From NCBI RefSeq assembly GCF_000800255.1, contig NZ_CP009747.1, positions 1,674,001-1,738,000 on the forward strand: a stretch of 64,000 bases of DNA, in the 5' to 3' direction. This DNA is from Pseudomonas parafulva (GTDB lineage Bacteria; Pseudomonadota; Gammaproteobacteria; Pseudomonadales; Pseudomonadaceae). Positions within the stretch are counted from its first letter, which is position 1, and each line of letters opens with the position of its first letter. Below the pieces are notes generated by a model that saw only the letters and a program-made list of their open reading frames with translations, ran no database searches and was not told the DNA's origin. Position numbers and translations under genes: made by a program. Below are positions 1-64,000 of this stretch, one piece after another.

Positions 1-2018
1 TCATTCCTTCCATCGCCGTGCCGCTGTCGCTGGTCGGCACCTTCGGTGTGATGTACCTGGCCGGCTTCTCCATCAACAACCTCACGCTGATGGCCCTGAC
101 CATCGCGACAGGATTCGTGGTGGACGATGCCATCGTCATGCTGGAGAACATCTCGCGCCATATCGAGGAAGGCGAAACGCCGCTGCAGGCCGCGCTCAAG
201 GGCGCGCGGCAGATCGGTTTCACCTTGATTTCGCTGACGTTCTCGTTGATCGCGGTGCTGATCCCCTTGCTGTTCATGGCCGACGTGGTCGGCCGGCTGT
301 TCCGTGAGTTCGCCATTACCCTGGCGGTGGCGATCCTGATCTCGCTGGTGGTGTCGCTCACACTGACACCAATGATGTGCGCACGGCTGCTCAAGCGCGA
401 GCCCCGGGAAGAGGAACAGGGCCGTTTCTACCGCGCCAGCGGCGCCTGGATCGACTGGTTGATCAAGCGCTACAGCCATGGCCTGCGCTGGGTGCTGCGG
501 CATCAACCGCTGACGCTGCTGGTCGCGCTGGCCTCGTTGGCGCTCACCGTCGTGCTCTACGTCATCGTGCCCAAGGGCTTCTTCCCGGTGCAGGACACCG
601 GCGTCATCCAGGGCATTTCCGAGGCGCCGCAGTCGATCTCGTTCGCCGCCATGAGCGAACGTCAGCAGGCGCTGAGCCAGGTGATTCTGCAGGATCCGGC
701 GGTGCAGAGCTTGTCGTCCTATATCGGTGTGGACGGCGACAACGCCACCCTCAATAGCGGTCGCCTGCTGATCAACCTCAAGCCCCATGCCGAGCGCGAC
801 GTCACCGCCAGCCAGGTGATCGCCCGGCTGCAGCCGCAACTCGAGCGCCTGGTCGGCATCCGCCTGTTCATGCAGCCGGTGCAGGACCTGAGCATCGAGG
901 ACCGCGTCAGCCGCACCCAGTACCAGTTCAGCCTGTCGTCGCCCGATCCGGACATGCTCGCCGAATGGAGCGGCAAGTTGGTGCACGCGCTGCAGCAGCG
1001 CTCCGAGCTGACCGACGTGGCCAGCGACCTGCAGGACAAGGGGCTGCAGGTGTACCTGGCGATCGACCGCGACATGGCCAGCCGGCTGGGCATCAGCGTG
1101 GCGCAGATCACCAACGCGTTGTACGACGCCTTCGGTCAGCGGCAGATTTCCACCATCTACACTCAGGCCAGCCAGTACCGCGTGGTGCTGCAGGCCCAGG
1201 CGGCCGCCAACATCGGTCCGCAGATGCTCGAATCGATCCACGTCAAGGCCGCCGATGGCGGACAGGTACGCCTGTCGGCGCTGGCCCGGATCGAGCAGCG
1301 CCAAGCGCAGTTGGCAATTTCCCACATCGGCCAATTCCCGGCGGTGATGATGTCCTTCAACCTCGGCCAGGGCGTTTCGCTGGGCGAAGCGGTGCAGGTG
1401 ATCGAACAGGTGCAGCGCGACATCGGCGTGCCGCTGGGGGTGCAGACGCGCTTCCAGGGCGCCGCCGAGGCCTTCCAGGCCTCGCTGTCGAGCACCTTGC
1501 TGCTGATTCTCGCCGCCGTGGTGACCATGTACATCGTGCTCGGCGTGCTCTATGAGAGCTACGTTCATCCCGTGACCATTCTGTCGACGCTGCCTTCGGC
1601 GGCGGTCGGGGCGTTGCTGGCGTTGCTCATCAGCGGCAATGACCTGGGCATGATCGCCATCATCGGCATCATCCTGTTGATCGGCATCGTCAAGAAGAAC
1701 GCGATCATGATGATCGACTTCGCCCTGGAGGCCGAGCGTCACCAAGGCATGAGCCCGCAGGAGGCGATCTACCAGGCCGCGTTGCTGCGCTTCCGGCCGA
1801 TCCTGATGACCACCTTGGCCGCGCTGTTCGGTGCCTTGCCGCTGATGCTGGCCACGGGCTCCGGCGCCGAGCTGCGCCAGCCCCTGGGCCTGGTGATGGT
1901 CGGTGGATTGCTGGTGAGCCAGGTGCTGACCCTGTTCACCACCCCGGTCATCTACCTGTACTTCGACCGCCTTTCGCGCCGCTGGCGGCGCAGCCCCGCG
2001 CTGGAGACTCAGGTATGA
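1..2018 (+). CDS. mdtB: MdtB-like RND multidrug efflux permease subunit (5' end outside window)
   Basis: The frame is open from the first bases of the window, so only the C-terminal ~670 residues of a protein of about 1,040 are present; the first ATG at 18 is internal. It is an inner-membrane proton/drug antiporter of the HAE-1 RND family. The TM4 proton-relay pair is visible in [11 protein letters not shown], followed by the second periplasmic pore region and a C-terminal block of membrane helices ([20 protein letters not shown]). It is followed by a second, similar RND subunit and an outer-membrane channel, the MdtBC-OMF arrangement in which B and C form a heterotrimer. The stop codon TGA at 2016-2018 overlaps an ATG (ATGA). 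An MdtA adaptor is expected upstream, outside the window. Confidence 0.93.
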
Positions 2019-2149
2019 GTGGCAAGCGCGAAGCGGCGAGCTGCGAGCTGATTGCGAAGCGCTCGGGCACGACACGCGCAGACGCCGCGGCTTGCCGCTT
2101 GCCACTTGAGGCTTGCAGCACGCCACGACCGGCAGGGAGCGCTCGATGA
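2015..2149 (+). other. Palindromic GC-rich element between mdtB and mdtC, open as a 44-codon coupled frame
   Basis: The ~127 bases between mdtB and mdtC hold inverted copies of AGTGGCAAGCG (2018-2028) and CGCTTGCCACT (about 2097-2107). Around these are short GCTTGCC/GCTTGCA-like units, in the style of the small palindromic elements scattered in Pseudomonas chromosomes. The whole segment is open in one frame: ATG at 2015 overlaps the mdtB stop (ATGA), and TGA at 2147-2149 overlaps the mdtC start (ATGA). The 44-codon product has no recognisable domain and is rich in Ala, Arg and Cys. It may be only a repeat that preserves translational coupling between the two pump genes. Expression of a peptide is not shown. 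Confidence 0.4.
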
Positions 2150-5100
2150 ACCTGTCCGGCCCGTTCATTCGCCGGCCCGTGGCGACCATGCTGCTGAGCC
2201 TGGCGATCATGCTGCTTGGCGGCGTGAGTTTCGGTCTGCTGCCGGTTTCGCCGCTGCCGCAGATGGACTTTCCGGTCATCGTAGTGCAGGCCAGCCTGCC
2301 GGGGGCCAGCCCGGAGGTCATGGCCTCGACTGTGGCCACGCCGCTGGAACGCAAGCTGGGCAGCATTGCCGGGGTCAACGTGCTGACCAGCAATTCCAGC
2401 CAAGGCTCCACGCGAGTGATCATCGGTTTCGAGCTGGGCCGCGACATCGACGGTGCCGCGCGCGAGGTCCAGGCTGCGATCAACGCCACGCGCAACCTGT
2501 TGCCCAGCGGCATGCGCAGCATGCCGACCTACAAGAAGGTCAATCCGTCGCAGGCGCCGATCATGGTGCTGTCGCTGACCTCCGACGTCCTGTCCAAAGG
2601 CCAGCTGTACGACCTGGCGGACACCATCCTGTCCCAGAGCCTGTCACAGGTCACCGGGGTGGGCGAGGTGCAGATCGGCGGCAGCTCGTTGCCAGCGGTG
2701 CGCATCGAGCTGGAACCGCAACTGCTCAACCAGTACGGGCTGTCCCTGGACGAAGTACGCACCGCGGTGGCCAATGCCAACCAGCGCCGCCCCATGGGTT
2801 TCGTCGAGGATGACCAGCGCAACTGGCAAGTGCGTGCCAACGACCAACTGGAAAAGGCCGATGACTACAAACCTCTGGTCATCCGCCAGCAGAACGGCGC
2901 GATCCTGCGCCTGGGGGATGTGGCCAAGGTCCGCGATGGTGTCGAGAACCGCTACAACAGTGGTTTCTTCAACAACGATGCGGCGGTGCTGCTGGTCATC
3001 AACCGCCAGGCCAACGCCAACATCATCGAGACTGTGCAGCAGATCAAGGACCAGCTCCCGGCCTTGCAGTCGCTGCTGCCGGCCAGCGTCAAGCTCAACG
3101 TGGCCATGGACCGCTCGCCGGTGATCAAGGCGACGCTCAAGGAAGCCGAACACACCCTGCTGATCGCCGTGGTGCTGGTGATCCTGGTGGTCTACCTGTT
3201 CCTGGGCAACCTGCGCGCCTCGTTGATTCCCAGCCTGGCGGTGCCGGTGTCGTTGGTGGGTACGTTCGCGGTCATGTACCTGTGTGGCTTCTCGCTCAAC
3301 AACCTGTCGCTGATGGCGCTGATCCTCGCCACCGGACTGGTGGTGGACGACGCCATCGTGGTGTTGGAGAACATCTCACGGCATATCGAGAACGGCGAGA
3401 AGCCCATGCGTGCGGCCTTTCTCGGCGCCAAGGAGGTCGGTTTCACGCTGCTGTCGATGAACGTCTCGCTGGTGGCAGTGTTCGTTTCCATCCTGTTCAT
3501 GGGTGGCATCGTGCGCGGGTTGTTCCAGGAGTTCTCGATCACCTTGGCGGCCGCGATCCTCGTTTCGCTGCTGGTGTCGCTGACCCTCACGCCCATGCTG
3601 TGCTCGCGCTGGCTCAAGCCCCACACCGCGCGCCAGCAGACACGCCTGCAGCGCTGGAGCGACCGTCAGCACCAGCGCATGGTCGCCGGCTACGACCGCA
3701 GCCTGGGCTGGGCCTTGCGCCATCGGCGCCTCACGTTGCTCAGCCTGCTGGCGACCATCGTGCTCAACGTGGCCCTCTACGTGATCGTGCCCAAGACCCT
3801 GATGCCGCAGCAGGACACCGGTCAGTTGCAGGGCTTCGTGCGCGGCGACGATGGCCTCTCGTTCAGCGTCATGCAGCCGAAAATGGAAACCTATCGACGC
3901 GCGCTGCTGGCCGACCCGGCCGTGCAGAGCGTGGCCGGCTTCATCGGCGGCAATAGCGGCACCAACAACGCCTTCGTGCTGGTGCGCCTCAATCCCATCG
4001 GCGAGCGCAAGGAAAACGCCCAGAAAGTCATCGATCGGCTGCGCAAGGAGCTGCCGAAAGTGCCGGGCGGGCGGCTGTACCTGATGGCCGACCAAGACCT
4101 GCAACTGGGCGGCGGCGGACGTGACCAGAGCTCCTCGCAGTACCTGTACACCCTGCAGAGTGGCGATCTGGCAGCCCTGCGTGAGTGGTTCCCGAAAGTA
4201 GCGGCGGCGTTTCGCAAGCTGCCGCAGCTCACCGCCATCGATGCGCGTGACGGTGCCGGCACCCAGCAGGTGACGCTGGTGGTCGACCGCGATCAGGCCA
4301 AGCGCCTGGGCATCGACATGGACATGATCACCGCGGTGCTGAACAACGCTTACAGCCAGCGGCAGATCTCGACCATCTACGACAGCCTCAACCAGTACCA
4401 GGTGGTGATGGAGATCAACCCGCGCTATGCCTGGGACCCGAGCACACTGGAACAGGTGCAGGTGATCACCGCCGATGGCGCGCGGGTGCCGCTGTCGACC
4501 ATCGCCCACTACGAAAACAGCCTGGCCAACGATCGGGTCAGCCATGAAGACCAGTTCGCCTCAGAGGACATCTCCTTCGATGTCGCCGAAGGCTATAGCG
4601 TCGATCAGGCGCTGGCGGCGGTGGAGCGTGAGGTGGCCAAGCTGGGGCTGCCCGAATCGGTGATCGCCAAGCTCGGCGGCGACGCCGATGCTTTCGCCAA
4701 GACCGCCCAGGGCCAGCCATTCATGATCCTCGGCGCCTTGGTGCTGGTGTATCTGGTGCTGGGCATCCTCTACGAGAGCTACATCCATCCGCTGACCATT
4801 CTCTCGACCCTGCCGTCGGCTGGGGTGGGCGCCTTGCTTACGTTGTACCTCACCGGCGGGGAGTTCAGCCTGATTTCGTTGCTCGGCTTGTTCCTGCTGA
4901 TCGGGGTGGTGAAGAAGAACGCCATTCTGATGATCGACCTGGCGCTGCAACTGGAGCGCCACGAAGGCCTGACGCCTGAAGAGTCCATCCGCCGCGCCTG
5001 CCTGCTACGGCTGCGACCGATTCTGATGACCACGCTCGCCGCCATGCTGGGCGCGTTGCCGCTGCTGCTCAGCCAGGCCGAAGGCGCGGAGATGCGCCAG

Positions 5101-5256
5101 CCGCTGGGTCTGACCATCATCGGCGGCCTGGTGTTCAGCCAGGTGCTCACTCTCTACACCACTCCCGTCGTCTACCTGTACCTGGACCGCGCGCGCCATC
5201 GTTTCAACCGCTGGCGCGGCGTGCGTACCGACGCCGCCCTGGATACTCCGCTATGA
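2146..5256 (+). CDS. mdtC: MdtC-like RND multidrug efflux permease subunit
   Basis: A 1,036-residue inner-membrane RND permease, the second half of the MdtBC heterotrimer. The start at 2146 (MNLSGPFIRRP) is chosen because RND permeases begin immediately before the FIRRPVAT helix and an AGGGAG ribosome site lies just upstream; an in-frame ATG at 2113 is too early. Landmarks are the LPQMDFPVI entry to the first porter domain, the proton-relay pair in GLVVDDAIVVLEN, and KKNAILMIDLA and LRLRPILMT in the C-terminal helices. The stop codon overlaps the start of the outer-membrane gene (ATGA at 5253), which indicates translational coupling. The substrates cannot be read from the sequence; enterobacterial MdtABC exports bile salts and novobiocin and responds to envelope stress. 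Confidence 0.93.
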   Translation: MNLSGPFIRRPVATMLLSLAIMLLGGVSFGLLPVSPLPQMDFPVIVVQASLPGASPEVMASTVATPLERKLGSIAGVNVLTSNSSQGSTRVIIGFELGRDIDGAAREVQAAINATRNLLPSGMRSMPTYKKVNPSQAPIMVLSLTSDVLSKGQLYDLADTILSQSLSQVTGVGEVQIGGSSLPAVRIELEPQLLNQYGLSLDEVRTAVANANQRRPMGFVEDDQRNWQVRANDQLEKADDYKPLVIRQQNGAILRLGDVAKVRDGVENRYNSGFFNNDAAVLLVINRQANANIIETVQQIKDQLPALQSLLPASVKLNVAMDRSPVIKATLKEAEHTLLIAVVLVILVVYLFLGNLRASLIPSLAVPVSLVGTFAVMYLCGFSLNNLSLMALILATGLVVDDAIVVLENISRHIENGEKPMRAAFLGAKEVGFTLLSMNVSLVAVFVSILFMGGIVRGLFQEFSITLAAAILVSLLVSLTLTPMLCSRWLKPHTARQQTRLQRWSDRQHQRMVAGYDRSLGWALRHRRLTLLSLLATIVLNVALYVIVPKTLMPQQDTGQLQGFVRGDDGLSFSVMQPKMETYRRALLADPAVQSVAGFIGGNSGTNNAFVLVRLNPIGERKENAQKVIDRLRKELPKVPGGRLYLMADQDLQLGGGGRDQSSSQYLYTLQSGDLAALREWFPKVAAAFRKLPQLTAIDARDGAGTQQVTLVVDRDQAKRLGIDMDMITAVLNNAYSQRQISTIYDSLNQYQVVMEINPRYAWDPSTLEQVQVITADGARVPLSTIAHYENSLANDRVSHEDQFASEDISFDVAEGYSVDQALAAVEREVAKLGLPESVIAKLGGDADAFAKTAQGQPFMILGALVLVYLVLGILYESYIHPLTILSTLPSAGVGALLTLYLTGGEFSLISLLGLFLLIGVVKKNAILMIDLALQLERHEGLTPEESIRRACLLRLRPILMTTLAAMLGALPLLLSQAEGAEMRQPLGLTIIGGLVFSQVLTLYTTPVVYLYLDRARHRFNRWRGVRTDAALDTPL

Positions 5257-6743
5257 ATTTTGCCCAGACCCCGCTGCACCGTGCCCTGCAACTGCTGACC
5301 CGTGGCCGCGGCTCACGCCTGCTAGGTGCCGGGCTGTGCGTGGCGCTGCTCAGTGCCTGCACGCTCAGCCCCGACTATCACCGTCCCGAGGTCAGCACGC
5401 CGGTGCAGTTCAAGCAGGCCGAGGGCTGGACCCAGGCCAAGCCCTCGGATGCCATTGCCCGTGGCGCCTGGTGGGAAATCTACGGCGACCGCCAGCTCGA
5501 TACCTTGGTCGAGACCCTCAACAGCAGCAATCAGACCGTGGCCCAGTACGAAGCGCAGTACCGTCAGGCCCAGGCCCTGGTACGTAGCAGCCGTGCGTCG
5601 CTGTTTCCATCGCTGAACCTCACCACCAGCAAGAACCGTTCGGCCCAAGGGGCGGGGAGTTCGAGCTCGAGTCTGTCGAACAACAGCAGTGGCATTCGCA
5701 ACACCTACAACGCGCAATTGGGGGTGAGCTGGGAGATCGACCTGTGGGGCAAGCTGCGCGAAACCCTCAATGCCAATGAGTCCAGCGCCCAGGCGAGTCT
5801 TGCCGACATGGCGGCGATTCGGCTGAGCCAGCAGTCCGAGCTGGTGCAGAACTATTTGCAGTTGCGGGTGATCGATGAGCAGAAGCGGCTGCTTCAGGCC
5901 ACGGTGGCCGCGTACGAACGCTCGCTGCGGATGAACCAGAACCAGTACCGCGCCGGCGTCGCCGGGCCCGATGCCGTGGCCCAGGCGCGCACCCAGCTCA
6001 AGAGCACCCAGGCCGACCTGATCGACCTGGCCTGGCAACGTGCCCAGTACGAAAACGCCATCGCCGTGCTCATGGGCAAGGCGCCGGCCGAATTTTCCTT
6101 GGCCGAAACCCGCGACATCCCTGCATTGCCGCAGATTCCGTTGAGCCTGCCGTCGCAGTTGCTCGAGCGTCGTCCGGACATCGCGTCTGCCGAGCGCAAG
6201 GTCATGGCCGCCAACTCGAACATCGGCGTGTCGCGCGCTGCGTATTTCCCCGATCTATCGCTGAGCATGAATGGCGGCTATTCCAGCAGCAGCTTCAGCA
6301 ACTGGATCGAATTGCCCAATCGCTACTGGTCGGTCGGCCCGCAACTGGCGCTGACTCTGTTCGATGCCGGTAAACGCAGCGCCGAGGTCGATCGCACCGT
6401 GGCGGTGTATGACCAGACCGTCGCGCAGTATCGCCAGACGGTGCTCGATGGCTTCAAAGAGGTGGAAAACTACCTGGTGCAGTTGAAGGTCTATGCCGAT
6501 GAGGCTGTGGTACGTCAGGAAGCCCTGGATTCGGCGCGCGAGTCGTTGCGTTTGACCGAGAACCAGTATCGCGCTGGGCTAATCGGTTATCTGGACGTGG
6601 TCAACGTGCAGACGACCGCCCTGAGCAATGAGCGCAGCGCCTTGAACCTGCTGCAGGGGAGGCTGGTGGCCAGTGTGCAGTTGATCGCAGCACTGGGCGG
6701 TGGCTGGGACGCCGAGCAGGCCTTATCGCCAGTCGAGGACTGA
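5253..6743 (+). CDS. NodT/OprM-family outer-membrane efflux lipoprotein
   Basis: A 496-residue outer-membrane channel that completes the tripartite pump with MdtB and MdtC. A long basic N-terminal segment and hydrophobic stretch end in a lipobox, LLSAC, with Cys36 as the acylation site, followed by TLSPDYHRP, typical of OprM/NodT proteins. Two outer-membrane-efflux repeats follow (about residues 70-270 and 295-485), including LLERRPDIASAE and the paired QYRAG motifs of the helical barrel. The start overlaps the mdtC stop (ATGA). It closes the operon: the next gene begins 91 bases later with its own ribosome site. Function is assigned from family and context; OprM-class channels can also serve other pumps. 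Confidence 0.92.
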   Translation: MNFAQTPLHRALQLLTRGRGSRLLGAGLCVALLSACTLSPDYHRPEVSTPVQFKQAEGWTQAKPSDAIARGAWWEIYGDRQLDTLVETLNSSNQTVAQYEAQYRQAQALVRSSRASLFPSLNLTTSKNRSAQGAGSSSSSLSNNSSGIRNTYNAQLGVSWEIDLWGKLRETLNANESSAQASLADMAAIRLSQQSELVQNYLQLRVIDEQKRLLQATVAAYERSLRMNQNQYRAGVAGPDAVAQARTQLKSTQADLIDLAWQRAQYENAIAVLMGKAPAEFSLAETRDIPALPQIPLSLPSQLLERRPDIASAERKVMAANSNIGVSRAAYFPDLSLSMNGGYSSSSFSNWIELPNRYWSVGPQLALTLFDAGKRSAEVDRTVAVYDQTVAQYRQTVLDGFKEVENYLVQLKVYADEAVVRQEALDSARESLRLTENQYRAGLIGYLDVVNVQTTALSNERSALNLLQGRLVASVQLIAALGGGWDAEQALSPVED

Positions 6744-6834
6744 GCGAGTCGACGCGTTCTACGTGGCAACTATCTAGCGCATGAGCGCACCGCCTGCTCC
6801 TTAGCCTCAGGGCTTTCTCCAGGAGCATGCCATC

Positions 6835-9800
6835 GTGACTCACGCTATCCCTCCCTCGGCAGCGCATCAGGACTGGATCATCGGTCGGCGCTTGCCCAAC
6901 TGGCTGGCGACCGCCAGCCTTGAACAGGTCCAGGCACTTCAGGATGCGTTGAGCTTGAGCCTGTATTTTCATGAACGGGCCAGAGCGTTATTGGCTGGAC
7001 TTCAAGCCCCGGATGCTTACGCTGCGCCCTTGCTGAGCGCAGCGCTCGAACAGCAGATGGGCAGGGCTGTCGAGCTGGATGCCTTGCGGTTCAGAGTCGG
7101 CACCCGCGAACCTGTACTGACCTCGCAACCCATCGGTTACCCAGTGACCAAGGCGGAATATCGCGAGATACCACTCTTGGAGGCAGCTCTGCGCAACTTC
7201 AGCGCCGAGCAGGCTGAGGAGGGTGGACAACTGGAAGGCAATCGGCTGCTCCAGCCCGATGACGAAAAGGCTGTACTGCCCACTGCCGCGCAGTTCGCCC
7301 AACTGTGCCGCGAGGTGGATGTGGGTGGGCAGTATCAGGCGCATGTGGACCAAGTGCTGCAATCTGACGCGCACGCCGATGCGCCAGCAGGCTCGGCGCA
7401 GCGTCGAACCTTGTCCCTCCTGGCCCGCGCACACCGCTACGGGATGCTCGCCGATGCTCATGTGGCGCGCCTGAGAGGCCACCTGAGCGAGCAGGAGTTA
7501 CAACTGGTGGTGCAGGTGTGCAGCTTGACCGTCAAGCCAACCTTCCAAGGTTGTCCGGTTCAGACCAAAGGCCTGCAGTTGCTAGGCACTGCACTAGAAC
7601 GCATCGTGGTATTGGATGTACGCGATGAGAGCCTCAGCCCTCTCTATACCTCAAGCCAACGTGTGCTGGTGCATATTCCAGGCGATCCGCACACGCCCTG
7701 GAGTGCGTTTCCCAACTTGCGCTACTTCGCCAACGACTTGGGCAAGCGCCTGCGCACTGCCGACTATCAAGCATTTTTCAGTCGCTTCGTTCGCAGGCGG
7801 CAGGCCAATGCCTTCTTCAATCAATTGGTCAGTGGCTACGCGGGCGTATCGGATCTGGCCAACATTGCGCTCGAAGAGCACATGCGGCCGCTGCCTGAGC
7901 CGTTGTTCGACCAGTTGGCGCAGGCACGCATCGCACAGATCAAGGACGATGCTGCGATGATCGCGGTGCCGGTCAAGGCCGTCGATGAGCAGGTGCAGCG
8001 CGAGCACGATCAGCGCTTGGCCAGCGAAGGCTGGGCCTTGCTGAATCTGGCGGGTTTCTTCGTGCCGGTGATCGGCCTGGGGTTGCTGGCGGTGACGGCC
8101 TGGGAGCTGCTGGGCGAGGTCTACCACGGCGTCGAGGCCTGGCGCGAAGGCGATACCAGTGAGGCGTTGGACCACCTGCTCAATGTGGCGGGCGATGTCG
8201 CTGCATTCGCGGTCACGGCCGCCGGAGTGGGGGTGGTGCGCGGTGCCTGGAGTCGATCACGCTGGGTCGATGAGTTGCTGCCGGCCACTCTGGAGGATGG
8301 CAGTACACGCCTGTGGCACGAAGACCTTTCGCCCTGGCGCGACGCACCGCCGGCCGAAGCGCGCTGTGACGAACAGGGCCTCTGGCGCCACGGCGACCGT
8401 ACCTGGGTCCAGATCGATGAACATCACTATCCGGTGCGACAGCGCGCCGATCTGCGCTGGCAGCTTTTGCCGCACAACGGTCACGGCCCGCTGCTCGAAC
8501 ACAACGGTGCCGGTGCCTGGCGTTTGTGGTGGGAGCAGCCGCTGGCCTGGGACGACCCGTATCGGCTGTGTCGCCGCCTGGGCGGGGCCTGGGCGCGACT
8601 GGATGACCAGCAGCTGGACGAAATCATGCAGATTCACGGCCTGGATGCCGCGCAATTGCGCGCGCTGCATGCCGATGGACGCAAGCCTCCTGCAGTCTGG
8701 CAGGACAGCGTCGAGCGCTATAATCTGGACCGCCGCATTCGGGGCACCGTCAGCCAGTTGCGCAGCGGCCAGCCGGCGAGCGACGGTCTGGTGCTCGCCC
8801 ATGCACGGCGCTTGCCGGGTGCCGCCGACGTCAGCGATCAAGCCCTGGCCGAGCGGATCTGGGCACAGCGTCGAGAACTGTTCGAGCAGTTGTATGAGGC
8901 CACGCAGCCCAGTGACGCGCCCGCGGCGCAGATCGTGCGACGGCAGTTCACCTCGCTGCATTCACGGGGCGCAGCCCAGGTGCTGAACGATGCCCGTGCT
9001 GCGGATCGCGAACGTTTGTTGCAAGGCGCACGCGTGCCGCTGGCCCTGGCGGAGGCGGCGCGTGAAATGGTGCGGCAGATCCGTGTCGCCCGGGTGCTGG
9101 AGGCGTTGTACCTGGACGCCAGTCAGGACGCGGATCTGGCGCGGGTGGTGTTGCACCTCCTGGGCCGATCGCCTGGGCCTGCCGCCGCTAGCGGATGGCG
9201 TCTGTACGAGCATTCATTGTCGGGGCCCACGCTGCTGTCGATCGAGGCCGGGGAGGGCGCGGCCAGCTTCGACCTGGTTCATCTCAATGGCAGGTTCCAG
9301 TTGGCGCAGGGGGGGCATGCACTCGGCGAGCGGGGCGAGTTGTTCGAAGTCATCGCGCACACGTTGGATGAATCGCGCTGTACGGCGATGGGACTGAGCG
9401 ACCCACTGCCGCACAACCTGCGCGTGCACATGGCCCGACTGGCTGCCCGTCAGCCTGGCGAAATCCAGCAGGCCCTGGGGCTGCGCTCGCCGGTTGGCGG
9501 CTTCCGGCCGCCCCAGCGTCTGGCTGACGGACGCTTGGGCTATCCGCTCAGTGGGCGCGGCGCGAGACGCCAGGCCCGCGCATTGTATGCACGGGTTCGG
9601 GCGCTGTACCCCAATTTCAGCGACAGCGAAGTGGAGAACTGGCTGATTTCCGTACGCGCACAAGGTCTTGACCATAACCTCGAGCTGCAGCGCTTGGGCG
9701 CAGAGCTCGACACGCTGCGCGAACATCTCGCTGCCTGGACCCAGCAAGCGCCGGGGCTGATGGCCCGTGCCGAGCGCTCTGCCATGAGGGATGCGCTGAT

Positions 9801-11628
9801 GGCTGTCTGGCGCCGCCAGTCTCAGCGCGTGGCCAACCAGGTCGGCGAGCCGATCGGCTATCGCCTGGCCCTCTGGGGGCTGCCCATGCGTCGACCACCA
9901 GACATCCCGGCGCAGGTGCGCTTCAGTCATGTGGTGTCGCTGAACATGACCAGCATGGGCCTGGAAGAGATCCCTGATTCGTTCATGAACGCCTTCACCG
10001 GCTTGCAGTCCCTGGCGCTGAACAACAACGCGTTGAGCCGATTACCGGCCAACATCGAGCACTTGCCTGAGTTGCGCGAGCTGGACCTGTACGGTAACCA
10101 GATTGTGCTCGATCCTGAACAGGCCGAGCGTCTGGGTCGTTGTACCCGTTTGCAGCGGCTGAACCTGTCGTTCAATCCGCTGGGGCGGGTGTTTTCGGTG
10201 GCTGCCATGCCGCGCCTGATCTCGCTGCAGGTGCGTGCGACGAGCATCAGCGAACTGCCGAGCGGTCTGTTCGACCACCACCTGCTGGAAGAAGTGGACC
10301 TGCGCAACAATCTCATTACACGGGTGCCGGACGACTATTACCGAGTCCCGCTGTGGGTTTCGGGTGCCATCCTGCTAGCCGAGAACCCGCTGGAGTCCGG
10401 CTCGGCCAACCGGCTGCGCAGTTTCATGAGGGTGAACGGCTGGCTGGAGGAAACCGACCCTGCCTCAGGGGTCGAGGAACCCGAGTCGCTCGATCTTGCT
10501 CAGGCTTTGGACTATGCGCGCGAGGGGTGGATACGCAGCATCGCGCCGCGTGAGGCCAGAGGTTTCGGCGAAGCCTGGGACGCCTTGCAGGCCGAGCCGG
10601 GCAGTCAGGACTACTTGGCCTTGCTGGCTCGTCTGCGCGAGACCCGCGATTACCGGACCGACCCTACCGGCCTGGGCAGCCGAGTCGCGGCCACCCTGCA
10701 GGCTGCCCAGGACCATGCCGAACTGCGTCAGGAGCTGTTCGACCTGTCCAGGGGGCTGGAGGGGTGTGACGACGCGGTGATTGGCCGCTTCAGCGATCTG
10801 GAAGTCCATCTGCTGGTGTGGCGAGCACGGTGTGAGGCCGAGCGCGGTGCCGAAGAGTCCGCTCTGCTGTACCTGGGTCGACAGTTGTGGCGGCTGGACG
10901 AACTCGATCGCATCATCGCCGAAGACTTGCAGAGTCGGCGCCAGGACGGTGGGCATCCGGATGAAGTCGAGGTAGGACTGGCCTACCGGCTAGGCCTGCG
11001 TGACGAGTTCGATCTGCCGGGGCAACCGGCGACCATGAGTTACCGCGAGGTGGCTGGTGTGGGTGCGGATCAGTTGGATGACGCGCGGGCGCGGCTGCAT
11101 GAGAGCGAGACCGACGAGGCGGTGGCGCAGTCGATGGTCTGGAAGTCCTTCTGGCGCACCCATCTGCTGCGCAGCGATCCAGAAGGCTTCGAGCGGTTGG
11201 ACCAACGTTTCCACAGCCGCCTGCAGGTGATCGAGGACATGGCCGAGGGCAAAAGCTATGACCAGGTGCTGCTCGATCGCGCCGCACAGATCGACGCCCT
11301 GCAGCAACGGGCGCGGGTGTTGGGCGATGAAGCACAGGCGCTGGGCGAGGATTCTGAGGCGCGGGTGCGCAATGCAGCGGCTTTGGCCGAAAACGCCCGC
11401 CAGTTGCAAGAGAGCCAGAGTGAATTGGCAGCAATACAGGACGATTCGGCGTTTGCCGAACAGGTCAGGTCACTGACGGTGTCCGCCGATGACCATGAAA
11501 ACTGGCTGCGCAGCATTGGTCGGGACCGAGAGGCGGCGTGGGATGCACGCATATTGGCATACACCCGTGCAGCACTCGCCCAGGCCAGGCCCGAACCGCA
11601 ACCGGGGCCCAGCCACAGGCGTCCCTGA
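6835..11628 (+). CDS. Large DUF6543-type toxin/effector with LRRs and NEL E3 ubiquitin-ligase domain
   Basis: 1,597 residues. The start is GTG at 6835 with AGGAG nine bases upstream; the ATG at 6827 is out of frame and stops at once. Residues 1 to about 1,000 form the large N-terminal region seen in Pseudomonas dermonecrotic-toxin-like (DUF6543) proteins, with a hydrophobic hairpin near 396-470. About 1,030-1,170 holds several leucine-rich repeats (LQSLALNNNALSRLP, LRELDLYGNQI, LEEVDLRNN). The C-terminal third matches the NEL domain of IpaH/SspH E3 ligases, with the catalytic C-x-D motif at Cys1311 (GCDDAV). NEL enzymes carry ubiquitin as a Cys thioester and act inside eukaryotic cells. There is no signal peptide, and no secretion system or chaperone lies beside it, so the export route and host target are unknown. 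Confidence 0.85.
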   Translation: MTHAIPPSAAHQDWIIGRRLPNWLATASLEQVQALQDALSLSLYFHERARALLAGLQAPDAYAAPLLSAALEQQMGRAVELDALRFRVGTREPVLTSQPIGYPVTKAEYREIPLLEAALRNFSAEQAEEGGQLEGNRLLQPDDEKAVLPTAAQFAQLCREVDVGGQYQAHVDQVLQSDAHADAPAGSAQRRTLSLLARAHRYGMLADAHVARLRGHLSEQELQLVVQVCSLTVKPTFQGCPVQTKGLQLLGTALERIVVLDVRDESLSPLYTSSQRVLVHIPGDPHTPWSAFPNLRYFANDLGKRLRTADYQAFFSRFVRRRQANAFFNQLVSGYAGVSDLANIALEEHMRPLPEPLFDQLAQARIAQIKDDAAMIAVPVKAVDEQVQREHDQRLASEGWALLNLAGFFVPVIGLGLLAVTAWELLGEVYHGVEAWREGDTSEALDHLLNVAGDVAAFAVTAAGVGVVRGAWSRSRWVDELLPATLEDGSTRLWHEDLSPWRDAPPAEARCDEQGLWRHGDRTWVQIDEHHYPVRQRADLRWQLLPHNGHGPLLEHNGAGAWRLWWEQPLAWDDPYRLCRRLGGAWARLDDQQLDEIMQIHGLDAAQLRALHADGRKPPAVWQDSVERYNLDRRIRGTVSQLRSGQPASDGLVLAHARRLPGAADVSDQALAERIWAQRRELFEQLYEATQPSDAPAAQIVRRQFTSLHSRGAAQVLNDARAADRERLLQGARVPLALAEAAREMVRQIRVARVLEALYLDASQDADLARVVLHLLGRSPGPAAASGWRLYEHSLSGPTLLSIEAGEGAASFDLVHLNGRFQLAQGGHALGERGELFEVIAHTLDESRCTAMGLSDPLPHNLRVHMARLAARQPGEIQQALGLRSPVGGFRPPQRLADGRLGYPLSGRGARRQARALYARVRALYPNFSDSEVENWLISVRAQGLDHNLELQRLGAELDTLREHLAAWTQQAPGLMARAERSAMRDALMAVWRRQSQRVANQVGEPIGYRLALWGLPMRRPPDIPAQVRFSHVVSLNMTSMGLEEIPDSFMNAFTGLQSLALNNNALSRLPANIEHLPELRELDLYGNQIVLDPEQAERLGRCTRLQRLNLSFNPLGRVFSVAAMPRLISLQVRATSISELPSGLFDHHLLEEVDLRNNLITRVPDDYYRVPLWVSGAILLAENPLESGSANRLRSFMRVNGWLEETDPASGVEEPESLDLAQALDYAREGWIRSIAPREARGFGEAWDALQAEPGSQDYLALLARLRETRDYRTDPTGLGSRVAATLQAAQDHAELRQELFDLSRGLEGCDDAVIGRFSDLEVHLLVWRARCEAERGAEESALLYLGRQLWRLDELDRIIAEDLQSRRQDGGHPDEVEVGLAYRLGLRDEFDLPGQPATMSYREVAGVGADQLDDARARLHESETDEAVAQSMVWKSFWRTHLLRSDPEGFERLDQRFHSRLQVIEDMAEGKSYDQVLLDRAAQIDALQQRARVLGDEAQALGEDSEARVRNAAALAENARQLQESQSELAAIQDDSAFAEQVRSLTVSADDHENWLRSIGRDREAAWDARILAYTRAALAQARPEPQPGPSHRRP

Positions 11629-11807
11629 TGCCTTGATCGACTATGCTTGCAGATGTGTAGGAAGCTTCTGAGACGTTCGGGGCCGTTTCCGAAATCCCAC
11701 GTTACCTTTAGTCTAAGCCGGTGCCTGATCCCTTGGTTTAGGCTCTGGCTCGGATCTTTCTCCCTGATCTGTAGTCCCTGGTTAATCGAGAAAACAAGGA
11801 GATGCTC
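11629..11807. other. Intergenic region between toxin gene and DUF4174 gene
   Basis: 179 bases with lower GC than the flanking genes. The 5' region of the DUF4174 gene ends in AAGGAG at 11796-11801. No clear terminator hairpin with a T-run was found after the toxin gene, and I see no small gene. Confidence 0.5.
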
Positions 11808-12362
11808 ATGCTCGTCCGGTCACTGACCCTCGCCACCCTGTTCGCCGTCAGCGGCCCGCTGTTCGCCGCCGACAGCGACGCTCCACTGGCCAAGGAACTG
11901 GGCAAGGCACGGCCATTGGTCGTCATCGCGCCCAGCAGCGCCGACCCGACGCTGCGCGGCCTGGAGCAGGCCATCAAGGATCCTGCCACCGAAGCCGGGT
12001 TCAAGGAGCGCAATCTGGTGCTGTTCAGCGTGGCCAGCATGATGGGCAAGCGCGAAGACAAGAACCTCGAGCAGCAGACCACCATGGCCTTGATCCGCGA
12101 GCTCAAGCTCGGGGCGAGCAAAGGCACCCGGGTGATCCTGATCGGCAAGGATGGCGAGCGTCATGTACTCAAGGACGACGACACCCCGGAGAAGCTCGAC
12201 CCGCAAGCGGTGTTCAAGGCAGTCGACGAACTGCCGGCCAGCGAAAAGGCTGTGACTGCGCCTGAACCGGTGGCTGTAGCGCCAGCCGGCAAGCCGGAGA
12301 AGCCGAACAAGGGTACCAAACCTGTCAAGCCCGCTGCGGCGCCCAAACCATTGGACGACTGA
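11808..12362 (+). CDS. DUF4174 exported protein
   Basis: 184 residues. Two in-frame ATGs exist (11802 and 11808). AAGGAG at 11796-11801 abuts the first and lies six bases before the second, so 11808 is chosen. A Sec signal peptide (MLVRSLTLATLF...LFAAD) is followed by a thioredoxin-like-sized domain with the DUF4174 pattern: RPLVVIAPSSADP at the start and GTRVILIGKDGERH near residue 115. The C-terminal ~40 residues are a Pro/Lys/Ala-rich linker. It is probably periplasmic. DUF4174 proteins have no assigned reaction; no redox CxxC pair is present here. Confidence 0.8.
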   Translation: MLVRSLTLATLFAVSGPLFAADSDAPLAKELGKARPLVVIAPSSADPTLRGLEQAIKDPATEAGFKERNLVLFSVASMMGKREDKNLEQQTTMALIRELKLGASKGTRVILIGKDGERHVLKDDDTPEKLDPQAVFKAVDELPASEKAVTAPEPVAVAPAGKPEKPNKGTKPVKPAAAPKPLDD

Positions 12363-12433
12363 TTGCGCTCGGCGATGCGCAGGTCTGGGCGATGGTGCTC
12401 ATCTGGCCTTTGCCTTCGACCTGCCTGTGACCC

Positions 12434-13294
12434 TCAGCCCAGCCGCGCAAAGTGCGCCTGCATGCGCGCGGCATCGGCCGGCCGGCCGCTGAACAGCTCG
12501 AACGCCTTCACTGCCTGAAATACCGCCATGGTGCCGCCGTCCAAGGTACGGCAGCCCAACGCTCGGGCATGGCGCAGCAATTCGGTTTCCAGCGGGAAGT
12601 AGATGATTTCCGCTACCCACAACCGTTCATGCAGCAAATGCACCGGCAGCGGAGTGCCGGGCAGTTTGCTCATGCCCACCGGCGTGGTGTTGACCAGGCC
12701 GTCAGCCGCGGCCAGCGTAGCCGCCAGATCATTGCCGAGCAGCGCCCGGCCAGCACCGAAACACTGTGCGAGGTTTTCTACCAGGGCTTGCCCGCGAGCG
12801 GCGTCGACCTCGAACAGGGTTAGTTGCTCCACGCCGTCGGCCAGCAGTGCATGCGCCACCGCCGAACCTGCACCGCCGGCGCCCAGTTGCACCACCTGGC
12901 GGCGCGCCACATTGGGCAAACCACGGCGCAGACCTTCGGCAAAGCCCAGGCAGTCGGTGTTGTGGCCAATGCGCTTGCCGTCTTTGAATACCACGGTGTT
13001 CACAGCGCCGATGCCACGGGCTTCTTCTGACAGTTCGTCGAGCAACGGCACGATGGCTTGCTTGAACGGGAAGGTGATGTTCAGGCCGGTAAAGCCGCTG
13101 CGCTGCGCACCTTCCACCAGCGCAGGCAGAGCGCTATCGTCCACGCCGAGCTGATCGGCATCGATCAGACGATACAGATAACGCAGGGATTGGGCATCGC
13201 CTTCGCCTTGGTGCAGGGCAGGCGTGAGGGAGGCTTGGATACCACGACCGACAAGGCCGGCGAGAATGCCGTGGGCGGCGAGGGGGGAGGTCAT
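12434..13294 (-). CDS. Quinate/shikimate dehydrogenase-like protein (AroE superfamily)
   Basis: 286 residues, cytoplasmic NAD(P)-dependent oxidoreductase. The N-terminal substrate domain carries GLNITFPFKQ and GAVNTVV; the Rossmann domain begins QLGAGGAGSAVAHAL. NTTPVGM and GGTMAVFQAVKAFELFSG are AroE-family signatures. The wording (NITFPFKQ, an Asp-type loop after the second strand, IIYFPLETELL) is closer to catabolic NAD-dependent quinate/shikimate dehydrogenases of the Corynebacterium QsuD type, or to RifI-like paralogues, than to biosynthetic AroE. An MHS transporter next door on the same strand supports a role in using shikimate, quinate or a related cyclitol acid. The exact substrate and cofactor are inferred. 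No good ribosome site is visible before the ATG. Confidence 0.82.
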   Translation of the reverse strand: MTSPLAAHGILAGLVGRGIQASLTPALHQGEGDAQSLRYLYRLIDADQLGVDDSALPALVEGAQRSGFTGLNITFPFKQAIVPLLDELSEEARGIGAVNTVVFKDGKRIGHNTDCLGFAEGLRRGLPNVARRQVVQLGAGGAGSAVAHALLADGVEQLTLFEVDAARGQALVENLAQCFGAGRALLGNDLAATLAAADGLVNTTPVGMSKLPGTPLPVHLLHERLWVAEIIYFPLETELLRHARALGCRTLDGGTMAVFQAVKAFELFSGRPADAARMQAHFARLG

Positions 13295-13427
13295 GACAGT
13301 GCATCGCTTTTGTTATTGGATGCGATTATTTTTGTACCATCTGGTTAGTTTTGTAAACGCAGACCTGCTTCGCCTTGGGGATTTGGGGCGGTAATCGCCC
13401 GCAGCTTTAGGCGTCGTTACCCAAACA

Positions 13428-13448
13428 GGGGGCGTAGCCAACGCCCCC
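13428..13448 (-). terminator. Hairpin after the MHS transporter gene
   Basis: A perfect 8-bp stem (GGGGGCGT / ACGCCCCC) with a 5-base loop lies ten bases past the stop of the minus-strand transporter gene. The minus strand continues TGTTTGGG, a weak T-rich tail. It probably separates the transporter transcript from the dehydrogenase gene. Confidence 0.6.
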
Positions 13449-13457
13449 TTATCTCTG

Positions 13458-14798
13458 TTACAACGCGTCGGCTCGCCCGCGGGCCGTCGATGGGCCGCCG
13501 AGTGTTTCGTCATCCAGTGAAACGCGTGAGGTTTCCGGCAGCGCCAATCCACCGACCAGCGCAACCAAAGCAATCACCACCAGATAGAAAGCAGGCGCCA
13601 AGCTGCTGCCAGTCTGGGTGATGAGCCAAGTTGCCACCAGCGGTGCGGTGCCGCCGAACAGGGTATACGCCACGTTGTAGGTAATCGCCGACGCGGTGTA
13701 GCGAGTGCGGGTCGGGAAGCTCTCCGACAGCAAGGCAGCGGTCACCACACCACTGGACAAGGCGCCGACCGCCAGCAGAATCACCCCCAACAGCGCGCCG
13801 GACATCGAGCCGGAACTGGCCAGCCAGTAGGCGGGGAATACGCAGACCATCACCCACAGGCAGGTGAAGCCGATGGTCCGACGCCGGCCGATGCGGTCCG
13901 ACAACGCGCCGGCCAGCGGGCATCCGGCGGCAGCGAACAGCAGTGCCACCGTGGTTACCAGCAGCGACTGGGCACGGCTGAGATGACCGACCATCTGCAG
14001 GTACGTGGCGAAGTAGGTGGTGAACATGTAGAACGACAAAGCCGTCAGCGAGATGAAGGCCCCCAGGTTGCGAATAGCTCGGCCATGGTGGCGCAGGGTG
14101 TCCTTCAGCGGCGAGTGCTCGTGCTGGCGACCCTCGGCCAGCGCCTCGCGGAAGGCCGGCGTTTCCTCCATGCGCCAACGCAGGTACAGGCCCACCAGAC
14201 CCAGGGGCGCGGCGATCAGGAACGGTACGCGCCAGCCCCAGGCGTTCATGGCATCGCTGCTCAGGCTGGCTTCCAGGCCGTAGGCGATCACGGCTGCACA
14301 CGCGAACGCGGAAAAAGTCGAGACCGGCACGAAGCTGCCATAGAACGCCCGGCGCTCACGTGGGGCGTGCTCCATCAGGTAAGCGCAAGCGCCGGCATAC
14401 TCGCCTCCGGCAGAAAAACCTTGCAGGCAGCGCGCAAGCGTCAGCAATACCGGGGCGGCGATGCCGATGCTGGCGTAGGTCGGCAACAGGCCGATCAGTG
14501 TGGTGGAGCCGGCCATCAACAGGATGGTCAGCGAGAGGATACGTTTGCGTCCCAGACGGTCGCCCAACGCGCCGAAGACGATGCCACCCAGCGGGCGCAG
14601 GGCGAAGGCGACGGCGAATACGGCGAAGGTCTTGAGCAAGGCGACGCTGGCATCCTCGCTGGCGAAGAACTGGCTGGCGATCAGTGTGGCGAGAAAGCCG
14701 TAGACCGCGAAATCGAACCACTCGACGAAGTTGCCGATGGCCGAGGCGGCAATCACGCGGCGTAGGGTGGCGGGGGATACCTCATGGGATGCGGACAT
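13458..14798 (-). CDS. MHS-family MFS transporter (metabolite:H+ symporter)
   Basis: 446 residues, 12 predicted inner-membrane helices. The N-terminal IGNFVEWFDFAVYGF is the hallmark of the metabolite:H+ symporter family (ShiA, ProP, KgtP). The loop 2-3 signature GDRLGRKR and its repeat SDRIGRRR are present, as is QGFSAGGEYAGA. The ATG at 14798 is preferred: GGAG lies nine bases upstream, whereas the in-frame GTG at 14804 would leave three. Its neighbours, a shikimate/quinate dehydrogenase-like gene and a GntR regulator, suggest an organic-acid substrate such as shikimate or quinate. Glycine-betaine/proline or dicarboxylates cannot be excluded. Confidence 0.85.
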   Translation of the reverse strand: MSASHEVSPATLRRVIAASAIGNFVEWFDFAVYGFLATLIASQFFASEDASVALLKTFAVFAVAFALRPLGGIVFGALGDRLGRKRILSLTILLMAGSTTLIGLLPTYASIGIAAPVLLTLARCLQGFSAGGEYAGACAYLMEHAPRERRAFYGSFVPVSTFSAFACAAVIAYGLEASLSSDAMNAWGWRVPFLIAAPLGLVGLYLRWRMEETPAFREALAEGRQHEHSPLKDTLRHHGRAIRNLGAFISLTALSFYMFTTYFATYLQMVGHLSRAQSLLVTTVALLFAAAGCPLAGALSDRIGRRRTIGFTCLWVMVCVFPAYWLASSGSMSGALLGVILLAVGALSSGVVTAALLSESFPTRTRYTASAITYNVAYTLFGGTAPLVATWLITQTGSSLAPAFYLVVIALVALVGGLALPETSRVSLDDETLGGPSTARGRADAL

Positions 14799-14958
14799 GG
14801 GCACGTGCTCCGGTTGGCGTAGGCAGCCTGATGGGGGCGGACAGGATCATGCCCTGTCGTCTGGTTATCAGGTGCAGTACACCCCAGCGCAACGACCGCC
14901 GCATCCTTGAGCACGACACCCAGATATCCGTTTGGACCGATCCGGGCGCCAACGCTAT

Positions 14959-15642
14959 TCAAACCGTGAACACCACCCCGGTGCGCGAGGCGGCGTTGCG
15001 GATATGCGCTTGCATGGCCCGCTGGGCGGCGGTCTGGGCGCGGCGTTCGAGGGCCTTGAGGATGGTGCGGTGTTCCTGCCAGGTTTCCATGGCCCGCTCG
15101 GGACGACTGAACGGCAGCTTCTGGCTTTCCAGGAAGATCTCCCGGCTGCTGGTGATCACCTGCAGCATCGCCTGATTGCCGCAGGCCTGCAGCAGCGCCT
15201 GGTGGAACTCGAAATCCAGTCGCGCCGCCGCCTCGAAGCGGCCCGCGCGCAGCTCCAGGCGCATGGCCTCGACGTTGGCCCGAAGCCGGTCCAGCGGATC
15301 GGCGGTCAGGGCCAGGGCCGCTTGGCCGGCGGCGAACCCCTCCAAGGCATAACGCATCTGGAAGGTATCGGCCGCCGACACTTGCTCGGCATAGGGCCAG
15401 GCGAATCCGCCCGGTGCCGGGCTCTGCACGAAGACACCTTTGCCGGCCTGCACGCTGATCAGCCCCAGGGCGCTCAACGAGGACAGGGCTTCGCGCAGGG
15501 AGGCCCGGCTGACGCCGAGGCGATCGGCCAGGTCGCGTTGCGAGGGCAGGGCGTCGCCGGGTTGATAACCGCCTTCGTCGATGAGCTTGCGGATGGCCTG
15601 CAGGGCCAGTTCCGGTACGGCGCGGGGGAGGGTGTCGAGCAT
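14959..15642 (-). CDS. GntR-family transcriptional regulator, FCD (FadR/VanR) subfamily
   Basis: 227 residues. The N-terminal winged helix-turn-helix (about 8-75) shows LPSQRDLADRLGVSRASLREAL. The C-terminal FCD effector domain (about 85-215) carries the D-x3-H and later His residues of metal-binding FCD proteins (LDFEFH, EHRTIL, MQAHI). The start codon at 15642 has no ribosome site; one base upstream begins a copy of a repeated palindromic motif (15644-15658), whose second copy lies towards the divergent ABC importer. This points to autorepression and control of the importer. It could also control the MHS transporter downstream on the same strand. The effector is unknown, probably a small carboxylate or amino acid. 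Confidence 0.9.
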   Translation of the reverse strand: MLDTLPRAVPELALQAIRKLIDEGGYQPGDALPSQRDLADRLGVSRASLREALSSLSALGLISVQAGKGVFVQSPAPGGFAWPYAEQVSAADTFQMRYALEGFAAGQAALALTADPLDRLRANVEAMRLELRAGRFEAAARLDFEFHQALLQACGNQAMLQVITSSREIFLESQKLPFSRPERAMETWQEHRTILKALERRAQTAAQRAMQAHIRNAASRTGVVFTV

Positions 15643-15643
15643 G

Positions 15644-15658
15644 CTGTTCAGACCGGTA
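15644..15658. promoter_or_regulatory. Candidate GntR operator, copy 1
   Basis: CTGTTCAGACCGGTA, shared but for one base with the copy at 15791. It begins one base from the GntR start codon, so a bound repressor would block gntR transcription or initiation. The core read on the other strand, TGGTC..GA, is similar in style to operators of FCD-type GntR proteins. Confidence 0.5.
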
Positions 15659-15790
15659 GGAGGGCGATGACGCTGACGTTGTACGGCGATCTGCCGGTGC
15701 TGGCAAGCCTTGCGCCAAGCTGGCGCAGCGCGGATTACAGCGCACGAAAGCAGGGCGCACGAGGCCGACCGAGTGAGATCTACAGGTCAA

Positions 15791-15805
15791 CTGTTCAGAC
15801 CAGTA
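15791..15805. promoter_or_regulatory. Candidate GntR operator, copy 2
   Basis: CTGTTCAGACCAGTA. Its first 13 bases are a near-perfect palindrome (five of six outer pairs match). It lies 147 bases from copy 1 and 113 bases before the importer start, in the divergent promoter region, a position suited to repression of the ABC operon and DNA looping. Confidence 0.5.
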
Positions 15806-15917
15806 AGACCTTGTAGAGCCCGCGCCACTCGCACTCGCGGTCGATTTCAGGACGAGCTGGCATGCTGCCTGCAATGGCCTGCAGCGCACACCCATTCGAC
15901 TTTCCGCGAGGCCTTCC

Positions 15918-16703
15918 ATGACGACGTTCCGCTCCCTGCTCCTGGCCACCCTGTTCTGCAGTGCGGGCCTTACGCTCACACCCGCCCAGGCCGATGCCCT
16001 GAGCGACATCGCTGCCCGTGGCGTGCTCAAGGTCGCCGTGCCCCAGGATTTCCCGCCCTTCGGCTCGGTTGGCCCCGACATGAAACCGCGCGGGCTGGAT
16101 ATCGACACCGCGCAGTTGCTGGCCGACAAACTGGGCGTCAAGCTGGCGCTGACGCCGGTCAACAGCACCAACCGCATTCCCTTTCTCACCACCGGTAAAG
16201 TCGACCTGGTGATTTCCAGCCTGGGCAAGAATGCCGAACGTGAAGCGGTGATCGACTTCTCCCAGCCCTACGCGCCGTTCTACCTGGCGGTGTTCGGTCC
16301 GGCCGACGCGCCGATCGACGACATCGGCGCAGTGGCCGGCAAGACCATCAGCGTCACCCGCGGCTCGATCGAAGACATGGCGCTGAGCGCCGTCGCACCC
16401 AAAGACGCGGTGATCAAACGCTTCGAGGACAACAACTCGACCATCGCCGCCTACTTGTCTGGCCAAGTACAGTTGATCGCCAGTGGCAGCGTGGTGATGG
16501 CGGCCATCGCCGAGAAGAACCCGGCCAAGGTGCCGGTGGTCAAGGTCAAGCTCAAGGACTCGCCGGTCTACGTCGGCGTCGCCAAGCACGAGCCGGCATT
16601 GCTGGACAAGGTCAATAGCACACTGGCTGCCGCCAAGGCCGACGGCAGCCTGAACCGCAACGCCGAGAAGTGGCTCAAGCAACCGCTGCCAGCCGACCTT
16701 TAA
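15918..16703 (+). CDS. Polar amino-acid ABC transporter, periplasmic substrate-binding protein
   Basis: 261 residues, family 3 solute-binding protein. The ATG at 15918 has GAGG six bases upstream. A Sec signal peptide ends about residue 25 (TPAQA). The mature part begins LSDIAARGVLKVAVPQDFPPFG and contains GLDIDTAQLLADKLGVK and DLVISSLGKNAEREAVIDFSQPY, all typical of the His/Glu/Arg-binding class. It is the first gene of a four-gene importer operon and delivers the ligand to the permease pair that follows. The ligand is not identifiable from sequence. Confidence 0.93.
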   Translation: MTTFRSLLLATLFCSAGLTLTPAQADALSDIAARGVLKVAVPQDFPPFGSVGPDMKPRGLDIDTAQLLADKLGVKLALTPVNSTNRIPFLTTGKVDLVISSLGKNAEREAVIDFSQPYAPFYLAVFGPADAPIDDIGAVAGKTISVTRGSIEDMALSAVAPKDAVIKRFEDNNSTIAAYLSGQVQLIASGSVVMAAIAEKNPAKVPVVKVKLKDSPVYVGVAKHEPALLDKVNSTLAAAKADGSLNRNAEKWLKQPLPADL

Positions 16704-16724
16704 GCACCAGGCGGACTCTCGGAC

Positions 16725-17390
16725 ATGGCCTATCAATTCGACTTCGCGCCCGTGCTCGCCCAGAGCGACCTGCTGCTCAAGGGCGCACTGTTCACCCTGG
16801 AGCTGACCGCCATCGGTACGGTGCTTGGCCTTGCCATCGGTGTGGTCGGTGCAGGCGTGCGGGCCTGGCGCCTGCGCCCGTTCGACCTGCTGTTCGGTGT
16901 GTACGTGGAACTGATCCGCAACACGCCGTTCATCGTTCAACTGTTCTTTATCTTCTTCGGTCTGCCGGCACTGGGTGTTCGCCTGAACGAGTGGGAAGCC
17001 GCGGTGCTGGCCATGGTGGTCAACCTCGGCGCCTACAGCACCGAGATCATTCGCGCCGGCATCCAGGCGATCCCCAAGGGGCAGTTGGAGGCTGCGGCAG
17101 CGCTGGCCATGAGTCGCTTCGAGGCGTTCCGCCACGTGGTGCTGCTCCCGGCCCTGGCCAAGGTCTGGCCGGCGCTCACCAGTCAGATCGTGATCGTCAT
17201 GCTCGGATCGGCGGTCTGTTCGCAGATTGCTACCGAGGAGCTGTCGTTCGCCGCCAACTTCATCCAGTCGCGCAACTTCCGCGCCTTTGAAACTTACCTG
17301 CTGACCACCGCCTTGTATTTGCTGATGGCCATCGTTGTGCGCCAACTGCTCAACTGGCTCGGCCAGCGTCTGCTGATGGGGAAACGCTGA
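16725..17390 (+). CDS. Amino-acid ABC transporter permease (HisM/GlnP type)
   Basis: 221 residues with five predicted membrane helices. It carries the polar amino-acid permease signature ELIRNTPFIVQLFFIFFGLP and the cytoplasmic EAA coupling loop (EAAAALAMSRFEAFRHVVLLPAL). It lies 21 bases after the binding protein, and its stop directly abuts the next permease start. The two permeases would form the heterodimeric channel of the importer. Confidence 0.93.
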   Translation: MAYQFDFAPVLAQSDLLLKGALFTLELTAIGTVLGLAIGVVGAGVRAWRLRPFDLLFGVYVELIRNTPFIVQLFFIFFGLPALGVRLNEWEAAVLAMVVNLGAYSTEIIRAGIQAIPKGQLEAAAALAMSRFEAFRHVVLLPALAKVWPALTSQIVIVMLGSAVCSQIATEELSFAANFIQSRNFRAFETYLLTTALYLLMAIVVRQLLNWLGQRLLMGKR

Positions 17391-18038
17391 ATGGATTTCA
17401 CCTTCTGGGACATCGTGCGCAACTTGCTGGTGGGGTTGCAGTGGACCCTGGCGTTATCGCTGGTGGCCTTCGTCTGCGGCGGGCTTGCCGGACTGTTGGT
17501 GCTGATCGGACGGATCTCCGAGCGCGCACTGCCACGGCGGCTGGCGCGTGCCTACATCGAACTGTTTCAGGGCACGCCGTTGTTGATGCAGCTGTTCATG
17601 GTGTTCTTCGGCATTGCGTTGTTCGGTGTCGATGTGTCGGCCTGGGCAGCGGCGGCTATCGCGCTGACCCTGTTCACCAGTGCATTTCTCGCCGAGATCT
17701 GGCGCGGCTGCGTGGAATCGATCCCGCAAGGGCAGTGGGAAGCCAGCGAAAGCCTGGCGCTGAGCCGTCTGGAGCAACTGCGCCACGTGATCCTGCCGCA
17801 GGCCCTGCGTATCGCCGTTGCGCCGACCGTGGGCTTCTCGGTGCAGGTGGTCAAAGGCACCGCCGTAACCTCGATCATCGGCTTCACCGAGCTGACCAAG
17901 ACCGGCGGCATGATCGCCAACGCCACCTTCGAGCCGTTCATGGTCTACGGCCTGGTCGCGCTCGGCTACTTCATCCTCTGTTATCCGCTCTCGCTGAGCG
18001 CCCGCTACCTTGAAAGGAGGCTGCATGCCGCTGCTTAG
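17391..18038 (+). CDS. Amino-acid ABC transporter permease (HisQ/GlnP type)
   Basis: 215 residues with helices and motifs parallel to the preceding gene: YIELFQGTPLLMQLFMVFFG and an EAA loop WEASESLALSRLEQLRHVILPQAL. It starts directly after the stop of the first permease and overlaps the ATPase gene by 14 bases, so the genes are translationally coupled. It is the second membrane subunit of the importer. Confidence 0.93.
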   Translation: MDFTFWDIVRNLLVGLQWTLALSLVAFVCGGLAGLLVLIGRISERALPRRLARAYIELFQGTPLLMQLFMVFFGIALFGVDVSAWAAAAIALTLFTSAFLAEIWRGCVESIPQGQWEASESLALSRLEQLRHVILPQALRIAVAPTVGFSVQVVKGTAVTSIIGFTELTKTGGMIANATFEPFMVYGLVALGYFILCYPLSLSARYLERRLHAAA

Positions 18039-18759
18039 AGTGTCCGCGCTGCACAAGTATTACGGTGACAATCATGTGCTCAAGGGCGTCGACCTGAGCA
18101 TCGAAGAAGGTGAAGTGGTGGCCATCATCGGCCGCAGCGGCTCGGGCAAGAGCACCTTCCTGCGGACCCTCAATGGTCTGGAATCGATCAGTGACGGGGT
18201 GATCGAAGTGGATGGCGAATACCTCGATGCCAGTCGCGCCGATTTGCGCGCACTGCGCCAGAAGGTGGGCATGGTGTTCCAGCAATTCAACCTGTTCCCA
18301 CACCTGACGGTCGGTGAGAACGTGATGCTGGCACCGCAAGTGGTGAAGAAGGCCGGCAAAGCCGAGGCACAGGCGTTGGCCCGGCAGATGCTGGCTCGGG
18401 TCGGCCTTGCCGAGAAGTTCGACGCCTATCCGGATCGTCTTTCCGGCGGACAGCAGCAGCGGGTGGCCATCGCCCGGGCCCTGGCGATGTCGCCCAAGGT
18501 GCTGCTGTGCGACGAGATCACCTCGGCGCTGGATCCGGAGTTGGTGAGCGAGGTGCTAGGTGTGGTGCGCCAGTTGGCCCGCGAGGGCATGACCCTGGTC
18601 ATGGTCACCCACGAGATGCGCTTCGCTCGGGAAGTGGGCGACAAACTGGTATTCATGCACCAGGGCAAGGTGCACGAGGTGGGCGATCCCGAAGCGCTGT
18701 TCGCCGCGCCGAGGACGCCGGAATTGGCTCACTTCATCGGCATGACCGCGCCGGCCTGA
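18025..18759 (+). CDS. Amino-acid ABC transporter ATP-binding protein
   Basis: 244 residues. The start at 18025 follows AAGGAGG by four bases, inside the end of the permease gene; a TTG at 18010 would lie upstream of this site and is rejected. Walker A is GRSGSGKST, then the Q-loop FQQFNLFP, signature LSGGQQQR, Walker B VLLCDEITSALDPE and the switch His in VTHEM. It energises import of the amino acid bound by the first gene's product. It belongs to the HisP/GlnQ class. Confidence 0.94.
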   Translation: MPLLRVSALHKYYGDNHVLKGVDLSIEEGEVVAIIGRSGSGKSTFLRTLNGLESISDGVIEVDGEYLDASRADLRALRQKVGMVFQQFNLFPHLTVGENVMLAPQVVKKAGKAEAQALARQMLARVGLAEKFDAYPDRLSGGQQQRVAIARALAMSPKVLLCDEITSALDPELVSEVLGVVRQLAREGMTLVMVTHEMRFAREVGDKLVFMHQGKVHEVGDPEALFAAPRTPELAHFIGMTAPA

Positions 18760-18932
18760 CACCAAGGGGGGAGGTGACATTGCCAGCTAAAAGCTTATGC
18801 TGTGCCAATCCATGAGCCTTCCGACTGTTCTGCCATGATCAGATCTCAAACCCTGTATCGCCGGTCCCGCAAGGGTGGTGTGGTCACGTTCCCAGGTTGC
18901 ACAGCCCTGCCGGGCGACCTTGGGAAGTGGGT

Positions 18933-19712
18933 ATGAGCACCCACTCGCAATTCTGGCGCGATTCAGCACTGCCCTTCGTCGAAGCGCGGCGGGTCGGGGA
19001 TGGTCGTGAAGTCTGCTATGGCCCGCATTCCCATGAGAGCTTTTCCATCGGCGTGGTGACAGGTGGGCGCAGTACCTATCTCAATGGTCACCAATGGCGA
19101 GAACTGGCAGCGGGTGCCACCGTCCTGATGAACCCGGGTGCAGTCCATGCGTGCAACCCCATCGCCGATGAGCAGTGGTCGTACCTGATGCTGTATGTGG
19201 ATCTGCCCTGGCTGCAGGCCCAGGGGTTCGTGCTGCCAGTGGCGACGTGGAGTGATTGTCCCCGTCTCTATGGGCACTTGCTTGAGGTGTTCGGGCAACT
19301 GTTCGACGGTCACACCGTGAATGCCGAGGCAATGCTGAAGACGTTCTTCAGTGCGTTGCCGGTGTATCTGGAGGTGCCCAAGCCACGGCCGCTATCGGCT
19401 CATCCCCAATTGGAAACCGCAGCGGCCTTTATTCGCGCCCATCGGCTCGATCCGTTGAGCCTCGAAGACATCTGCGCGGCAGCGGGATTGTCGCGGGCCT
19501 ATCTGATTCGTGCCTTCCGCCGTCGCTTCGGCCTCACCCCGCATGGTTACCTGATCGATCAGCGTGTGCAGCATGCGCGGGCTGAGCTGCGTCGGGGGCG
19601 GGGCATCGCCGAAGTGGCGCTGGAAGCCGGGTTCGCCGATCAGGCGCATTTGCAGCGCGCCTTCAAACAACACCTGGCGGCAACGCCTGGGCATTACCGC
19701 AGCGGTCGGTGA
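18933..19712 (+). CDS. AraC-family transcriptional regulator
   Basis: 259 residues. ATG at 18933, with a weak purine-rich site (GGAAGTGGG) before it. The N-terminal half is a cupin-like ligand domain (CYGPHSHESFSIGVVTGG, MNPGAVHACNP). The C-terminal ~100 residues hold both AraC helix-turn-helices (LEDICAAAGLSRAYLIRAFRRRFG and IAEVALEAGFADQAHLQRAFKQ). It is convergent with a LysE-family exporter nine bases away, a common pairing in which the regulator controls export of an amino acid. The effector is unknown. Confidence 0.92.
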   Translation: MSTHSQFWRDSALPFVEARRVGDGREVCYGPHSHESFSIGVVTGGRSTYLNGHQWRELAAGATVLMNPGAVHACNPIADEQWSYLMLYVDLPWLQAQGFVLPVATWSDCPRLYGHLLEVFGQLFDGHTVNAEAMLKTFFSALPVYLEVPKPRPLSAHPQLETAAAFIRAHRLDPLSLEDICAAAGLSRAYLIRAFRRRFGLTPHGYLIDQRVQHARAELRRGRGIAEVALEAGFADQAHLQRAFKQHLAATPGHYRSGR

Positions 19713-19721
19713 TCCAGCCCT

Positions 19722-20306
19722 TCAGGCCAGCATCAGATACGCCGCGCTGACCACCAGCAAGCCCGCCAGTAGCCGATTGAACAGGCGCATGTTCCGGGCA
19801 TTGCCCAAGTAATGGCTGATCATGCTGCCCGCCCAGGCCCAACTGGCGACCGACACAAAGCAAATGGGCGCGTACAGCCAGGTGAACAGCCACAGCAACT
19901 GGTGATCGCCGCCAGTATAGGCGCCGATACCGGCCACCGAGGCCAGCCATGCCTTGGGATTGAGCCACTGCATCACCGCGCCGTGCCAAGCCGAAGGTGC
20001 CTGGCTCTGGTGCCCAGTGTGCAACTCGCCCCTGTCGCTGGCCAGCTTCCAGGCCATGTACAGCAAGAACAGCACACCGCCCCAGTGCAGCAGACGATTG
20101 AGCAGTGGCCAACGCAGCAGCAGTTCGTGCAGGCCCAGGCCGATCAGCACAAGCAACAGGCAAAAGCCCAGGCTGGCACCGGCGGCGTGTCCCAGGCTGG
20201 CCCGCAGACCGTGTCGCGCGCCGCTGCCCAGCGCGACGATGTTGACAGGGCCTGGGGAAATCGAAGCGGCCAAGGCGAAAGCGGCCATGGACAGTGACAG
20301 GCTCAT
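19722..20306 (-). CDS. LysE/RhtB-family amino-acid exporter
   Basis: 194 residues, about six membrane helices. The start at 20306 (MSLSLSMAAFALAASISPGPVN) is chosen because family members begin just before the SPGP motif; the open frame extends 49 codons further upstream without family similarity. SPGPVN and WLNPKAWL are conserved LysE signatures. It lies tail-to-tail with the AraC gene. It probably exports a neutral or basic amino acid or homoserine lactone. Confidence 0.9.
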   Translation of the reverse strand: MSLSLSMAAFALAASISPGPVNIVALGSGARHGLRASLGHAAGASLGFCLLLVLIGLGLHELLLRWPLLNRLLHWGGVLFLLYMAWKLASDRGELHTGHQSQAPSAWHGAVMQWLNPKAWLASVAGIGAYTGGDHQLLWLFTWLYAPICFVSVASWAWAGSMISHYLGNARNMRLFNRLLAGLLVVSAAYLMLA

Positions 20307-20565
20307 GGAAGGCGTCCTCGTTGTTCTATGAAGCGGCCATGCTCTTGCAGGGGGCACTGCGGCGTATTGAACGAAAGTGCTCAGCGACCGGTTACAGTTT
20401 TTGTAATAGTTTCCCGCTGTCAGAAAAACCTGCTTCGATTGTAGGATCGACATCCCAAATTACACTTAAGGCCCTTATGAGCACCTTCGCGGAGCCCCCC
20501 AGTCCCTGGCCGTCCCGGCCGCCCTTCATGCGTCGTCCTGACGCGTTCCCCGAGAGTACCTGCTG

Positions 20566-22134
20566 ATGGAATGGCTAGCTGACCCCACGGCCTGGCTGGG
20601 CCTGCTGACACTCATCGTGCTCGAACTGGTGCTGGGTATCGATAACCTGGTGTTCATTGCCATCTTGGCCGACAAACTGCCCCCGCATCAGCGTGACCGC
20701 GCCCGGGTGATTGGTTTGACGCTGGCATTGGTGATGCGCCTTGGCCTGCTGGCCTCGATCTCGTGGATGGTGACGCTCACTGCGCCGCTGTTCGAGGTAT
20801 GGGGCAAGAGCTTCTCAGGTCGAGATCTGATCATGCTGTTTGGCGGCGTATTCCTGCTGTTCAAAGCCACCATGGAGCTGCACGAGCGCCTTGAAGGGCA
20901 TGTCGCCCAAAGCAGTGCGGGTGCACGTCACGCGGCTTTCTGGCCGATCGTCGCGCAGATCGTGGTGCTGGACGCGGTGTTCTCGCTGGATGCGGTGATC
21001 ACCGCCGTGGGCATGGTCGAGCATCTGTCGGTGATGATGATCGCAGTGATCTTCTCCATCGGCATCATGATCGTGGCCAGCAAGCCGCTGACCCGTTTCG
21101 TCAACGCCCACCCGACGGTCATCATGCTGTGCCTGGGCTTCTTGATGATGATCGGCTTCAGCCTGACCGCCGAAGGCCTGGGCTTCCACATTCCCAAGGG
21201 CTATCTGTATGCGGCGATCGGTTTCTCGATCCTGATCGAGGCGTTCAACCAACTGGCCCGGGCTCGTCGCAAGCGCAGCCTGCAACAGCACCGCCCGCTG
21301 CGCGAGCGCACCGCCCACGCGGTGCTGCGCCTGCTGGGCGGGCGTCGTGTCGAGGCTGACGAACTGGGCGAGGAGATCGCCGACCTGGTCGAAGGCGGTG
21401 AAGAACAGGTGCTGTTCGACCGCCGCGAGCGCGTGATGATCAGCGGTGTGCTGAACCTCGCCGAGCGGCCGATCCGGACCGTGATGACCGTGCGCACCGA
21501 AGTCGATGCGCTGGACCTGGCGCAGTCGGCCGAGATGATCACGCAGACGCTGATCAACTCGCCTTACTCACGGCTGCCGCTGATTCGTGACGGTCGCATC
21601 GACGAGCCTCTGGGCTTCATTCACAAGAAGGAGTTGCTCAAGGAATTGCTGACCGGTAGTACCCCGGACCTTGAGCGTATGGTGCGCCAGCCGCTGAACC
21701 TGCTGGAGAGCTTCAGCATTCTCAATGCGCTGGAGCAGATGCGCGGACAGTCGACGCACATCGCGTTCGTGATCAACGAATTCGGTGATTTCACCGGCGT
21801 GCTGACCATGACCGACATTCTTGAGTCGATCGCCGGTGAGCTTCCCGATGCCAGTGAGGTGGCCGGGCCGGAGATCGTCCAGGAGGTCGATGGGTTCGTC
21901 GTCAACGGGGCGCTGAACCTGACCCAGGTGCAGGCGCGAACCGGCTTCGCCGCCCGCGCCACCGAGGATTACCAGACCCTCGCCGGACTGGTGATGAGCC
22001 TGCTCGACCGCCTGCCGATGGTCGGCGATCAGCTCGACTGCAATGGCTGGCGCATGACGGTGATGGCGGTGCAGGAGCGCCGGGTGCGCCAGGTGCGCCT
22101 TACACCGCCCGCCGACGCTGACGCAGGTGCTTGA
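20566..22134 (+). CDS. TerC-family integral membrane protein with CBS pair and CorC/HlyC domain
   Basis: 522 residues of three modules. Residues 1 to about 230 are a TerC membrane domain with seven helices and the acidic metal-site motifs LGIDNLVF and [12 protein letters not shown]. Residues about 300-430 hold a CBS-domain pair ([26 protein letters not shown]). The C-terminal ~80 residues are the transporter-associated CorC_HlyC domain ([17 protein letters not shown]). The same order is found in E. coli YegH/YoaE. TerC proteins are linked to manganese export and to metalation of exoenzymes, but this fusion subtype lacks a proven role. The 3' end overlaps the convergent rarD gene by 35 bases. 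Confidence 0.92.
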
Positions 22135-22984
22135 TGCCCTCGAGCACCAGGACCAGTACGGCGGCCCAGATCGGCAGATAGGTCAGCCACTGATCCGAGG
22201 TGATGGTTTCGCCCAGCAGCAGTGCCACGCCAACCAGCAGCACCGGTTCGACGTAGCTGAGCAAACCGAACAGGCCAAAGGGCAGTAAGCGGCTGGCCAG
22301 CACGTAGACGATCAGCGCCGAGGCGCTGATCGCACCGAGCAGGGGAATCAGCCCATACAATCCAGGATGGGCGGCCAGGTCGGCCGTTGTCAGGGGGCCC
22401 TCGATCACGAAGTACAGGGCCCAGGGCAGCAGCAGGCACATGTCGCACCACAAACCGCCCAGGTGGTCGGTGCGGCAGCGTCGGCGCAGGACGAAGTAAA
22501 TCGGGTAGCCCACCACCACCAACAAGGTTTCCCAGGCGAAGCTGCCATGCTGGTACAACTCGTGGCCAACGCCTAGGGCAGCGCAGCCCACGGCCAGTTT
22601 TTGCAGGCGTGAGAGACGTTCGCCATAGACCACTCTGCCCGTGAGCACCATTGCCAGGGGCAGTAGGAAGTAGCCCATCGATACTTCCAGACTGCGCCCA
22701 TGCAGCGGTGCCCACAGGAATAGCCACAACTGGATGCCCAGCAGCGATGAAGTGCCGATCATGCCGAGCAGCAGGGCGGGTGTCTGGCGGATCCGTGTCA
22801 ACAGTTCGCCGACATGGCGCCAGTCCTTGCTCAGCAGCATGAACAGGGTCAGGCACGGCAGGGTCAGCAACGTTCGCCAGCCAAAAATTTCCTCGCCGTC
22901 GAGCGGAGCAAGCAGGGAGGTGTAGAAATACATCACGGCGAACAGACAGGACGCCATGACGGACGAGATGATGCCTTTTGACAC
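22100..22984 (-). CDS. rarD: EamA-family transporter RarD
   Basis: 294 residues, ten predicted helices of the drug/metabolite transporter superfamily. The start is GTG at 22984 ([22 protein letters not shown]), where RarD proteins normally begin, with GAGG six bases upstream; earlier in-frame starts add unrelated sequence. LGYFLLPL-like ([10 protein letters not shown]), [10 protein letters not shown] and LSYVEPVLL are family motifs. RarD is named for chloramphenicol sensitivity, but its physiological substrate is not established. The gene overlaps the end of the terC gene on the opposite strand. Confidence 0.9.
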
Positions 22985-23018
22985 GAAAGCCTCGATAGCT
23001 GGAGAGTGGACGGACCGA

Positions 23019-24605
23019 TCAACCGGGCATGATGGCAGCGGGGGTGTCCGGGGGCAACCGGCCGCTTGAGGAACGTGCGGCGAGTGCCTGGATGAAGGCC
23101 TCCAGTGGCATGGGCCTGGCATGCAGGTAACCTTGCTGCAGATCGACCTGATGTCGTGCCAGGTAATCCCGCTGCGCCTCGGTTTCCACCCCTTCAGCGA
23201 CCACCGCCAGATCCAGCTTGCGCGAGAGCTCGATGATGGTGTCGAGGATGTGCTGCGAGAGCGCGTCGCCGCCGATCATGGCGACGAAGCTCTGATCAAT
23301 TTTCAGATAATCGATGTTGAACTGACGCAGGTAGCTCAGGCTGGATTGCCCGGTGCCGAAGTCGTCCAAGGCGATCTTTACGCCCATCTGGTGGAGTTTC
23401 TCGAACAGTTCGAGGGTCATCGGCGTGACTTCGAGCAGCTTGCGTTCGGTCAGTTCCAGCGTCAGCAGCACCCGTCCGGGGGGAAAGAAGCCGAGAAAGG
23501 CGCGACACTCGTCGAGCAGGGTGAAGTCCTGGCAATGATCGGCGGTGATGTTGATGCCGATGTGAAAGCCTTCATCCATGAAGGCTGCATAAGGCGCCAG
23601 ACCTCGGGCGGTGCGCAGCATCAACGCGCGAGTCATGGGTACGATCTGCCCGCTGTGCTCGGCATAAGGGATGAACAGGTCAGGGGGCACCAGCCCCTCG
23701 CGCGGGTGCTGCCAGCGCATCAGCACTTCAGCCCCGGCCCAACGATAGTCGCTTGTGCGCACCACGGGCTGGAAATACGGGGTGAACTCGTCGGCCTGCA
23801 GCGCCCTGTCCAATTCGCTGCGTGACGAGGACGCCCGGCGCAGTTGCCAATGGCAGGTCATGCCGATAAATGTGCCGATGACACACAGCAGGGCGAGCAG
23901 CGCTGGATAGTGGCTGTAGAGCGTGCGCAGCGATTGATGTGCGCGATAGCCGCCATGTACACCGAACGGATAGCGGGAGGAATACAGCGATATTGGCGTG
24001 CTGCCTGTCAAAAGCGGCTTTGAGAGGTGCACCCGACCGTCGGCACCCATCCAGTGCGTGCCGACCTGAATCTGCAGGGCTTCGTCATTGGCAATCAACT
24101 GCAAGGCGGTAATGAGGTGATCCCCATCCACCGTGAGCAGAACGCCACGCCCAGCCTGGTGGGTTCGATAGACCAGCAGCGCGTGGTCGGGCGTGACCGT
24201 GTTTCCATCCATCAACCACAGTTGGCCCTCGATGTAGCGCATCGCTTCGACCGGCTCATGAATGGCGCCAAACAGGGACGAGCAATAAAGTATGTCGTTG
24301 GCGAACAGGTTGGTCGAGCGGATGAACGCGTTGCGCGTCACCTGCTCGCGCAGTGCGAGCGTCACCTCTGCGCAAGGGCGGCCTGCCAGCGGTGCCAGGA
24401 TCTTCGCTGCGGCCGACACGCTGTCGAGAATGCGTTCGACATGATTGACCACCTGTCGTGCCGTGGCCACGCTGCGCTCGTGCAGGTTACGCTCGACTTG
24501 CCACTCTAGCAGTACCAATCCGCACAGCAGCGGCAGCGCGCCAACCGCCCAAGGAAGTACAGCCCGCCAGGTTGGATGACGTTGACGTTCAAGCGTGAGA
24601 GGCAT
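23019..24605 (-). CDS. CSS-motif EAL-domain cyclic-di-GMP phosphodiesterase
   Basis: 528 residues from the ATG at 24605; a GTG at 24638 is also possible and neither has a clear ribosome site. Helix 17-35, a periplasmic CSS sensor (Cys78 and C108-S-S110), a second helix (about 233-251), then a cytoplasmic EAL domain (about 265-515). Catalytic residues are present: E293 (EVL), N352, E384 (LELTE), the D414-D415 pair, K435, and AEGVE and QGY further on, so hydrolysis of c-di-GMP is expected. In E. coli CSS enzymes the two cysteines form a disulphide in the periplasm that restrains activity, and this geometry is conserved. A second, EAL-less CSS protein lies 1.4 kb away across hppD. Confidence 0.93.
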   Translation of the reverse strand: MPLTLERQRHPTWRAVLPWAVGALPLLCGLVLLEWQVERNLHERSVATARQVVNHVERILDSVSAAAKILAPLAGRPCAEVTLALREQVTRNAFIRSTNLFANDILYCSSLFGAIHEPVEAMRYIEGQLWLMDGNTVTPDHALLVYRTHQAGRGVLLTVDGDHLITALQLIANDEALQIQVGTHWMGADGRVHLSKPLLTGSTPISLYSSRYPFGVHGGYRAHQSLRTLYSHYPALLALLCVIGTFIGMTCHWQLRRASSSRSELDRALQADEFTPYFQPVVRTSDYRWAGAEVLMRWQHPREGLVPPDLFIPYAEHSGQIVPMTRALMLRTARGLAPYAAFMDEGFHIGINITADHCQDFTLLDECRAFLGFFPPGRVLLTLELTERKLLEVTPMTLELFEKLHQMGVKIALDDFGTGQSSLSYLRQFNIDYLKIDQSFVAMIGGDALSQHILDTIIELSRKLDLAVVAEGVETEAQRDYLARHQVDLQQGYLHARPMPLEAFIQALAARSSSGRLPPDTPAAIMPG

Positions 24606-24909
24606 GTGAGTCTGGAGGTGAGTGGCTGCCGACAGCACAAGAATAGTCGGTGATACGCCCGCACACTGAACGAGTGCGCGACAAAGGAAATTACGCCCTG
24701 TAGAATCAAGTTACGAATACAAGAATAAGGTTTCCCGTTTTGGGGAACCGACCCAGCCGAGAACATTGCTATGGCGTATCACGGGTTCAAGCTTCTCATC
24801 GGTGATTTTCTCGCCCGCAGCGTCAGGGGAATTCCCTGCTCGCCGCCTGTCCTGTCTGACATCCCACGCATTCGAGCATATTCATTCTGTTACCGCTGAG
24901 GATAACGAC
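24606..24909. promoter_or_regulatory. Divergent regulatory region of the EAL gene and hppD
   Basis: 304 bases without a gene, AT-richer than its flanks. It holds an interrupted palindrome at 24729-24749 (GGTTTCCC, five-base loop, GGGGAACC, one G-T pair) that could be an operator or a leader hairpin of hppD. No sigma-54 box was found and the only TyrR-like element has wrong spacing. GAGG lies about ten bases before the hppD ATG. Confidence 0.45.
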
Positions 24910-25986
24910 ATGGCAGATCTTTTCGAAAACCCGATGGGCCTGATGGGCTTCGAGTTCATCGAGTTCGCTTCCCCCACCCCTGGCGTTCTTGAGCCCGTGT
25001 TCCAAGCATTGGGCTTCACCAAGGTGGCTACCCACCGTTCCAAAGAGGTGCACCTGTACCGCCAGGGCGGCATCAATCTGATTCTCAACAATGAGCCCAA
25101 GAGCATCGCGGCGTACTTCGCTGCCGAGCATGGCCCGTCGGTATGCGGCATGGCGTTTCGCGTGCGCAACGCGCACGACGCTTACGCTAGAGCGTTGGAG
25201 CTCGGCGCGCAGCCGGTTGAGATCGAAACCGGCCCCATGGAGTTGCGCCTACCGGCGATCAAGGGTATCGGTGGTGCACCGCTGTACCTGATCGACCGCT
25301 TCGAAGAGGGCAGCTCGATCTACGATATCGACTTCAACTTCATCGAGGGTGTCGATCGTAATCCGGTTGGGGCGGGACTGCAGGTGATCGATCACTTGAC
25401 TCACAATGTCTATCGCGGGCGCATGGCCTATTGGGCCGGTTTTTACGAAAAGCTGTTCAATTTCCGGGAAATTCGCTACTTCGACATCAAGGGCGAGTAC
25501 ACCGGCCTCACTTCCAAGGCCATGACCGCACCTGATGGCATGATTCGCATTCCGCTCAACGAGGAGTCTTCCAAGGGCTCCGGACAGATCGAGGAATTCC
25601 TCATGCAGTTCAACGGAGAGGGCATTCAGCATGTTGCCTTCCTCACCGACGATCTGCTCAAAACATGGGATGCCCTGAAAGGCATTGGCATGCGCTTCAT
25701 GACGCCACCTCCCCAGACCTACTACGAAATGCTCGAGGAGCGTCTTCCAGGGCATGGCGAACCGGTCGATCAACTCAAAGCTCGAGGTATTCTCCTCGAC
25801 GGCGCATCGGTGTCGGGAGATAAGCGCCTGTTGCTCCAGATTTTCTCCGAAACCCTGATGGGGCCCGTGTTCTTCGAGTTCATCCAGCGCAAGGGAGATG
25901 ATGGTTTCGGAGAAGGAAACTTCAAAGCGCTCTTTGAATCCATCGAGCGTGATCAGGTTCGTCGAGGCGTGCTGAGCGCCGAGTGA
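24910..25986 (+). CDS. hppD: 4-hydroxyphenylpyruvate dioxygenase
   Basis: 358 residues, the standard Pseudomonas length. The ATG at 24910 ([16 protein letters not shown]) is the family start; the upstream open frame has no similarity. The enzyme is a non-haem iron(II) dioxygenase that converts 4-hydroxyphenylpyruvate to homogentisate in tyrosine breakdown. The facial triad is intact: His162 (IDHLTHN), His241 (IQHVAF) and Glu323 ([18 protein letters not shown]), one more than the published numbering of the P. fluorescens enzyme. Downstream pathway genes (hmgA, fahA, maiA) are not in the window. Loss or tuning of homogentisate flow gives pyomelanin in this genus. Confidence 0.98.
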
Positions 25987-26000
25987 TCACACGTGTCGGG

Positions 26001-26816
26001 TCAAGCCGCCGGTCGCCGATTGGCGGTTTTACCGTCGATGTTGACCCTTCGATTACGCAAGCTCCAGATCACGACGGCAGAAGTGAGTGCACTGATCAGC
26101 ACCAGTGAGGGGAGCACGCTGTTTCTTGCCTGGCGTGCTTCCGCGGCAGTGAAGCCCTGCGGATAGCCGACTTTTATTCGGTATCCGTACTTCTTGGAAA
26201 CACCGCCTTCCAAGAACTCCGACATTGAGGGGCGTATTTGCTCACGGCTGTCGCCCTCTGTCCAAATGTACTGATCGCCGATTTCAACGATCAGACGCAG
26301 GCCATTTTTGAAAGCGCGTAGTTCGTTGCGTATTTCCAGTCCATAGGTTGTGGCGACGACTGAGCGGTCGCCGTTGACCAAGCGATAGGCGACCAGTGCG
26401 CCATCGGGTATCGCGGTCGAATCGAAGATCAACCGGAGGGTCTGGTCCGGGGCAAAGTCGGGAAGTTCCATGGTCTCCATGCTGCGGCATATTCGCCCCG
26501 CGCCCTGATTGACGATCAGCGATTGCAGTCTAGGGTTGCCTGCGACCTGGGCGGCGAGTCTGTTCTGAATGTCCTGGCAGGGTTTTGTCCCTGACGGCAG
26601 GGCGAGTACTGCTGCGGCGCGCAGACCATCGAACAGACGGTCGAACGTGAACAATGCTTCGTCTACGGCGATCTTCGCGCTTTGCTCCAAGCGTTTATTC
26701 AATTGATAGTCCATGACGAGCAGCCCAGAGATCAGTGGCGCAGCACCGATCAGCAGTGCGATCGCCAGAGCGACCATGCGACGGCTTTGATGCTTTGGAT
26801 GCCTTGATATGCTCAT
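26001..26816 (-). CDS. Stand-alone CSS-type periplasmic sensor, EAL domain absent
   Basis: 271 residues: an N-terminal helix (about 14-34), a periplasmic domain and a second helix (about 238-256), ending about 15 residues later. The periplasmic part matches the CSS sensor: Cys80 and Cys110 keep the 30-residue spacing of the nearby EAL enzyme (Cys78/Cys108). The motif is degenerate, C-R-S instead of C-S-S. There is no cytoplasmic output domain, and the downstream bases are filled by the hppD 3' flank, so it looks like a complete truncated paralogue. It may act as a disulphide-state modulator of the EAL protein or be a decayed copy. Confidence 0.75.
   Translation of the reverse strand: MSISRHPKHQSRRMVALAIALLIGAAPLISGLLVMDYQLNKRLEQSAKIAVDEALFTFDRLFDGLRAAAVLALPSGTKPCQDIQNRLAAQVAGNPRLQSLIVNQGAGRICRSMETMELPDFAPDQTLRLIFDSTAIPDGALVAYRLVNGDRSVVATTYGLEIRNELRAFKNGLRLIVEIGDQYIWTEGDSREQIRPSMSEFLEGGVSKKYGYRIKVGYPQGFTAAEARQARNSVLPSLVLISALTSAVVIWSLRNRRVNIDGKTANRRPAA
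26004..26031 (+). terminator. Probable hppD terminator
   Basis: Stem AGCCGCC / GGCGGTT (one G-T pair) with an 11-base loop followed by TTTTA on the plus strand, 17 bases after the hppD stop. It sits within the 3' end of the convergent CSS gene. Confidence 0.5.
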
Positions 26817-27033
26817 TGATTTCCTAATCCGATAGTGGAGGACTCCAAGAGCCTAAGGCTGTGTCTGGGGCCACGCTGTAGGTCATATCTGTAGCGTATG
26901 AAGCAAGGCATGCTCAAGGCGTGGGATTGATTACGCCTACCCCCCGAGCCAACGGTGGATGCGCGTCTGCCAGGCGGCACTGGCGATCCATGTGCTAGGC
27001 TCAAACCCACCTCAATACTGCCCAGGAGTTGCC

Positions 27034-27102
27034 ATGGACCCGGAAACTCTGCTCCGCTACTCCATCTTCGTCGTCATGCTAGAACGGGAGTCTGTTCCGT
27101 GA
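27034..27102 (+). CDS. 22-codon leader ORF coupled to the hybrid kinase
   Basis: ATG at 27034 is preceded by AGGAG with a five-base spacer, the best ribosome site in the area. The frame encodes MDPETLLRYSIFVVMLERES and two further residues, then stops at TGA 27100-27102, overlapping the kinase GTG start (GTGA). The first ~15 residues look like the beginning of a membrane protein, so it may be the stump of a deleted gene. Alternatively it is a true leader peptide that couples translation to the kinase. Confidence 0.45.
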   Translation: MDPETLLRYSIFVVMLERESVP

Positions 27103-29165
27103 ATGCTGGCAAAGCGGCTCGTATGGGTGCTACACAGGTGATTCACCTAGCGGCAGCTTCCTGTTCTGCACAAATGGCGGGCGAACACATCACGCGTTTC
27201 GACTGGGGGCCGACACCGCTCGGTGCCTTGACGCAATGGCCGCCGTCACTGCGAGTGGCGGTGGATATCATGCTTTTGTCGCCATTTCCGTGTGCATTGG
27301 TATGGGGTCGAGCACTCACGCTGATACCTAACCGCAGCTACATGGCGCTTCTGCCCGGTGTCAAGCAATCACTCGGCATGCGCTTTGATCTGTTGTGGCA
27401 CGAGGAGTGGCCGCGTATCGGCCCCTGGGTCTTCCAGGCACTGGAGGGGCGTGCGAATTTCATTGATGCACCCATTCAGCTGAACAGCCATGAACATGAT
27501 GGGCCTGCCTGGTTCGCCTTTGGCTACGCACCACTGCGTGACGAGCAAGGTGCAGTGGCCGGGCTCCTGCACACGGCGATCGACAACACCGCCAGCATGG
27601 AGCAGGTCAGGCAGTGGCGCGAGCAGGCGCAGGGTTTCGAGCATCAGGTGGGGCAATATCTGCCCAGCAGCGATCATCTTTGGCGAATGGCGCGCGATGC
27701 GATGGTCGTCGTCAGCCGTGAGCTTACGCTGCTGGCTGCGAATGAAGCCTGGCAACGGGTACTGGGATGGGACGTGCAGGGCATGGATACTGTTGCCCTG
27801 GTGGACTTGGTTCATCCCGGTGATCGCGCGGAGGTCAGGTTGGCCATCACCGACTTGCTACAGGGAAAGGCGGTCCATGAAGTCGAGTCTCGGCTCAAGC
27901 ACAGAGATGGACATTATTGCTGGATGTGCTGGAGCGCCCGCTCACAAGGGGACGTCCTGGTGGCAGTTGGGCGTGATATCACCCAGGAGCGCTCCAGTAT
28001 CGTACGCGAGGCCGAAGGCCTGCTCCGTGACAATCAGCGCATGGAAATCGTGGGCCAACTGGCAGGTGGAATGGCCCACGAAATGAACAATCTGCTGGCC
28101 GGCGTCGGTGGGAGCTTGGAGTTGCTCCAGCGACGGATGGGCCAAGGTCGAATGGAGCGCATCGACGAGTACGTCCACGTCGCGCGCGACTCAGTGCAGC
28201 GTGCCATGGCCCTTACGCACCGGCTGCTGGCCTTTGCCCGAAGCCAGCCGTTGCAGCCGCGCCCGGTGAACGTCAATACCCTGCTGCTGGAATTGAAACC
28301 GCTCGTGCATCAGGCGCTAGGCCCGGATTTCGACGTTCACTGGCAATTGGATGTTGCGCCCTGGCCAATACGGGTGGACTGCGCCCAGTTGGAGATCGCC
28401 ATGCTGCATTTGTGCAGCAACGCGCGGGATGCGGCGGCTGAGCAGGGCGTGCTGACCGTTCGCACGTCGAACGAGCGCTTGCCGGCTCGGACGCTGCATG
28501 GAGAAAGCATACCGGCCGGAGACTATGTCGCCATTCTTGTCGAAGACGGGGGTACCGGCATGCCGGCAGAGATCCTCAGCCGCGCGTTCGAGCCGTTTTT
28601 CACCACCAAACCGAAAGGTCGGGGCTCTGGGCTGGGGCTTGCGATGGTCTACGGGTTCGTCCACCAGTCAGGCGGTCATGTGTGGATCGAGTCCAGTCCC
28701 AGTGACGGTACCGTAGTGACTTTGCTATTTGCCCGGTATCCGGGTGATTTGCCGGCCAGCGACTCCGATATACGCGCTTGTGAACGCAAGCGTGGGAACG
28801 GGGAACGGATACTGTTGGTCGACGATCAGCTCAATCTCAGGGCATTGATGCGAGAGGTGCTGGTAGATAACGGTTTCGAGGTGCACGAGGCGGGTGACGC
28901 CGTGCAGGCATTGGCGTGCTATGAGCAGGACGGCCCCTACGACTTGGTCATTACCGATATAGGTCTGCCGGGAGGCATGAGTGGGCGGCAGGTTGGCAAA
29001 GCGATCCGCCAGACCAGGGCAACACAGAAAATGCTGTTCATTACCGGCTATACCGAGCAACCGCTGGAGCGCAGTTTGCTTGGAAAACCGGGTACTGCAT
29101 TGATGCTCAAGCCGTTTTCGCTGGAAAACCTGGTCGGCAAGGTCTATCAGATGCTGGATGAGTAG
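27099..29165 (+). CDS. Soluble PAS-PAS hybrid histidine kinase with C-terminal receiver
   Basis: 688 residues from GTG 27099, with GGAG eight bases upstream; ATG 27123 is the alternative. There is no membrane helix. An N-terminal PAS-like domain (about 20-160, FDWGPTPLGALTQWPPSLR) is followed by a second PAS domain (about 195-305). A HisKA domain carries the phosphoacceptor His327 (GGMAHEMNNLL), then an HATPase domain (NARDAA, DGGTGMP, GSGLGLAMVYG). A receiver domain carries Asp620 (ITDIGLPGG) and a Lys in MLKPF. The family is typical of proteobacterial soluble sensors; the signal is unknown. It is convergent with a second hybrid kinase six bases away. Confidence 0.92.
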   Translation: MNAGKAARMGATQVIHLAAASCSAQMAGEHITRFDWGPTPLGALTQWPPSLRVAVDIMLLSPFPCALVWGRALTLIPNRSYMALLPGVKQSLGMRFDLLWHEEWPRIGPWVFQALEGRANFIDAPIQLNSHEHDGPAWFAFGYAPLRDEQGAVAGLLHTAIDNTASMEQVRQWREQAQGFEHQVGQYLPSSDHLWRMARDAMVVVSRELTLLAANEAWQRVLGWDVQGMDTVALVDLVHPGDRAEVRLAITDLLQGKAVHEVESRLKHRDGHYCWMCWSARSQGDVLVAVGRDITQERSSIVREAEGLLRDNQRMEIVGQLAGGMAHEMNNLLAGVGGSLELLQRRMGQGRMERIDEYVHVARDSVQRAMALTHRLLAFARSQPLQPRPVNVNTLLLELKPLVHQALGPDFDVHWQLDVAPWPIRVDCAQLEIAMLHLCSNARDAAAEQGVLTVRTSNERLPARTLHGESIPAGDYVAILVEDGGTGMPAEILSRAFEPFFTTKPKGRGSGLGLAMVYGFVHQSGGHVWIESSPSDGTVVTLLFARYPGDLPASDSDIRACERKRGNGERILLVDDQLNLRALMREVLVDNGFEVHEAGDAVQALACYEQDGPYDLVITDIGLPGGMSGRQVGKAIRQTRATQKMLFITGYTEQPLERSLLGKPGTALMLKPFSLENLVGKVYQMLDE

Positions 29166-29171
29166 CCTGTA

Positions 29172-30752
29172 TCAGTGGTCAGCGAGCAGCTTGAGGATCT
29201 GATCACGAAGCTGCTGCAGTTCGAACGGTTTGCACATCAGGTGCATTCCCGGATCGAGAAAATCATCTCGGGAAATAGCGGTCTCTGCGTAGCCGGTGAT
29301 CAGCAAGATCGGCAGGCCTGGGCGTAGCGTCCGCGCGATTTCTGCCAATTGGCGGCCGCTCATCCCCGGCAGCCCAACATCGCTGAGCAACAGGGACACC
29401 TGCGTGCCGGAGCCTAGCATCTGCAGCGCTTGTGTGGCGTCGTGGGCAGTCAGGCAAGAAAGCCCGTCTTCGGTCAAGGACTGATAGAGCAATGCGCGGA
29501 CATCGCGGTCATCTTCGACGATCAGTATCGGTCCCTCGGTGCTGCCAGGGCGACGGAGCAATGTGGCGGGAGCGGGGGCTGCCAGGCTCCGAGGCAGGTA
29601 CAGATCGATTTGAGCGCCATGACCTACTCGGCTGCGCAGGGTGACATATCCATGGGATTGCCGGCTGAACCCATACACCATCGACAAGCCCAGACCTATT
29701 CCTTGGCCAACAGGTTTAGTACTGAAAAACGGCTCGAACGCATGATCGAGGGTGATCTGTGACATGCCTTGGCCGGTGTCGATGACGCTCAAGCGGACGT
29801 AATCGCCGGTACTCAGACCGCTTTGTGGAAAACACAGCGCATCGATGTGCTCGTTGCACGCCTGGACAGTAAGCTTGCCACCATTGGGCATGGCCTCACA
29901 GGCGTTGCATAACAGGCTGTCCAACGATTCCTGCAACTGTTGAGCGTCTGCTTGCAGGGCCCATAAATCCTCCGGTACGTTCAGCACAAGCTGAACGCAC
30001 TCGGGCACGATTGCACGCAGTCGCTGAGGATCAAGCAGCGTATTAAGCTCGAGTGTTTGCTTCTGCAACGATTGGCGAGAGGAAAATGCCAACAACTTGT
30101 GTGTCAGCTTGGCCCCGCGCGCCACCGACTCACGACCCATACGCACAACCTTGTCCAGGTCTTCGAGGCGGCCCTTTTGTAATCGTCGCTCGATAAGTTC
30201 GAAGCTCCCCCCGATGCTGGTCAGCAAGTTATTGAAATCATGGGCGAAACCACCAGCGAGCTGACCAATGGCATCCATTTTGCGCCTATGCTGGAGAGTG
30301 TTGTCGTCACGCGCCGCATAGGTTTCAAGCCGATCGGTGAGTTCGCGCAATGCCTCACGGGCAAGATATTGACGCTTTCGGGTGCGCATTGCCTGTGCAG
30401 CCAAGCTCAGTAACTGCGCCTCATCGAAGGGATGGTACAAGCAAGACAGATTGCCAAGACTTTGTGCTAGCGCCGAGCCGCTGCCTGTCTTCATCATCAA
30501 GATCGGCAAGTCAGACCAGTTCGGCTGGGCGTCGACAAACTGCTGGAGTGGGGATATTTGATCAGTGGACAGCACCTGCTCATCGACCAAGACCAGCGCT
30601 GCGCCCTCATTGAGCCACACCCCAAGACGTTGGTTGTCAGTCGTGCACAGACACGTGATGCCACCGCCTGAAAGCATCTTCGAGGCCTTAGCGGCAACGT
30701 GCTGCGGCGCCAGAATGAGCGCCCTTTCGTCGTAGGGCAGTGAACCTGACAA
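29172..30752 (-). CDS. Soluble hybrid histidine kinase with N-terminal receiver-like and C-terminal receiver domains
   Basis: 526 residues from TTG 30752, which has GGGAG seven bases upstream; the TTG at 30758 is too close to that site. Residues 1 to about 125 resemble a receiver fold, with an acidic residue at the phosphorylation strand (LVLVDEQ) but no clear signature Lys, so it may be a pseudo-receiver. HisKA carries His171 (GGFAHDFNNLL), followed by HATPase (NACEAMPNGG, DTGQGMS, GIGLGLSMVYG) and a receiver with Asp458 (LSDVGLPGMSG) and MCKPF. It shares its kinase-receiver core with the convergent neighbour, so the two may be a diverged duplicate pair. Confidence 0.9.
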   Translation of the reverse strand: MSGSLPYDERALILAPQHVAAKASKMLSGGGITCLCTTDNQRLGVWLNEGAALVLVDEQVLSTDQISPLQQFVDAQPNWSDLPILMMKTGSGSALAQSLGNLSCLYHPFDEAQLLSLAAQAMRTRKRQYLAREALRELTDRLETYAARDDNTLQHRRKMDAIGQLAGGFAHDFNNLLTSIGGSFELIERRLQKGRLEDLDKVVRMGRESVARGAKLTHKLLAFSSRQSLQKQTLELNTLLDPQRLRAIVPECVQLVLNVPEDLWALQADAQQLQESLDSLLCNACEAMPNGGKLTVQACNEHIDALCFPQSGLSTGDYVRLSVIDTGQGMSQITLDHAFEPFFSTKPVGQGIGLGLSMVYGFSRQSHGYVTLRSRVGHGAQIDLYLPRSLAAPAPATLLRRPGSTEGPILIVEDDRDVRALLYQSLTEDGLSCLTAHDATQALQMLGSGTQVSLLLSDVGLPGMSGRQLAEIARTLRPGLPILLITGYAETAISRDDFLDPGMHLMCKPFELQQLRDQILKLLADH

Positions 30753-30861
30753 GACCAATCTCCCGAGGGTGGGGCGGCCTGATGCGATGGGGCATTCAGC
30801 GAGCCGATACTCACTGGACCGCCTATTTTCCGTCAGGGTTCAAAGTGCTTGTAAGAAAGGG

Positions 30862-31920
30862 CTACAAGCCCTGTTGCAGGTATGGATCGTCGGGATTTTG
30901 CCGCTCAAGTTCGGCGAGCAACACCTGAACGTTCTGCAATTGCCCAGTCTCTTTCCAGTAGCGGATCAGTTGCACCCGCGCACGGCGATTGGCGGGTTGG
31001 CGATCCAGCAGGTTTTCCAGCTGCTTTTGCGCGGCCTCTACCTGTTCAAGGTCATGCAGGGTAATGGCCAAGGTGTAGCGGTAGTCGGCGTTGTCAGGTT
31101 CGAGTTCGACTGCGCGCGATAGGGCAAGCAGGGCATACTCGCGTTGTCCGTGGCGTAACAGCCAGAGACCGAGCTCATACTGCAGAAATGCGGAGTCTGG
31201 ACGCAGTGCCAACGCCTGTGCGAGCACTTCGCGGGAGGCATCGTGCCGGTCCATGGCCTCTAGCAGTCGCACCTGGGTTGCCAGTGCATCCGGATCTTGC
31301 GGCGCCAATCTCAGGCTGCGGGCGAGGGCGGCTTCGGCACTTGGGAAGTCTCGCTCGTGCAAGTACAGCCGCGCCAGATGGGTCTGGGCCTGGGCATCGT
31401 CTGGCTGTTGCTCGAGGGCTTGCTGGTACTGCTCGAGCGCTGATTGCAAAGGGCGGAAATACAGGCCGATGGCGTCCGGATCCAGGCCCATCAACGCGTC
31501 TACGGCGGCGAAGCGCACGCTTTGCTCTTCATCTTCGAGCAACGGCCCCAGCACCAGACTGCGCTGGGCGGGTGGCAACAGGCGTCGAATGCTGGCAATG
31601 GCTGCGCGCCGGACCAAAGGATCACCGTGTTCAAGGTCCTGCTTGGCCAGCTTGAGCGCCTGGGGGGAAGGGTAATTGGGTAACTCGTTGTACAGCGCAG
31701 CCCGACGGATCGGGGTGAGATCGTCCCGCTGGAGTTGCTGATAGAGCACCCGGGCGGCGCCTGGCAGTCCGGCATGGGCCTGCCGTAACGCTTTGGCGTA
31801 GCGTTCGGCAGGTGGGCCGGGAGGCGAGGATGCGGGAGTTCGCCACACGACAAGGATGGCCACGGCCAGAACCACCAGCGCGAGCGGCAGCGCGATCAGG
31901 TAACGGTGACGAATGGACAT
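30862..31920 (-). CDS. Membrane-anchored TPR/HEAT-repeat protein
   Basis: 352 residues. Start at 31920 (MSIRHRYLIALPLALVVLAVAI), with an N-terminal signal anchor at about 7-27, then a Pro-rich linker. Residues about 60-135 look like HEAT-type helical repeats (PLVRRAAIASIRRLL, SVRFAAVDALMG). From about 145 to the end there are at least five TPR units (AQTHLARLYLHERDFPSAEA, YRYTLAITLHDLEQVEAAQK). It is probably a periplasm-facing scaffold. No partner can be read from context: a kinase gene lies upstream on the same strand and pirin is divergent. Confidence 0.85.
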   Translation of the reverse strand: MSIRHRYLIALPLALVVLAVAILVVWRTPASSPPGPPAERYAKALRQAHAGLPGAARVLYQQLQRDDLTPIRRAALYNELPNYPSPQALKLAKQDLEHGDPLVRRAAIASIRRLLPPAQRSLVLGPLLEDEEQSVRFAAVDALMGLDPDAIGLYFRPLQSALEQYQQALEQQPDDAQAQTHLARLYLHERDFPSAEAALARSLRLAPQDPDALATQVRLLEAMDRHDASREVLAQALALRPDSAFLQYELGLWLLRHGQREYALLALSRAVELEPDNADYRYTLAITLHDLEQVEAAQKQLENLLDRQPANRRARVQLIRYWKETGQLQNVQVLLAELERQNPDDPYLQQGL

Positions 31921-32125
31921 CAGCTGTTCCGTGAACTCGGGAGTGCAGAGCTTGGGACAGGTGGAGGTCAATTGCAACGGTGTCGCGGCTCGAGCTCGCG
32001 ATCGATATGGGAAACACGTTCACGCCCATTGTCCTGCTGATAGGACTATTAAAGCTGCTTTGAGCGGCTAATTACCCATTGCCTGGGTTGGTAGACTGAT
32101 CCTCAGCCAAATGAGGAGTTTTCCC

Positions 32126-33013
32126 ATGAAACAGGTTCTGAGTGTGCAACGAAGCCCACAGCCGCACTGGGTAGGCAATGGCTTTCCCGTGCGCAGCCTT
32201 TTTACCTATGATCGGCAGGCAGCGCATGTCAGCCCATTTCTCCTGCTCGATTACGCCGGTCCCCACCTATTTGCCCCCACCGAAGCGCGTCGCGGTGTCG
32301 GGCAGCATCCGCACCGCGGCTTTGAGACCGTCACCATCGTCTACCAGGGCGAGGTCGAGCACCGCGACTCCACGGGCGCTGGCGGACTGATCGGCCCGGG
32401 CGACGTGCAGTGGATGACCGCGGCGGATGGGATCATTCATGAAGAGTTTCATTCACCGGCGTTTGCTCGGCAGGGCGGCACACTGGAAATGGTTCAGTTG
32501 TGGGTCAATCTGCCCGCCCGCGACAAGCAGGCAGCGCCGGGCTATCAGACCTTGCTCGACCGAGATATCCCCCGCGTGTCACTGGCGCACGGCGCCGGCA
32601 GCTTGCGCGTGATTGCTGGCGAATATGAAGGATACAGCGGCCCGGCGCGGACATTCACCGCCATGGATGTATGGGATATCCGTCTTGATGCAGGCGCTTC
32701 CCTGCAGTTGCCGATCAGCACCGGACGCAACGCTGCACTGGTCGTGTTACACGGTGCGCTAACCGTCAACGATTCACAGCGAGCCGCCGACGGCGAGCTT
32801 GTGCTGCTCACACGTGAGGGCGAAAACGTTCGTGTGGCGGCGCAGCAGGATGTTTCGCTATTGCTGCTCAGTGGTGAACCCATTGACGAACCCATCGTTG
32901 GCTATGGGCCGTTCGTGATGAATACGCAAGCGCAGATCGCCGAAGCATTCGACGATTTTCACGCTGGGCGCTTCGGCAAGATACCCGCGTCGACATCGGC
33001 GCCGGAACGGTGA
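32126..33013 (+). CDS. Pirin-family protein
   Basis: 295 residues. ATG at 32126 with GAGGAG about eight bases upstream. It is a bicupin; the N-terminal cupin carries the pirin metal-site motif HPHRGFETVT, and GDVQWMTAADGIIHEE is a family signature. The C-terminal pirin domain includes GYGPFVMNT. Bacterial pirins bind iron and some have quercetin 2,3-dioxygenase activity; others act as redox-responsive partner proteins. The physiological role here is open. Confidence 0.93.
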   Translation: MKQVLSVQRSPQPHWVGNGFPVRSLFTYDRQAAHVSPFLLLDYAGPHLFAPTEARRGVGQHPHRGFETVTIVYQGEVEHRDSTGAGGLIGPGDVQWMTAADGIIHEEFHSPAFARQGGTLEMVQLWVNLPARDKQAAPGYQTLLDRDIPRVSLAHGAGSLRVIAGEYEGYSGPARTFTAMDVWDIRLDAGASLQLPISTGRNAALVVLHGALTVNDSQRAADGELVLLTREGENVRVAAQQDVSLLLLSGEPIDEPIVGYGPFVMNTQAQIAEAFDDFHAGRFGKIPASTSAPER

Positions 33014-33228
33014 ACTGAGTCCTGTTCGGCCGTCCGTCACCTGGCCAGGAGAGTGCTCGAACTAACAGGGTCGCGTGATGCTCATCAGTTAAGGCGTAGC
33101 GTGTGATCGCGCGGCTCAATTAGCCGCCCTGATAACCACGTGTTAGCTCACAGGCAATATCCATTGGCAAAGGATAGGTAGATGGCGTAATCCCTCATCT
33201 GGCCATCCACCGTTTTGAGGGTCTGACG

Positions 33229-33504
33229 ATGTCTCTGAGTGGCGTTTCGATGCTGGAAATGCGTCAACTGATCGAGCAAGCCTGCCTGCCAGACCGGTGC
33301 GAGGTCAGTAGTCGCGATGGCGTGAGCTTGACTATCCGGCTTGGCACGGGCTCAAGCCTTGCCGACTGCGTGACACTGACCGACGTGCGACTGGACAGCC
33401 TGAACAGCTCTCGCGATCTGATTGGCCTGCTTGGAAAGCTCAAGGAAGGACAGCGTCTGGGGCACCTAGCGCCGCAAAAGGCGTCGCCTCGTTTACGGGC
33501 CTGA
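33229..33504 (+). CDS. DUF1652 family small protein
   Basis: 91 residues. ATG at 33229, with GAGG about ten bases upstream. The pattern LEMRQLIEQACLPDRCEV, then a SLTIRL strand and SSRDLIGLLGKLKEG matches DUF1652, a small family found almost only in Pseudomonas. No function is known. The upstream gap (33014-33228) contains no other gene that I can support. Confidence 0.78.
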   Translation: MSLSGVSMLEMRQLIEQACLPDRCEVSSRDGVSLTIRLGTGSSLADCVTLTDVRLDSLNSSRDLIGLLGKLKEGQRLGHLAPQKASPRLRA

Positions 33505-33520
33505 CTCTGGGCGGATGCGT

Positions 33521-33547
33521 GTGGGGTTGGTGCACACCCAACCCCAC
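33521..33547. terminator. Perfect 10-bp hairpin between convergent genes
   Basis: GTGGGGTTGG and CCAACCCCAC flank a seven-base loop, 16 bases after the DUF1652 stop and 33 bases before the convergent cupin gene end. There is no T-run on either side, so it may end or protect transcripts from both sides. Confidence 0.5.
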
Positions 33548-33580
33548 TCAAGGTGATCGGCCGCAAATGGGATCAATGCG

Positions 33581-34417
33581 TCAACGCTGCGGGTTCAGCG
33601 TCAGGTGCACATGACGGTTCACGTCCTTGTACAACAGGTAGCTGAACGGACCTGGACCGCCGGAGTAGCAGGCCTGTGGGCAGAAGGCGCGTAGCCACAT
33701 GAAGTCGCCGGCTTCGACCTCTACCCAGTCCTGGTTCAGGCGATACACCGCTTTACCTTCCAGCACATACAATCCGTGCTCCATCACGTGGGTTTCGGCG
33801 AACGGAATCACGCCGCCGGGTTGGAACGTGACGATGTTGACGTGCATGTCATGACGCATGTCAGCCATGTCGACGAAGCGCGTAGTCACCCAGCGGCCCT
33901 CGGTTCCTGGCATTTCGATGACGGTCGCGTTGTCACGGTGGGTAACGAAGGATTCAGGCGCGGCCAGGCCCTCAACCTTTTGATAGTGCTTGCGCAGCCA
34001 ATGGAAGGTGACGTTGGCCTTGCTGTTGTTACGTAGGCTCCATTCAGCCCCAGGGGCGAGAAACGCGTAGCCACCGGGCACCAAGGTATGACCTTTGCCT
34101 TCGACGGTGATGTCGATTTCGCCTTCAACGACAAACACCACCGCTTCGGCATTGGGGTCCAGCTCGGGCCGCTCGCTGCCGCCTTCAGGGGCGACTTCGA
34201 CAATGTACTGTGAAAAGGTTTCGGCAAAGCCGGTCAGCGGTCGGGCAATGACCCACATGCGCATCTTGTCCCAGAACGGCAGATGGCTGGTGACGATGTC
34301 ACGCATCACGCCCTTTGGAATAACGGCGTAGGCTTCGGTGAACATCGCACGGTCAGTCAGCAGCTCGGTCTGAGCCGGGTGCCCTCCGTGAGGGGCAAAG
34401 TAGGAGTGATTCGACAT
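33581..34417 (-). CDS. (S)-ureidoglycine aminohydrolase (bicupin, AllE/UglY type)
   Basis: 278 residues. ATG 34417 (MSNHSYFAPHGGHPAQTELL). Two cupin domains; the C-terminal one carries the manganese-site pattern ETHVMEHGLYVLEGKAVY and DFMWLRAFCPQACY. The N-terminal region has YAVIPKGVMRD and VIARPLTGFAETFSQY, typical of the family. The enzyme releases ammonia from (S)-ureidoglycine to give ureidoglycolate, after allantoicase or allantoate amidohydrolase, in purine use. No other allantoin gene lies nearby, so it stands alone here. Some databases label close homologues as bifunctional allantoicase, which the sequence does not support. Confidence 0.88.
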   Translation of the reverse strand: MSNHSYFAPHGGHPAQTELLTDRAMFTEAYAVIPKGVMRDIVTSHLPFWDKMRMWVIARPLTGFAETFSQYIVEVAPEGGSERPELDPNAEAVVFVVEGEIDITVEGKGHTLVPGGYAFLAPGAEWSLRNNSKANVTFHWLRKHYQKVEGLAAPESFVTHRDNATVIEMPGTEGRWVTTRFVDMADMRHDMHVNIVTFQPGGVIPFAETHVMEHGLYVLEGKAVYRLNQDWVEVEAGDFMWLRAFCPQACYSGGPGPFSYLLYKDVNRHVHLTLNPQR

Positions 34418-34572
34418 GGACGGTCTCGATTTGTTGTTCTGCCCCGTGCCGTAAGCCGCACCGTCCGGTGCGCCGCAGGGGATGCGAGGCCAGCATAGGG
34501 CGCGTCCGAGGCTATCCACAAATTAAATGTTGGAATAATCGGCATTCATCTTTCAAATGCAATTTGCGCTTC

Positions 34573-35268
34573 TCAGCGATTGCTGGTCAGACGCTGTTGA
34601 GCGGCCACGCATCCGTTGATCTCCACGGCTTTTTGCAGCATGGCCTGACTGCGTTGCGGATCGAGCTCGCCCAGCAGCCGGTAGACTTCTGCCTGGTAGT
34701 CGCGTTGACGTCCCCACTGCAGTTCCAGTCCCTGCGGGCGGTTGCGGTTGCACGCCAGGCGCGGGGCGGGTTGAGGATAGTAGGGGGCGTAAAGGGTGGC
34801 CATGCCTGCAATCGCCTCCAGAGCGTCTTGGTAGGCAGGGCTGGTACTGAACGCAGGGCACCAGTTGGCGATGGCCGTGGCCGGTGGAGCGAAGCCCTGC
34901 CGAAGGCTGGATTCGAGCAAAGGGCAAGCCGCCTCGGCGATTTTTCCGGCTGGCAGGTAGGTCATGTAATACAACGCCAAGCGGTACTGGGCAACTGGAT
35001 GACCCAGTTCGACTGACTTCTCCAGTAGTGCGACCGCGCTCGGCAGCGTGCGCGCCATGGCCTGGCCCTGCCGGCTGAGCTCTGGGTCGCGCAGGTCGGC
35101 AGTGCGCAGCGGACTGGCGCTGTCATTTTCTGCGTCGGCCTGCTCCAGCAATGGCAAGGCCTGGCGGTAGAGAAGATCGGCGTGAGGGTCGATGCGCACT
35201 TCAAGCGCCAAGGCCGCAACCGGCATCAGCGTTGCGAGCAGTCCCGAGAAAAAGACAGCTCGACTCAC
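34573..35268 (-). CDS. Exported Sel1/TPR-like repeat protein
   Basis: 231 residues. GTG at 35268 has GAGG seven bases upstream and gives a clean Sec signal peptide (SRAVFFSGLLATLMPVAALALE); earlier starts precede it with charged sequence. The mature part has Sel1-like helical repeats (AVALLEKSVELGHPVAQYRLALYYM, AQAMLQKAVEINGCVAAQQRL-like tail). It is probably periplasmic. Similar small exported repeat proteins in Pseudomonas are uncharacterised. Confidence 0.8.
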   Translation of the reverse strand: MSRAVFFSGLLATLMPVAALALEVRIDPHADLLYRQALPLLEQADAENDSASPLRTADLRDPELSRQGQAMARTLPSAVALLEKSVELGHPVAQYRLALYYMTYLPAGKIAEAACPLLESSLRQGFAPPATAIANWCPAFSTSPAYQDALEAIAGMATLYAPYYPQPAPRLACNRNRPQGLELQWGRQRDYQAEVYRLLGELDPQRSQAMLQKAVEINGCVAAQQRLTSNR

Positions 35269-35430
35269 AAATACGCCTCGCGGGTAAGCGTGGGGCACCG
35301 GAGCGGAACCAGCGCGGAATTCAGTGCTTGGGAGTTCATGGCGAGTACGCGTTTGCCTCGAGCGACCGGGAGCGGTGACGGGCTATTCTAGCCATCACCG
35401 GGTGCTTGTCGAAAGGGCCGCGAACAGTAA

Positions 35431-36513
35431 TCAGACGAGCTTGAAGGGCGAAGCCTTGCGGCTGGCGTATTTTTCCTGCGCCAAGCCGAGCTTGGCGGTG
35501 ATGACTTTGGCGAGTGCATTGTTGCCGAGGTCGTTGAGATGCAGACGGTCGATGAACAGATCCTGGCCGAATACGGGTGAGCTGCTGAGCATGCCATTCA
35601 TGTCATAGCAAGGCACTGGCTCCGCCTGGCTTTTTATCCGCCGGAAAAAGATCGAATGCAGATGATCGTCGTACACGCCGTCCAGCAACCGATCGTAATG
35701 GTCCGACCGTTGGAGCAGCAGGTTCAGCATTGCCTGTTCTCCAGGCGGTAGTTTTTCTCTGCACCATGGAAGCAGCGGCTGCAGGATGAAGGTCAGCGAG
35801 GTATGGCTGTCAGCGAGCAAGCGATCCCATTGCAGCAACGTGCGGCCAATGCGATCGGCGGCGCGGATCAAGCGCTTTTCAGGTGACGATAATACCGGTG
35901 GCGGTAGAGGCTGCTGACGGCGCCGGAAAAGGCGCTGCAGCCAATGAGGCCACGGCGAGAGGTGTGTTGTCGCCTGCTGTGGCTGCTTATCTGGGGTTCG
36001 GTGTTCGGGCGCATCGACACGCAGGTTCGCTTGCTGATCGTCAGCAAGCATTTCGCACATGCCCTCGTGCGCCAGGGTATTGAGTCCGCTCAGGATCACC
36101 ACATGACCGATTCGCCCCAGTCGATGTTGGTGGCTCAGGAACAGCAGTAACTCCTGGGTGGCGTCTAACCCGCAGCCTGCCAGGCTCAGCCACACCTCGC
36201 CGGTCAGCAGGGCCAGGCAGGAGGCCACCGTCTGCTGGTCAGAACTCGCGCCGATTCCCAATGCGGTCGAGCCGCCCACCAGCAGGTTGACGCGTGCCGA
36301 GCCGCCACGCTCGGCCAGGGAATAGCGCTTGCCGCCGAGTTGACTGTAGCGCAGGCCCAACGCATCGGTGTTGATGATGTCCGAGCGATAGCCTCGCTCA
36401 TGAACGTAGAGCGTGAGGGGGGCACGGCGTCCGCCCAGCAGCAGGAAGCGCTGATAGTCTTCGCGCATCGCCTGGCCGCAGTTCATCTCTAGCGTGTGGT
36501 CGATCGGTGCCAT
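35431..36513 (-). CDS. SGNH/GDSL hydrolase-like protein, last gene of the YqcI operon
   Basis: 360 residues. ATG 36513 with AGGAG five bases upstream. SGNH landmarks are a block I variant GGST at 80-83 (candidate nucleophile Ser82), a conserved mid-domain VVILSGLN near block III, and block V D322-x-x-H325 (DRLHLND). A Pro/Arg-rich linker at about 190-205 looks like an inserted loop. There is no signal peptide, so it is probably cytoplasmic. It could be an esterase or acyltransferase that tailors a small product. I recall some Pseudomonas homologues labelled 'inducer of phenazine A' but cannot confirm that here. It lies 25 bases after a LysE exporter and shares its strand and probably its transcript. 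Confidence 0.7.
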   Translation of the reverse strand: MAPIDHTLEMNCGQAMREDYQRFLLLGGRRAPLTLYVHERGYRSDIINTDALGLRYSQLGGKRYSLAERGGSARVNLLVGGSTALGIGASSDQQTVASCLALLTGEVWLSLAGCGLDATQELLLFLSHQHRLGRIGHVVILSGLNTLAHEGMCEMLADDQQANLRVDAPEHRTPDKQPQQATTHLSPWPHWLQRLFRRRQQPLPPPVLSSPEKRLIRAADRIGRTLLQWDRLLADSHTSLTFILQPLLPWCREKLPPGEQAMLNLLLQRSDHYDRLLDGVYDDHLHSIFFRRIKSQAEPVPCYDMNGMLSSSPVFGQDLFIDRLHLNDLGNNALAKVITAKLGLAQEKYASRKASPFKLV

Positions 36514-36538
36514 AGGCGCTCCTATGGGCCGGGCCTGT

Positions 36539-37180
36539 TCAGCCGGCCAGCTCCCTGAGGTTGTACAGCAGGCCGCCTGCAGCAATCAGTAGCAGCGCGA
36601 TGCCTGAGGCCAGGCTGATCATCCGGCTGCTGCGCTGCGAGGCGATCTTGCCGATCGCGAAGATGTACAGGCTCAGCACGGCAAAATCGATGGCAATCCA
36701 CAGCAGCGACAGCACCACCATGCTTTTTCCGAACGACTCGGTGATCTGGATGAACTGCGGAAAGAAGGCAATGAAGAAGATGATGTCTTTCGGGTTGGAG
36801 ATGCCGACCATGAAACCCTGCAATAACCCGCCGCGGCCTCCTGTCGTCGCCATCGCGCTCTGTTCGGCAGCAGCAGCGGAGCTCGCTGGGGGCTTGAGGG
36901 CTTCGCGCAAGGTGCCCGAGGCGATGTAGCCGATGAACAGGCAGCCCAGCAGGCTCATGCCGCTGAGCCAGGCCTTGTCGATGGCCGCGCTGGTCATGAT
37001 GATCCAGGCGGCGGCGCCAATCAGTACCAGCGATGCCCAATTGGTGCCTACTGCCGTGAACAGTGCCTTGCGTGCGCCTGCCGCGGCGGCGGTGTTGACG
37101 ACCAGCGCCACTACTGGGCCAGGGGTGGCGATCAGCAGCAAGACGGTCAAGGCATAGGTGGCGGTCAGTGCGGTATTCAC
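36539..37180 (-). CDS. LysE-family exporter in the YqcI operon
   Basis: 213 residues, six predicted helices. It begins MNTALTATYALTVLLLIATPGPVV, with the family TPGP motif, and has GISNPKDIIFFIAFFPQF. Family members export amino acids and related small polar compounds at the inner membrane. The gene starts two bases after the YqcI/YcgG stop, so the two are surely co-transcribed. Context suggests that it exports the product of that enzyme. Confidence 0.9.
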   Translation of the reverse strand: MNTALTATYALTVLLLIATPGPVVALVVNTAAAAGARKALFTAVGTNWASLVLIGAAAWIIMTSAAIDKAWLSGMSLLGCLFIGYIASGTLREALKPPASSAAAAEQSAMATTGGRGGLLQGFMVGISNPKDIIFFIAFFPQFIQITESFGKSMVVLSLLWIAIDFAVLSLYIFAIGKIASQRSSRMISLASGIALLLIAAGGLLYNLRELAG

Positions 37181-37182
37181 GT

Positions 37183-37959
37183 TCAGTTCTCGATCTTGTG
37201 TTCGATAGGGGTGTCAGGATTGAAAGGGCAGCGCGCGGGGTTGAGTGAGCCGGTTTCCTGGAGTTGGTACTGCGTCCATTCGTAGTTGTCGGGCTCGCCG
37301 AAGAACCCCAGACTCTGGGGCACTCGCCCATCGTTGTAGCGCGCGACCCGTTCGCGGATTCGAGCGCGAATCCGTTGCCCGCTCTGGGTCGCGGCGCTGG
37401 CCACCTCGTCGAAACTCTCACGCGGATTGATCACGAAAACGATGCTATGGCCCAAATTGCGGCTTTTCATCTGCCGGTGAGCCGGAAAGCTCATGTTGAT
37501 GAACAGCGGCATGCTGGCGAAGCAGAACGACCATTGCGTGTCGTGAGGATCACGTGGCACGTCCTGGGGCCAGGGATGAGGGTCGCGAGCGTGCACTTGC
37601 TGCAGAATCTTCCACGCAAGCGCCTGCTGTTCTGCCAACGTGCCGTGTTCGCGGGTTTCGAGAAACACCAGCAGTGGACAGCCGATCCGCTGCTTGAGTG
37701 GGATCGGCGTAATGGTCTGTACGTAGTCGGCCAGCCCGCGAGCGATATCGTTGGCCGGATCCTCGGCGCGGGCGAACAGGATATGGCAGGTGCCGGCGGC
37801 CACCGCCTTGCGTCCGAACAGGCAGGGAAAGCCAGGGTTGGCAAGAATGGCTTTGAAGTGTTGCAACGTGGTGTACGTCCAATGCTGTTTGCTCTGGACA
37901 TGTTCGTCGGCCAGCTCTAGCGCATCCAGGCGATAGCAGTTTCCATAACCCGTAAACAT
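37183..37959 (-). CDS. YqcI/YcgG family protein (candidate haem-dependent N-oxygenase)
   Basis: 258 residues, no signal peptide. The family hallmark FPC-x-FG lies at 44-49 (Cys46) and a second Cys in CPF at 244-246. LLVFLETRE, WSFCFASMPLFINMSFPAHRQMKSRNLG and VINPRESFD are further conserved-looking blocks. YqcI/YcgG is long known as an uncharacterised family. Members in the cycloserine (DcsA) and guanitoxin (GntA) pathways are described as haem-dependent N-hydroxylases of arginine-like substrates; I state that from memory. Here it leads an operon with a LysE exporter and an SGNH hydrolase, divergent from a LysR gene. Function is inferred, substrate unknown. Confidence 0.75.
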   Translation of the reverse strand: MFTGYGNCYRLDALELADEHVQSKQHWTYTTLQHFKAILANPGFPCLFGRKAVAAGTCHILFARAEDPANDIARGLADYVQTITPIPLKQRIGCPLLVFLETREHGTLAEQQALAWKILQQVHARDPHPWPQDVPRDPHDTQWSFCFASMPLFINMSFPAHRQMKSRNLGHSIVFVINPRESFDEVASAATQSGQRIRARIRERVARYNDGRVPQSLGFFGEPDNYEWTQYQLQETGSLNPARCPFNPDTPIEHKIEN

Positions 37960-38081
37960 GTTTTCCCCGGAAGAATGCTATGAAGTGGTTTTTCTGCCTT
38001 ATCGCGGCGTATTGGCTGAATGTAATTGTTATTTACCTGCATTTTCTGGAAGCAGGACTCGGTTGTAAAACGCCTGGAACT

Positions 38082-38106
38082 ATGAGTAACTATTAGTTTC
38101 ACTCAT
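38082..38106. promoter_or_regulatory. Nested palindrome before the LysR gene
   Basis: ATGAGT (38082-38087) and ACTCAT (38101-38106) flank an inner inverted repeat AACT-ATT-AGTT. It is AT-rich and 16 bases before the LysR ATG, in the divergent promoter region shared with the YqcI operon. It is a likely LysR-type binding site. Confidence 0.5.
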
Positions 38107-38121
38107 GGTTTGGCGGCGAAG

Positions 38122-39042
38122 ATGTCAGAACGGATTCAGGCTTTGCACGCCTTGCGTGCCTTCGAGGTGGCCTCGCGCTACGGATCCTTCACCCGTGCAG
38201 CGCAAGAGCTGGCATTGACTCAGGGTGCCGTCAGCCACCACATCAAGACCTTGGAAGCCTTGTTCGGCTGCGACCTGTTCGAGCGCCGAGGCCCCAAGCT
38301 GCGCCTCACCGAGCACGGACGTCTGCTGGCCCAAGAGCTCAAGGTCGGGTTCAAGATCATCGAGAACGCCTGTGCGTTGTTGCGTCAGGACCGCTACGGC
38401 CTGCGCTTGAAGGCTGCATCGACCCTCACCGTGCGCTGGTTGCTCAGGGCGGTGGACAGCTTCAAGAGGGCCGACGACAGTTGCAGCGTGCAACTCTCCA
38501 GCGTGTGGATGGATATCGACACGGTGGATTTCTATTCCGAGCCCTATGACTGCGCCATCCTACTGGGCAATGGCCGCTTTGCAGCCGACGTCGAAAGCGT
38601 GAAGCTCTTCGACGAATGGCTGATCCCCGTGTGTCATCCGGATTATCTGAGCGACGCGGCACCGCCCTTGTCGGTGCTGCGCGAATGTGAGTTTCTGCAC
38701 CCGTCGTCCGACCGCCGCGATTGGCGCCGCTGGCTGGCGCGGGTGGATGCCCCGGACATCAGCATCGACCAAGGCCAGGTGTTCGATACCTTGGACCAGG
38801 GCATCTCCGCTGCTCAGCAAGGGTTGGGGATTTCGGTGGTCGATCTGGTACTGGCCAGCGCCGACCTTGATGCCGGGCGCCTGATCACGCCGTTCAGGCA
38901 GGCGGTGTCGACGGGTGACGGCTATTACATGACTTGGCTCAAGGCCAGCCCCAAGGCCAAGCAGATGGCCAAGTTGCGCGATTTTCTCATCGGTCAGGTG
39001 CCGCCTCTGGCATTGAAGGACATCACCTACCTGTATGGCTGA
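38122..39042 (+). CDS. LysR-family regulator, GcvA-like
   Basis: 306 residues from ATG 38122; a TTG at 38110 would add four residues. The N-terminal helix-turn-helix reads ALRAFEVASRYGSFTRAAQELALTQGAVSHHIKTLE, the GcvA subgroup wording. The effector domain (about 90-300) includes FDEWLIPVCHPDYLSD and GLGISVVDLVLASADL. It is divergent from the YqcI-LysE-SGNH operon across 162 bases and so is its likely regulator. The GcvA group often controls amino-acid-related genes. Confidence 0.93.
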   Translation: MSERIQALHALRAFEVASRYGSFTRAAQELALTQGAVSHHIKTLEALFGCDLFERRGPKLRLTEHGRLLAQELKVGFKIIENACALLRQDRYGLRLKAASTLTVRWLLRAVDSFKRADDSCSVQLSSVWMDIDTVDFYSEPYDCAILLGNGRFAADVESVKLFDEWLIPVCHPDYLSDAAPPLSVLRECEFLHPSSDRRDWRRWLARVDAPDISIDQGQVFDTLDQGISAAQQGLGISVVDLVLASADLDAGRLITPFRQAVSTGDGYYMTWLKASPKAKQMAKLRDFLIGQVPPLALKDITYLYG

Positions 39043-39068
39043 TCCGTCCTTGGATCGCGGACCTGAGC

Positions 39069-39533
39069 TCAGAAGCCGAAATGGCTCAGGCCCGGGTGAT
39101 CGTCCGGTCGGCGCCCCAGTGGCCAGCGGAATTGGCGGTCTTCTTCGTTGATCGGCATCTCGTTGATGCTGGCGTGGCGATGCTGCATCAGGCCGTCGGG
39201 CGCGAACTCCCAATTTTCATTCCCGTAGGCCCGATACCACTGACCGCTGTCGTCGCGGTACTCGTAGGCATAGCGCACCGCGATGCGGTTGTCGGTGAAG
39301 GCCCAGAGCTCCTTGATCAGGCGGTAGTCATGCTCGCGGTTCCACTTGCGGGTGAGAAATGCCTGAGCCTCGTCGCGATTGCTGACGAAATCGACCCGAT
39401 TGCGCCAGCGGGTGTCGAGCGTGTAGGCCAGAGCGACTTTTGCCGGATCGCGGCTGTTCCAGCCGTCTTCGGCCAGGCGGACTTTCTCGATAGCGGTTTC
39501 ACGGCTGAACGGTGGCAGGGGTGGACGGGACAT
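39069..39533 (-). CDS. DUF1348 (NTF2-like) family protein
   Basis: 154 residues, cytoplasmic. It has the cone-shaped NTF2-like fold pattern and DUF1348 wording: [48 protein letters not shown] and [24 protein letters not shown]. Members are small and widespread; no reaction has been assigned. It is convergent with the LysR gene, 26 bases away. Upstream on the same strand is an unrelated transporter. Confidence 0.88.
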
Positions 39534-39610
39534 GACGAAATTCCTCTGAGTGCAGATCGAGTAGGCGACCTGATGGAGTGAAGCCTAAGCCTTCACGGCT
39601 AGCACGAGAA

Positions 39611-39647
39611 TCCGCCCGCGTGTCAGTTCATCATTTCGCCGGGCGGA
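39611..39647 (-). terminator. Hairpin after the DHA1 transporter
   Basis: TCCGCCCG / CGGGCGGA, an 8-bp perfect stem with a 21-base loop, just past the stop of the minus-strand transporter. The minus strand reads ATTCTCG after it, with no strong T-run. Confidence 0.4.
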
Positions 39648-39675
39648 ACAATCGCCGATTGTGACCTGTGGTGTG

Positions 39676-40857
39676 TCAGAGCGCTTCGCCCATCCCCCGT
39701 CGCGCTACGTGAGTGCGTCCACCCAGCCTCACCAGCAGGAGCGCGCTGGCGGCGAGCAATCCACCGGCCATCGGCACGGCCGCATAGCCAAGGTCCAGAC
39801 TGATCACCGCGCCGCCCAAGGCCGCGCCGAGAGCGTTACCCAGATTGAACGCGCCGACGTTGATCGACGACGCCAGCCCCGGTGCCTCGGCGGCGGCGGT
39901 CATGACCCGCATCTGCAGCGGCGGGACGACGGCGAAGGTGAAGACGCCCCACACCAGCAGCGCCAGCGCCGCACCGACGTGAGTGCCGAGCACCAACGGC
40001 ATCGACAGCATGATCACCGCCAGAATGGCCAGCACGATGCGCGCGGCACCGTCCAGCGACCAGTCGGCCAGGCGCCCGCCAAGGCTGTTGCCCAGGGTGA
40101 AGCCCACGCCGATCAGCACCAGCCCGAGGGTGACGAACGCCGCCGAGGCGCCGGTGAGCGCCGTGAGCACTGGCGCGACATAGGTGTACAGCGTGAACAT
40201 CGCGCCGGCGCCGAGTACGGTGGTGGCCATGGCCAGCAGCACATTGGCACGGCCGATCACCGCCAGCTCCTTGCGCACAGGCGGCACGCTGCCGCGTTCA
40301 CCCTTGGGCAGGGCGTACCACAAGGCGGCGATGGCGATGAGGCCCAGCACGGCGGTGCCGGCGAAAGCCATGCGCCAGCCAATCTGTTGGCCGATCCAGG
40401 TGGCAGCCGGCACCCCACCGATATTGGCGATGGTCAGACCCATGAACATACTGGCGATGGCACTGGCCTGCCGTTCCTTGGGCACTACGCTGGCGGCGAC
40501 CACTGCGCCGAGGCCGAAGAATGCCCCGTGGTTGAGGCTGGTGATCAGGCGGGAGATCAGCAGGGTGTAGTAATCCGGCGACAATGCCGACAGCAGGTTG
40601 CCGACGGTGAAGATGCTCATCAGCAGCATCAGCGCCGCGCGCTTGCCGAAGCGGCTGAACAGCAGGGTCATGATCGGCGCGCCGACCATCACACCGATCG
40701 CATAGGCGGTGACCAGCATGCCGGCGCTGGGAATGCTGGCGTTGACGCCTTCGGCGATGACCGGCAGCAGGCCCATTGGGGCGAATTCGGTGGTGCCGAT
40801 GCCGAAGGCGCCGATAGCCAAGGCAAACAAGACACGTTTGGGATGCAGCACGCTCAT
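39676..40857 (-). CDS. DHA1-type MFS efflux transporter (AraJ/YdhP-like)
   Basis: 393 residues, 12 predicted helices. ATG 40857 (MSVLHPKRVLFALAIGAFGIGTTEF) with GGAG six bases upstream. The IGTTEFAPMGLLP motif and SRFGKR in loop 2-3 place it in the drug:H+ antiporter-1 group near AraJ and YdhP. It is followed upstream by dkgB on the same strand, 75 bases apart; the pair may be co-expressed. The substrate is unknown. Confidence 0.9.
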   Translation of the reverse strand: MSVLHPKRVLFALAIGAFGIGTTEFAPMGLLPVIAEGVNASIPSAGMLVTAYAIGVMVGAPIMTLLFSRFGKRAALMLLMSIFTVGNLLSALSPDYYTLLISRLITSLNHGAFFGLGAVVAASVVPKERQASAIASMFMGLTIANIGGVPAATWIGQQIGWRMAFAGTAVLGLIAIAALWYALPKGERGSVPPVRKELAVIGRANVLLAMATTVLGAGAMFTLYTYVAPVLTALTGASAAFVTLGLVLIGVGFTLGNSLGGRLADWSLDGAARIVLAILAVIMLSMPLVLGTHVGAALALLVWGVFTFAVVPPLQMRVMTAAAEAPGLASSINVGAFNLGNALGAALGGAVISLDLGYAAVPMAGGLLAASALLLVRLGGRTHVARRGMGEAL

Positions 40858-40932
40858 CGAAAACTCCAGGTGATGGCGGTGGAACGACAAAGGAGGAGGG
40901 CGCCGGTCACGCCGGCGCCGGGTGGTACAGGA

Positions 40933-41736
40933 TCAATCCCAGGCAGGCGCCAGCCCCGCCGGGCTGACCTCACGGCCGTTGCGCTCCAGTCCGGCGATGC
41001 GCGCCATGTCCTGTTCGTCCAGGCGCAGGTCGCGGGCGAGCAGGTTGCTGGCCAGGTTCTCACGTTTGGTGGAGGAGGGAATGACCGCATAGCCTAGCTG
41101 CAAGGCCCAGGCTAGAGCAACTTGAGCGACGCTGGCCTGGTGCTTGCTGGCGATCTCGGCCAGCACCGGATCCTTGAGCACCTTGCCGTAGGCCAGGGTC
41201 ATGTACGAGGTCACGGCGATGCCCTGCTCGCCGAGGAAATCGGCCAATCGACGGTTTTGCAGATAGGGGCTCAGTTCGATTTGGTTAGTGGCGATTTCGC
41301 CCTTGCCGACCACCTCGATGGCCTGACGCGTCAGTTCGATGTTGAAATTGGAAATACCGATCTGCCGGGTCAATCCTGCCCGTTTGGCCTCGGCCAGTGC
41401 GGTCATGAATTCACGCAGTTCCACGCCGTTGCCCGGTGCCGGCCAATGGATCAGGGTCAGGTCGACCTGGTCGGTGCGCAGTTTGCTCAAGCTTTCGCGC
41501 AGGCTGGGGATCAGCTTGTCGGCAGCGTAATTGTGGGTCCAGATCTTGGTGGTCAGGAACAACTGGTCGCGAGCCACGCCACTCTCGGCGAGAGCCTGGC
41601 CGACATCGGCTTCGTTCTTGTAGATCTGCGCGGTGTCGATGGCGCGGTAGCCCAGTTGCAGGGCCGTCTTGACCGAGTCGATGATGGTTTGACCGGTAAG
41701 GCGATAGGTGCCGAGGCCGAAGGCAGGGATAGTCAT
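40933..41736 (-). CDS. dkgB: Aldo/keto reductase DkgB (2,5-diketo-D-gluconate reductase B type)
   Basis: 267 residues. ATG 41736 with GGAG eight bases upstream. It is a TIM-barrel NADPH reductase with an intact catalytic tetrad: Asp34, Tyr39 ([11 protein letters not shown]), Lys64 (TTKIW) and His97 (LIHWP). IGISNFN and [10 protein letters not shown] (cofactor binding) follow. Family members reduce 2,5-diketogluconate and, more efficiently, methylglyoxal and other small aldehydes. The DHA1 transporter gene follows on the same strand. Confidence 0.94.
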
Positions 41737-41868
41737 GCAAGATGCTCCACGCAAAGGATGATCGAATTCATTCGAGCCGGGAGCAGTGTGAAGGTTGCAG
41801 CGCAAATGATTAAGCACGCTGCCGGGCAAGCACTTTTGCGTTCAAATCATCAATCCAACCGTCTGGCC

Positions 41869-41895
41869 TGCCGGGCGCGAAATACACGCCCGGCA
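41869..41895 (-). terminator. Hairpin after the dipeptidase-like gene
   Basis: TGCCGGGCG / CGCCCGGCA, a perfect 9-bp stem with a nine-base loop, 12 bases past the dipeptidase-like stop on the minus strand. No T-run follows, so Rho-independent termination is uncertain. Confidence 0.45.
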
Positions 41896-41907
41896 CGGTG
41901 AATGCGA

Positions 41908-43260
41908 TCAGGGCTGCGCCTGCGCCAGCGGGCGAGCGTCCTTCTGCACCTGCTCCCAGACCCGCAGGAAGTTGCCGGCCCAGAGCTTGGCGATGTCGGT
42001 CTCGCTGTAGCCGCGGCTGAGCAGTTCGGCCGTGACGTTGCGGATCTCGCTGACGTCTTTCCAGCCTTCCAGGCCGCCGCCATCGTTGAAGTCCGAACTC
42101 AGGCCCACATGGTCGATACCGACCTTCTTGACCGTGTAGTCGATGGCGTCGGCGTACTGCTTGAGCGTCGCCTTGGGCTCTTCTTCGAGAATCGCGTAGA
42201 GGCTGCTGGCGTATTCGCCGAAACGCGATTCGGGCCAGATGGCGATCACTGCATCGCCCGGCATCAACGCGTTGGCCAAGCCTTGCAACGGCTGCAGGTC
42301 GAAGCGCGCGCGCAGGGCTTCGAGCTTCTCCAATACCGGCTTGCTCAGCGGTTTGAGGTACTGCCCAAAGCCGACTACCTGGATCACGCCGCCGCTGTCC
42401 TTGATCAGCTGCATTTCCTTGTCGGACAGGTTGCGCGGAATGTCTACCAGGGCCCGGGGCGCGGAGTGCGAGGCAACGACGGGCGCACGGCTCAGGCGCG
42501 CGACCTGCTCCAAAGCCAGGGTGGACATTTGCGACACGTCGATGATCACGCCCAGGTCATTCAGTCGTTTCACCGCCGCTTGGCCCAGCGGCGACAGACC
42601 GCCCAGCGCGTCGGCGGTGTCATTGAGAAACGGCAGCGGGCGCGAGGAGTCTGCCCAGTCGTTATTGCCGGTGTAGCTGAAGCCGAACATGCGCATGCCA
42701 CGTGCCGTCCACAGGTCCAGTTGCGACAGGTCGTGGCCCAGCGGATAGGCGTTCAGCATGCTGATGAAGATCGCGAACTTGCCCTCGCCATTCAGGCGGC
42801 GGAAGTCCTCGGGGGTGTAGGCAATGCCGACCTGGTTGGGGAAATCGCGAACCATGCCACTGATGATCTTCCAGCGCACCTCTTGCTGCTGCCTGGCCTC
42901 GTCGACGAAGCCAGGCGTCGGGCGGTGCGGTGCATTGGGGCCGTTCCAGATCTCGGGCCAGCCAAAGAGGGTCAGGGCCGCGCCGGAGAGCCGACCGCGG
43001 TTGGCCTTGACCAGGTCGAACTGACCAGGGCCGTCCTTGTCGACTTCCTCGCCCGTGCTGCCCAGGCTCAGAGGAACCGTGATGTGACTGTCGAACGAGA
43101 GCATGTGCTCGTGCAGCGCCTCGGCCTGCTCGACGATCTTTTGCGGGTAACCGGCAGTGCGGTGTTGCCAGTAGAAATAGCCGGCAGCGCTGCCCAGGGC
43201 GACCACCAGGGCCAAGGGCAGGCCGATGTACAGGGCTTTGCGGGAACGGGTCTTGGTCAT
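41908..43260 (-). CDS. Membrane-anchored M19 (renal dipeptidase-like) protein with altered metal site
   Basis: 450 residues from the ATG at 43260, with GAG six bases upstream; ATG 43266 is the alternative. An N-terminal signal anchor (about 9-28) is followed by a periplasmic M19 amidohydrolase barrel. By motif comparison with renal dipeptidase, two metal ligands remain: His59 (FDSH) and His265 (VASHS). The Asp of H-x-D is Thr61, the bridging Glu aligns with Leu169 (SMLNAYPLG), and the His of DLSH is Gln244 (DVSQ). The barrel, the SHS-x-x-RAL motif and IPRNLSD are otherwise well kept. It may bind rather than cleave dipeptides, or use a different metal arrangement. It lies 129 bases after the PBP2 gene on the same strand. 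Confidence 0.85.
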   Translation of the reverse strand: MTKTRSRKALYIGLPLALVVALGSAAGYFYWQHRTAGYPQKIVEQAEALHEHMLSFDSHITVPLSLGSTGEEVDKDGPGQFDLVKANRGRLSGAALTLFGWPEIWNGPNAPHRPTPGFVDEARQQQEVRWKIISGMVRDFPNQVGIAYTPEDFRRLNGEGKFAIFISMLNAYPLGHDLSQLDLWTARGMRMFGFSYTGNNDWADSSRPLPFLNDTADALGGLSPLGQAAVKRLNDLGVIIDVSQMSTLALEQVARLSRAPVVASHSAPRALVDIPRNLSDKEMQLIKDSGGVIQVVGFGQYLKPLSKPVLEKLEALRARFDLQPLQGLANALMPGDAVIAIWPESRFGEYASSLYAILEEEPKATLKQYADAIDYTVKKVGIDHVGLSSDFNDGGGLEGWKDVSEIRNVTAELLSRGYSETDIAKLWAGNFLRVWEQVQKDARPLAQAQP

Positions 43261-43389
43261 TGCCATCTCGGTGCAGGACTGATCGCAACCGCCCGGCAGG
43301 TGCACGACGTGCCGGGACAGGGTTCGGGTATCAGGTGGACGAATGGCGTCGACGCAGATTTACGTGGCAGGCGGTTGTCGGTGCCGGCC

Positions 43390-45285
43390 TCAGCCGTGCG
43401 GGGTTGCGCGCTTGTCGGGGGTGCCGGCGTACTGCGCCTTGAGATGACCCTGATCGTCCAGCAACCAGGCGTCCATGATCTCGCGCACCACGGGGCCGGC
43501 AACTCGGCCGCCAGCTTCGCCGTTCTCGATCATCACCGCCACCACGATCGACGGGTGATCGGCCGGGGCGAAGCCGACGAACAGGGCATTGTCACGGTGC
43601 CGCTCCAAGGTCTTGTCGCGGTTGTAGCGCTCGCCCTGGCGGATCGCGACCACCTGCGCCGTGCCGCTCTTGCCGGCGATCCGGTACTGCGCGCCTGCTG
43701 CGGCGGCGCGGGCGATGCCGCGCGGGTCGTGCATGACCATCTGCATGCCCTGACTGACCTGGTCCCAGGCGCGCTTGTCGTGCAGCACGATATCGGGCAT
43801 CGGGTTGGGGTCTACCGGCTTCTCGCCGCCCACCGTCATGGCCAGGTGCGGGCGATGCCACACGCCCTTGCTGGCCAGCAGGCTGGTGGCCTGGGCCAGC
43901 TGCAGCGGGGTGACCTGCATGTAGCCCTGGCCGATACCCAGAATCAGCGTCTCGCCAGGGAACCAGGCCTGGCGGCGAGTGGCGCGCTTCCACTGCGCCG
44001 ACGGCATCAGGCCCGGCGCTTCTTCGAACATGTCCAGCGAGACTTTCTGCCCCAGGCCGAACTCGGCCATATAGTCGTGCAGGCGATCAATGCCCAGCTT
44101 GTGCGCCAGGTCATAGAAATAGGTATCGTTGGAACGCATGATGGCGGCGTAGAGGTCCACCCAGCCATCGCCACTGCGGTTCCAGTTGCGGTACTTGTGG
44201 TCGTAGTTGGGCAGTTCGTAGTAGCCCGGGTCGAATACCCGGCTGCCGGGGGTGATCACGCCGCTGTCCAGTCCGGCGATGGCCACCTCCGGCTTGACCG
44301 TCGAGCCGGGCGCATACAGGCCACGCAGCACGCGGTTGAACAGCGGCCGGTCGATGGAGTCGCGCAGGGCTGCGTACTGCTTGAAGCTGATGCCTTTGAC
44401 GAAGAGGTTGGGGTCGAAGCTGGGGTTGCTGACCATGGCCAGCACGTCGCCTGTAGCCGGGTCCAGCGCGACCACCGCGCCACGCCGCTCGCCCAGGGCT
44501 TTCTCGGCGGCCTGCTGCAGGTGGGCATCGAGGCTCAGCACGATGTCCTTGCCCGGTATCGGGTCATGATGGCGCAACACACGCATCACCCGGCCCTGGG
44601 CATTGGTCTCGACTTCCTCGTAGCCCACATGGCCGTGCAGCTCGTTCTCGTAGAAGCGCTCCACGCCGGTCTTGCCGATCGACTGGGTACCGCGGTACTC
44701 GGTGTTATCGAGGCTCTTGGCTTCTTTTTCGTTGATCCGCCCCACGTAGCCCACCGAATGGGCGAAGTGCTCGGCCAACGGGTATTCGCGGATGAACTGT
44801 GGCTCGACTTCCAGCCCTGGCAGGCGGAACTGATTGACCGCGATCTGGGCGATTTGCTCCTCGCTCAGACCGACCATCAGGGTCACCGGCTCGAAGGGCT
44901 TGCGCCCCCGCCGCAGGTCTTTGTCGAACTGGGCGCGGTCGTCCTCGGACAGGTTCAGCACCTGGGCCAGGGCATCGAGCACGGCCGGGGTCTGGCCGTT
45001 GGTGCGCTCACGGGTCAAGGTCAAGTTGAAGCTGGGTTTGTTGTCGGCCAGCACCACACCGTTGCGGTCGTAGATCAGGCCACGTTCTGGGGGAATCGGC
45101 AGCACATGCACCCGGTTGTTCTCCGAAACGGCCGACTGCTGGTCATGCTGCAGCACCTGCAACACGTACAGTCGACCCACCAGAACCGCGACCAGGCTCA
45201 GGGTCAGCGCGGCGCACACCAACAGGCGGCGGTTGACCAGGCGTTTTTCGGTTTCGTGGTCCTTGAGGGGGATCGGTTGTGGCAT
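43390..45285 (-). CDS. mrdA: Penicillin-binding protein 2 (class B transpeptidase)
   Basis: 631 residues. Short cytoplasmic tail with a KDHETEKRLVNRR segment, one helix (about 20-42), a dimerisation/pedestal domain and a transpeptidase domain. The active site is intact: Ser328 in STVKP, SND in MRSNDTYFY, and KSGTAQ. PBP2 works with RodA in side-wall elongation. It is not next to rodA here, and its neighbour is an M19-like gene. Fluorescent pseudomonads of the putida group often carry two mrdA copies, so this may be the one outside the elongasome operon; that is inference. Confidence 0.94.
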   Translation of the reverse strand: MPQPIPLKDHETEKRLVNRRLLVCAALTLSLVAVLVGRLYVLQVLQHDQQSAVSENNRVHVLPIPPERGLIYDRNGVVLADNKPSFNLTLTRERTNGQTPAVLDALAQVLNLSEDDRAQFDKDLRRGRKPFEPVTLMVGLSEEQIAQIAVNQFRLPGLEVEPQFIREYPLAEHFAHSVGYVGRINEKEAKSLDNTEYRGTQSIGKTGVERFYENELHGHVGYEEVETNAQGRVMRVLRHHDPIPGKDIVLSLDAHLQQAAEKALGERRGAVVALDPATGDVLAMVSNPSFDPNLFVKGISFKQYAALRDSIDRPLFNRVLRGLYAPGSTVKPEVAIAGLDSGVITPGSRVFDPGYYELPNYDHKYRNWNRSGDGWVDLYAAIMRSNDTYFYDLAHKLGIDRLHDYMAEFGLGQKVSLDMFEEAPGLMPSAQWKRATRRQAWFPGETLILGIGQGYMQVTPLQLAQATSLLASKGVWHRPHLAMTVGGEKPVDPNPMPDIVLHDKRAWDQVSQGMQMVMHDPRGIARAAAAGAQYRIAGKSGTAQVVAIRQGERYNRDKTLERHRDNALFVGFAPADHPSIVVAVMIENGEAGGRVAGPVVREIMDAWLLDDQGHLKAQYAGTPDKRATPHG

Positions 45286-45514
45286 GGGGTCTCGGGTGGC
45301 GTATCGGTGAGGGCAACGGCGCGGGGTTCGCGATGCTACGCAAGGCCGCGGCGCGTCTCAACCCAGGCTTGCCCTGCGATCACCGTGCCGCAGGGCTGCC
45401 GAGCCGCTGTTGAAGGGGTTGTCGAGAACATGAAGATTTATTCATTCGGCCAGAGGGTGCGTGGGTTGCGTCCCGCCTCGACGTTGAGAGAAGCAGGGCG
45501 CAACCCGCCGCGGT

Positions 45515-47716
45515 CTACAGCACTTTGTCGAGGGTGATCGGGAACTCGCGCACCCGCTTGCCCGTGGCGTGATAGAGGGCGTTGGCAATCGCGGCGGCGA
45601 CGCCGACCACGCCGATTTCCCCGACGCCCTTGGAGCCGAGCTCATTGACGATGTCGTCTTGCTCCTCGACGAAAATCACCTCGATGTCGCCGATATCGGC
45701 GTGCACAGGAATGTGATACTCGGCCAGGTTGTGGTTGAGGACGCGACCCAGCCCATGGTCGGTTTGGCCTTCCTCGTGCAGCGCCATGCCCAAGCCCCAC
45801 ACCACGCCGCCGAGGATCTGGCTACGGGCGGTCTTGGGGTTGACCACGCGACCTGCCGCCACGGCGCTGACCACGCGGGTCACCTTGATCGAGCCCAGAT
45901 CCTCATCGACAGCGACTTCGACGAAAACGGCCGAGTGGGTCGCGGTGGAAAAGGCCTGGCGCCGACTCCCAGGCTCGGCGTCGATCTGCACCTGCAATAC
46001 GCCATGCTCGGCGCGAGCAACGATGTCTGCCAGGGCGATGCGCTGGCCGGCGGCGTGCAGATGGCCGTCGGTGAAGCGAATGTCTTCGACCGCCACTGCC
46101 GACAGCGCGGGGTACGCCTGACGTGCGCATTCCAGCACCTTGGCGCGCAACACCAGGCAGGCCTGGCGCACCGCCGAGCCGACCGAGGACACGGTGAACG
46201 AGCCGCCTTGCAGGGGCGCGGTGGGCAACGAGGAGTCGCCAAGCTCGAAGGTCACCTCAGCCGTGTCCAGGCCCATGGCGTCGGCCGCGATCTGGGTCAT
46301 GACGGTGTAGGTGCCGGTGCCAATATCCGTGGTAGCGCTGCTGACCGTCAGGTGTCCGGAGGCATCCATCCGGGCTTTGGCGCTGGCTTTCATCTGCATG
46401 GCTTCCCACACGCCGGTGGCCATGCCCCAGCCCAGCAATTGCTTGCCGCTGCGCATGCTGCGCGGCTGCGGGTTGCGCTTGGCCCAGCCGAAGCGCTCGG
46501 CGCCTTGGTCGTAGCAGGCCAGCAGTTCTTTGCTGGAGTAGGGCTTGCCTTCATTGCCGTTGTGCGAGGCAAAGTTGAGCCGTCGCAGTTCCACCGGGTC
46601 CAGGTCCGCTGCGCAGGCCAGTTCATCCATCGCGCATTCCAGCGCGATCATCCCTGATCCGGCCCCAGGGGCACGCATGTCCAGCGGGGTGTAAACGTCC
46701 AGGTCCACCAGGCGATAGCCCAGTGCCACGTTGTCGCACTGGTAGAGCATGCCGCTCCATTCCACCAAGTGCTCGGTGAAGTCTTCGAAGCGTGAGGTCT
46801 GGCCAATTGCGTCGTGGCCGACCGCCAGTAACTTGCCCCTGCCATCCACACCCAGCCGTACACGCTGCTGAGTCCTTGGGCGATAGCCGAAGGTGAACAT
46901 CTGCTGACGGGTGAGGGTGAGTCGCACCGATCGCTTGAGGTGCAGCGCCGCCATCACCGCCAGGGGCAGTTGATATTGAGGTCTCAGACCCGAGCCGAAT
47001 GCCCCGCCGACGAACGCGGCCAGCACGCGGATACGGTCCTTGGGCAGGCCGAAGACGTTGTGCAAGTATTCTTGGCAGTTCTGCGTGCCTTGGGTCTTGT
47101 CGTGGATTTCCAGGGCATCGCCGGATCTGTAGAACACCGTGGAGGCGTGTGGCTCCATCGGGTTGTGGTATTCGTTGGCAGTGACATAAGTAGCGTCCAG
47201 CGTGGTGGTCGCAGTGGCATAGGCACCGGCGAAATCACCACGCGGCTCGGGGAGCTCGGCCGGCGCTTCGTGGCTGGCTGCAAGCGCACCGAGCAGATCG
47301 GTGCGATGGTCATCCTGATCGTACTCCACGGTGACCAACGCCCCGGCATGCCGGGCGAGCTCCAGCGTGTCGGCCACCACCAGCGCGATTGGCTGGCCGC
47401 TGTACAGGACCTTGTCGTTGTACAGCGGACGGAAAGGGGACCCGTCGGCCGAGTCGTCATCGCTGTAATCATCGTCGTAACTGGAGACATGGGGTCTGTT
47501 CAGGTGGTGCAGCACGGCAATCACGCCAGGCACCTGCAGGGCGGCGGCGATGTCAATTGCGCGGATACGGCCGCTGGCGATGGTGCTCGACACCACACTG
47601 GCATGCAGCAGGCCGTCTTCGTGGTACTCGCCAGCATAGCGCGCCTGGCCGGTGACCTTGGCCACGCCATCGACGCGGTCCAGGGGCTTGCCCATGGCGG
47701 AGGTAAAAGTGTTCAT
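45515..47716 (-). CDS. paoC: Aldehyde oxidoreductase molybdenum-binding subunit (PaoC/YagR-like)
   Basis: 733 residues, large subunit of a heterotrimeric xanthine-oxidase-family enzyme. It carries the molybdopterin-binding domains from MGKPLDRVDGVAKVTGQARY onwards, GGAFGSGLR for the cofactor, and near the C-terminus GVGEIGVVGVAAAIANAL, which holds the catalytic Glu. The start overlaps the FAD-subunit stop (ATGA). In E. coli PaoABC detoxifies aromatic aldehydes with a cytosine-dinucleotide molybdenum cofactor. No PaoD/XdhC-type maturation gene is present beside it. Confidence 0.94.
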   Translation of the reverse strand: MNTFTSAMGKPLDRVDGVAKVTGQARYAGEYHEDGLLHASVVSSTIASGRIRAIDIAAALQVPGVIAVLHHLNRPHVSSYDDDYSDDDSADGSPFRPLYNDKVLYSGQPIALVVADTLELARHAGALVTVEYDQDDHRTDLLGALAASHEAPAELPEPRGDFAGAYATATTTLDATYVTANEYHNPMEPHASTVFYRSGDALEIHDKTQGTQNCQEYLHNVFGLPKDRIRVLAAFVGGAFGSGLRPQYQLPLAVMAALHLKRSVRLTLTRQQMFTFGYRPRTQQRVRLGVDGRGKLLAVGHDAIGQTSRFEDFTEHLVEWSGMLYQCDNVALGYRLVDLDVYTPLDMRAPGAGSGMIALECAMDELACAADLDPVELRRLNFASHNGNEGKPYSSKELLACYDQGAERFGWAKRNPQPRSMRSGKQLLGWGMATGVWEAMQMKASAKARMDASGHLTVSSATTDIGTGTYTVMTQIAADAMGLDTAEVTFELGDSSLPTAPLQGGSFTVSSVGSAVRQACLVLRAKVLECARQAYPALSAVAVEDIRFTDGHLHAAGQRIALADIVARAEHGVLQVQIDAEPGSRRQAFSTATHSAVFVEVAVDEDLGSIKVTRVVSAVAAGRVVNPKTARSQILGGVVWGLGMALHEEGQTDHGLGRVLNHNLAEYHIPVHADIGDIEVIFVEEQDDIVNELGSKGVGEIGVVGVAAAIANALYHATGKRVREFPITLDKVL

Positions 47717-48714
47717 GGGGTGTTTCCTCCGTGCGGGGCACCAAGCGCTGCTTCGGTCAAGGCGCGAATGATCGCGCGCTCGGCCAGTTCGACTTTGAAG
47801 CCGTTGTGATCGAGCGGGACGGCGTCTTCGAGGACCAGCTTGGCCACTCGGGCGAAGAGTGCTGGCGAGACGGTCTGTCCCTGCATCAACGCCTCAGCCG
47901 CCTCGTTGCGCCAGGGCTTGTGCGCCACGCCACCGAGTGCCAGGCGCGCTTGCTGGATGACGTCGCCGCGCAACTCCAGTGCTGCTGCGACCGATATCAA
48001 GGCAAAGGCATAGGACGCCCGGTCACGAATCTTCAGGTAGCGGGCGTGTTCGGCGAACCGCGCCGGGGGCAGCTCGATGGCGGTGATCAGTTCATCGTCG
48101 TCGAGTTGATTGTCACGCTCAGGTGCATCGCCGGGCAGACGGTGGAAATCCTTGAAGGCGACGCAGCGCGTGCCGCGAAGACTCTGCACGTGCACCACGG
48201 CCTCCAGCGCCGCCAGGGACACGCACATGTCCGAAGGGTGAGTCGCAACGCACGCTTCGCTGGCACCGAGGATGGCGTGAATACGGTTCAGGCCTGTGCG
48301 CGCCGGGCAGCCGCTGCCGGGTTCGCGTTTGTTGCAGGGCGTGCCGGTGTCATAGAAGTAGTAGCACCGGGTGCGTTGCAACAGGTTGCCGCCGGTGCTG
48401 GCCATGTTGCGCAACTGCGGCGAAGCGCCGGCCAGGATGGCTTCGGACAGCAACGGGTAGTCCCGCTCGATCAGCGGATGCCAGGCCAGGTCGGCGTTGC
48501 TCACTAGAGCGCCGATCAGCACGCCACCGTCGGCGGTGGACTGCACGCTGTCCAGGCCCAGGCCGGAAAGGTCGATCAGGCGTTCGGGACGCTCGATGTT
48601 TTCCTTCATCAGGTCGACCAGGTTGGTGCCGCCAGCGATGAAGCGTGCGCCGGGCCCGACACTGTTCAGGGCCTCGGCGATGGAGGTGGGGTGCTGATAG
48701 CTGAAGGGCGTCAT
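47713..48714 (-). CDS. paoB: Aldehyde oxidoreductase FAD subunit (PaoB/YagS-like)
   Basis: 333 residues, medium subunit. The FAD-binding signature FIAGGTNLVDLMKENIERP is near the N-terminus. A Cys cluster (RTRCYYFYDTGTPCNKREPGSGC) corresponds to the extra 4Fe-4S site of PaoB-type subunits, absent from most xanthine dehydrogenases. Its start overlaps the iron-sulphur subunit's stop and its stop overlaps the paoC start, both as ATGA. It passes electrons from the iron-sulphur centres to the acceptor. Confidence 0.94.
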   Translation of the reverse strand: MTPFSYQHPTSIAEALNSVGPGARFIAGGTNLVDLMKENIERPERLIDLSGLGLDSVQSTADGGVLIGALVSNADLAWHPLIERDYPLLSEAILAGASPQLRNMASTGGNLLQRTRCYYFYDTGTPCNKREPGSGCPARTGLNRIHAILGASEACVATHPSDMCVSLAALEAVVHVQSLRGTRCVAFKDFHRLPGDAPERDNQLDDDELITAIELPPARFAEHARYLKIRDRASYAFALISVAAALELRGDVIQQARLALGGVAHKPWRNEAAEALMQGQTVSPALFARVAKLVLEDAVPLDHNGFKVELAERAIIRALTEAALGAPHGGNTP

Positions 48715-49217
48715 TCACTCACCTCGCGCATCTGCGGCAGGGCTTCTTCGACCGCCGCGATGATGTTGCTGTAAGCCCCGCAGCGGCACAGGTTGCCGCT
48801 CATGTGCTCGCGGATGGCCTCCCGGGTATGGGCACGGCCTTCGCGGGCCAGTCCGACCGCCGAGCAGATCTGCCCAGGCGTGCAGTAGCCGCACTGGAAC
48901 GCGTCCTGCTTGATGAAGGCGCGTTGCAGGGGATGCAACGTATCGCCGTCAGCCAACCCCTCGATGGTGACCAAATCGGCCCCCTCGCAGCGGATCGCCA
49001 AGGTCAGGCAGGCGTTGACTCGCTTGCCGTCGCGCAACACGGTACAGGCGCCGCACTGGCCATGGTCACAGCCCTTCTTCGACCCCGTCAGGTCAAGCTG
49101 TTCGCGCAGCAGGTCCAGCAGCGTAGTCCAGGGATGCACCTGTACGGTAAGGGCCTGACCGTTGACGGTCAGGGAAACGGGGTGCGCCGCAGCGCCCTCG
49201 ACAGAGGTGGCATTCAT
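48711..49217 (-). CDS. paoA: Aldehyde oxidoreductase 2Fe-2S subunit (PaoA/YagT-like)
   Basis: 168 residues, first gene of the operon. A ferredoxin-like domain with CDHGQCGACTV and NACL is followed by a four-helix domain with CGYCTPGQ and CRCG, ligating two 2Fe-2S clusters. GAGGAA lies about seven bases before the ATG. Unlike E. coli PaoA there is no twin-arginine leader before the ferredoxin domain (only ~12 residues), so this enzyme is probably cytoplasmic. Confidence 0.94.
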   Translation of the reverse strand: MNATSVEGAAAHPVSLTVNGQALTVQVHPWTTLLDLLREQLDLTGSKKGCDHGQCGACTVLRDGKRVNACLTLAIRCEGADLVTIEGLADGDTLHPLQRAFIKQDAFQCGYCTPGQICSAVGLAREGRAHTREAIREHMSGNLCRCGAYSNIIAAVEEALPQMREVSE

Positions 49218-49374
49218 GGAAATTCCTCACGGTTACGGTCGTGCACAGTGGACTGTGTCTCTAAACAGCGACTGACGTGATCCGATGAAGGTTCAGCCTG
49301 TTTGCCGGAACGCTGATGGAAGGGGCTGGCGTTGAACGGGCTTGGCTAAGCCGTAGAAGCGGCTGGAGGGTGCT

Positions 49375-49401
49375 CCGGCAGACCTGTGCGAGGTCTGCCG
49401 G
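49375..49401 (-). terminator. Perfect 11-bp hairpin downstream of mqo
   Basis: CCGGCAGACCT / AGGTCTGCCGG with loop GTGCG, 14 bases past the mqo stop on the minus strand. It is a strong stem but lacks a T-run after it. It separates mqo from the paoABC operon. Confidence 0.6.
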
Positions 49402-49415
49402 AAAGGTCTCCATGC

Positions 49416-51065
49416 TCAGGGTTTGAGGTCTGGATTGGTGTCTTTGGTGTTTTTCTGACCGATGGGATCGATATCGTCCGGGTTACGCGGGTCCTGGCGC
49501 GTGTCGATGTTCGGTGCCGGAGACAGTTGCAGCACCTCGTTGGTGTAGTCCCACTCCTGCTGGACCTTGTCCGGGTGATCGTTCAAGTGCAGGCCGTAGG
49601 ACGGGATGATCTGCTTGATTTTCTGTTGCCATTCGGGTGTGGCGAGCTTGTCCTTGAACACTCGGTTGAGCAGGTCGAGCATGATCGGGGGCGCGGTCGA
49701 GGCGCCCGGCGAGGCGCCCAGCAGGCCGGCGATGCTGCCGTCCTTGGAGGCGACCACTTCGGTACCGAGCTTGAGCACACCGCCTTGGTCCGGGTCTTTC
49801 TTGATGATCTGCACGCGCTGGCCGGCCTGCCACAGTCGCCAATCTTCCTTCTTGGCATGGGGGAAGTAAGTCTGCAGGGCTTCGAAACGATCGTCGTCGG
49901 ACTGCATGACTTGGCCGACCAGGTACTTGACCAGGTCGAACTCACGCACCCCGACGCGGACCATGGGCCAGGTGTTGTGCACGCTCATGCTGGCGAACAG
50001 GTCGAGTAGCGAACCTTCCTTGAGGAATTTGGTGGAAAAGGTCGCGAACGGCCCGAACAGGATCATGCGCTTGCCGTCCAGTACCCGCGTGTCCAGGTGT
50101 GGCACCGACATCGGCGGCGCGCCGGTGGCGGCGATGCCGTAGGCCTTGGCCATGTGGCGCAGGGCGATGGCCGGGTTCTCGGTGACCAGGAACGAGCCGC
50201 CCACGGGGAAGCCGGCATAGTCCTTGGCCTCGTCGATGCCTGACTTCTGCAGCAGCGGCAGCGCGGCACCGCCCGCGCCGATGAACAGGAACTTGGCGTC
50301 GGTCGACTGGCGGCTGCCGTCCTTGAGGTTCTTGTACGTCACGTGCCACGAGCCGTCGTCGTTGCGGGTGATGTCCTGGACCTCGCTGGACAGTTTGAGG
50401 TCGAAGTTCGGCCGGCTCTGCAGGTAGGCCACGTACTGGCGGGTGATCTCGCCAAAATTGACGTCGGTGCCGATGGGTGTCCAGGTCGCCGCCAGTTTTT
50501 GATCGGGGTCGCGACCCTCCATCATCAGCGGCACCCACTTGCGGATCTGCTCGGGGTCCTCGGAGTACTGCATCGGCCGGAACAGGGGGCTGGCCTGCAG
50601 CGCTTCGTAACGCTTGCGCAGGAAGCGGATATTGTCGTCGCCCCAGACGAAGCTCATGTGCGGCGTGGAGTTGATGAACGAACGCGGATTTTTAAGTACG
50701 CCCTGCTTGACCTGCCAGGCGAGGAACTGGCGGGTGATCTGGAACGACTCGTTGATTTCCACGGCCTTGGTGATATCGATCTTGCCGTCTTTCTCCGGTG
50801 TGTAGTTCAGCTCGGCCAAAGCCGAATGGCCGGTGCCGGCGTTGTTCCAGCCGTTGGAGCTTTCCTCGGCGACTTTGTCCAGTCGCTCGATCATCTGCAT
50901 CGACCAACTCGGCTCCAGTTCGTTGAGCCAGATGGCCAGGGTGGAGCTCATGATGCCACCGCCGACGACCAGCACATCGACCTTGGGTGGATCGGCGGCG
51001 TTGGCGGTGGACAGGGCGCAGCCTAGGCTGAGCAGCGCGCAGTTGAGGCGGTTGTTGATCTTCAT
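49416..51065 (-). CDS. mqo: Malate:quinone oxidoreductase with N-terminal signal-like sequence
   Basis: 549 residues. ATG 51065 with GGAG five bases upstream. The FAD-binding motif [16 protein letters not shown] begins about residue 29; [20 protein letters not shown] is a family hallmark. The enzyme oxidises malate to oxaloacetate and reduces quinone at the membrane. Residues 1 to about 23 ([19 protein letters not shown]) look like a Sec signal peptide, which is unexpected for a cytoplasmic-face peripheral enzyme. The C-terminal ~35 residues are an Asp/Asn/Pro-rich tail. The putida group has several mqo paralogues; this appears to be one with the extended N-terminus. Confidence 0.94.
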
Positions 51066-51363
51066 GTCGGCTCCAGAGAGGCACGCACGCCTCCGATAAC
51101 GGTGGAACAGTCTTCGAGAAGCCTGACCGGACGTCGGTTCAAAACGTCCGGCCAGGGCCTGCATTGGAGTAGCAGGCGCGTCACCTTGAGGTTGAGAATA
51201 GAAGATCGTCGCAGCGCCACGGGAGGCACGGGATGCTGTTGGTCCGCACAGATCGCCAGCACTCGTCTGGAGGGCTATCCTTCGAGCAGATCACCTGGTG
51301 CTTGAGGGGGCCACCCCACATCGGCATGACCTACCATCGAATACACATCAGGGAGGACGCGAC

Positions 51364-51660
51364 ATGCTTAAGCGAGGCGATGACTACAAGCGCTGGTGCG
51401 ACCCAGGCCTCAACCATCAGGTTCATCAGCAAACCCTCGATGACGGCACGTTGCTCGAGGCACAGACGCGCTTGTCGCGAACCGGCGCTACGCAGTTGTT
51501 CATTGGGATCTACGAGGCAGACGGTGCGTGCATCCATGAGCGTGTCTACGACCAAAGGCCTGGCGAAACCACCACGCGTGCATTGCTCTGGGGGCTGGGT
51601 CGCGCCCGGCGTCTGGCGCAAGAAGCGCGCAAGCATGGGACTTGGATCATCAATCAGTGA
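51364..51660 (+). CDS. Small hypothetical protein
   Basis: 98 residues. ATG 51364 with GGAGG seven bases upstream, a strong start. It is basic and soluble, with no signal peptide or helix. It has a beta-strand-like centre (TLLEAQTRLSRTGATQLFIGIYE) and an Arg-rich helix at the end (RALLWGLGRARRLAQEARKHG). I do not recognise the family. The 298-base region before it also carries the divergent mqo start and shows no other gene. Confidence 0.7.
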   Translation: MLKRGDDYKRWCDPGLNHQVHQQTLDDGTLLEAQTRLSRTGATQLFIGIYEADGACIHERVYDQRPGETTTRALLWGLGRARRLAQEARKHGTWIINQ

Positions 51661-51767
51661 GTCTGCAGGCCTGAGGTTCACCTGGGCCACCCGGTAGATT
51701 TTTGGAACTCAGGCCCTGCGCCACTTGCCCACTTCCTTGACAGTCACAGACCACGAGGAGGGGCAAG

Positions 51768-52877
51768 ATGCCCAAGGCAACAGGCAAAGTCCGTTATGGC
51801 GTGGTAGCCGGCGGCTCGATTTCCCAGGGTGCATTCATGCCAGGTATCGGTCAGACCGATAACTCGGTGATCACTGCGTTGGTGACGGGTGACCCACAGA
51901 AGGCCAGGCTTCTGGCCGAGCGCTACGCGCTCAAGGCCTATGCCTATGAAGAGTACGCCGCGCTCTTGAGCAGCGGTGAAGTGGATGCGGTGTACGTTGC
52001 CACGCCGAACTTCCGCCACCGCGAATTCGTGGTTCCAGCGCTCGAGGCGGGCATTCACGTGCTGCTGGAAAAACCCATGGGGGTCAGTGAGGCCGATTGC
52101 CAGGCCATGATCGACGCGGCGCAGCGTTCCGGCGCCAAACTGATGATCGCCTACCGCCTGCACTGCGAGCCCGGCACCCTGGACATGGTCGAGCGCGTGC
52201 ATGCCGGTAACTTCGGTGACCCACGGTTGTTCACGTCGATCTTCACCCAACGGGTCAAACCCAGCAATCATCGCGCGCAAAGCGGTTTCGAGGCCGGCCC
52301 TGTGCCGGACATGGGGCCGTATCCGCTGAACATGGTGCGTCAGCTGTTCAATGCCGAACCCATCGAGGTGTCGGCGATCGGCGTGCATTCACCGGGGTCA
52401 TCGATCAATACCTGGGACACCGTGACGGTGAGCCTGCGCTTCCCCGACGAGCGCCTGGCACAATTCACCGTGAGCTACACCTTGCCCGACAGCGAGCGTT
52501 TCCAATTGCTGGGCACCAAGGGCGAGATCGAGGCGTCGCCGTGTTTCGGCTATGGCGAAGGCGTCGCCATCAGCTATCGAGCCACCATCGACGGCGAAAC
52601 GCGGGTCCACGTCAATCCGGTTGTGGATCAGTTCGCCGGTGAAACCGCTTACTTCTCCGATTGCATCCTCAACAACGAGAGTCCGGAGCCCGATGGAGAG
52701 GAGGGGCGGCGCGATGTGAGAGTGGTCGCCGCAATCCAGCGAGCCCTGGAGACTGGCCAGGCTCAGCGCCTCGAGCCCCTCGATCCACGGCCAGTCGCGC
52801 GGCGTGCAACGCAGCGTCGGGCGTTTCCGTTAGCCAAGGTGCCGCCGATGATCGACACCGAGTCGCCCACCGAATGA
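51768..52877 (+). CDS. Gfo/Idh/MocA family NAD(P)-dependent oxidoreductase
   Basis: 369 residues. The N-terminal Rossmann domain has YGVVAGGSISQGAFMPGI and DAVYVATPNFRHREFVVPALEAGIHVLLEKPMG, with the conserved EKP lysine. The C-terminal domain includes GPVPDMGPYPLNMVR, similar to glucose-fructose oxidoreductases. The dinucleotide motif is VAGGSIS rather than the usual G-x-G-x-x-G. The likely substrate is a sugar or cyclitol. It is convergent with a GH15 glucoamylase-like gene, which suggests carbohydrate metabolism. Confidence 0.9.
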   Translation: MPKATGKVRYGVVAGGSISQGAFMPGIGQTDNSVITALVTGDPQKARLLAERYALKAYAYEEYAALLSSGEVDAVYVATPNFRHREFVVPALEAGIHVLLEKPMGVSEADCQAMIDAAQRSGAKLMIAYRLHCEPGTLDMVERVHAGNFGDPRLFTSIFTQRVKPSNHRAQSGFEAGPVPDMGPYPLNMVRQLFNAEPIEVSAIGVHSPGSSINTWDTVTVSLRFPDERLAQFTVSYTLPDSERFQLLGTKGEIEASPCFGYGEGVAISYRATIDGETRVHVNPVVDQFAGETAYFSDCILNNESPEPDGEEGRRDVRVVAAIQRALETGQAQRLEPLDPRPVARRATQRRAFPLAKVPPMIDTESPTE

Positions 52878-52923
52878 CTGCGCCGTCCGAGCGCGCTGCC
52901 TGGCGCGCCCGGACCTGCGCGCC

Positions 52924-54740
52924 TCAGCGCTGGGGGGCGTAGCCACCAATGGCCAACGCCGCACGCAACGCGGCCAGGTGAGTCAGTCCCTGGGGCAGGT
53001 TGCCCAGATAATGCCCCGTACTTGGGTCGACCATTTCCGAGTAGATACCCACGCCATGGGCCAGCCCGGATAGCGCCTGGTCGTAAGCCTGCTCGGCACG
53101 GCCACGCTGATCGAGTATGGCCCAGGCCTCGATCAGCCAGAACGTGCAGGCGAGAAAACACCCTTCCTCTTGCTCGGCTCCGCTGTAGCGATAATGAAAG
53201 GCGCCGCTACCCAGTGCCTGCTGCACCGCCTCCAACGTACTGTTCAAACGTGCTCTGGATGGGTAGCCAAAGCGCACTGCCAGGGCGATGGAGGCATCCA
53301 GCCGATCGCTGCCGGGGTAGAACAGGTAGGCCTGGTGCTTCTCGCTCCAGCCGTGGGTTTCTATCCATACGAAAATACGCTCCCGCTCGCGCACCCAGCG
53401 CTCGCGGCAGGTGGTGGGCAGATGACCGCCATCGGCCAGTTCGATGGCACGGGTCAGGGCTTGCCAACTGCTGACCTTGGACATGGTGTAATGCTGCGGC
53501 TCGGGCAGTTCCCAGATACCGGAGTCGGGCAGGCGCCAGCAGTCCGCACATTGATCGGCCAAGTGGGCCAGCGTGGCGGCGCTCACGGCATCAAGGATAT
53601 TGCCGCTGTCGATGAAACAGCGCGCGGTCTCGAAGATGTCGCCGAACACGCCGTGCTGCAGTTGATCCCGGGCATCGTTGCCGACCACCGGCGGGGAATG
53701 CTTGTAGCCGGGCAGGTCGAGGGGGCGGGTGCAGTCGCCCAGCGCACCGTCGAGTGTGTAGAACACCTGCGCCCCATGTTCTTTCACCCGCCGCAACAGC
53801 CAGGTGAAGGCGGCCTTGGCTTCGGGCTGGGCACCGATGCCGAGGAAGGCTTCGATGGTGTAGCCGGCATCACGGATCCAGGCGAAGCGGTAGTCGTAGT
53901 TCTTCGCACCGCCGATGCGCTCGGGCAACGAGGTGGTGGCCGCAGCCATGATCGAGCCGCTGGGCGAGGACAGCAGCAGCTTGAGCGCCAGGGCATTGCG
54001 CACCACCAGGCCCTTGAAAGGGCCATCGTAAACCAAGCTTTGTGACCACTGGCGCCATTCCCGGTCGGAGCCGTCGATGCGCGCATCGATCAGGCTCAAC
54101 GGGGGCACCACCAGCGGCTCATCGTGCCCGGCGATCAACGCCACGATGCTGCGCTGGCCTGGGCCGACCGACACCCGGGCGCGCACGCCCATGTCATCCT
54201 TGCGCTCGATTTCCGTGCGCGCATCATGCAGGAACAGACCGAGGATATGACCGGCGTGGAACACGCAGCCGTTGTCGTTGGGCGTCAGGTAGGGGCTGAT
54301 GGTATCGGCCTGGGTGCCGAAGTCGATGGCGATGTCGAACTCGACTTCGCCTTCGACTCCTTCGATACGGCGGGCCAGCTCAGCCCAGGGCAGGCGACCG
54401 GCCGGGCCGCTGTTCAAAGACTCGGTAAGTCTGGCGCGACCATTGGCGGTGATGTACAGGGTTTCCAGCACATTGCTGTCAGGTAGATACCGGCGCTGGA
54501 CGTGGAAAGGTTCGCGTGGCGTGACGGCGAAGAAGCCTCCGGTGGAGGGGCCAGCAGCCGATCGAACAGGGGGGGAGAGTCCATGTGCGGGACGCACCAC
54601 CAATCGATCGAACCATCCAGGCCGATCAGCGCCACTGATCGGCCATCGCCCAGGGCAGCGTAGTGCTCGAGCAGCAGCCAGCCACCGCTGTCGCGTTGCG
54701 GTTCGCCCTGTTGGCAGGAGTGAGAGTCGATATCGTGCAC
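52924..54740 (-). pseudogene. GH15 glucoamylase/trehalase-like gene, broken by a one-base frameshift
   Basis: The C-terminal frame (from about 54550 down to 52924) has GH15 signatures: AWIRDAGYTIEAFL, the acid Glu in SGIWE, and the base region SEMVDPSTGHYLGNLPQG. The family's N-terminus lies in another frame, starting at GTG 54740 with GGAG seven bases upstream: EHYAALGDGRSVALIGLDG then SIDWWCVPHMDSPPLFDRLL. The frames join at a CCCC tract (54547-54550). One extra C there would give LLAPSTGGFF, and 1,817 plus one base is exactly 606 codons. So it is a recent mutation, a phase-variable tract or a sequencing error. An intact product would be a ~605-residue cytoplasmic glucan or trehalose hydrolase. 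Confidence 0.85.
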
Positions 54741-54817
54741 GCTGTGTCTCCGCTGTAGGTCGTCATCTTGGGACCAAGGGTGCGGCTGCAGAGTTCTGAA
54801 CGACGCGTTGGCGCTAT

Positions 54818-54854
54818 TGAGTGACCACTCAGTCAAAAAAACGGAATTTTTTGA
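54818..54854. promoter_or_regulatory. Palindrome and AT-rich inverted repeat in divergent promoter region
   Basis: TGAGTG-AC-CACTCA at 54818-54831 is a compact palindrome like a TetR-type operator. Immediately after it TCAAAAAA / TTTTTTGA (54833-54840 and 54847-54854) forms an AT-rich inverted repeat. They lie between the GH15 gene and the small gene at 54898. No TetR gene is in the window. Confidence 0.4.
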
Positions 54855-54897
54855 TTCAGTGCCCGCTCCATTAGCCTGAACTGATGAGGAGAGTCCA

Positions 54898-55200
54898 ATG
54901 GCAGGAGAGCAGTTGTACGTGATCGAGTACGCGCTTCATGGGGAATACCGGACTTTCATCATTCGGCTGGAACGTATGGATAATGCCGCAGCTTGGCACT
55001 GGGCAAGCTGCGACGCGGGTGTGGGCATCATTCCCCGGTTTGGCCAGCATTCCATCAAGAAGGTCAGCCGGCCGATGGCTGAGCGCTATGGGCTGTCCGA
55101 TGTGCGCTGGCGGCCTTCGGGGCAGGGTCCCGAGTTCGTCCCACCACCAGTAGATGTGAAGAGGTTTTCCAGTTCGGGACGCTGTGGGGCCGACGCCTGA
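54898..55200 (+). CDS. Small Pseudomonas-type hypothetical protein (possibly DUF6555)
   Basis: 100 residues. ATG 54898 after GAGGAGAG. Soluble, no signal peptide. The sequence YVIEYALHGEYRTFIIRLERMD then AWHWASCDAGVG, and KKVSRPMAERYGLSDVRWR, is in the style of a small family conserved in Pseudomonas that I associate with DUF6555, though I cannot confirm that. No function is known. Confidence 0.75.
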   Translation: MAGEQLYVIEYALHGEYRTFIIRLERMDNAAAWHWASCDAGVGIIPRFGQHSIKKVSRPMAERYGLSDVRWRPSGQGPEFVPPPVDVKRFSSSGRCGADA

Positions 55201-55302
55201 GCGATATGAGCGGTGCCCCTGGAGTCGAACCCGCTGCTGTGAGGGCGGTTTCAGCCGCCCTCACGGGACGTTGCCAAAAGCCGTGGCCTGTGCTCGACGT
55301 TT

Positions 55303-55878
55303 TCACGGCTCGAGCAACTGTGGGCTGTTGAAATTGCTCAGGCGAAGGTCGTTTGCAGCACACTCCAAGCCAACTACGCGCTCGTGCTGCAGCGCTTTCT
55401 GCAGGCTGCGTTCGCCAGCCTGCCAGGCATGTTCGAGTACCGGGAGCAGTCGACGAGGCAAGACGCTGAACATCGGCTGCCAATAACCACTCTGACGAAC
55501 CATCGCGGTGGCCTCTTCGGCCGCCGCGAGCTGGCGCAGGGCGTCGATCAATTCACGGTCGATCAGCGGCGAATCACACGCCAGTACCACCACCCATTCA
55601 TGACGCACCACCTGCAGGCCGGCGATCACGCCAGCGAGCGGTCCTGGATAATCCCTGTCTTCATCGCCCACGCAGCAGTCGGCGAAGCCGGCATAGAGCT
55701 GCTGGTTGCGGTTGCACGAGATCACCAGGTCATCGGTGAGCGGCCGGACCACGCGCTGTATGTGCGCCACCAGCGGCTCGCCACGCCAAGGCAGCAAGCC
55801 CTTGTCACGCCCGCCCATGCGCTGGCCACGGCCTCCGGCGAGGATCAGAACGGAACAGGGGGGCAGGGCAGCAGGCAT
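55303..55878 (-). CDS. mobA: Molybdenum cofactor guanylyltransferase MobA
   Basis: 191 residues. ATG 55878 (MPAALPPCSVLILAGGRG). The nucleotidyltransferase signature LILAGGRGQRMGGRDKGLL is intact, and ACDSPLIDRELI matches the metal-binding Asp region. MobA joins GMP to molybdopterin to make the guanine dinucleotide cofactor of nitrate-reductase/DMSO-reductase-class enzymes. The nearby PaoABC would need the cytosine form made by MocA, so the proximity is not proof of partnership. GGAG nine bases before the ATG lies within the 3' arm of a long hairpin. Confidence 0.95.
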   Translation of the reverse strand: MPAALPPCSVLILAGGRGQRMGGRDKGLLPWRGEPLVAHIQRVVRPLTDDLVISCNRNQQLYAGFADCCVGDEDRDYPGPLAGVIAGLQVVRHEWVVVLACDSPLIDRELIDALRQLAAAEEATAMVRQSGYWQPMFSVLPRRLLPVLEHAWQAGERSLQKALQHERVVGLECAANDLRLSNFNSPQLLEP

Positions 55879-55884
55879 TGAAAA

Positions 55885-55913
55885 GGGCTCCGGACAGTGA
55901 CTGCCCGGAACCC
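55885..55913 (-). terminator. Long hairpin with T-tract, doubling as the mobA ribosome-site stem
   Basis: On the minus strand a 29-base, almost fully self-complementary sequence (outer arms GGGTTCCGG / CCGGAGCCC, inner CAGT / ACTG, a few G-T pairs) is followed by TTTT and then, two bases later, the mobA ATG. It can end transcripts of the RND permease gene 27 bases upstream. The only mobA Shine-Dalgarno (GGAG) is inside its 3' arm. Confidence 0.65.
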
Positions 55914-55939
55914 TCTCATTCAACGCCTGGCTTGTCCAG

Positions 55940-58900
55940 TCAGGCGTCCGGCTTGGCGCTGCGGTGACCGGCAATACGCATGACCACCACGAAGAACACC
56001 GGCACGAACACCACGGCCAGGGTCGCACTGAGCATGCCGCCTATCACGCCGGTGCCAATGGCTTGCTGGCTGGCCGAGCTGGCACCGCTGGCAATGGCCA
56101 GCGGCACCACGCCGAGGATGAACGCCAGCGAGGTCATGACGATGGGGCGCAGTCGCAGCTTGGCGGCCTGCATGGCCGCATCGGCGGCGTCCACGCCTTG
56201 ATCGACCAGGCTCTTGGCGAACTCGATGATCAGGATGGCATTCTTCGCCGACAGACCGATCAGGGTGATCAGGCCGACTTTGAAGAAGACGTCGTTGGGC
56301 ATGCCGCGCAGGGTCACCGCCAGCACCGCACCCAATACGCCCAACGGCACCACCAGCAGCACCGCCGTAGGGATCGACCAGCTCTCGTAGAGTGCTGCCA
56401 GGCACAGGAACACCACCAGCAGCGACAGGGCCAACAGTACAGGTGCCTGGCTACCGGACAAGCGCTCCTGCAAGGACAGACCAGTCCATTCCAGTGCACT
56501 GCCGGCGGGCAGGGCATCGACCAGGCGCTGGATTTCCGCCATTGCCTCGCCCGAGCTGTGGCCTGCTGCTGGCTCACCGGAAATCGACACCGCCGGGTAA
56601 CCGTTGTAGCGCGTCAGTTGCACCGGGCCGCTGAGCCAGCGTGCCTGCACGAAAGCGCCGAGCGGCACCATCTTGCCGCTGGCGTTGCGTACGTGGATCT
56701 TCAGCAGATCCTCGACCTGGCTGCGTTGATCGCCCTCGGCTTGAACCACCACGCGTTGCATGCGGCCCTGGTTGGGGAAGTCGTTGACGTAGTTCGAGCC
56801 CACGGAAGTGTCGAGCACGGCGCCGATGTCGGCGAAGGACACACCCAGCGCATTGGCCTGACGGCGGTCCACTTCCAGTTGCACCTGCGGGCTCTCGGCC
56901 AACGATGCCTCACGTACGTTGGTCAGCACCTTGCTCTTGCGTGCCTGGGCCAGCAGCTCGTCGCGGGCCGCCATGAGACCGGCATGGCCCATGCCGCCGC
57001 GGTCCTGCAGGCGGAACTCGAAGCCGGTCGACTCGCCCAGTCCGTCCACCGGCGGCGGCAGCACTGAGTAGGCCACGGCATCCTTGAGCGCCGAGAACGC
57101 CAGGGTCGCGCGATCGGCGATCGACTGCGCGCTGTCGTCGGCGCCACGCTCGGACCAGTCCTTGAGCGTGGTGAAGGCCAGCGCCGCGTTCTGGCCAGTG
57201 CCCGAGAAGCTGAAGCCGAGGATCATGGTGGTGTTGCCCACGCCCGGTTCCTGGGCGTTGTGGGCTTCGATCTGCGCGGCGACCTGTTCGGTACGCATGC
57301 GGCTTGCCCCTGGGGGCAACTGGATGTCGGTGATGGTGTAACCCTGGTCCTCGGTGGGCAGGAAGGCGCTGGGTAACTGGCTGAAGCCGTAGCCCAGCAC
57401 CGCCACCAGCAAACCGTACAGCAGCAGGTAGCGGCCACTGCGGGCCAGGGCGTGGGCGACCCAGCGCTGGTATCCCTGGCTCATGCCCTCGAAGCGGCGA
57501 TTGAACCAGCCGAAGAAGCCTTTACGCTCATGATGCTCGCCTTTGGCGATGGGCTTGAGCAGGGTCGCGCACAAGGCGGGCGTGAGGCTCAGCGCCAGGA
57601 AAGCGGAGAACAGGATCGACACCGCCATCGACAGCGAAAATTGCTGGTAGATCACGCCCACCGAGCCTTTCATGAATGCCATGGGCAGGAATACGGCCAC
57701 CAGCACCAGGGTGATGCCGATGATCGCGCCGCTGATCTGCCCCATCGCCTTGCGCGTCGCCTCCTTGGGACCTAGACCTTCCTCGGCCATGATCCGCTCG
57801 ACGTTTTCCACCACCACGATGGCATCATCGACCAGGATGCCGATGGCCAGCACCATGCCGAACAGGGTCAGCACATTGACCGAAAAACCCAGCGCGAGCA
57901 TCACGGCGAAGGTGCCCATGAGTGCGACGGGCACGACAAGGGTGGGGATCAAGGTGTAACGGATGTTCTGCAGGAACAGGAACATCACCGCGAACACCAG
58001 CAGCATCGCTTCGAATAGCGTGCTGATCACCTGCTTGATCGAGACCTTGACGAACGGCGAGGTGTCGTAAGGGATGTCGTATTTGACCCCGGCAGGGAAG
58101 TAGCGCGACAGCTCGTCCATCTTCTGCCGCACCAGCGTGGCCGTTTCCATGGCGTTGGCACCCGGGGACAGCTTGACGCTGAACGCGCTGGTCGCCTTGC
58201 CGTTCAGGCGCGTGCCGTATTGGTACTCCTGGGCGCCGATCTCGACGCGAGCGACATCGCCAACGGTGACCACCGAGCCATCGGGATTAGCCCGCAGCAC
58301 GATGGCGGCGAACTCTTCTGGCGTGCTGAGCTGACCCTTGACCACCACGTTGGCGGTGATTTCCTGGGTCGGCCGGGTGGGCAGATCGCCGATGCTACCA
58401 GGCGCCACCTGCGCGTTCTGCGCCGTAATGGCGCTGGCCACGTCCTGAGGCGTGAGGGCGAAGCCGACCAGCTTGGCCGGATCGATCCAGATCCGCATGG
58501 CCCGTTCCGAGCCATAGAGCTGGGCCTTGCCGACACCCTTGATGCGGCGGATCTCGTTCATGACGTTGCGCGCCAGCAGATCGCTCAGGGCAATTTCGTC
58601 GTAGCTGCCGTCTTCGGAGGTGAGGGTGCCGAGCAACAGAAAGCCAGTGGAGACCTTCTCCACTTGCAGGCCTTGCTGAGTGACCGGTCGCGGCAGACGC
58701 GACTCGACCACTTTCAGACGGTTCTGCACATCGACCTGAGCCAGGTCGGGCACCGTGCCGGGCTCGAAGGTGGCGGTGATGGTGGCGCTGCCCAGGCTGC
58801 TCTGGGATTCGAAATACAGCAGATTATCGGCGCCATTGAGCTCCTGCTCGATGACGCTGACCACGCTCTCATCCATGGTCTGCGCCGAGGCGCCTGGGTA

Positions 58901-59044
58901 CACGGCGTAGATTTCCACCTGCGGCGGCGCGACGTCGGGATACTGGGCGACCGGCAACTGCGGAATGGCCAGCGCGCCGGCGAGCAGGATGAACAAGGCG
59001 ACCACCCAAGCGAAAATCGGGCGGTCGATGAAGAACTGCGGCAT
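55940..59044 (-). CDS. RND efflux permease (HAE-1 family)
   Basis: 1,034 residues, 12 helices with two large periplasmic loops. It begins MPQFFIDRPIFAWVVALFI; the pore region follows LPVAQYPDVAPP. The proton-relay Asp pair is in GILVDDAIVVVEN and the conserved Lys in SAKNAILIIEFAK. It is a single-type homotrimeric permease of the AcrB/MexF group. It starts 11 bases after the adaptor gene's stop. No outer-membrane partner follows, so it must borrow an OprM-type channel, perhaps the one at 5253 or another elsewhere. Divergence from a two-component system suggests inducible expression. Confidence 0.95.
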   Translation of the reverse strand: MPQFFIDRPIFAWVVALFILLAGALAIPQLPVAQYPDVAPPQVEIYAVYPGASAQTMDESVVSVIEQELNGADNLLYFESQSSLGSATITATFEPGTVPDLAQVDVQNRLKVVESRLPRPVTQQGLQVEKVSTGFLLLGTLTSEDGSYDEIALSDLLARNVMNEIRRIKGVGKAQLYGSERAMRIWIDPAKLVGFALTPQDVASAITAQNAQVAPGSIGDLPTRPTQEITANVVVKGQLSTPEEFAAIVLRANPDGSVVTVGDVARVEIGAQEYQYGTRLNGKATSAFSVKLSPGANAMETATLVRQKMDELSRYFPAGVKYDIPYDTSPFVKVSIKQVISTLFEAMLLVFAVMFLFLQNIRYTLIPTLVVPVALMGTFAVMLALGFSVNVLTLFGMVLAIGILVDDAIVVVENVERIMAEEGLGPKEATRKAMGQISGAIIGITLVLVAVFLPMAFMKGSVGVIYQQFSLSMAVSILFSAFLALSLTPALCATLLKPIAKGEHHERKGFFGWFNRRFEGMSQGYQRWVAHALARSGRYLLLYGLLVAVLGYGFSQLPSAFLPTEDQGYTITDIQLPPGASRMRTEQVAAQIEAHNAQEPGVGNTTMILGFSFSGTGQNAALAFTTLKDWSERGADDSAQSIADRATLAFSALKDAVAYSVLPPPVDGLGESTGFEFRLQDRGGMGHAGLMAARDELLAQARKSKVLTNVREASLAESPQVQLEVDRRQANALGVSFADIGAVLDTSVGSNYVNDFPNQGRMQRVVVQAEGDQRSQVEDLLKIHVRNASGKMVPLGAFVQARWLSGPVQLTRYNGYPAVSISGEPAAGHSSGEAMAEIQRLVDALPAGSALEWTGLSLQERLSGSQAPVLLALSLLVVFLCLAALYESWSIPTAVLLVVPLGVLGAVLAVTLRGMPNDVFFKVGLITLIGLSAKNAILIIEFAKSLVDQGVDAADAAMQAAKLRLRPIVMTSLAFILGVVPLAIASGASSASQQAIGTGVIGGMLSATLAVVFVPVFFVVVMRIAGHRSAKPDA

Positions 59045-59055
59045 GGGTCAGGTCC

Positions 59056-60225
59056 TCACTGGCCGGTGTGCTTGACGAGGGGTTGAGCGGACTTGTCGGC
59101 GTCGACTTGCACTTGATCTCCGACCTTGACGTGCTGCAGGCCCTCGACCACCACGCGTTCGCCAGGCGTCAGCCCTTCGCTGACGATCCAGCGGTCACCC
59201 TGGGCACTGCCCAGGACCACCTGGCGCTCGTCGATACGCTGCTGGTCATCGACCACCAGCACCTTGGGTACGCCGGCGCTGTCGCGCAGAATCGCCCGCT
59301 GCGGCACGCTCAGGCCCTTGGGCTGTACCGCCTGCTCCAGTCGCACGCGCACATAGCTGCCGGGCAGCAGGTCCAGGTCTGGATTGGGGAACTCGCTGCG
59401 CAAGGTAATCTGGTTGGTGCTCGGGTCGACGCTGATGTCGGAGAACAACAGCTTGCCCGGCAGCGGGTAGGCACTGCCGTCGTCCTGAATCAGCGTGGCG
59501 CGGGCCTGGTCGGGGCCGACCTGCTGCAATTCGCCAGCGCGCAGGGCGCGGCGCAAGGCATTGAGGTCGCGGGTCGACTGGGTGACGTCGGCATGGATCG
59601 GGTCGAGTTGCTGGATGACGGCCATCTCGGTGGCCTCGCTCTGTCCGACCAGAGCGCCCTCGGTGACCAGGGCGCGGCCGATACGGCCTGAAATCGGTGC
59701 GGTGACCGTGGCGTAGCCCAAGTTCAGTCGCGCACGCTCCAGTGCTGCCCTGGCCTCGGCCACCTGGGCTCCGCCCTGCAGGAAGGCGGCACGGGCGTTG
59801 TCGTATTCCTGACGGCTCACGGCATTTTCTTCGACCAACTGCCGGTAGCGCTGCTCCTGAAGCCGCGCCTGGTACAAGGTAGCCTCGGCGCGGGCGAGGG
59901 CAGCGCGGGCGCTGTCGTGATCGGCCTTGAACGGTGCCGGGTCGATCAGGAACAGCACATCGCCTTGTTTGACGTCGCTGCCTTCGCGGTACACCCGCTT
60001 GAGCACCACGCCGGCGACGCGGGCGCGTACCTCGGCCGTCCTGGGTGCCAGAATACGCCCGCTCAGTTCGGTGCTGATGGCCAGAGCCTGCGGCTGCACG
60101 GTCTCGACCCGCACCTGCGGGGCTGGCGCGTCGGTTTCCTGATCGTTAGCATCGTCGCAACCGGCAAGGACCAAGCCCAGCACGGTCAAAAGCGCCAGAC
60201 GGCGCTTGAAGAAGGGAATAGACAT
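59056..60225 (-). CDS. RND efflux periplasmic adaptor lipoprotein (MFP)
   Basis: 389 residues. Lipoprotein signal with lipobox VLAGC (Cys23). Then a membrane-fusion fold: a barrel-sandwich half-motif (VRARVAGVVLKRVYREGSDVKQGDVLFLIDPAPF), an alpha-helical hairpin (about 100-165), the second lipoyl half (APISGRIGRALVTEGALVGQ) and beta-barrel/proximal domains. It links the permease to an outer-membrane channel. It is the first gene of the pump operon and divergent from an OmpR-type regulator gene across 178 bases. Confidence 0.95.
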   Translation of the reverse strand: MSIPFFKRRLALLTVLGLVLAGCDDANDQETDAPAPQVRVETVQPQALAISTELSGRILAPRTAEVRARVAGVVLKRVYREGSDVKQGDVLFLIDPAPFKADHDSARAALARAEATLYQARLQEQRYRQLVEENAVSRQEYDNARAAFLQGGAQVAEARAALERARLNLGYATVTAPISGRIGRALVTEGALVGQSEATEMAVIQQLDPIHADVTQSTRDLNALRRALRAGELQQVGPDQARATLIQDDGSAYPLPGKLLFSDISVDPSTNQITLRSEFPNPDLDLLPGSYVRVRLEQAVQPKGLSVPQRAILRDSAGVPKVLVVDDQQRIDERQVVLGSAQGDRWIVSEGLTPGERVVVEGLQHVKVGDQVQVDADKSAQPLVKHTGQ

Positions 60226-60300
60226 ACGGATCTTCCAGATAGGATCGTGCCTATGCTACGGCAGCCGTTCGCGTGCGGGCTGTTAAGCTATGTAGGTCGT

Positions 60301-60320
60301 GTGTGAAAAAGTGTAAGGAG
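60301..60320. promoter_or_regulatory. Candidate OmpR-type direct repeat between pump and two-component genes
   Basis: GTGTGAAAAA followed directly by GTGTAAGGAG, two half-sites phased by exactly ten bases, as OmpR/PhoB-class response regulators bind. CTATGTAGG (60288) and CTACGTAGG (60332) flank it, and AGGAT-TCTAT-ATCCT (60338-60352) follows. It is a likely site for the adjacent RstA-like regulator. Confidence 0.5.
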
Positions 60321-60403
60321 CGTGCTGTGCGCTACGTAGGATTCTATATCCTGCGGGCAACGGGCCGTGTCGGCCTTTTCACTCTGATGACTTTCAAGCG
60401 CCC

Positions 60404-61105
60404 ATGCCCAACTTACTCCTGGTCGAAGACGACAGCGCGCTGTCGGAGCTGATCGCCAGCTACCTGCAACGCAACGATTTCCATGTCCGGGTGATCGCCC
60501 GTGGCGACCACGTGCTCGAGGAGTTCCGCCGCCAGCGTCCGGACCTGGTGGTGCTCGACCTGATGCTGCCGGGGCTGGATGGATTGCAGGTCTGTCGCCT
60601 GCTGCGCCAGGAGTCGCAGAGCCTGCCGATTCTCATGCTCACCGCTCGCGATGACAGCCATGATCAGGTATTGGGCCTGGAGATGGGTGCCGATGACTAC
60701 GTCAACAAGCCGTGCGAGCCACGCGTGTTGCTGGCCCGTGTACGCACTTTGCTGCGCCGTAGCAGCGTGGGCGAGCCGCGCCTGGACCACGAGCTGATCG
60801 AAATCGGTGGGCTGAGCATCGATCTGGCCGAGCGAACAGTCAGTTGGCGCGGCGCCGAGGTCGAGTTGTCCAGTGGTGAGTACAACCTGCTGGTGGTGCT
60901 GGCGCGCAATGCCGGCGAGGTGCTCAGTCGCGACCGTATCCTGCAGCAGCTGCGTGGTATCGAGTTCAACGGCACCGACCGCTCCGTGGACGTGGCGATC
61001 TCCAAGCTGCGGCGCAAGTTCGACGATCACGCCGGCGAAGCACGCAAGATCAAGACTGTGTGGGGTAAGGGTTACTTGTTCAGCCGGGTCGAGTGGGAGT
61101 ACTGA
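60404..61105 (+). CDS. OmpR-family response regulator (RstA-like)
   Basis: 233 residues. Receiver domain with Asp52 (VVLDLMLPGLDG), acidic pocket VEDD and Lys in VNKPCEP. The C-terminal winged helix (about 130-230) includes ELSSGEYNLLVVLARNAGEVLSRDRI and DRSVDVAISKLRRKF. It is followed six bases later by its sensor kinase and divergent from the RND pump operon, which it probably regulates. The wording is closest to RstA/PhoB-type proteins. No obvious ribosome site precedes the ATG. Confidence 0.93.
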   Translation: MPNLLLVEDDSALSELIASYLQRNDFHVRVIARGDHVLEEFRRQRPDLVVLDLMLPGLDGLQVCRLLRQESQSLPILMLTARDDSHDQVLGLEMGADDYVNKPCEPRVLLARVRTLLRRSSVGEPRLDHELIEIGGLSIDLAERTVSWRGAEVELSSGEYNLLVVLARNAGEVLSRDRILQQLRGIEFNGTDRSVDVAISKLRRKFDDHAGEARKIKTVWGKGYLFSRVEWEY

Positions 61106-61111
61106 GCCGCC

Positions 61112-62425
61112 ATGCTCAAGTTCCTGGTACGACTCTACCTGCTGATCATCGTCGCCTACGCCGGCGCGCTGCTGCTGATTCCCGATGCCATAGTCGGTGC
61201 GTTCCACGATCGTTTCATGGCCTACAACCTGGATCAGACCCGTGGTGTGCAATCGCTGATCGTCCGTCAGTTCCAGCAGGCGCCGCAGGCACGCTGGCCG
61301 CAGGTGGAGCAGGAACTGGCTGCCGCGTTCGCACCCTTGCAGGTGCAACTGCTGCGCATGGACGACCCGGATCTCAAGCCGGTCGAGCGCGCACGCCTGG
61401 AACGCGGGCAGCACGCCTTGCGCCTGGCGGACTGGGGTTATTACCAGACCATCATGGCGCCGCTGGATCGCAATTGGTTCGTGCGTCTGAACTCGCCACC
61501 GGACCCGCTGGACATCAACGTGTTGTCGTGGGGCGTGACGGTACTGATCGGCGCGGCCATGCTCGGCTGCCTGCTGCTGTGGGTCTGGCCGCACTGGCGT
61601 GACCTGGAGCGGCTCAAGGACACCGCCCGACGCCTGGGGCGCGGCGAGATGTCCGAGCGCACGCAGATTTCCCCGCGCTCCAACATCGGCGAGCTGGCTG
61701 GGGTGTTCGACACCATGGCCGGCGACCTGGAGCGCCAGGTCAGGCAACAGCGCGAGCTGCTCGATGCCGTCTCTCACGAGCTCCGTACGCCGTTGACCCG
61801 GCTGGACTTCGGGCTGGTACTGCTGTTCGACGAGGTGCCCGCCGCCAGTCGCAAGCGTCTGCTGGAACTGGTCGGGCATGTGCGCGAGCTGGACGAACTG
61901 GTGTTGGAGCTTTTGTCCTACAGTCGGCTGGACAACGCCGAGCAGGTGCGCGAGCGGGTGGAGGTGTCGCTGGTCGAACTGGTCGACAGCGTGATCGGGG
62001 GTTTCGCCGAAGAGCTCGACGGGCGCGGCATCCAATGGGAGGTGCACGCCGATGAGGGGCTGCCGCGCTTCGTGCTCGATCCGCGGCTGACAGCGCGGGC
62101 GGTACAGAATCTGGTGCGCAACGCCATGCGCTACTGCGACCGACGCCTGCTGCTGCGCCTGACCCAGGAAGCCGACCGGGCTTGCCTGCTGACGGTGGAG
62201 GATGATGGAATCGGCATTCCGCCCGAAGAACGCGAGCGAATTTTCCAGCCGTTCTATCGTCTGGACCGCAGCCGAGACCGCAGTACCGGTGGCTTCGGCC
62301 TGGGCTTGGCGATCAGCCGTCGAGCCATCGAGGGGCAGGGCGGAACCCTGACGGCGGCGCAGTCCGCCTTGGGCGGGGCGCAATTCAGGATTCGCCTTCC
62401 GGCAGGTGCCCTGCAACCCAGCTGA
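61112..62425 (+). CDS. Membrane sensor histidine kinase (RstB-like)
   Basis: 437 residues. Two helices (about 5-25 and 140-158) enclose a ~110-residue periplasmic sensor. A HAMP linker follows, then HisKA with His222 (AVSHELRTPLTRL) and HATPase (NLVRNAMRYCD, DDGIGIPPEER, GGFGLGLAISRR). It is an RstB/EnvZ-class kinase and partner of the regulator six bases upstream. The signal is not predictable. A terminator hairpin lies just past the stop. Confidence 0.94.
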   Translation: MLKFLVRLYLLIIVAYAGALLLIPDAIVGAFHDRFMAYNLDQTRGVQSLIVRQFQQAPQARWPQVEQELAAAFAPLQVQLLRMDDPDLKPVERARLERGQHALRLADWGYYQTIMAPLDRNWFVRLNSPPDPLDINVLSWGVTVLIGAAMLGCLLLWVWPHWRDLERLKDTARRLGRGEMSERTQISPRSNIGELAGVFDTMAGDLERQVRQQRELLDAVSHELRTPLTRLDFGLVLLFDEVPAASRKRLLELVGHVRELDELVLELLSYSRLDNAEQVRERVEVSLVELVDSVIGGFAEELDGRGIQWEVHADEGLPRFVLDPRLTARAVQNLVRNAMRYCDRRLLLRLTQEADRACLLTVEDDGIGIPPEERERIFQPFYRLDRSRDRSTGGFGLGLAISRRAIEGQGGTLTAAQSALGGAQFRIRLPAGALQPS

Positions 62426-62436
62426 ACAGCGCTCGC

Positions 62437-62461
62437 AAAAAAGGGCTGCCAGGCAGCCCTT
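62437..62461 (-). terminator. Rho-independent terminator of the ABC-F gene
   Basis: AGGGCTG / CAGCCCT stem (extended by CC/GG) with, on the minus strand, six T bases after it. It follows the minus-strand ABC-F gene by about 20 bases and may also stop the plus-strand kinase transcript. Confidence 0.85.
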
Positions 62462-62481
62462 AGTGCATCGTCCGTGAGGAC

Positions 62482-64000
<1,519 letters not shown>

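Follow-up and report, generated by a model that had tools for sequence, protein, structure and literature searches.

The window analyzed here, a stretch of 64,000 nucleotides of Pseudomonas parafulva (contig NZ_CP009747.1, positions 1,674,001 to 1,738,000), contains a conserved three-gene unit encoding a LysR regulator, a YqcI-type predicted haem-thiolate N-oxygenase and a LysE exporter. With moderate confidence, we favor the reading that YqcI and LysE make and export N-hydroxy-arginine under LysR control, the adjoining SGNH gene being optional. The guanidine of free L-arginine would be hydroxylated by YqcI, at Ndelta or Nomega, with electrons from general cell reductases, and N-hydroxy-arginine, or its later form, would leave the cell through LysE. 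LysR would bind an operator lying between its own gene and that of YqcI, and would probably respond to the product or to arginine. The SGNH hydrolase, of the CgnD/GvgA kind, would be an addition made in the P. putida-type lineage, where it may process a conjugated form of the product. The earlier note on this DNA had proposed that an amino acid is N-oxidized, tailored and exported under LysR control; we retained its YqcI, LysE and LysR core and gave up the SGNH protein as a part of that core. The features of the locus are:

37183-37959, minus strand: YqcI/YcgG family protein (open reading frame call and Pfam match)
36539-37180, minus strand: LysE/RhtB-family putative amino-acid exporter, GTG start
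35431-36513, minus strand: SGNH hydrolase of the CgnD family, accessory gene, starting at its own ATG
38122-39042, plus strand: LysR-type regulator, GcvA-like, starting at ATG 38122
38065-38108: conserved intergenic block with a probable LysR operator
34573-35298, minus strand: Sel1/TPR-like protein, signal-peptide-like start by eye, relevance uncertain

Layout and conservation of the module

The open reading frame coordinates bore out the description in the earlier note of three minus-strand genes separated by gaps of 2 and 25 bases. The mechanical reading frame of LysR opens at TTG 38110, upstream of ATG 38122; this ATG falls where the aligned relatives are conserved, and the 162 bases across which LysR was said to diverge are therefore correct. 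A profile scan of nine proteins at 33581-41829 (four of the locus and five flanking) identified no arginase, DAP epimerase, cysteine synthase or MetX, and no PF14518 or carbamoyltransferase protein was found among the five flanking ones. The YqcI operon thus scanned is without an arginase and without an electron-transfer partner. The module genes are apparently under purifying selection, with dN/dS of about 0.05-0.23 (35 gene comparisons, 9 loci), values that are rough because dS was near or above 1 in many comparisons.

The arrangement of LysR divergent from YqcI-LysE was kept in the window and in 42 of the 43 Pseudomonas loci fetched, as well as in all 22 loci of a separate set, which shares species with the 43-locus set and is not independent of it. 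Outside the genus the arrangement was found in a small number of loci (n=4), on Thioclava, Pantoea and Klebsiella plasmids and in one other family of the order, and LysE adjoins YqcI in all four. Having LysE and LysR as neighbors in 43/44 Pseudomonas loci and in these four is more than chance would give; the P. parafulva genome itself holds only 10 LysE-family matches. That the three minus-strand genes adjoin in other pseudomonads had been set beforehand as a test, and they do so there, with LysE and the divergent LysR being the most conserved partners of YqcI. The SGNH gene is absent from six of the 44 (L083, L103, L104, L106, L115 and L118), and a comparison of the window SGNH sequence with the DNA retrieved around the four loci from other genera gave no match, which argues against counting a tailoring gene as part of the core. 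G250, a partial match below the cut-off, was excluded from the 44 loci, and nothing of the module locus was found in it.

Three of the nine plasmid records opened, from 48 with a match, carry the LysR-YqcI-LysE triad, and one module-bearing plasmid is typed as conjugative. Of these nine, the Rhizobium lusitanum, Klebsiella and Nonomuraea records came unannotated and were checked only with the window sequences (and, for Klebsiella, open reading frames too). LysR-LysE without YqcI was found at six loci among 22 YqcI-negative loci picked for carrying the TPR gene. The exporter therefore has a use without the oxygenase, and any pathway reading must explain these six loci. Among the matches listed in the open PMC literature, the LysR-YqcI-LysE module is unnamed.

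The YqcI protein and its relatives

The YqcI protein passes PF08892 (YqcI_YcgG) with 200.5 bits against a cut-off of 27, and both the fold of AglA (predicted) and the haem-ligating Cys are present. AglA of argolaphos (PDB 9ub3 and mutants) is of the same family and fold, and alignment with it assigns C46 as the haem ligand, R167, R198 and R202 as haem-carboxylate residues, and F153, R180 and F183 as substrate-gate residues, and places E227 and Q230 close to the amino group of the substrate. The similarity to the family at key residues, which had been named beforehand as a test, was thus found for the haem-ligand, haem-carboxylate and gate positions. Seven of the ten haem and pocket positions mapped match AglA, and N178, R198 and E227 deviate.

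An AglA-type AMPn-Arg hydroxylase was ruled out, as the AglA phosphonate contacts K196, S221, T222 and K225 are replaced by R198, P223, D224 and E227. GntA identity was also ruled out (NF041366, 49.1 bits against an equivalog cut-off of 145). According to PMC12866846 (section 2.3), the K196R, K225E and double mutants of AglA hydroxylate free L-Arg at Ndelta; the window YqcI naturally carries R (198) and E (227) at these positions. ChmN, another YqcI/YcgG family member, uses free L-Arg, as stated in PMC10849742. Together, these data indicate that 37183-37959 probably encodes a thiolate-haem N-oxygenase of free L-arginine, as predicted from its sequence. The residue comparison leads to a sharp prediction, that a natural YqcI already has what AglA needed by engineering. 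As YqcIs of this branch commonly carry R198 and E227, the two residues speak for a free amino acid more strongly than for arginine in particular; residue counts in database proteins were made on 109 of the best 120 of 148, after removal of the window's own protein and proteins shorter than 215 residues.

The same ten mapped residues occur in the YqcI of L115 (38% identity), the Pseudomonas YqcI locus without LysR and LysE. Its gene row is D-cycloserine-like (YqcI, arginase, DAP epimerase, cysteine synthase and MetX), and we take it to represent DcsA/DcsB of D-cycloserine. Unlike that row, the window operon has LysE and LysR instead of the arginase, epimerase, cysteine-synthase and MetX genes, as judged from the proteins scanned. 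The ten residues also recur in the YqcI of L199, which adjoins an arginase and an EamA exporter. Two rhizobial permease-linked relatives deviate, with T at 198 and Q at 227, and a Rhodoferax relative does so at 178 and 198. Neither LysR nor LysE found a match at G1140 (L200, 27% identity). Among trees built from selected rows (46, 41, 28 and 24), the LysE-linked YqcIs lay on one side of a branch in the 46-row tree (14 rows, support 95/99) and in the 41-row tree (12 rows, moderate support of 83/85). In the latter, with a midpoint root, the L115 YqcI was in another clade and that of L199 in a neighboring one.

Exporter, regulator and SGNH protein

The LysE protein passes PF01810 (59.7 bits, cut-off 25.6). 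Its scores of 34-58 bits for the equivalogs RhtB, RhtC and LeuE fall below the NCBIfam cut-offs of 165-288, and because no equivalog cut-off was reached its substrate is not predictable. Across the four loci outside the genus the module LysE is 40-47% identical; it scores 160 bits or more against the three plasmid LysEs, and the top-scoring paralogue from the P. parafulva genome is at 34% identity and 60.8 bits.

Both the HTH_1 and LysR_substrate domains of the LysR protein are over the Pfam cut-off, and the protein matches a GcvA chain (8y6u, 1.5e-41). GcvA proper was ruled out by a score of 219.4 bits on NCBIfam PRK11139, against a cut-off of 288. Within the block at 38065-38108, 36 of the 44 columns have one base in at least 90% of rows, in an alignment of 61 different upstream regions from which identical rows and the more distant L103, L104, L106, L175, L176 and L190 had been omitted. 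The earlier note had reported a nested palindrome before LysR, and this is present in the conserved block: ATGAGT (38082-38087) and ACTCAT (38101-38106) flank the inner palindrome AACTATTAGTT (38088-38098). The consensus of relatives is CTATGACCTACTATTAGTCTCACTCATG, and the exact palindrome is therefore partly private to this genome. Visual inspection showed related half-sites at the loci of Pantoea, Klebsiella and Thioclava, and L022 and L118, apparently from one genome, are without the conserved block.

At E 0.1 the SGNH protein hit no profile of Pfam or NCBIfam, but it matched CgnD (8a2n) at 1e-33. S82, N145, D322 and H325 are invariant, and G113 nearly so, in 39 aligned sequences. With full-length homology and the Ser-Gly-Asn-Asp-His residues that define the CgnD/GvgA family, the window protein is by sequence a CgnD-family hydrolase, distantly related to GvgA/IopA. 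CgnD of crocagin removes the leader peptide from a RiPP precursor (PMC10070186); no partner of the RiPP kind was recognized among the five flanking proteins scanned. The window SGNH is 33-47% identical to paralogues in L224, L225 and L226, which have haem-oxygenase-like proteins of PF14518 and LysE-like genes as neighbors. In Pseudomonas, one SGNH family is thus tied to two unrelated oxygenase-like types and to LysE, which suggests a shared step of N-O amino-acid chemistry.

Alternative readings of the module

The SGNH family, LysE exporters, an oxygenase-like protein and a divergent regulator are common to the window and to gvg and gvg-like clusters, although gvg has the haem-oxygenase-like GvgC and a GntR/MocR regulator where the window has YqcI and LysR. 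A carbamoyltransferase, aminotransferase or formyltransferase of the gvg kind was not among the proteins scanned around the operon, and a gvg-like cluster proper (core gvgA, gvgB, gvgC and gvgF) was ruled out, as only a gvgA-like gene was present among them. A fuller pathway might nevertheless convert the YqcI product to a formylaminooxyvinylglycine-like compound through the GvgA-like SGNH and enzymes encoded elsewhere, for export by LysE. This would be consistent with the neighbors of the paralogues in L224-L226, where PF14518 proteins would perform N-oxidation, with the gene order of L226, which by eye is gvgR, A, C, D, E of Table 1 in PMC8067088, and with the loss of the FVG phenotype in a gvgA knockout described in that paper. 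The role of GvgA in FVG is, however, described there as unknown or regulatory, the latter because the entire gvg cluster is transcribed less in the knockout. Given this, the patchy occurrence of the SGNH gene, its distance from the L224-L226 paralogues and the flanking proteins lacking carbamoyltransferase and PF14518 members, we consider such a pathway improbable.

The same gene anatomy as that of production would fit detoxification, in which a guanidino compound or arginine analogue of foreign origin is sensed by LysR, N-oxidized by YqcI and expelled by LysE, giving resistance. A LysR gene with an exporter and a modifying enzyme would be a usual resistance layout, and the six LysR-LysE loci and the plasmid copies, one on a conjugative plasmid, point the same way. 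However, the six characterized bacterial YqcI/YcgG enzymes are described as parts of biosynthetic pathways in PMC12866846, as are the family members in PMC10849742, and the match of the ten mapped residues to arginase-adjoining relatives suggests host arginine as the substrate; we regard detoxification as unlikely. It is quite improbable that YqcI acts on another free amino acid (e.g., homoarginine, canavanine or a lysine-like one) whose derivative LysE exports. Judging by the AglA structures, R198 and E227 would recognize the alpha-amino acid part and not the guanidine, N178 replaces Gln177 of AglA, the holder of a guanidine-bridging water, and the LysE-linked branch is separate from that of L115; however, the same ten residues are shared by the arginase-linked YqcIs of L115 and L199, from another and a neighboring clade.

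The IDO and Hil operons, as described in PMC3684760, resemble the window in pairing a free-amino-acid hydroxylase with an exporter, under LysR control in Hil, and differ from it in their other dioxygenase families, isoleucine substrate and RhtA-family exporter. If the module does produce N-hydroxy-arginine, it would reach an N-O amino acid by a very short path, with a single oxygenase and a single exporter. It may be among the simplest ways of making a modified amino acid with bioactivity and would be an easy system for learning what free N-hydroxy-arginine does between bacteria. Tentatively, and as a doubtful extension of the N-hydroxy-arginine reading, we speculate that the module is a minimal cassette for making, exporting and being immune to an N-hydroxy-arginine antimetabolite. 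A single oxygenase would then convert a housekeeping amino acid to the compound, with LysE serving both export and immunity and LysR acting as its sensor. The six LysR-LysE loci would be immunity-only forms and the plasmid copies transferable producers, and in the P. putida-type lineage the GvgA-like SGNH would upgrade the product.

The Sel1/TPR matches of the protein encoded at 34573-35298 were weak (E 0.03-0.5). Its gene lies near the module in 39 of the 43 fetched Pseudomonas loci and was also found elsewhere without it.

The module in the window and its control region

The module consists of three genes on the minus strand and a divergent LysR gene:

35431-36513, minus strand: SGNH hydrolase, with a match to CgnD in the PDB
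36539-37180, minus strand: LysE-family exporter, above the Pfam LysE cut-off
37183-37959, minus strand: YqcI, above the Pfam YqcI_YcgG cut-off
38122-39042, plus strand, divergent from the other three: LysR, above the Pfam LysR cut-off

The gaps of 2 bases (YqcI/LysE) and 25 bases (LysE/SGNH), and the 162 bases between LysR and the minus-strand genes, were as described in an earlier note, whose family calls for YqcI, LysE and LysR were also borne out. PF08892 had a single match in the window genome (5,087,619 bases, one contig). Searches of Pfam and NCBIfam at E 0.1 returned no match for the SGNH protein; it matched the crocagin protein CgnD in the PDB at 1e-33, and by profile at 7.7e-94.

Alignment of 61 different upstream regions indicated a conserved block at 38065-38108, with one base in at least 90% of rows in 36 of its 44 columns; it stops 13 bases short of the LysR start. 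Palindromes resembling TGTGAGT...ACTCACA occupied the equivalent place in Pantoea and Klebsiella loci. The block is a putative LysR operator.

An (S)-ureidoglycine aminohydrolase gene (33581-34519, above the NCBIfam cut-off) adjoins the neighbouring Sel1/TPR gene; L002 and L094 were the only checked loci in which it had a match close to the module.

Conservation of the module

Our sample of 298 Pseudomonas genomes included 45 with a YqcI match, 44 of them above the cut-off and the 45th (G250) a fragment; the 43 fetched loci were the 44 minus the window. The arrangement LysR|YqcI-LysE was found in 42 of the 43 (43/44 with the window) and SGNH in 37 (38/44); of the three-gene neighbourhood proposed earlier, YqcI-LysE with LysR stood and SGNH proved less constant. 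The Sel1/TPR gene was present in 39 (40/44). A named-genome search of 22 loci, overlapping in species with this sample, identified LysR|YqcI-LysE in 22, SGNH in 21 and Sel1/TPR in 22. SGNH orthologues (at least 57% identity) occurred in 38 of the 298 genomes, all with YqcI.

The LysR-YqcI-LysE triad was also identified on plasmids of Thioclava, Pantoea vagans and Klebsiella pneumoniae (the last typed as conjugative) and in G1183, a genome from another family of the same order, with identities to the window of 37-42% (YqcI), 40-47% (LysE) and 49-53% (LysR); SGNH was not recognisable in the stretches fetched from these four loci. The best-scoring LysE paralogue in the window's own genome had 34% identity to the window LysE. 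In YqcI trees, one branch set the LysE-linked YqcIs apart (support 95/99 with 14 rows, 83/85 with 12 rows). LysR-YqcI-LysE is a conserved module, partly plasmid-borne, to which the CgnD/GvgA-type hydrolase is an accessory in the window.

The K. pneumoniae module (L190, 4871-7319; plasmid LR890720.1) was flanked, by eye, by a nuclease-like gene on one side and a relaxase-like gene on the other. Its YqcI matched 49 plasmid records, LR890720.1 at 99.6% and one Pantoea plasmid at 85%. Locus L005 (NZ_VWXI01000014.1), titled 'Pantoea sp. Cy-639', has module proteins 62-89% identical to the window's, as in Pseudomonas loci, and its genus label may be wrong.

Substrate of YqcI and role of the module

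A study of AglA, the argolaphos enzyme, gives AMPn-arginine as its substrate and describes it as essentially inactive on free arginine; free L-arginine is hydroxylated at Ndelta by K196R, K225E and the double mutant, its amino group being anchored by the new Glu and its carboxylate reached via water by the longer Arg (PMC12866846). The window YqcI differs from AglA in having Arg and Glu at these positions, as in the mutants. Among 109 aligned database proteins (from the best 120 of 148, leaving out the window's own and those under 215 residues), Arg was found at 198 in 109 and Glu at 227 in 108; this is the common state of this family branch, and AglA is therefore the exception. All ten mapped haem and pocket residues were common to the window YqcI and those of two related loci, L115 and L199, and positions 198 and 227 differed in two rhizobial relatives beside amino-acid permeases. 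Arginase genes beside L115 and L199, used as an internal check, are as expected if their YqcIs make hydroxy-arginine.

The module most likely makes and exports N-hydroxy-arginine, a mechanism to which, as a whole, we give an even chance; the N-oxygenase class of YqcI is predicted with greater assurance than this, and export by LysE and sensing by LysR are more tentative predictions. Of the 22 YqcI-negative Pseudomonas loci fetched, which were picked by presence of the TPR gene, six had LysR and LysE together but neither YqcI nor SGNH (LysR 66-73%, LysE 55-61% identity), and an ATGAGT/ATTAGT-type element was kept between them in both of two intergenic regions inspected. Were LysE to export the YqcI product, these loci might serve for immunity alone. 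The LysR tree separates loci with and without YqcI by one change (97/95). If YqcI is an add-on to a LysR-LysE efflux pair, detoxification would account for the module just as well as synthesis and export of N-hydroxy-arginine.

Related YqcI and SGNH loci

Pseudomonas locus L115 (G254:C1:2428333-2446959) carries homologues of YqcI, arginase, DAP epimerase, cysteine synthase and MetX in a row at 8860-13498, upstream of which lie MFS transporter and aminotransferase genes. The row resembles the D-cycloserine pathway, with a DcsA-like YqcI, and no report of it was found among the matches listed in the open PMC literature. At L199 (G1116, 153-2927), YqcI adjoins an arginase-family protein and an EamA exporter; this is a different minimal set on a neighbouring branch of the predicted oxygenase.

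Other YqcI loci had amino-acid permease partners (L179, 5890-9021; L191, 5893-9228; L192, 5953-9894): on rhizobial plasmids together with a radical SAM protein, and in Rhodoferax with a 2OG-Fe oxygenase and a LysE transporter. The window's own genome holds a cryptic cluster resembling gvg, the formylaminooxyvinylglycine cluster (L224, 5171-14708; G000:C1:4047000-4063000), with an SGNH paralogue, a PF14518 protein, a carbamoyltransferase, LysE and, by eye, a 2OG-oxygenase-like protein and two ATP-grasp-like proteins. A row of PF14518 protein, LysE, carbamoyltransferase and SGNH paralogue was also observed in L225 (G127, 5968-11708).
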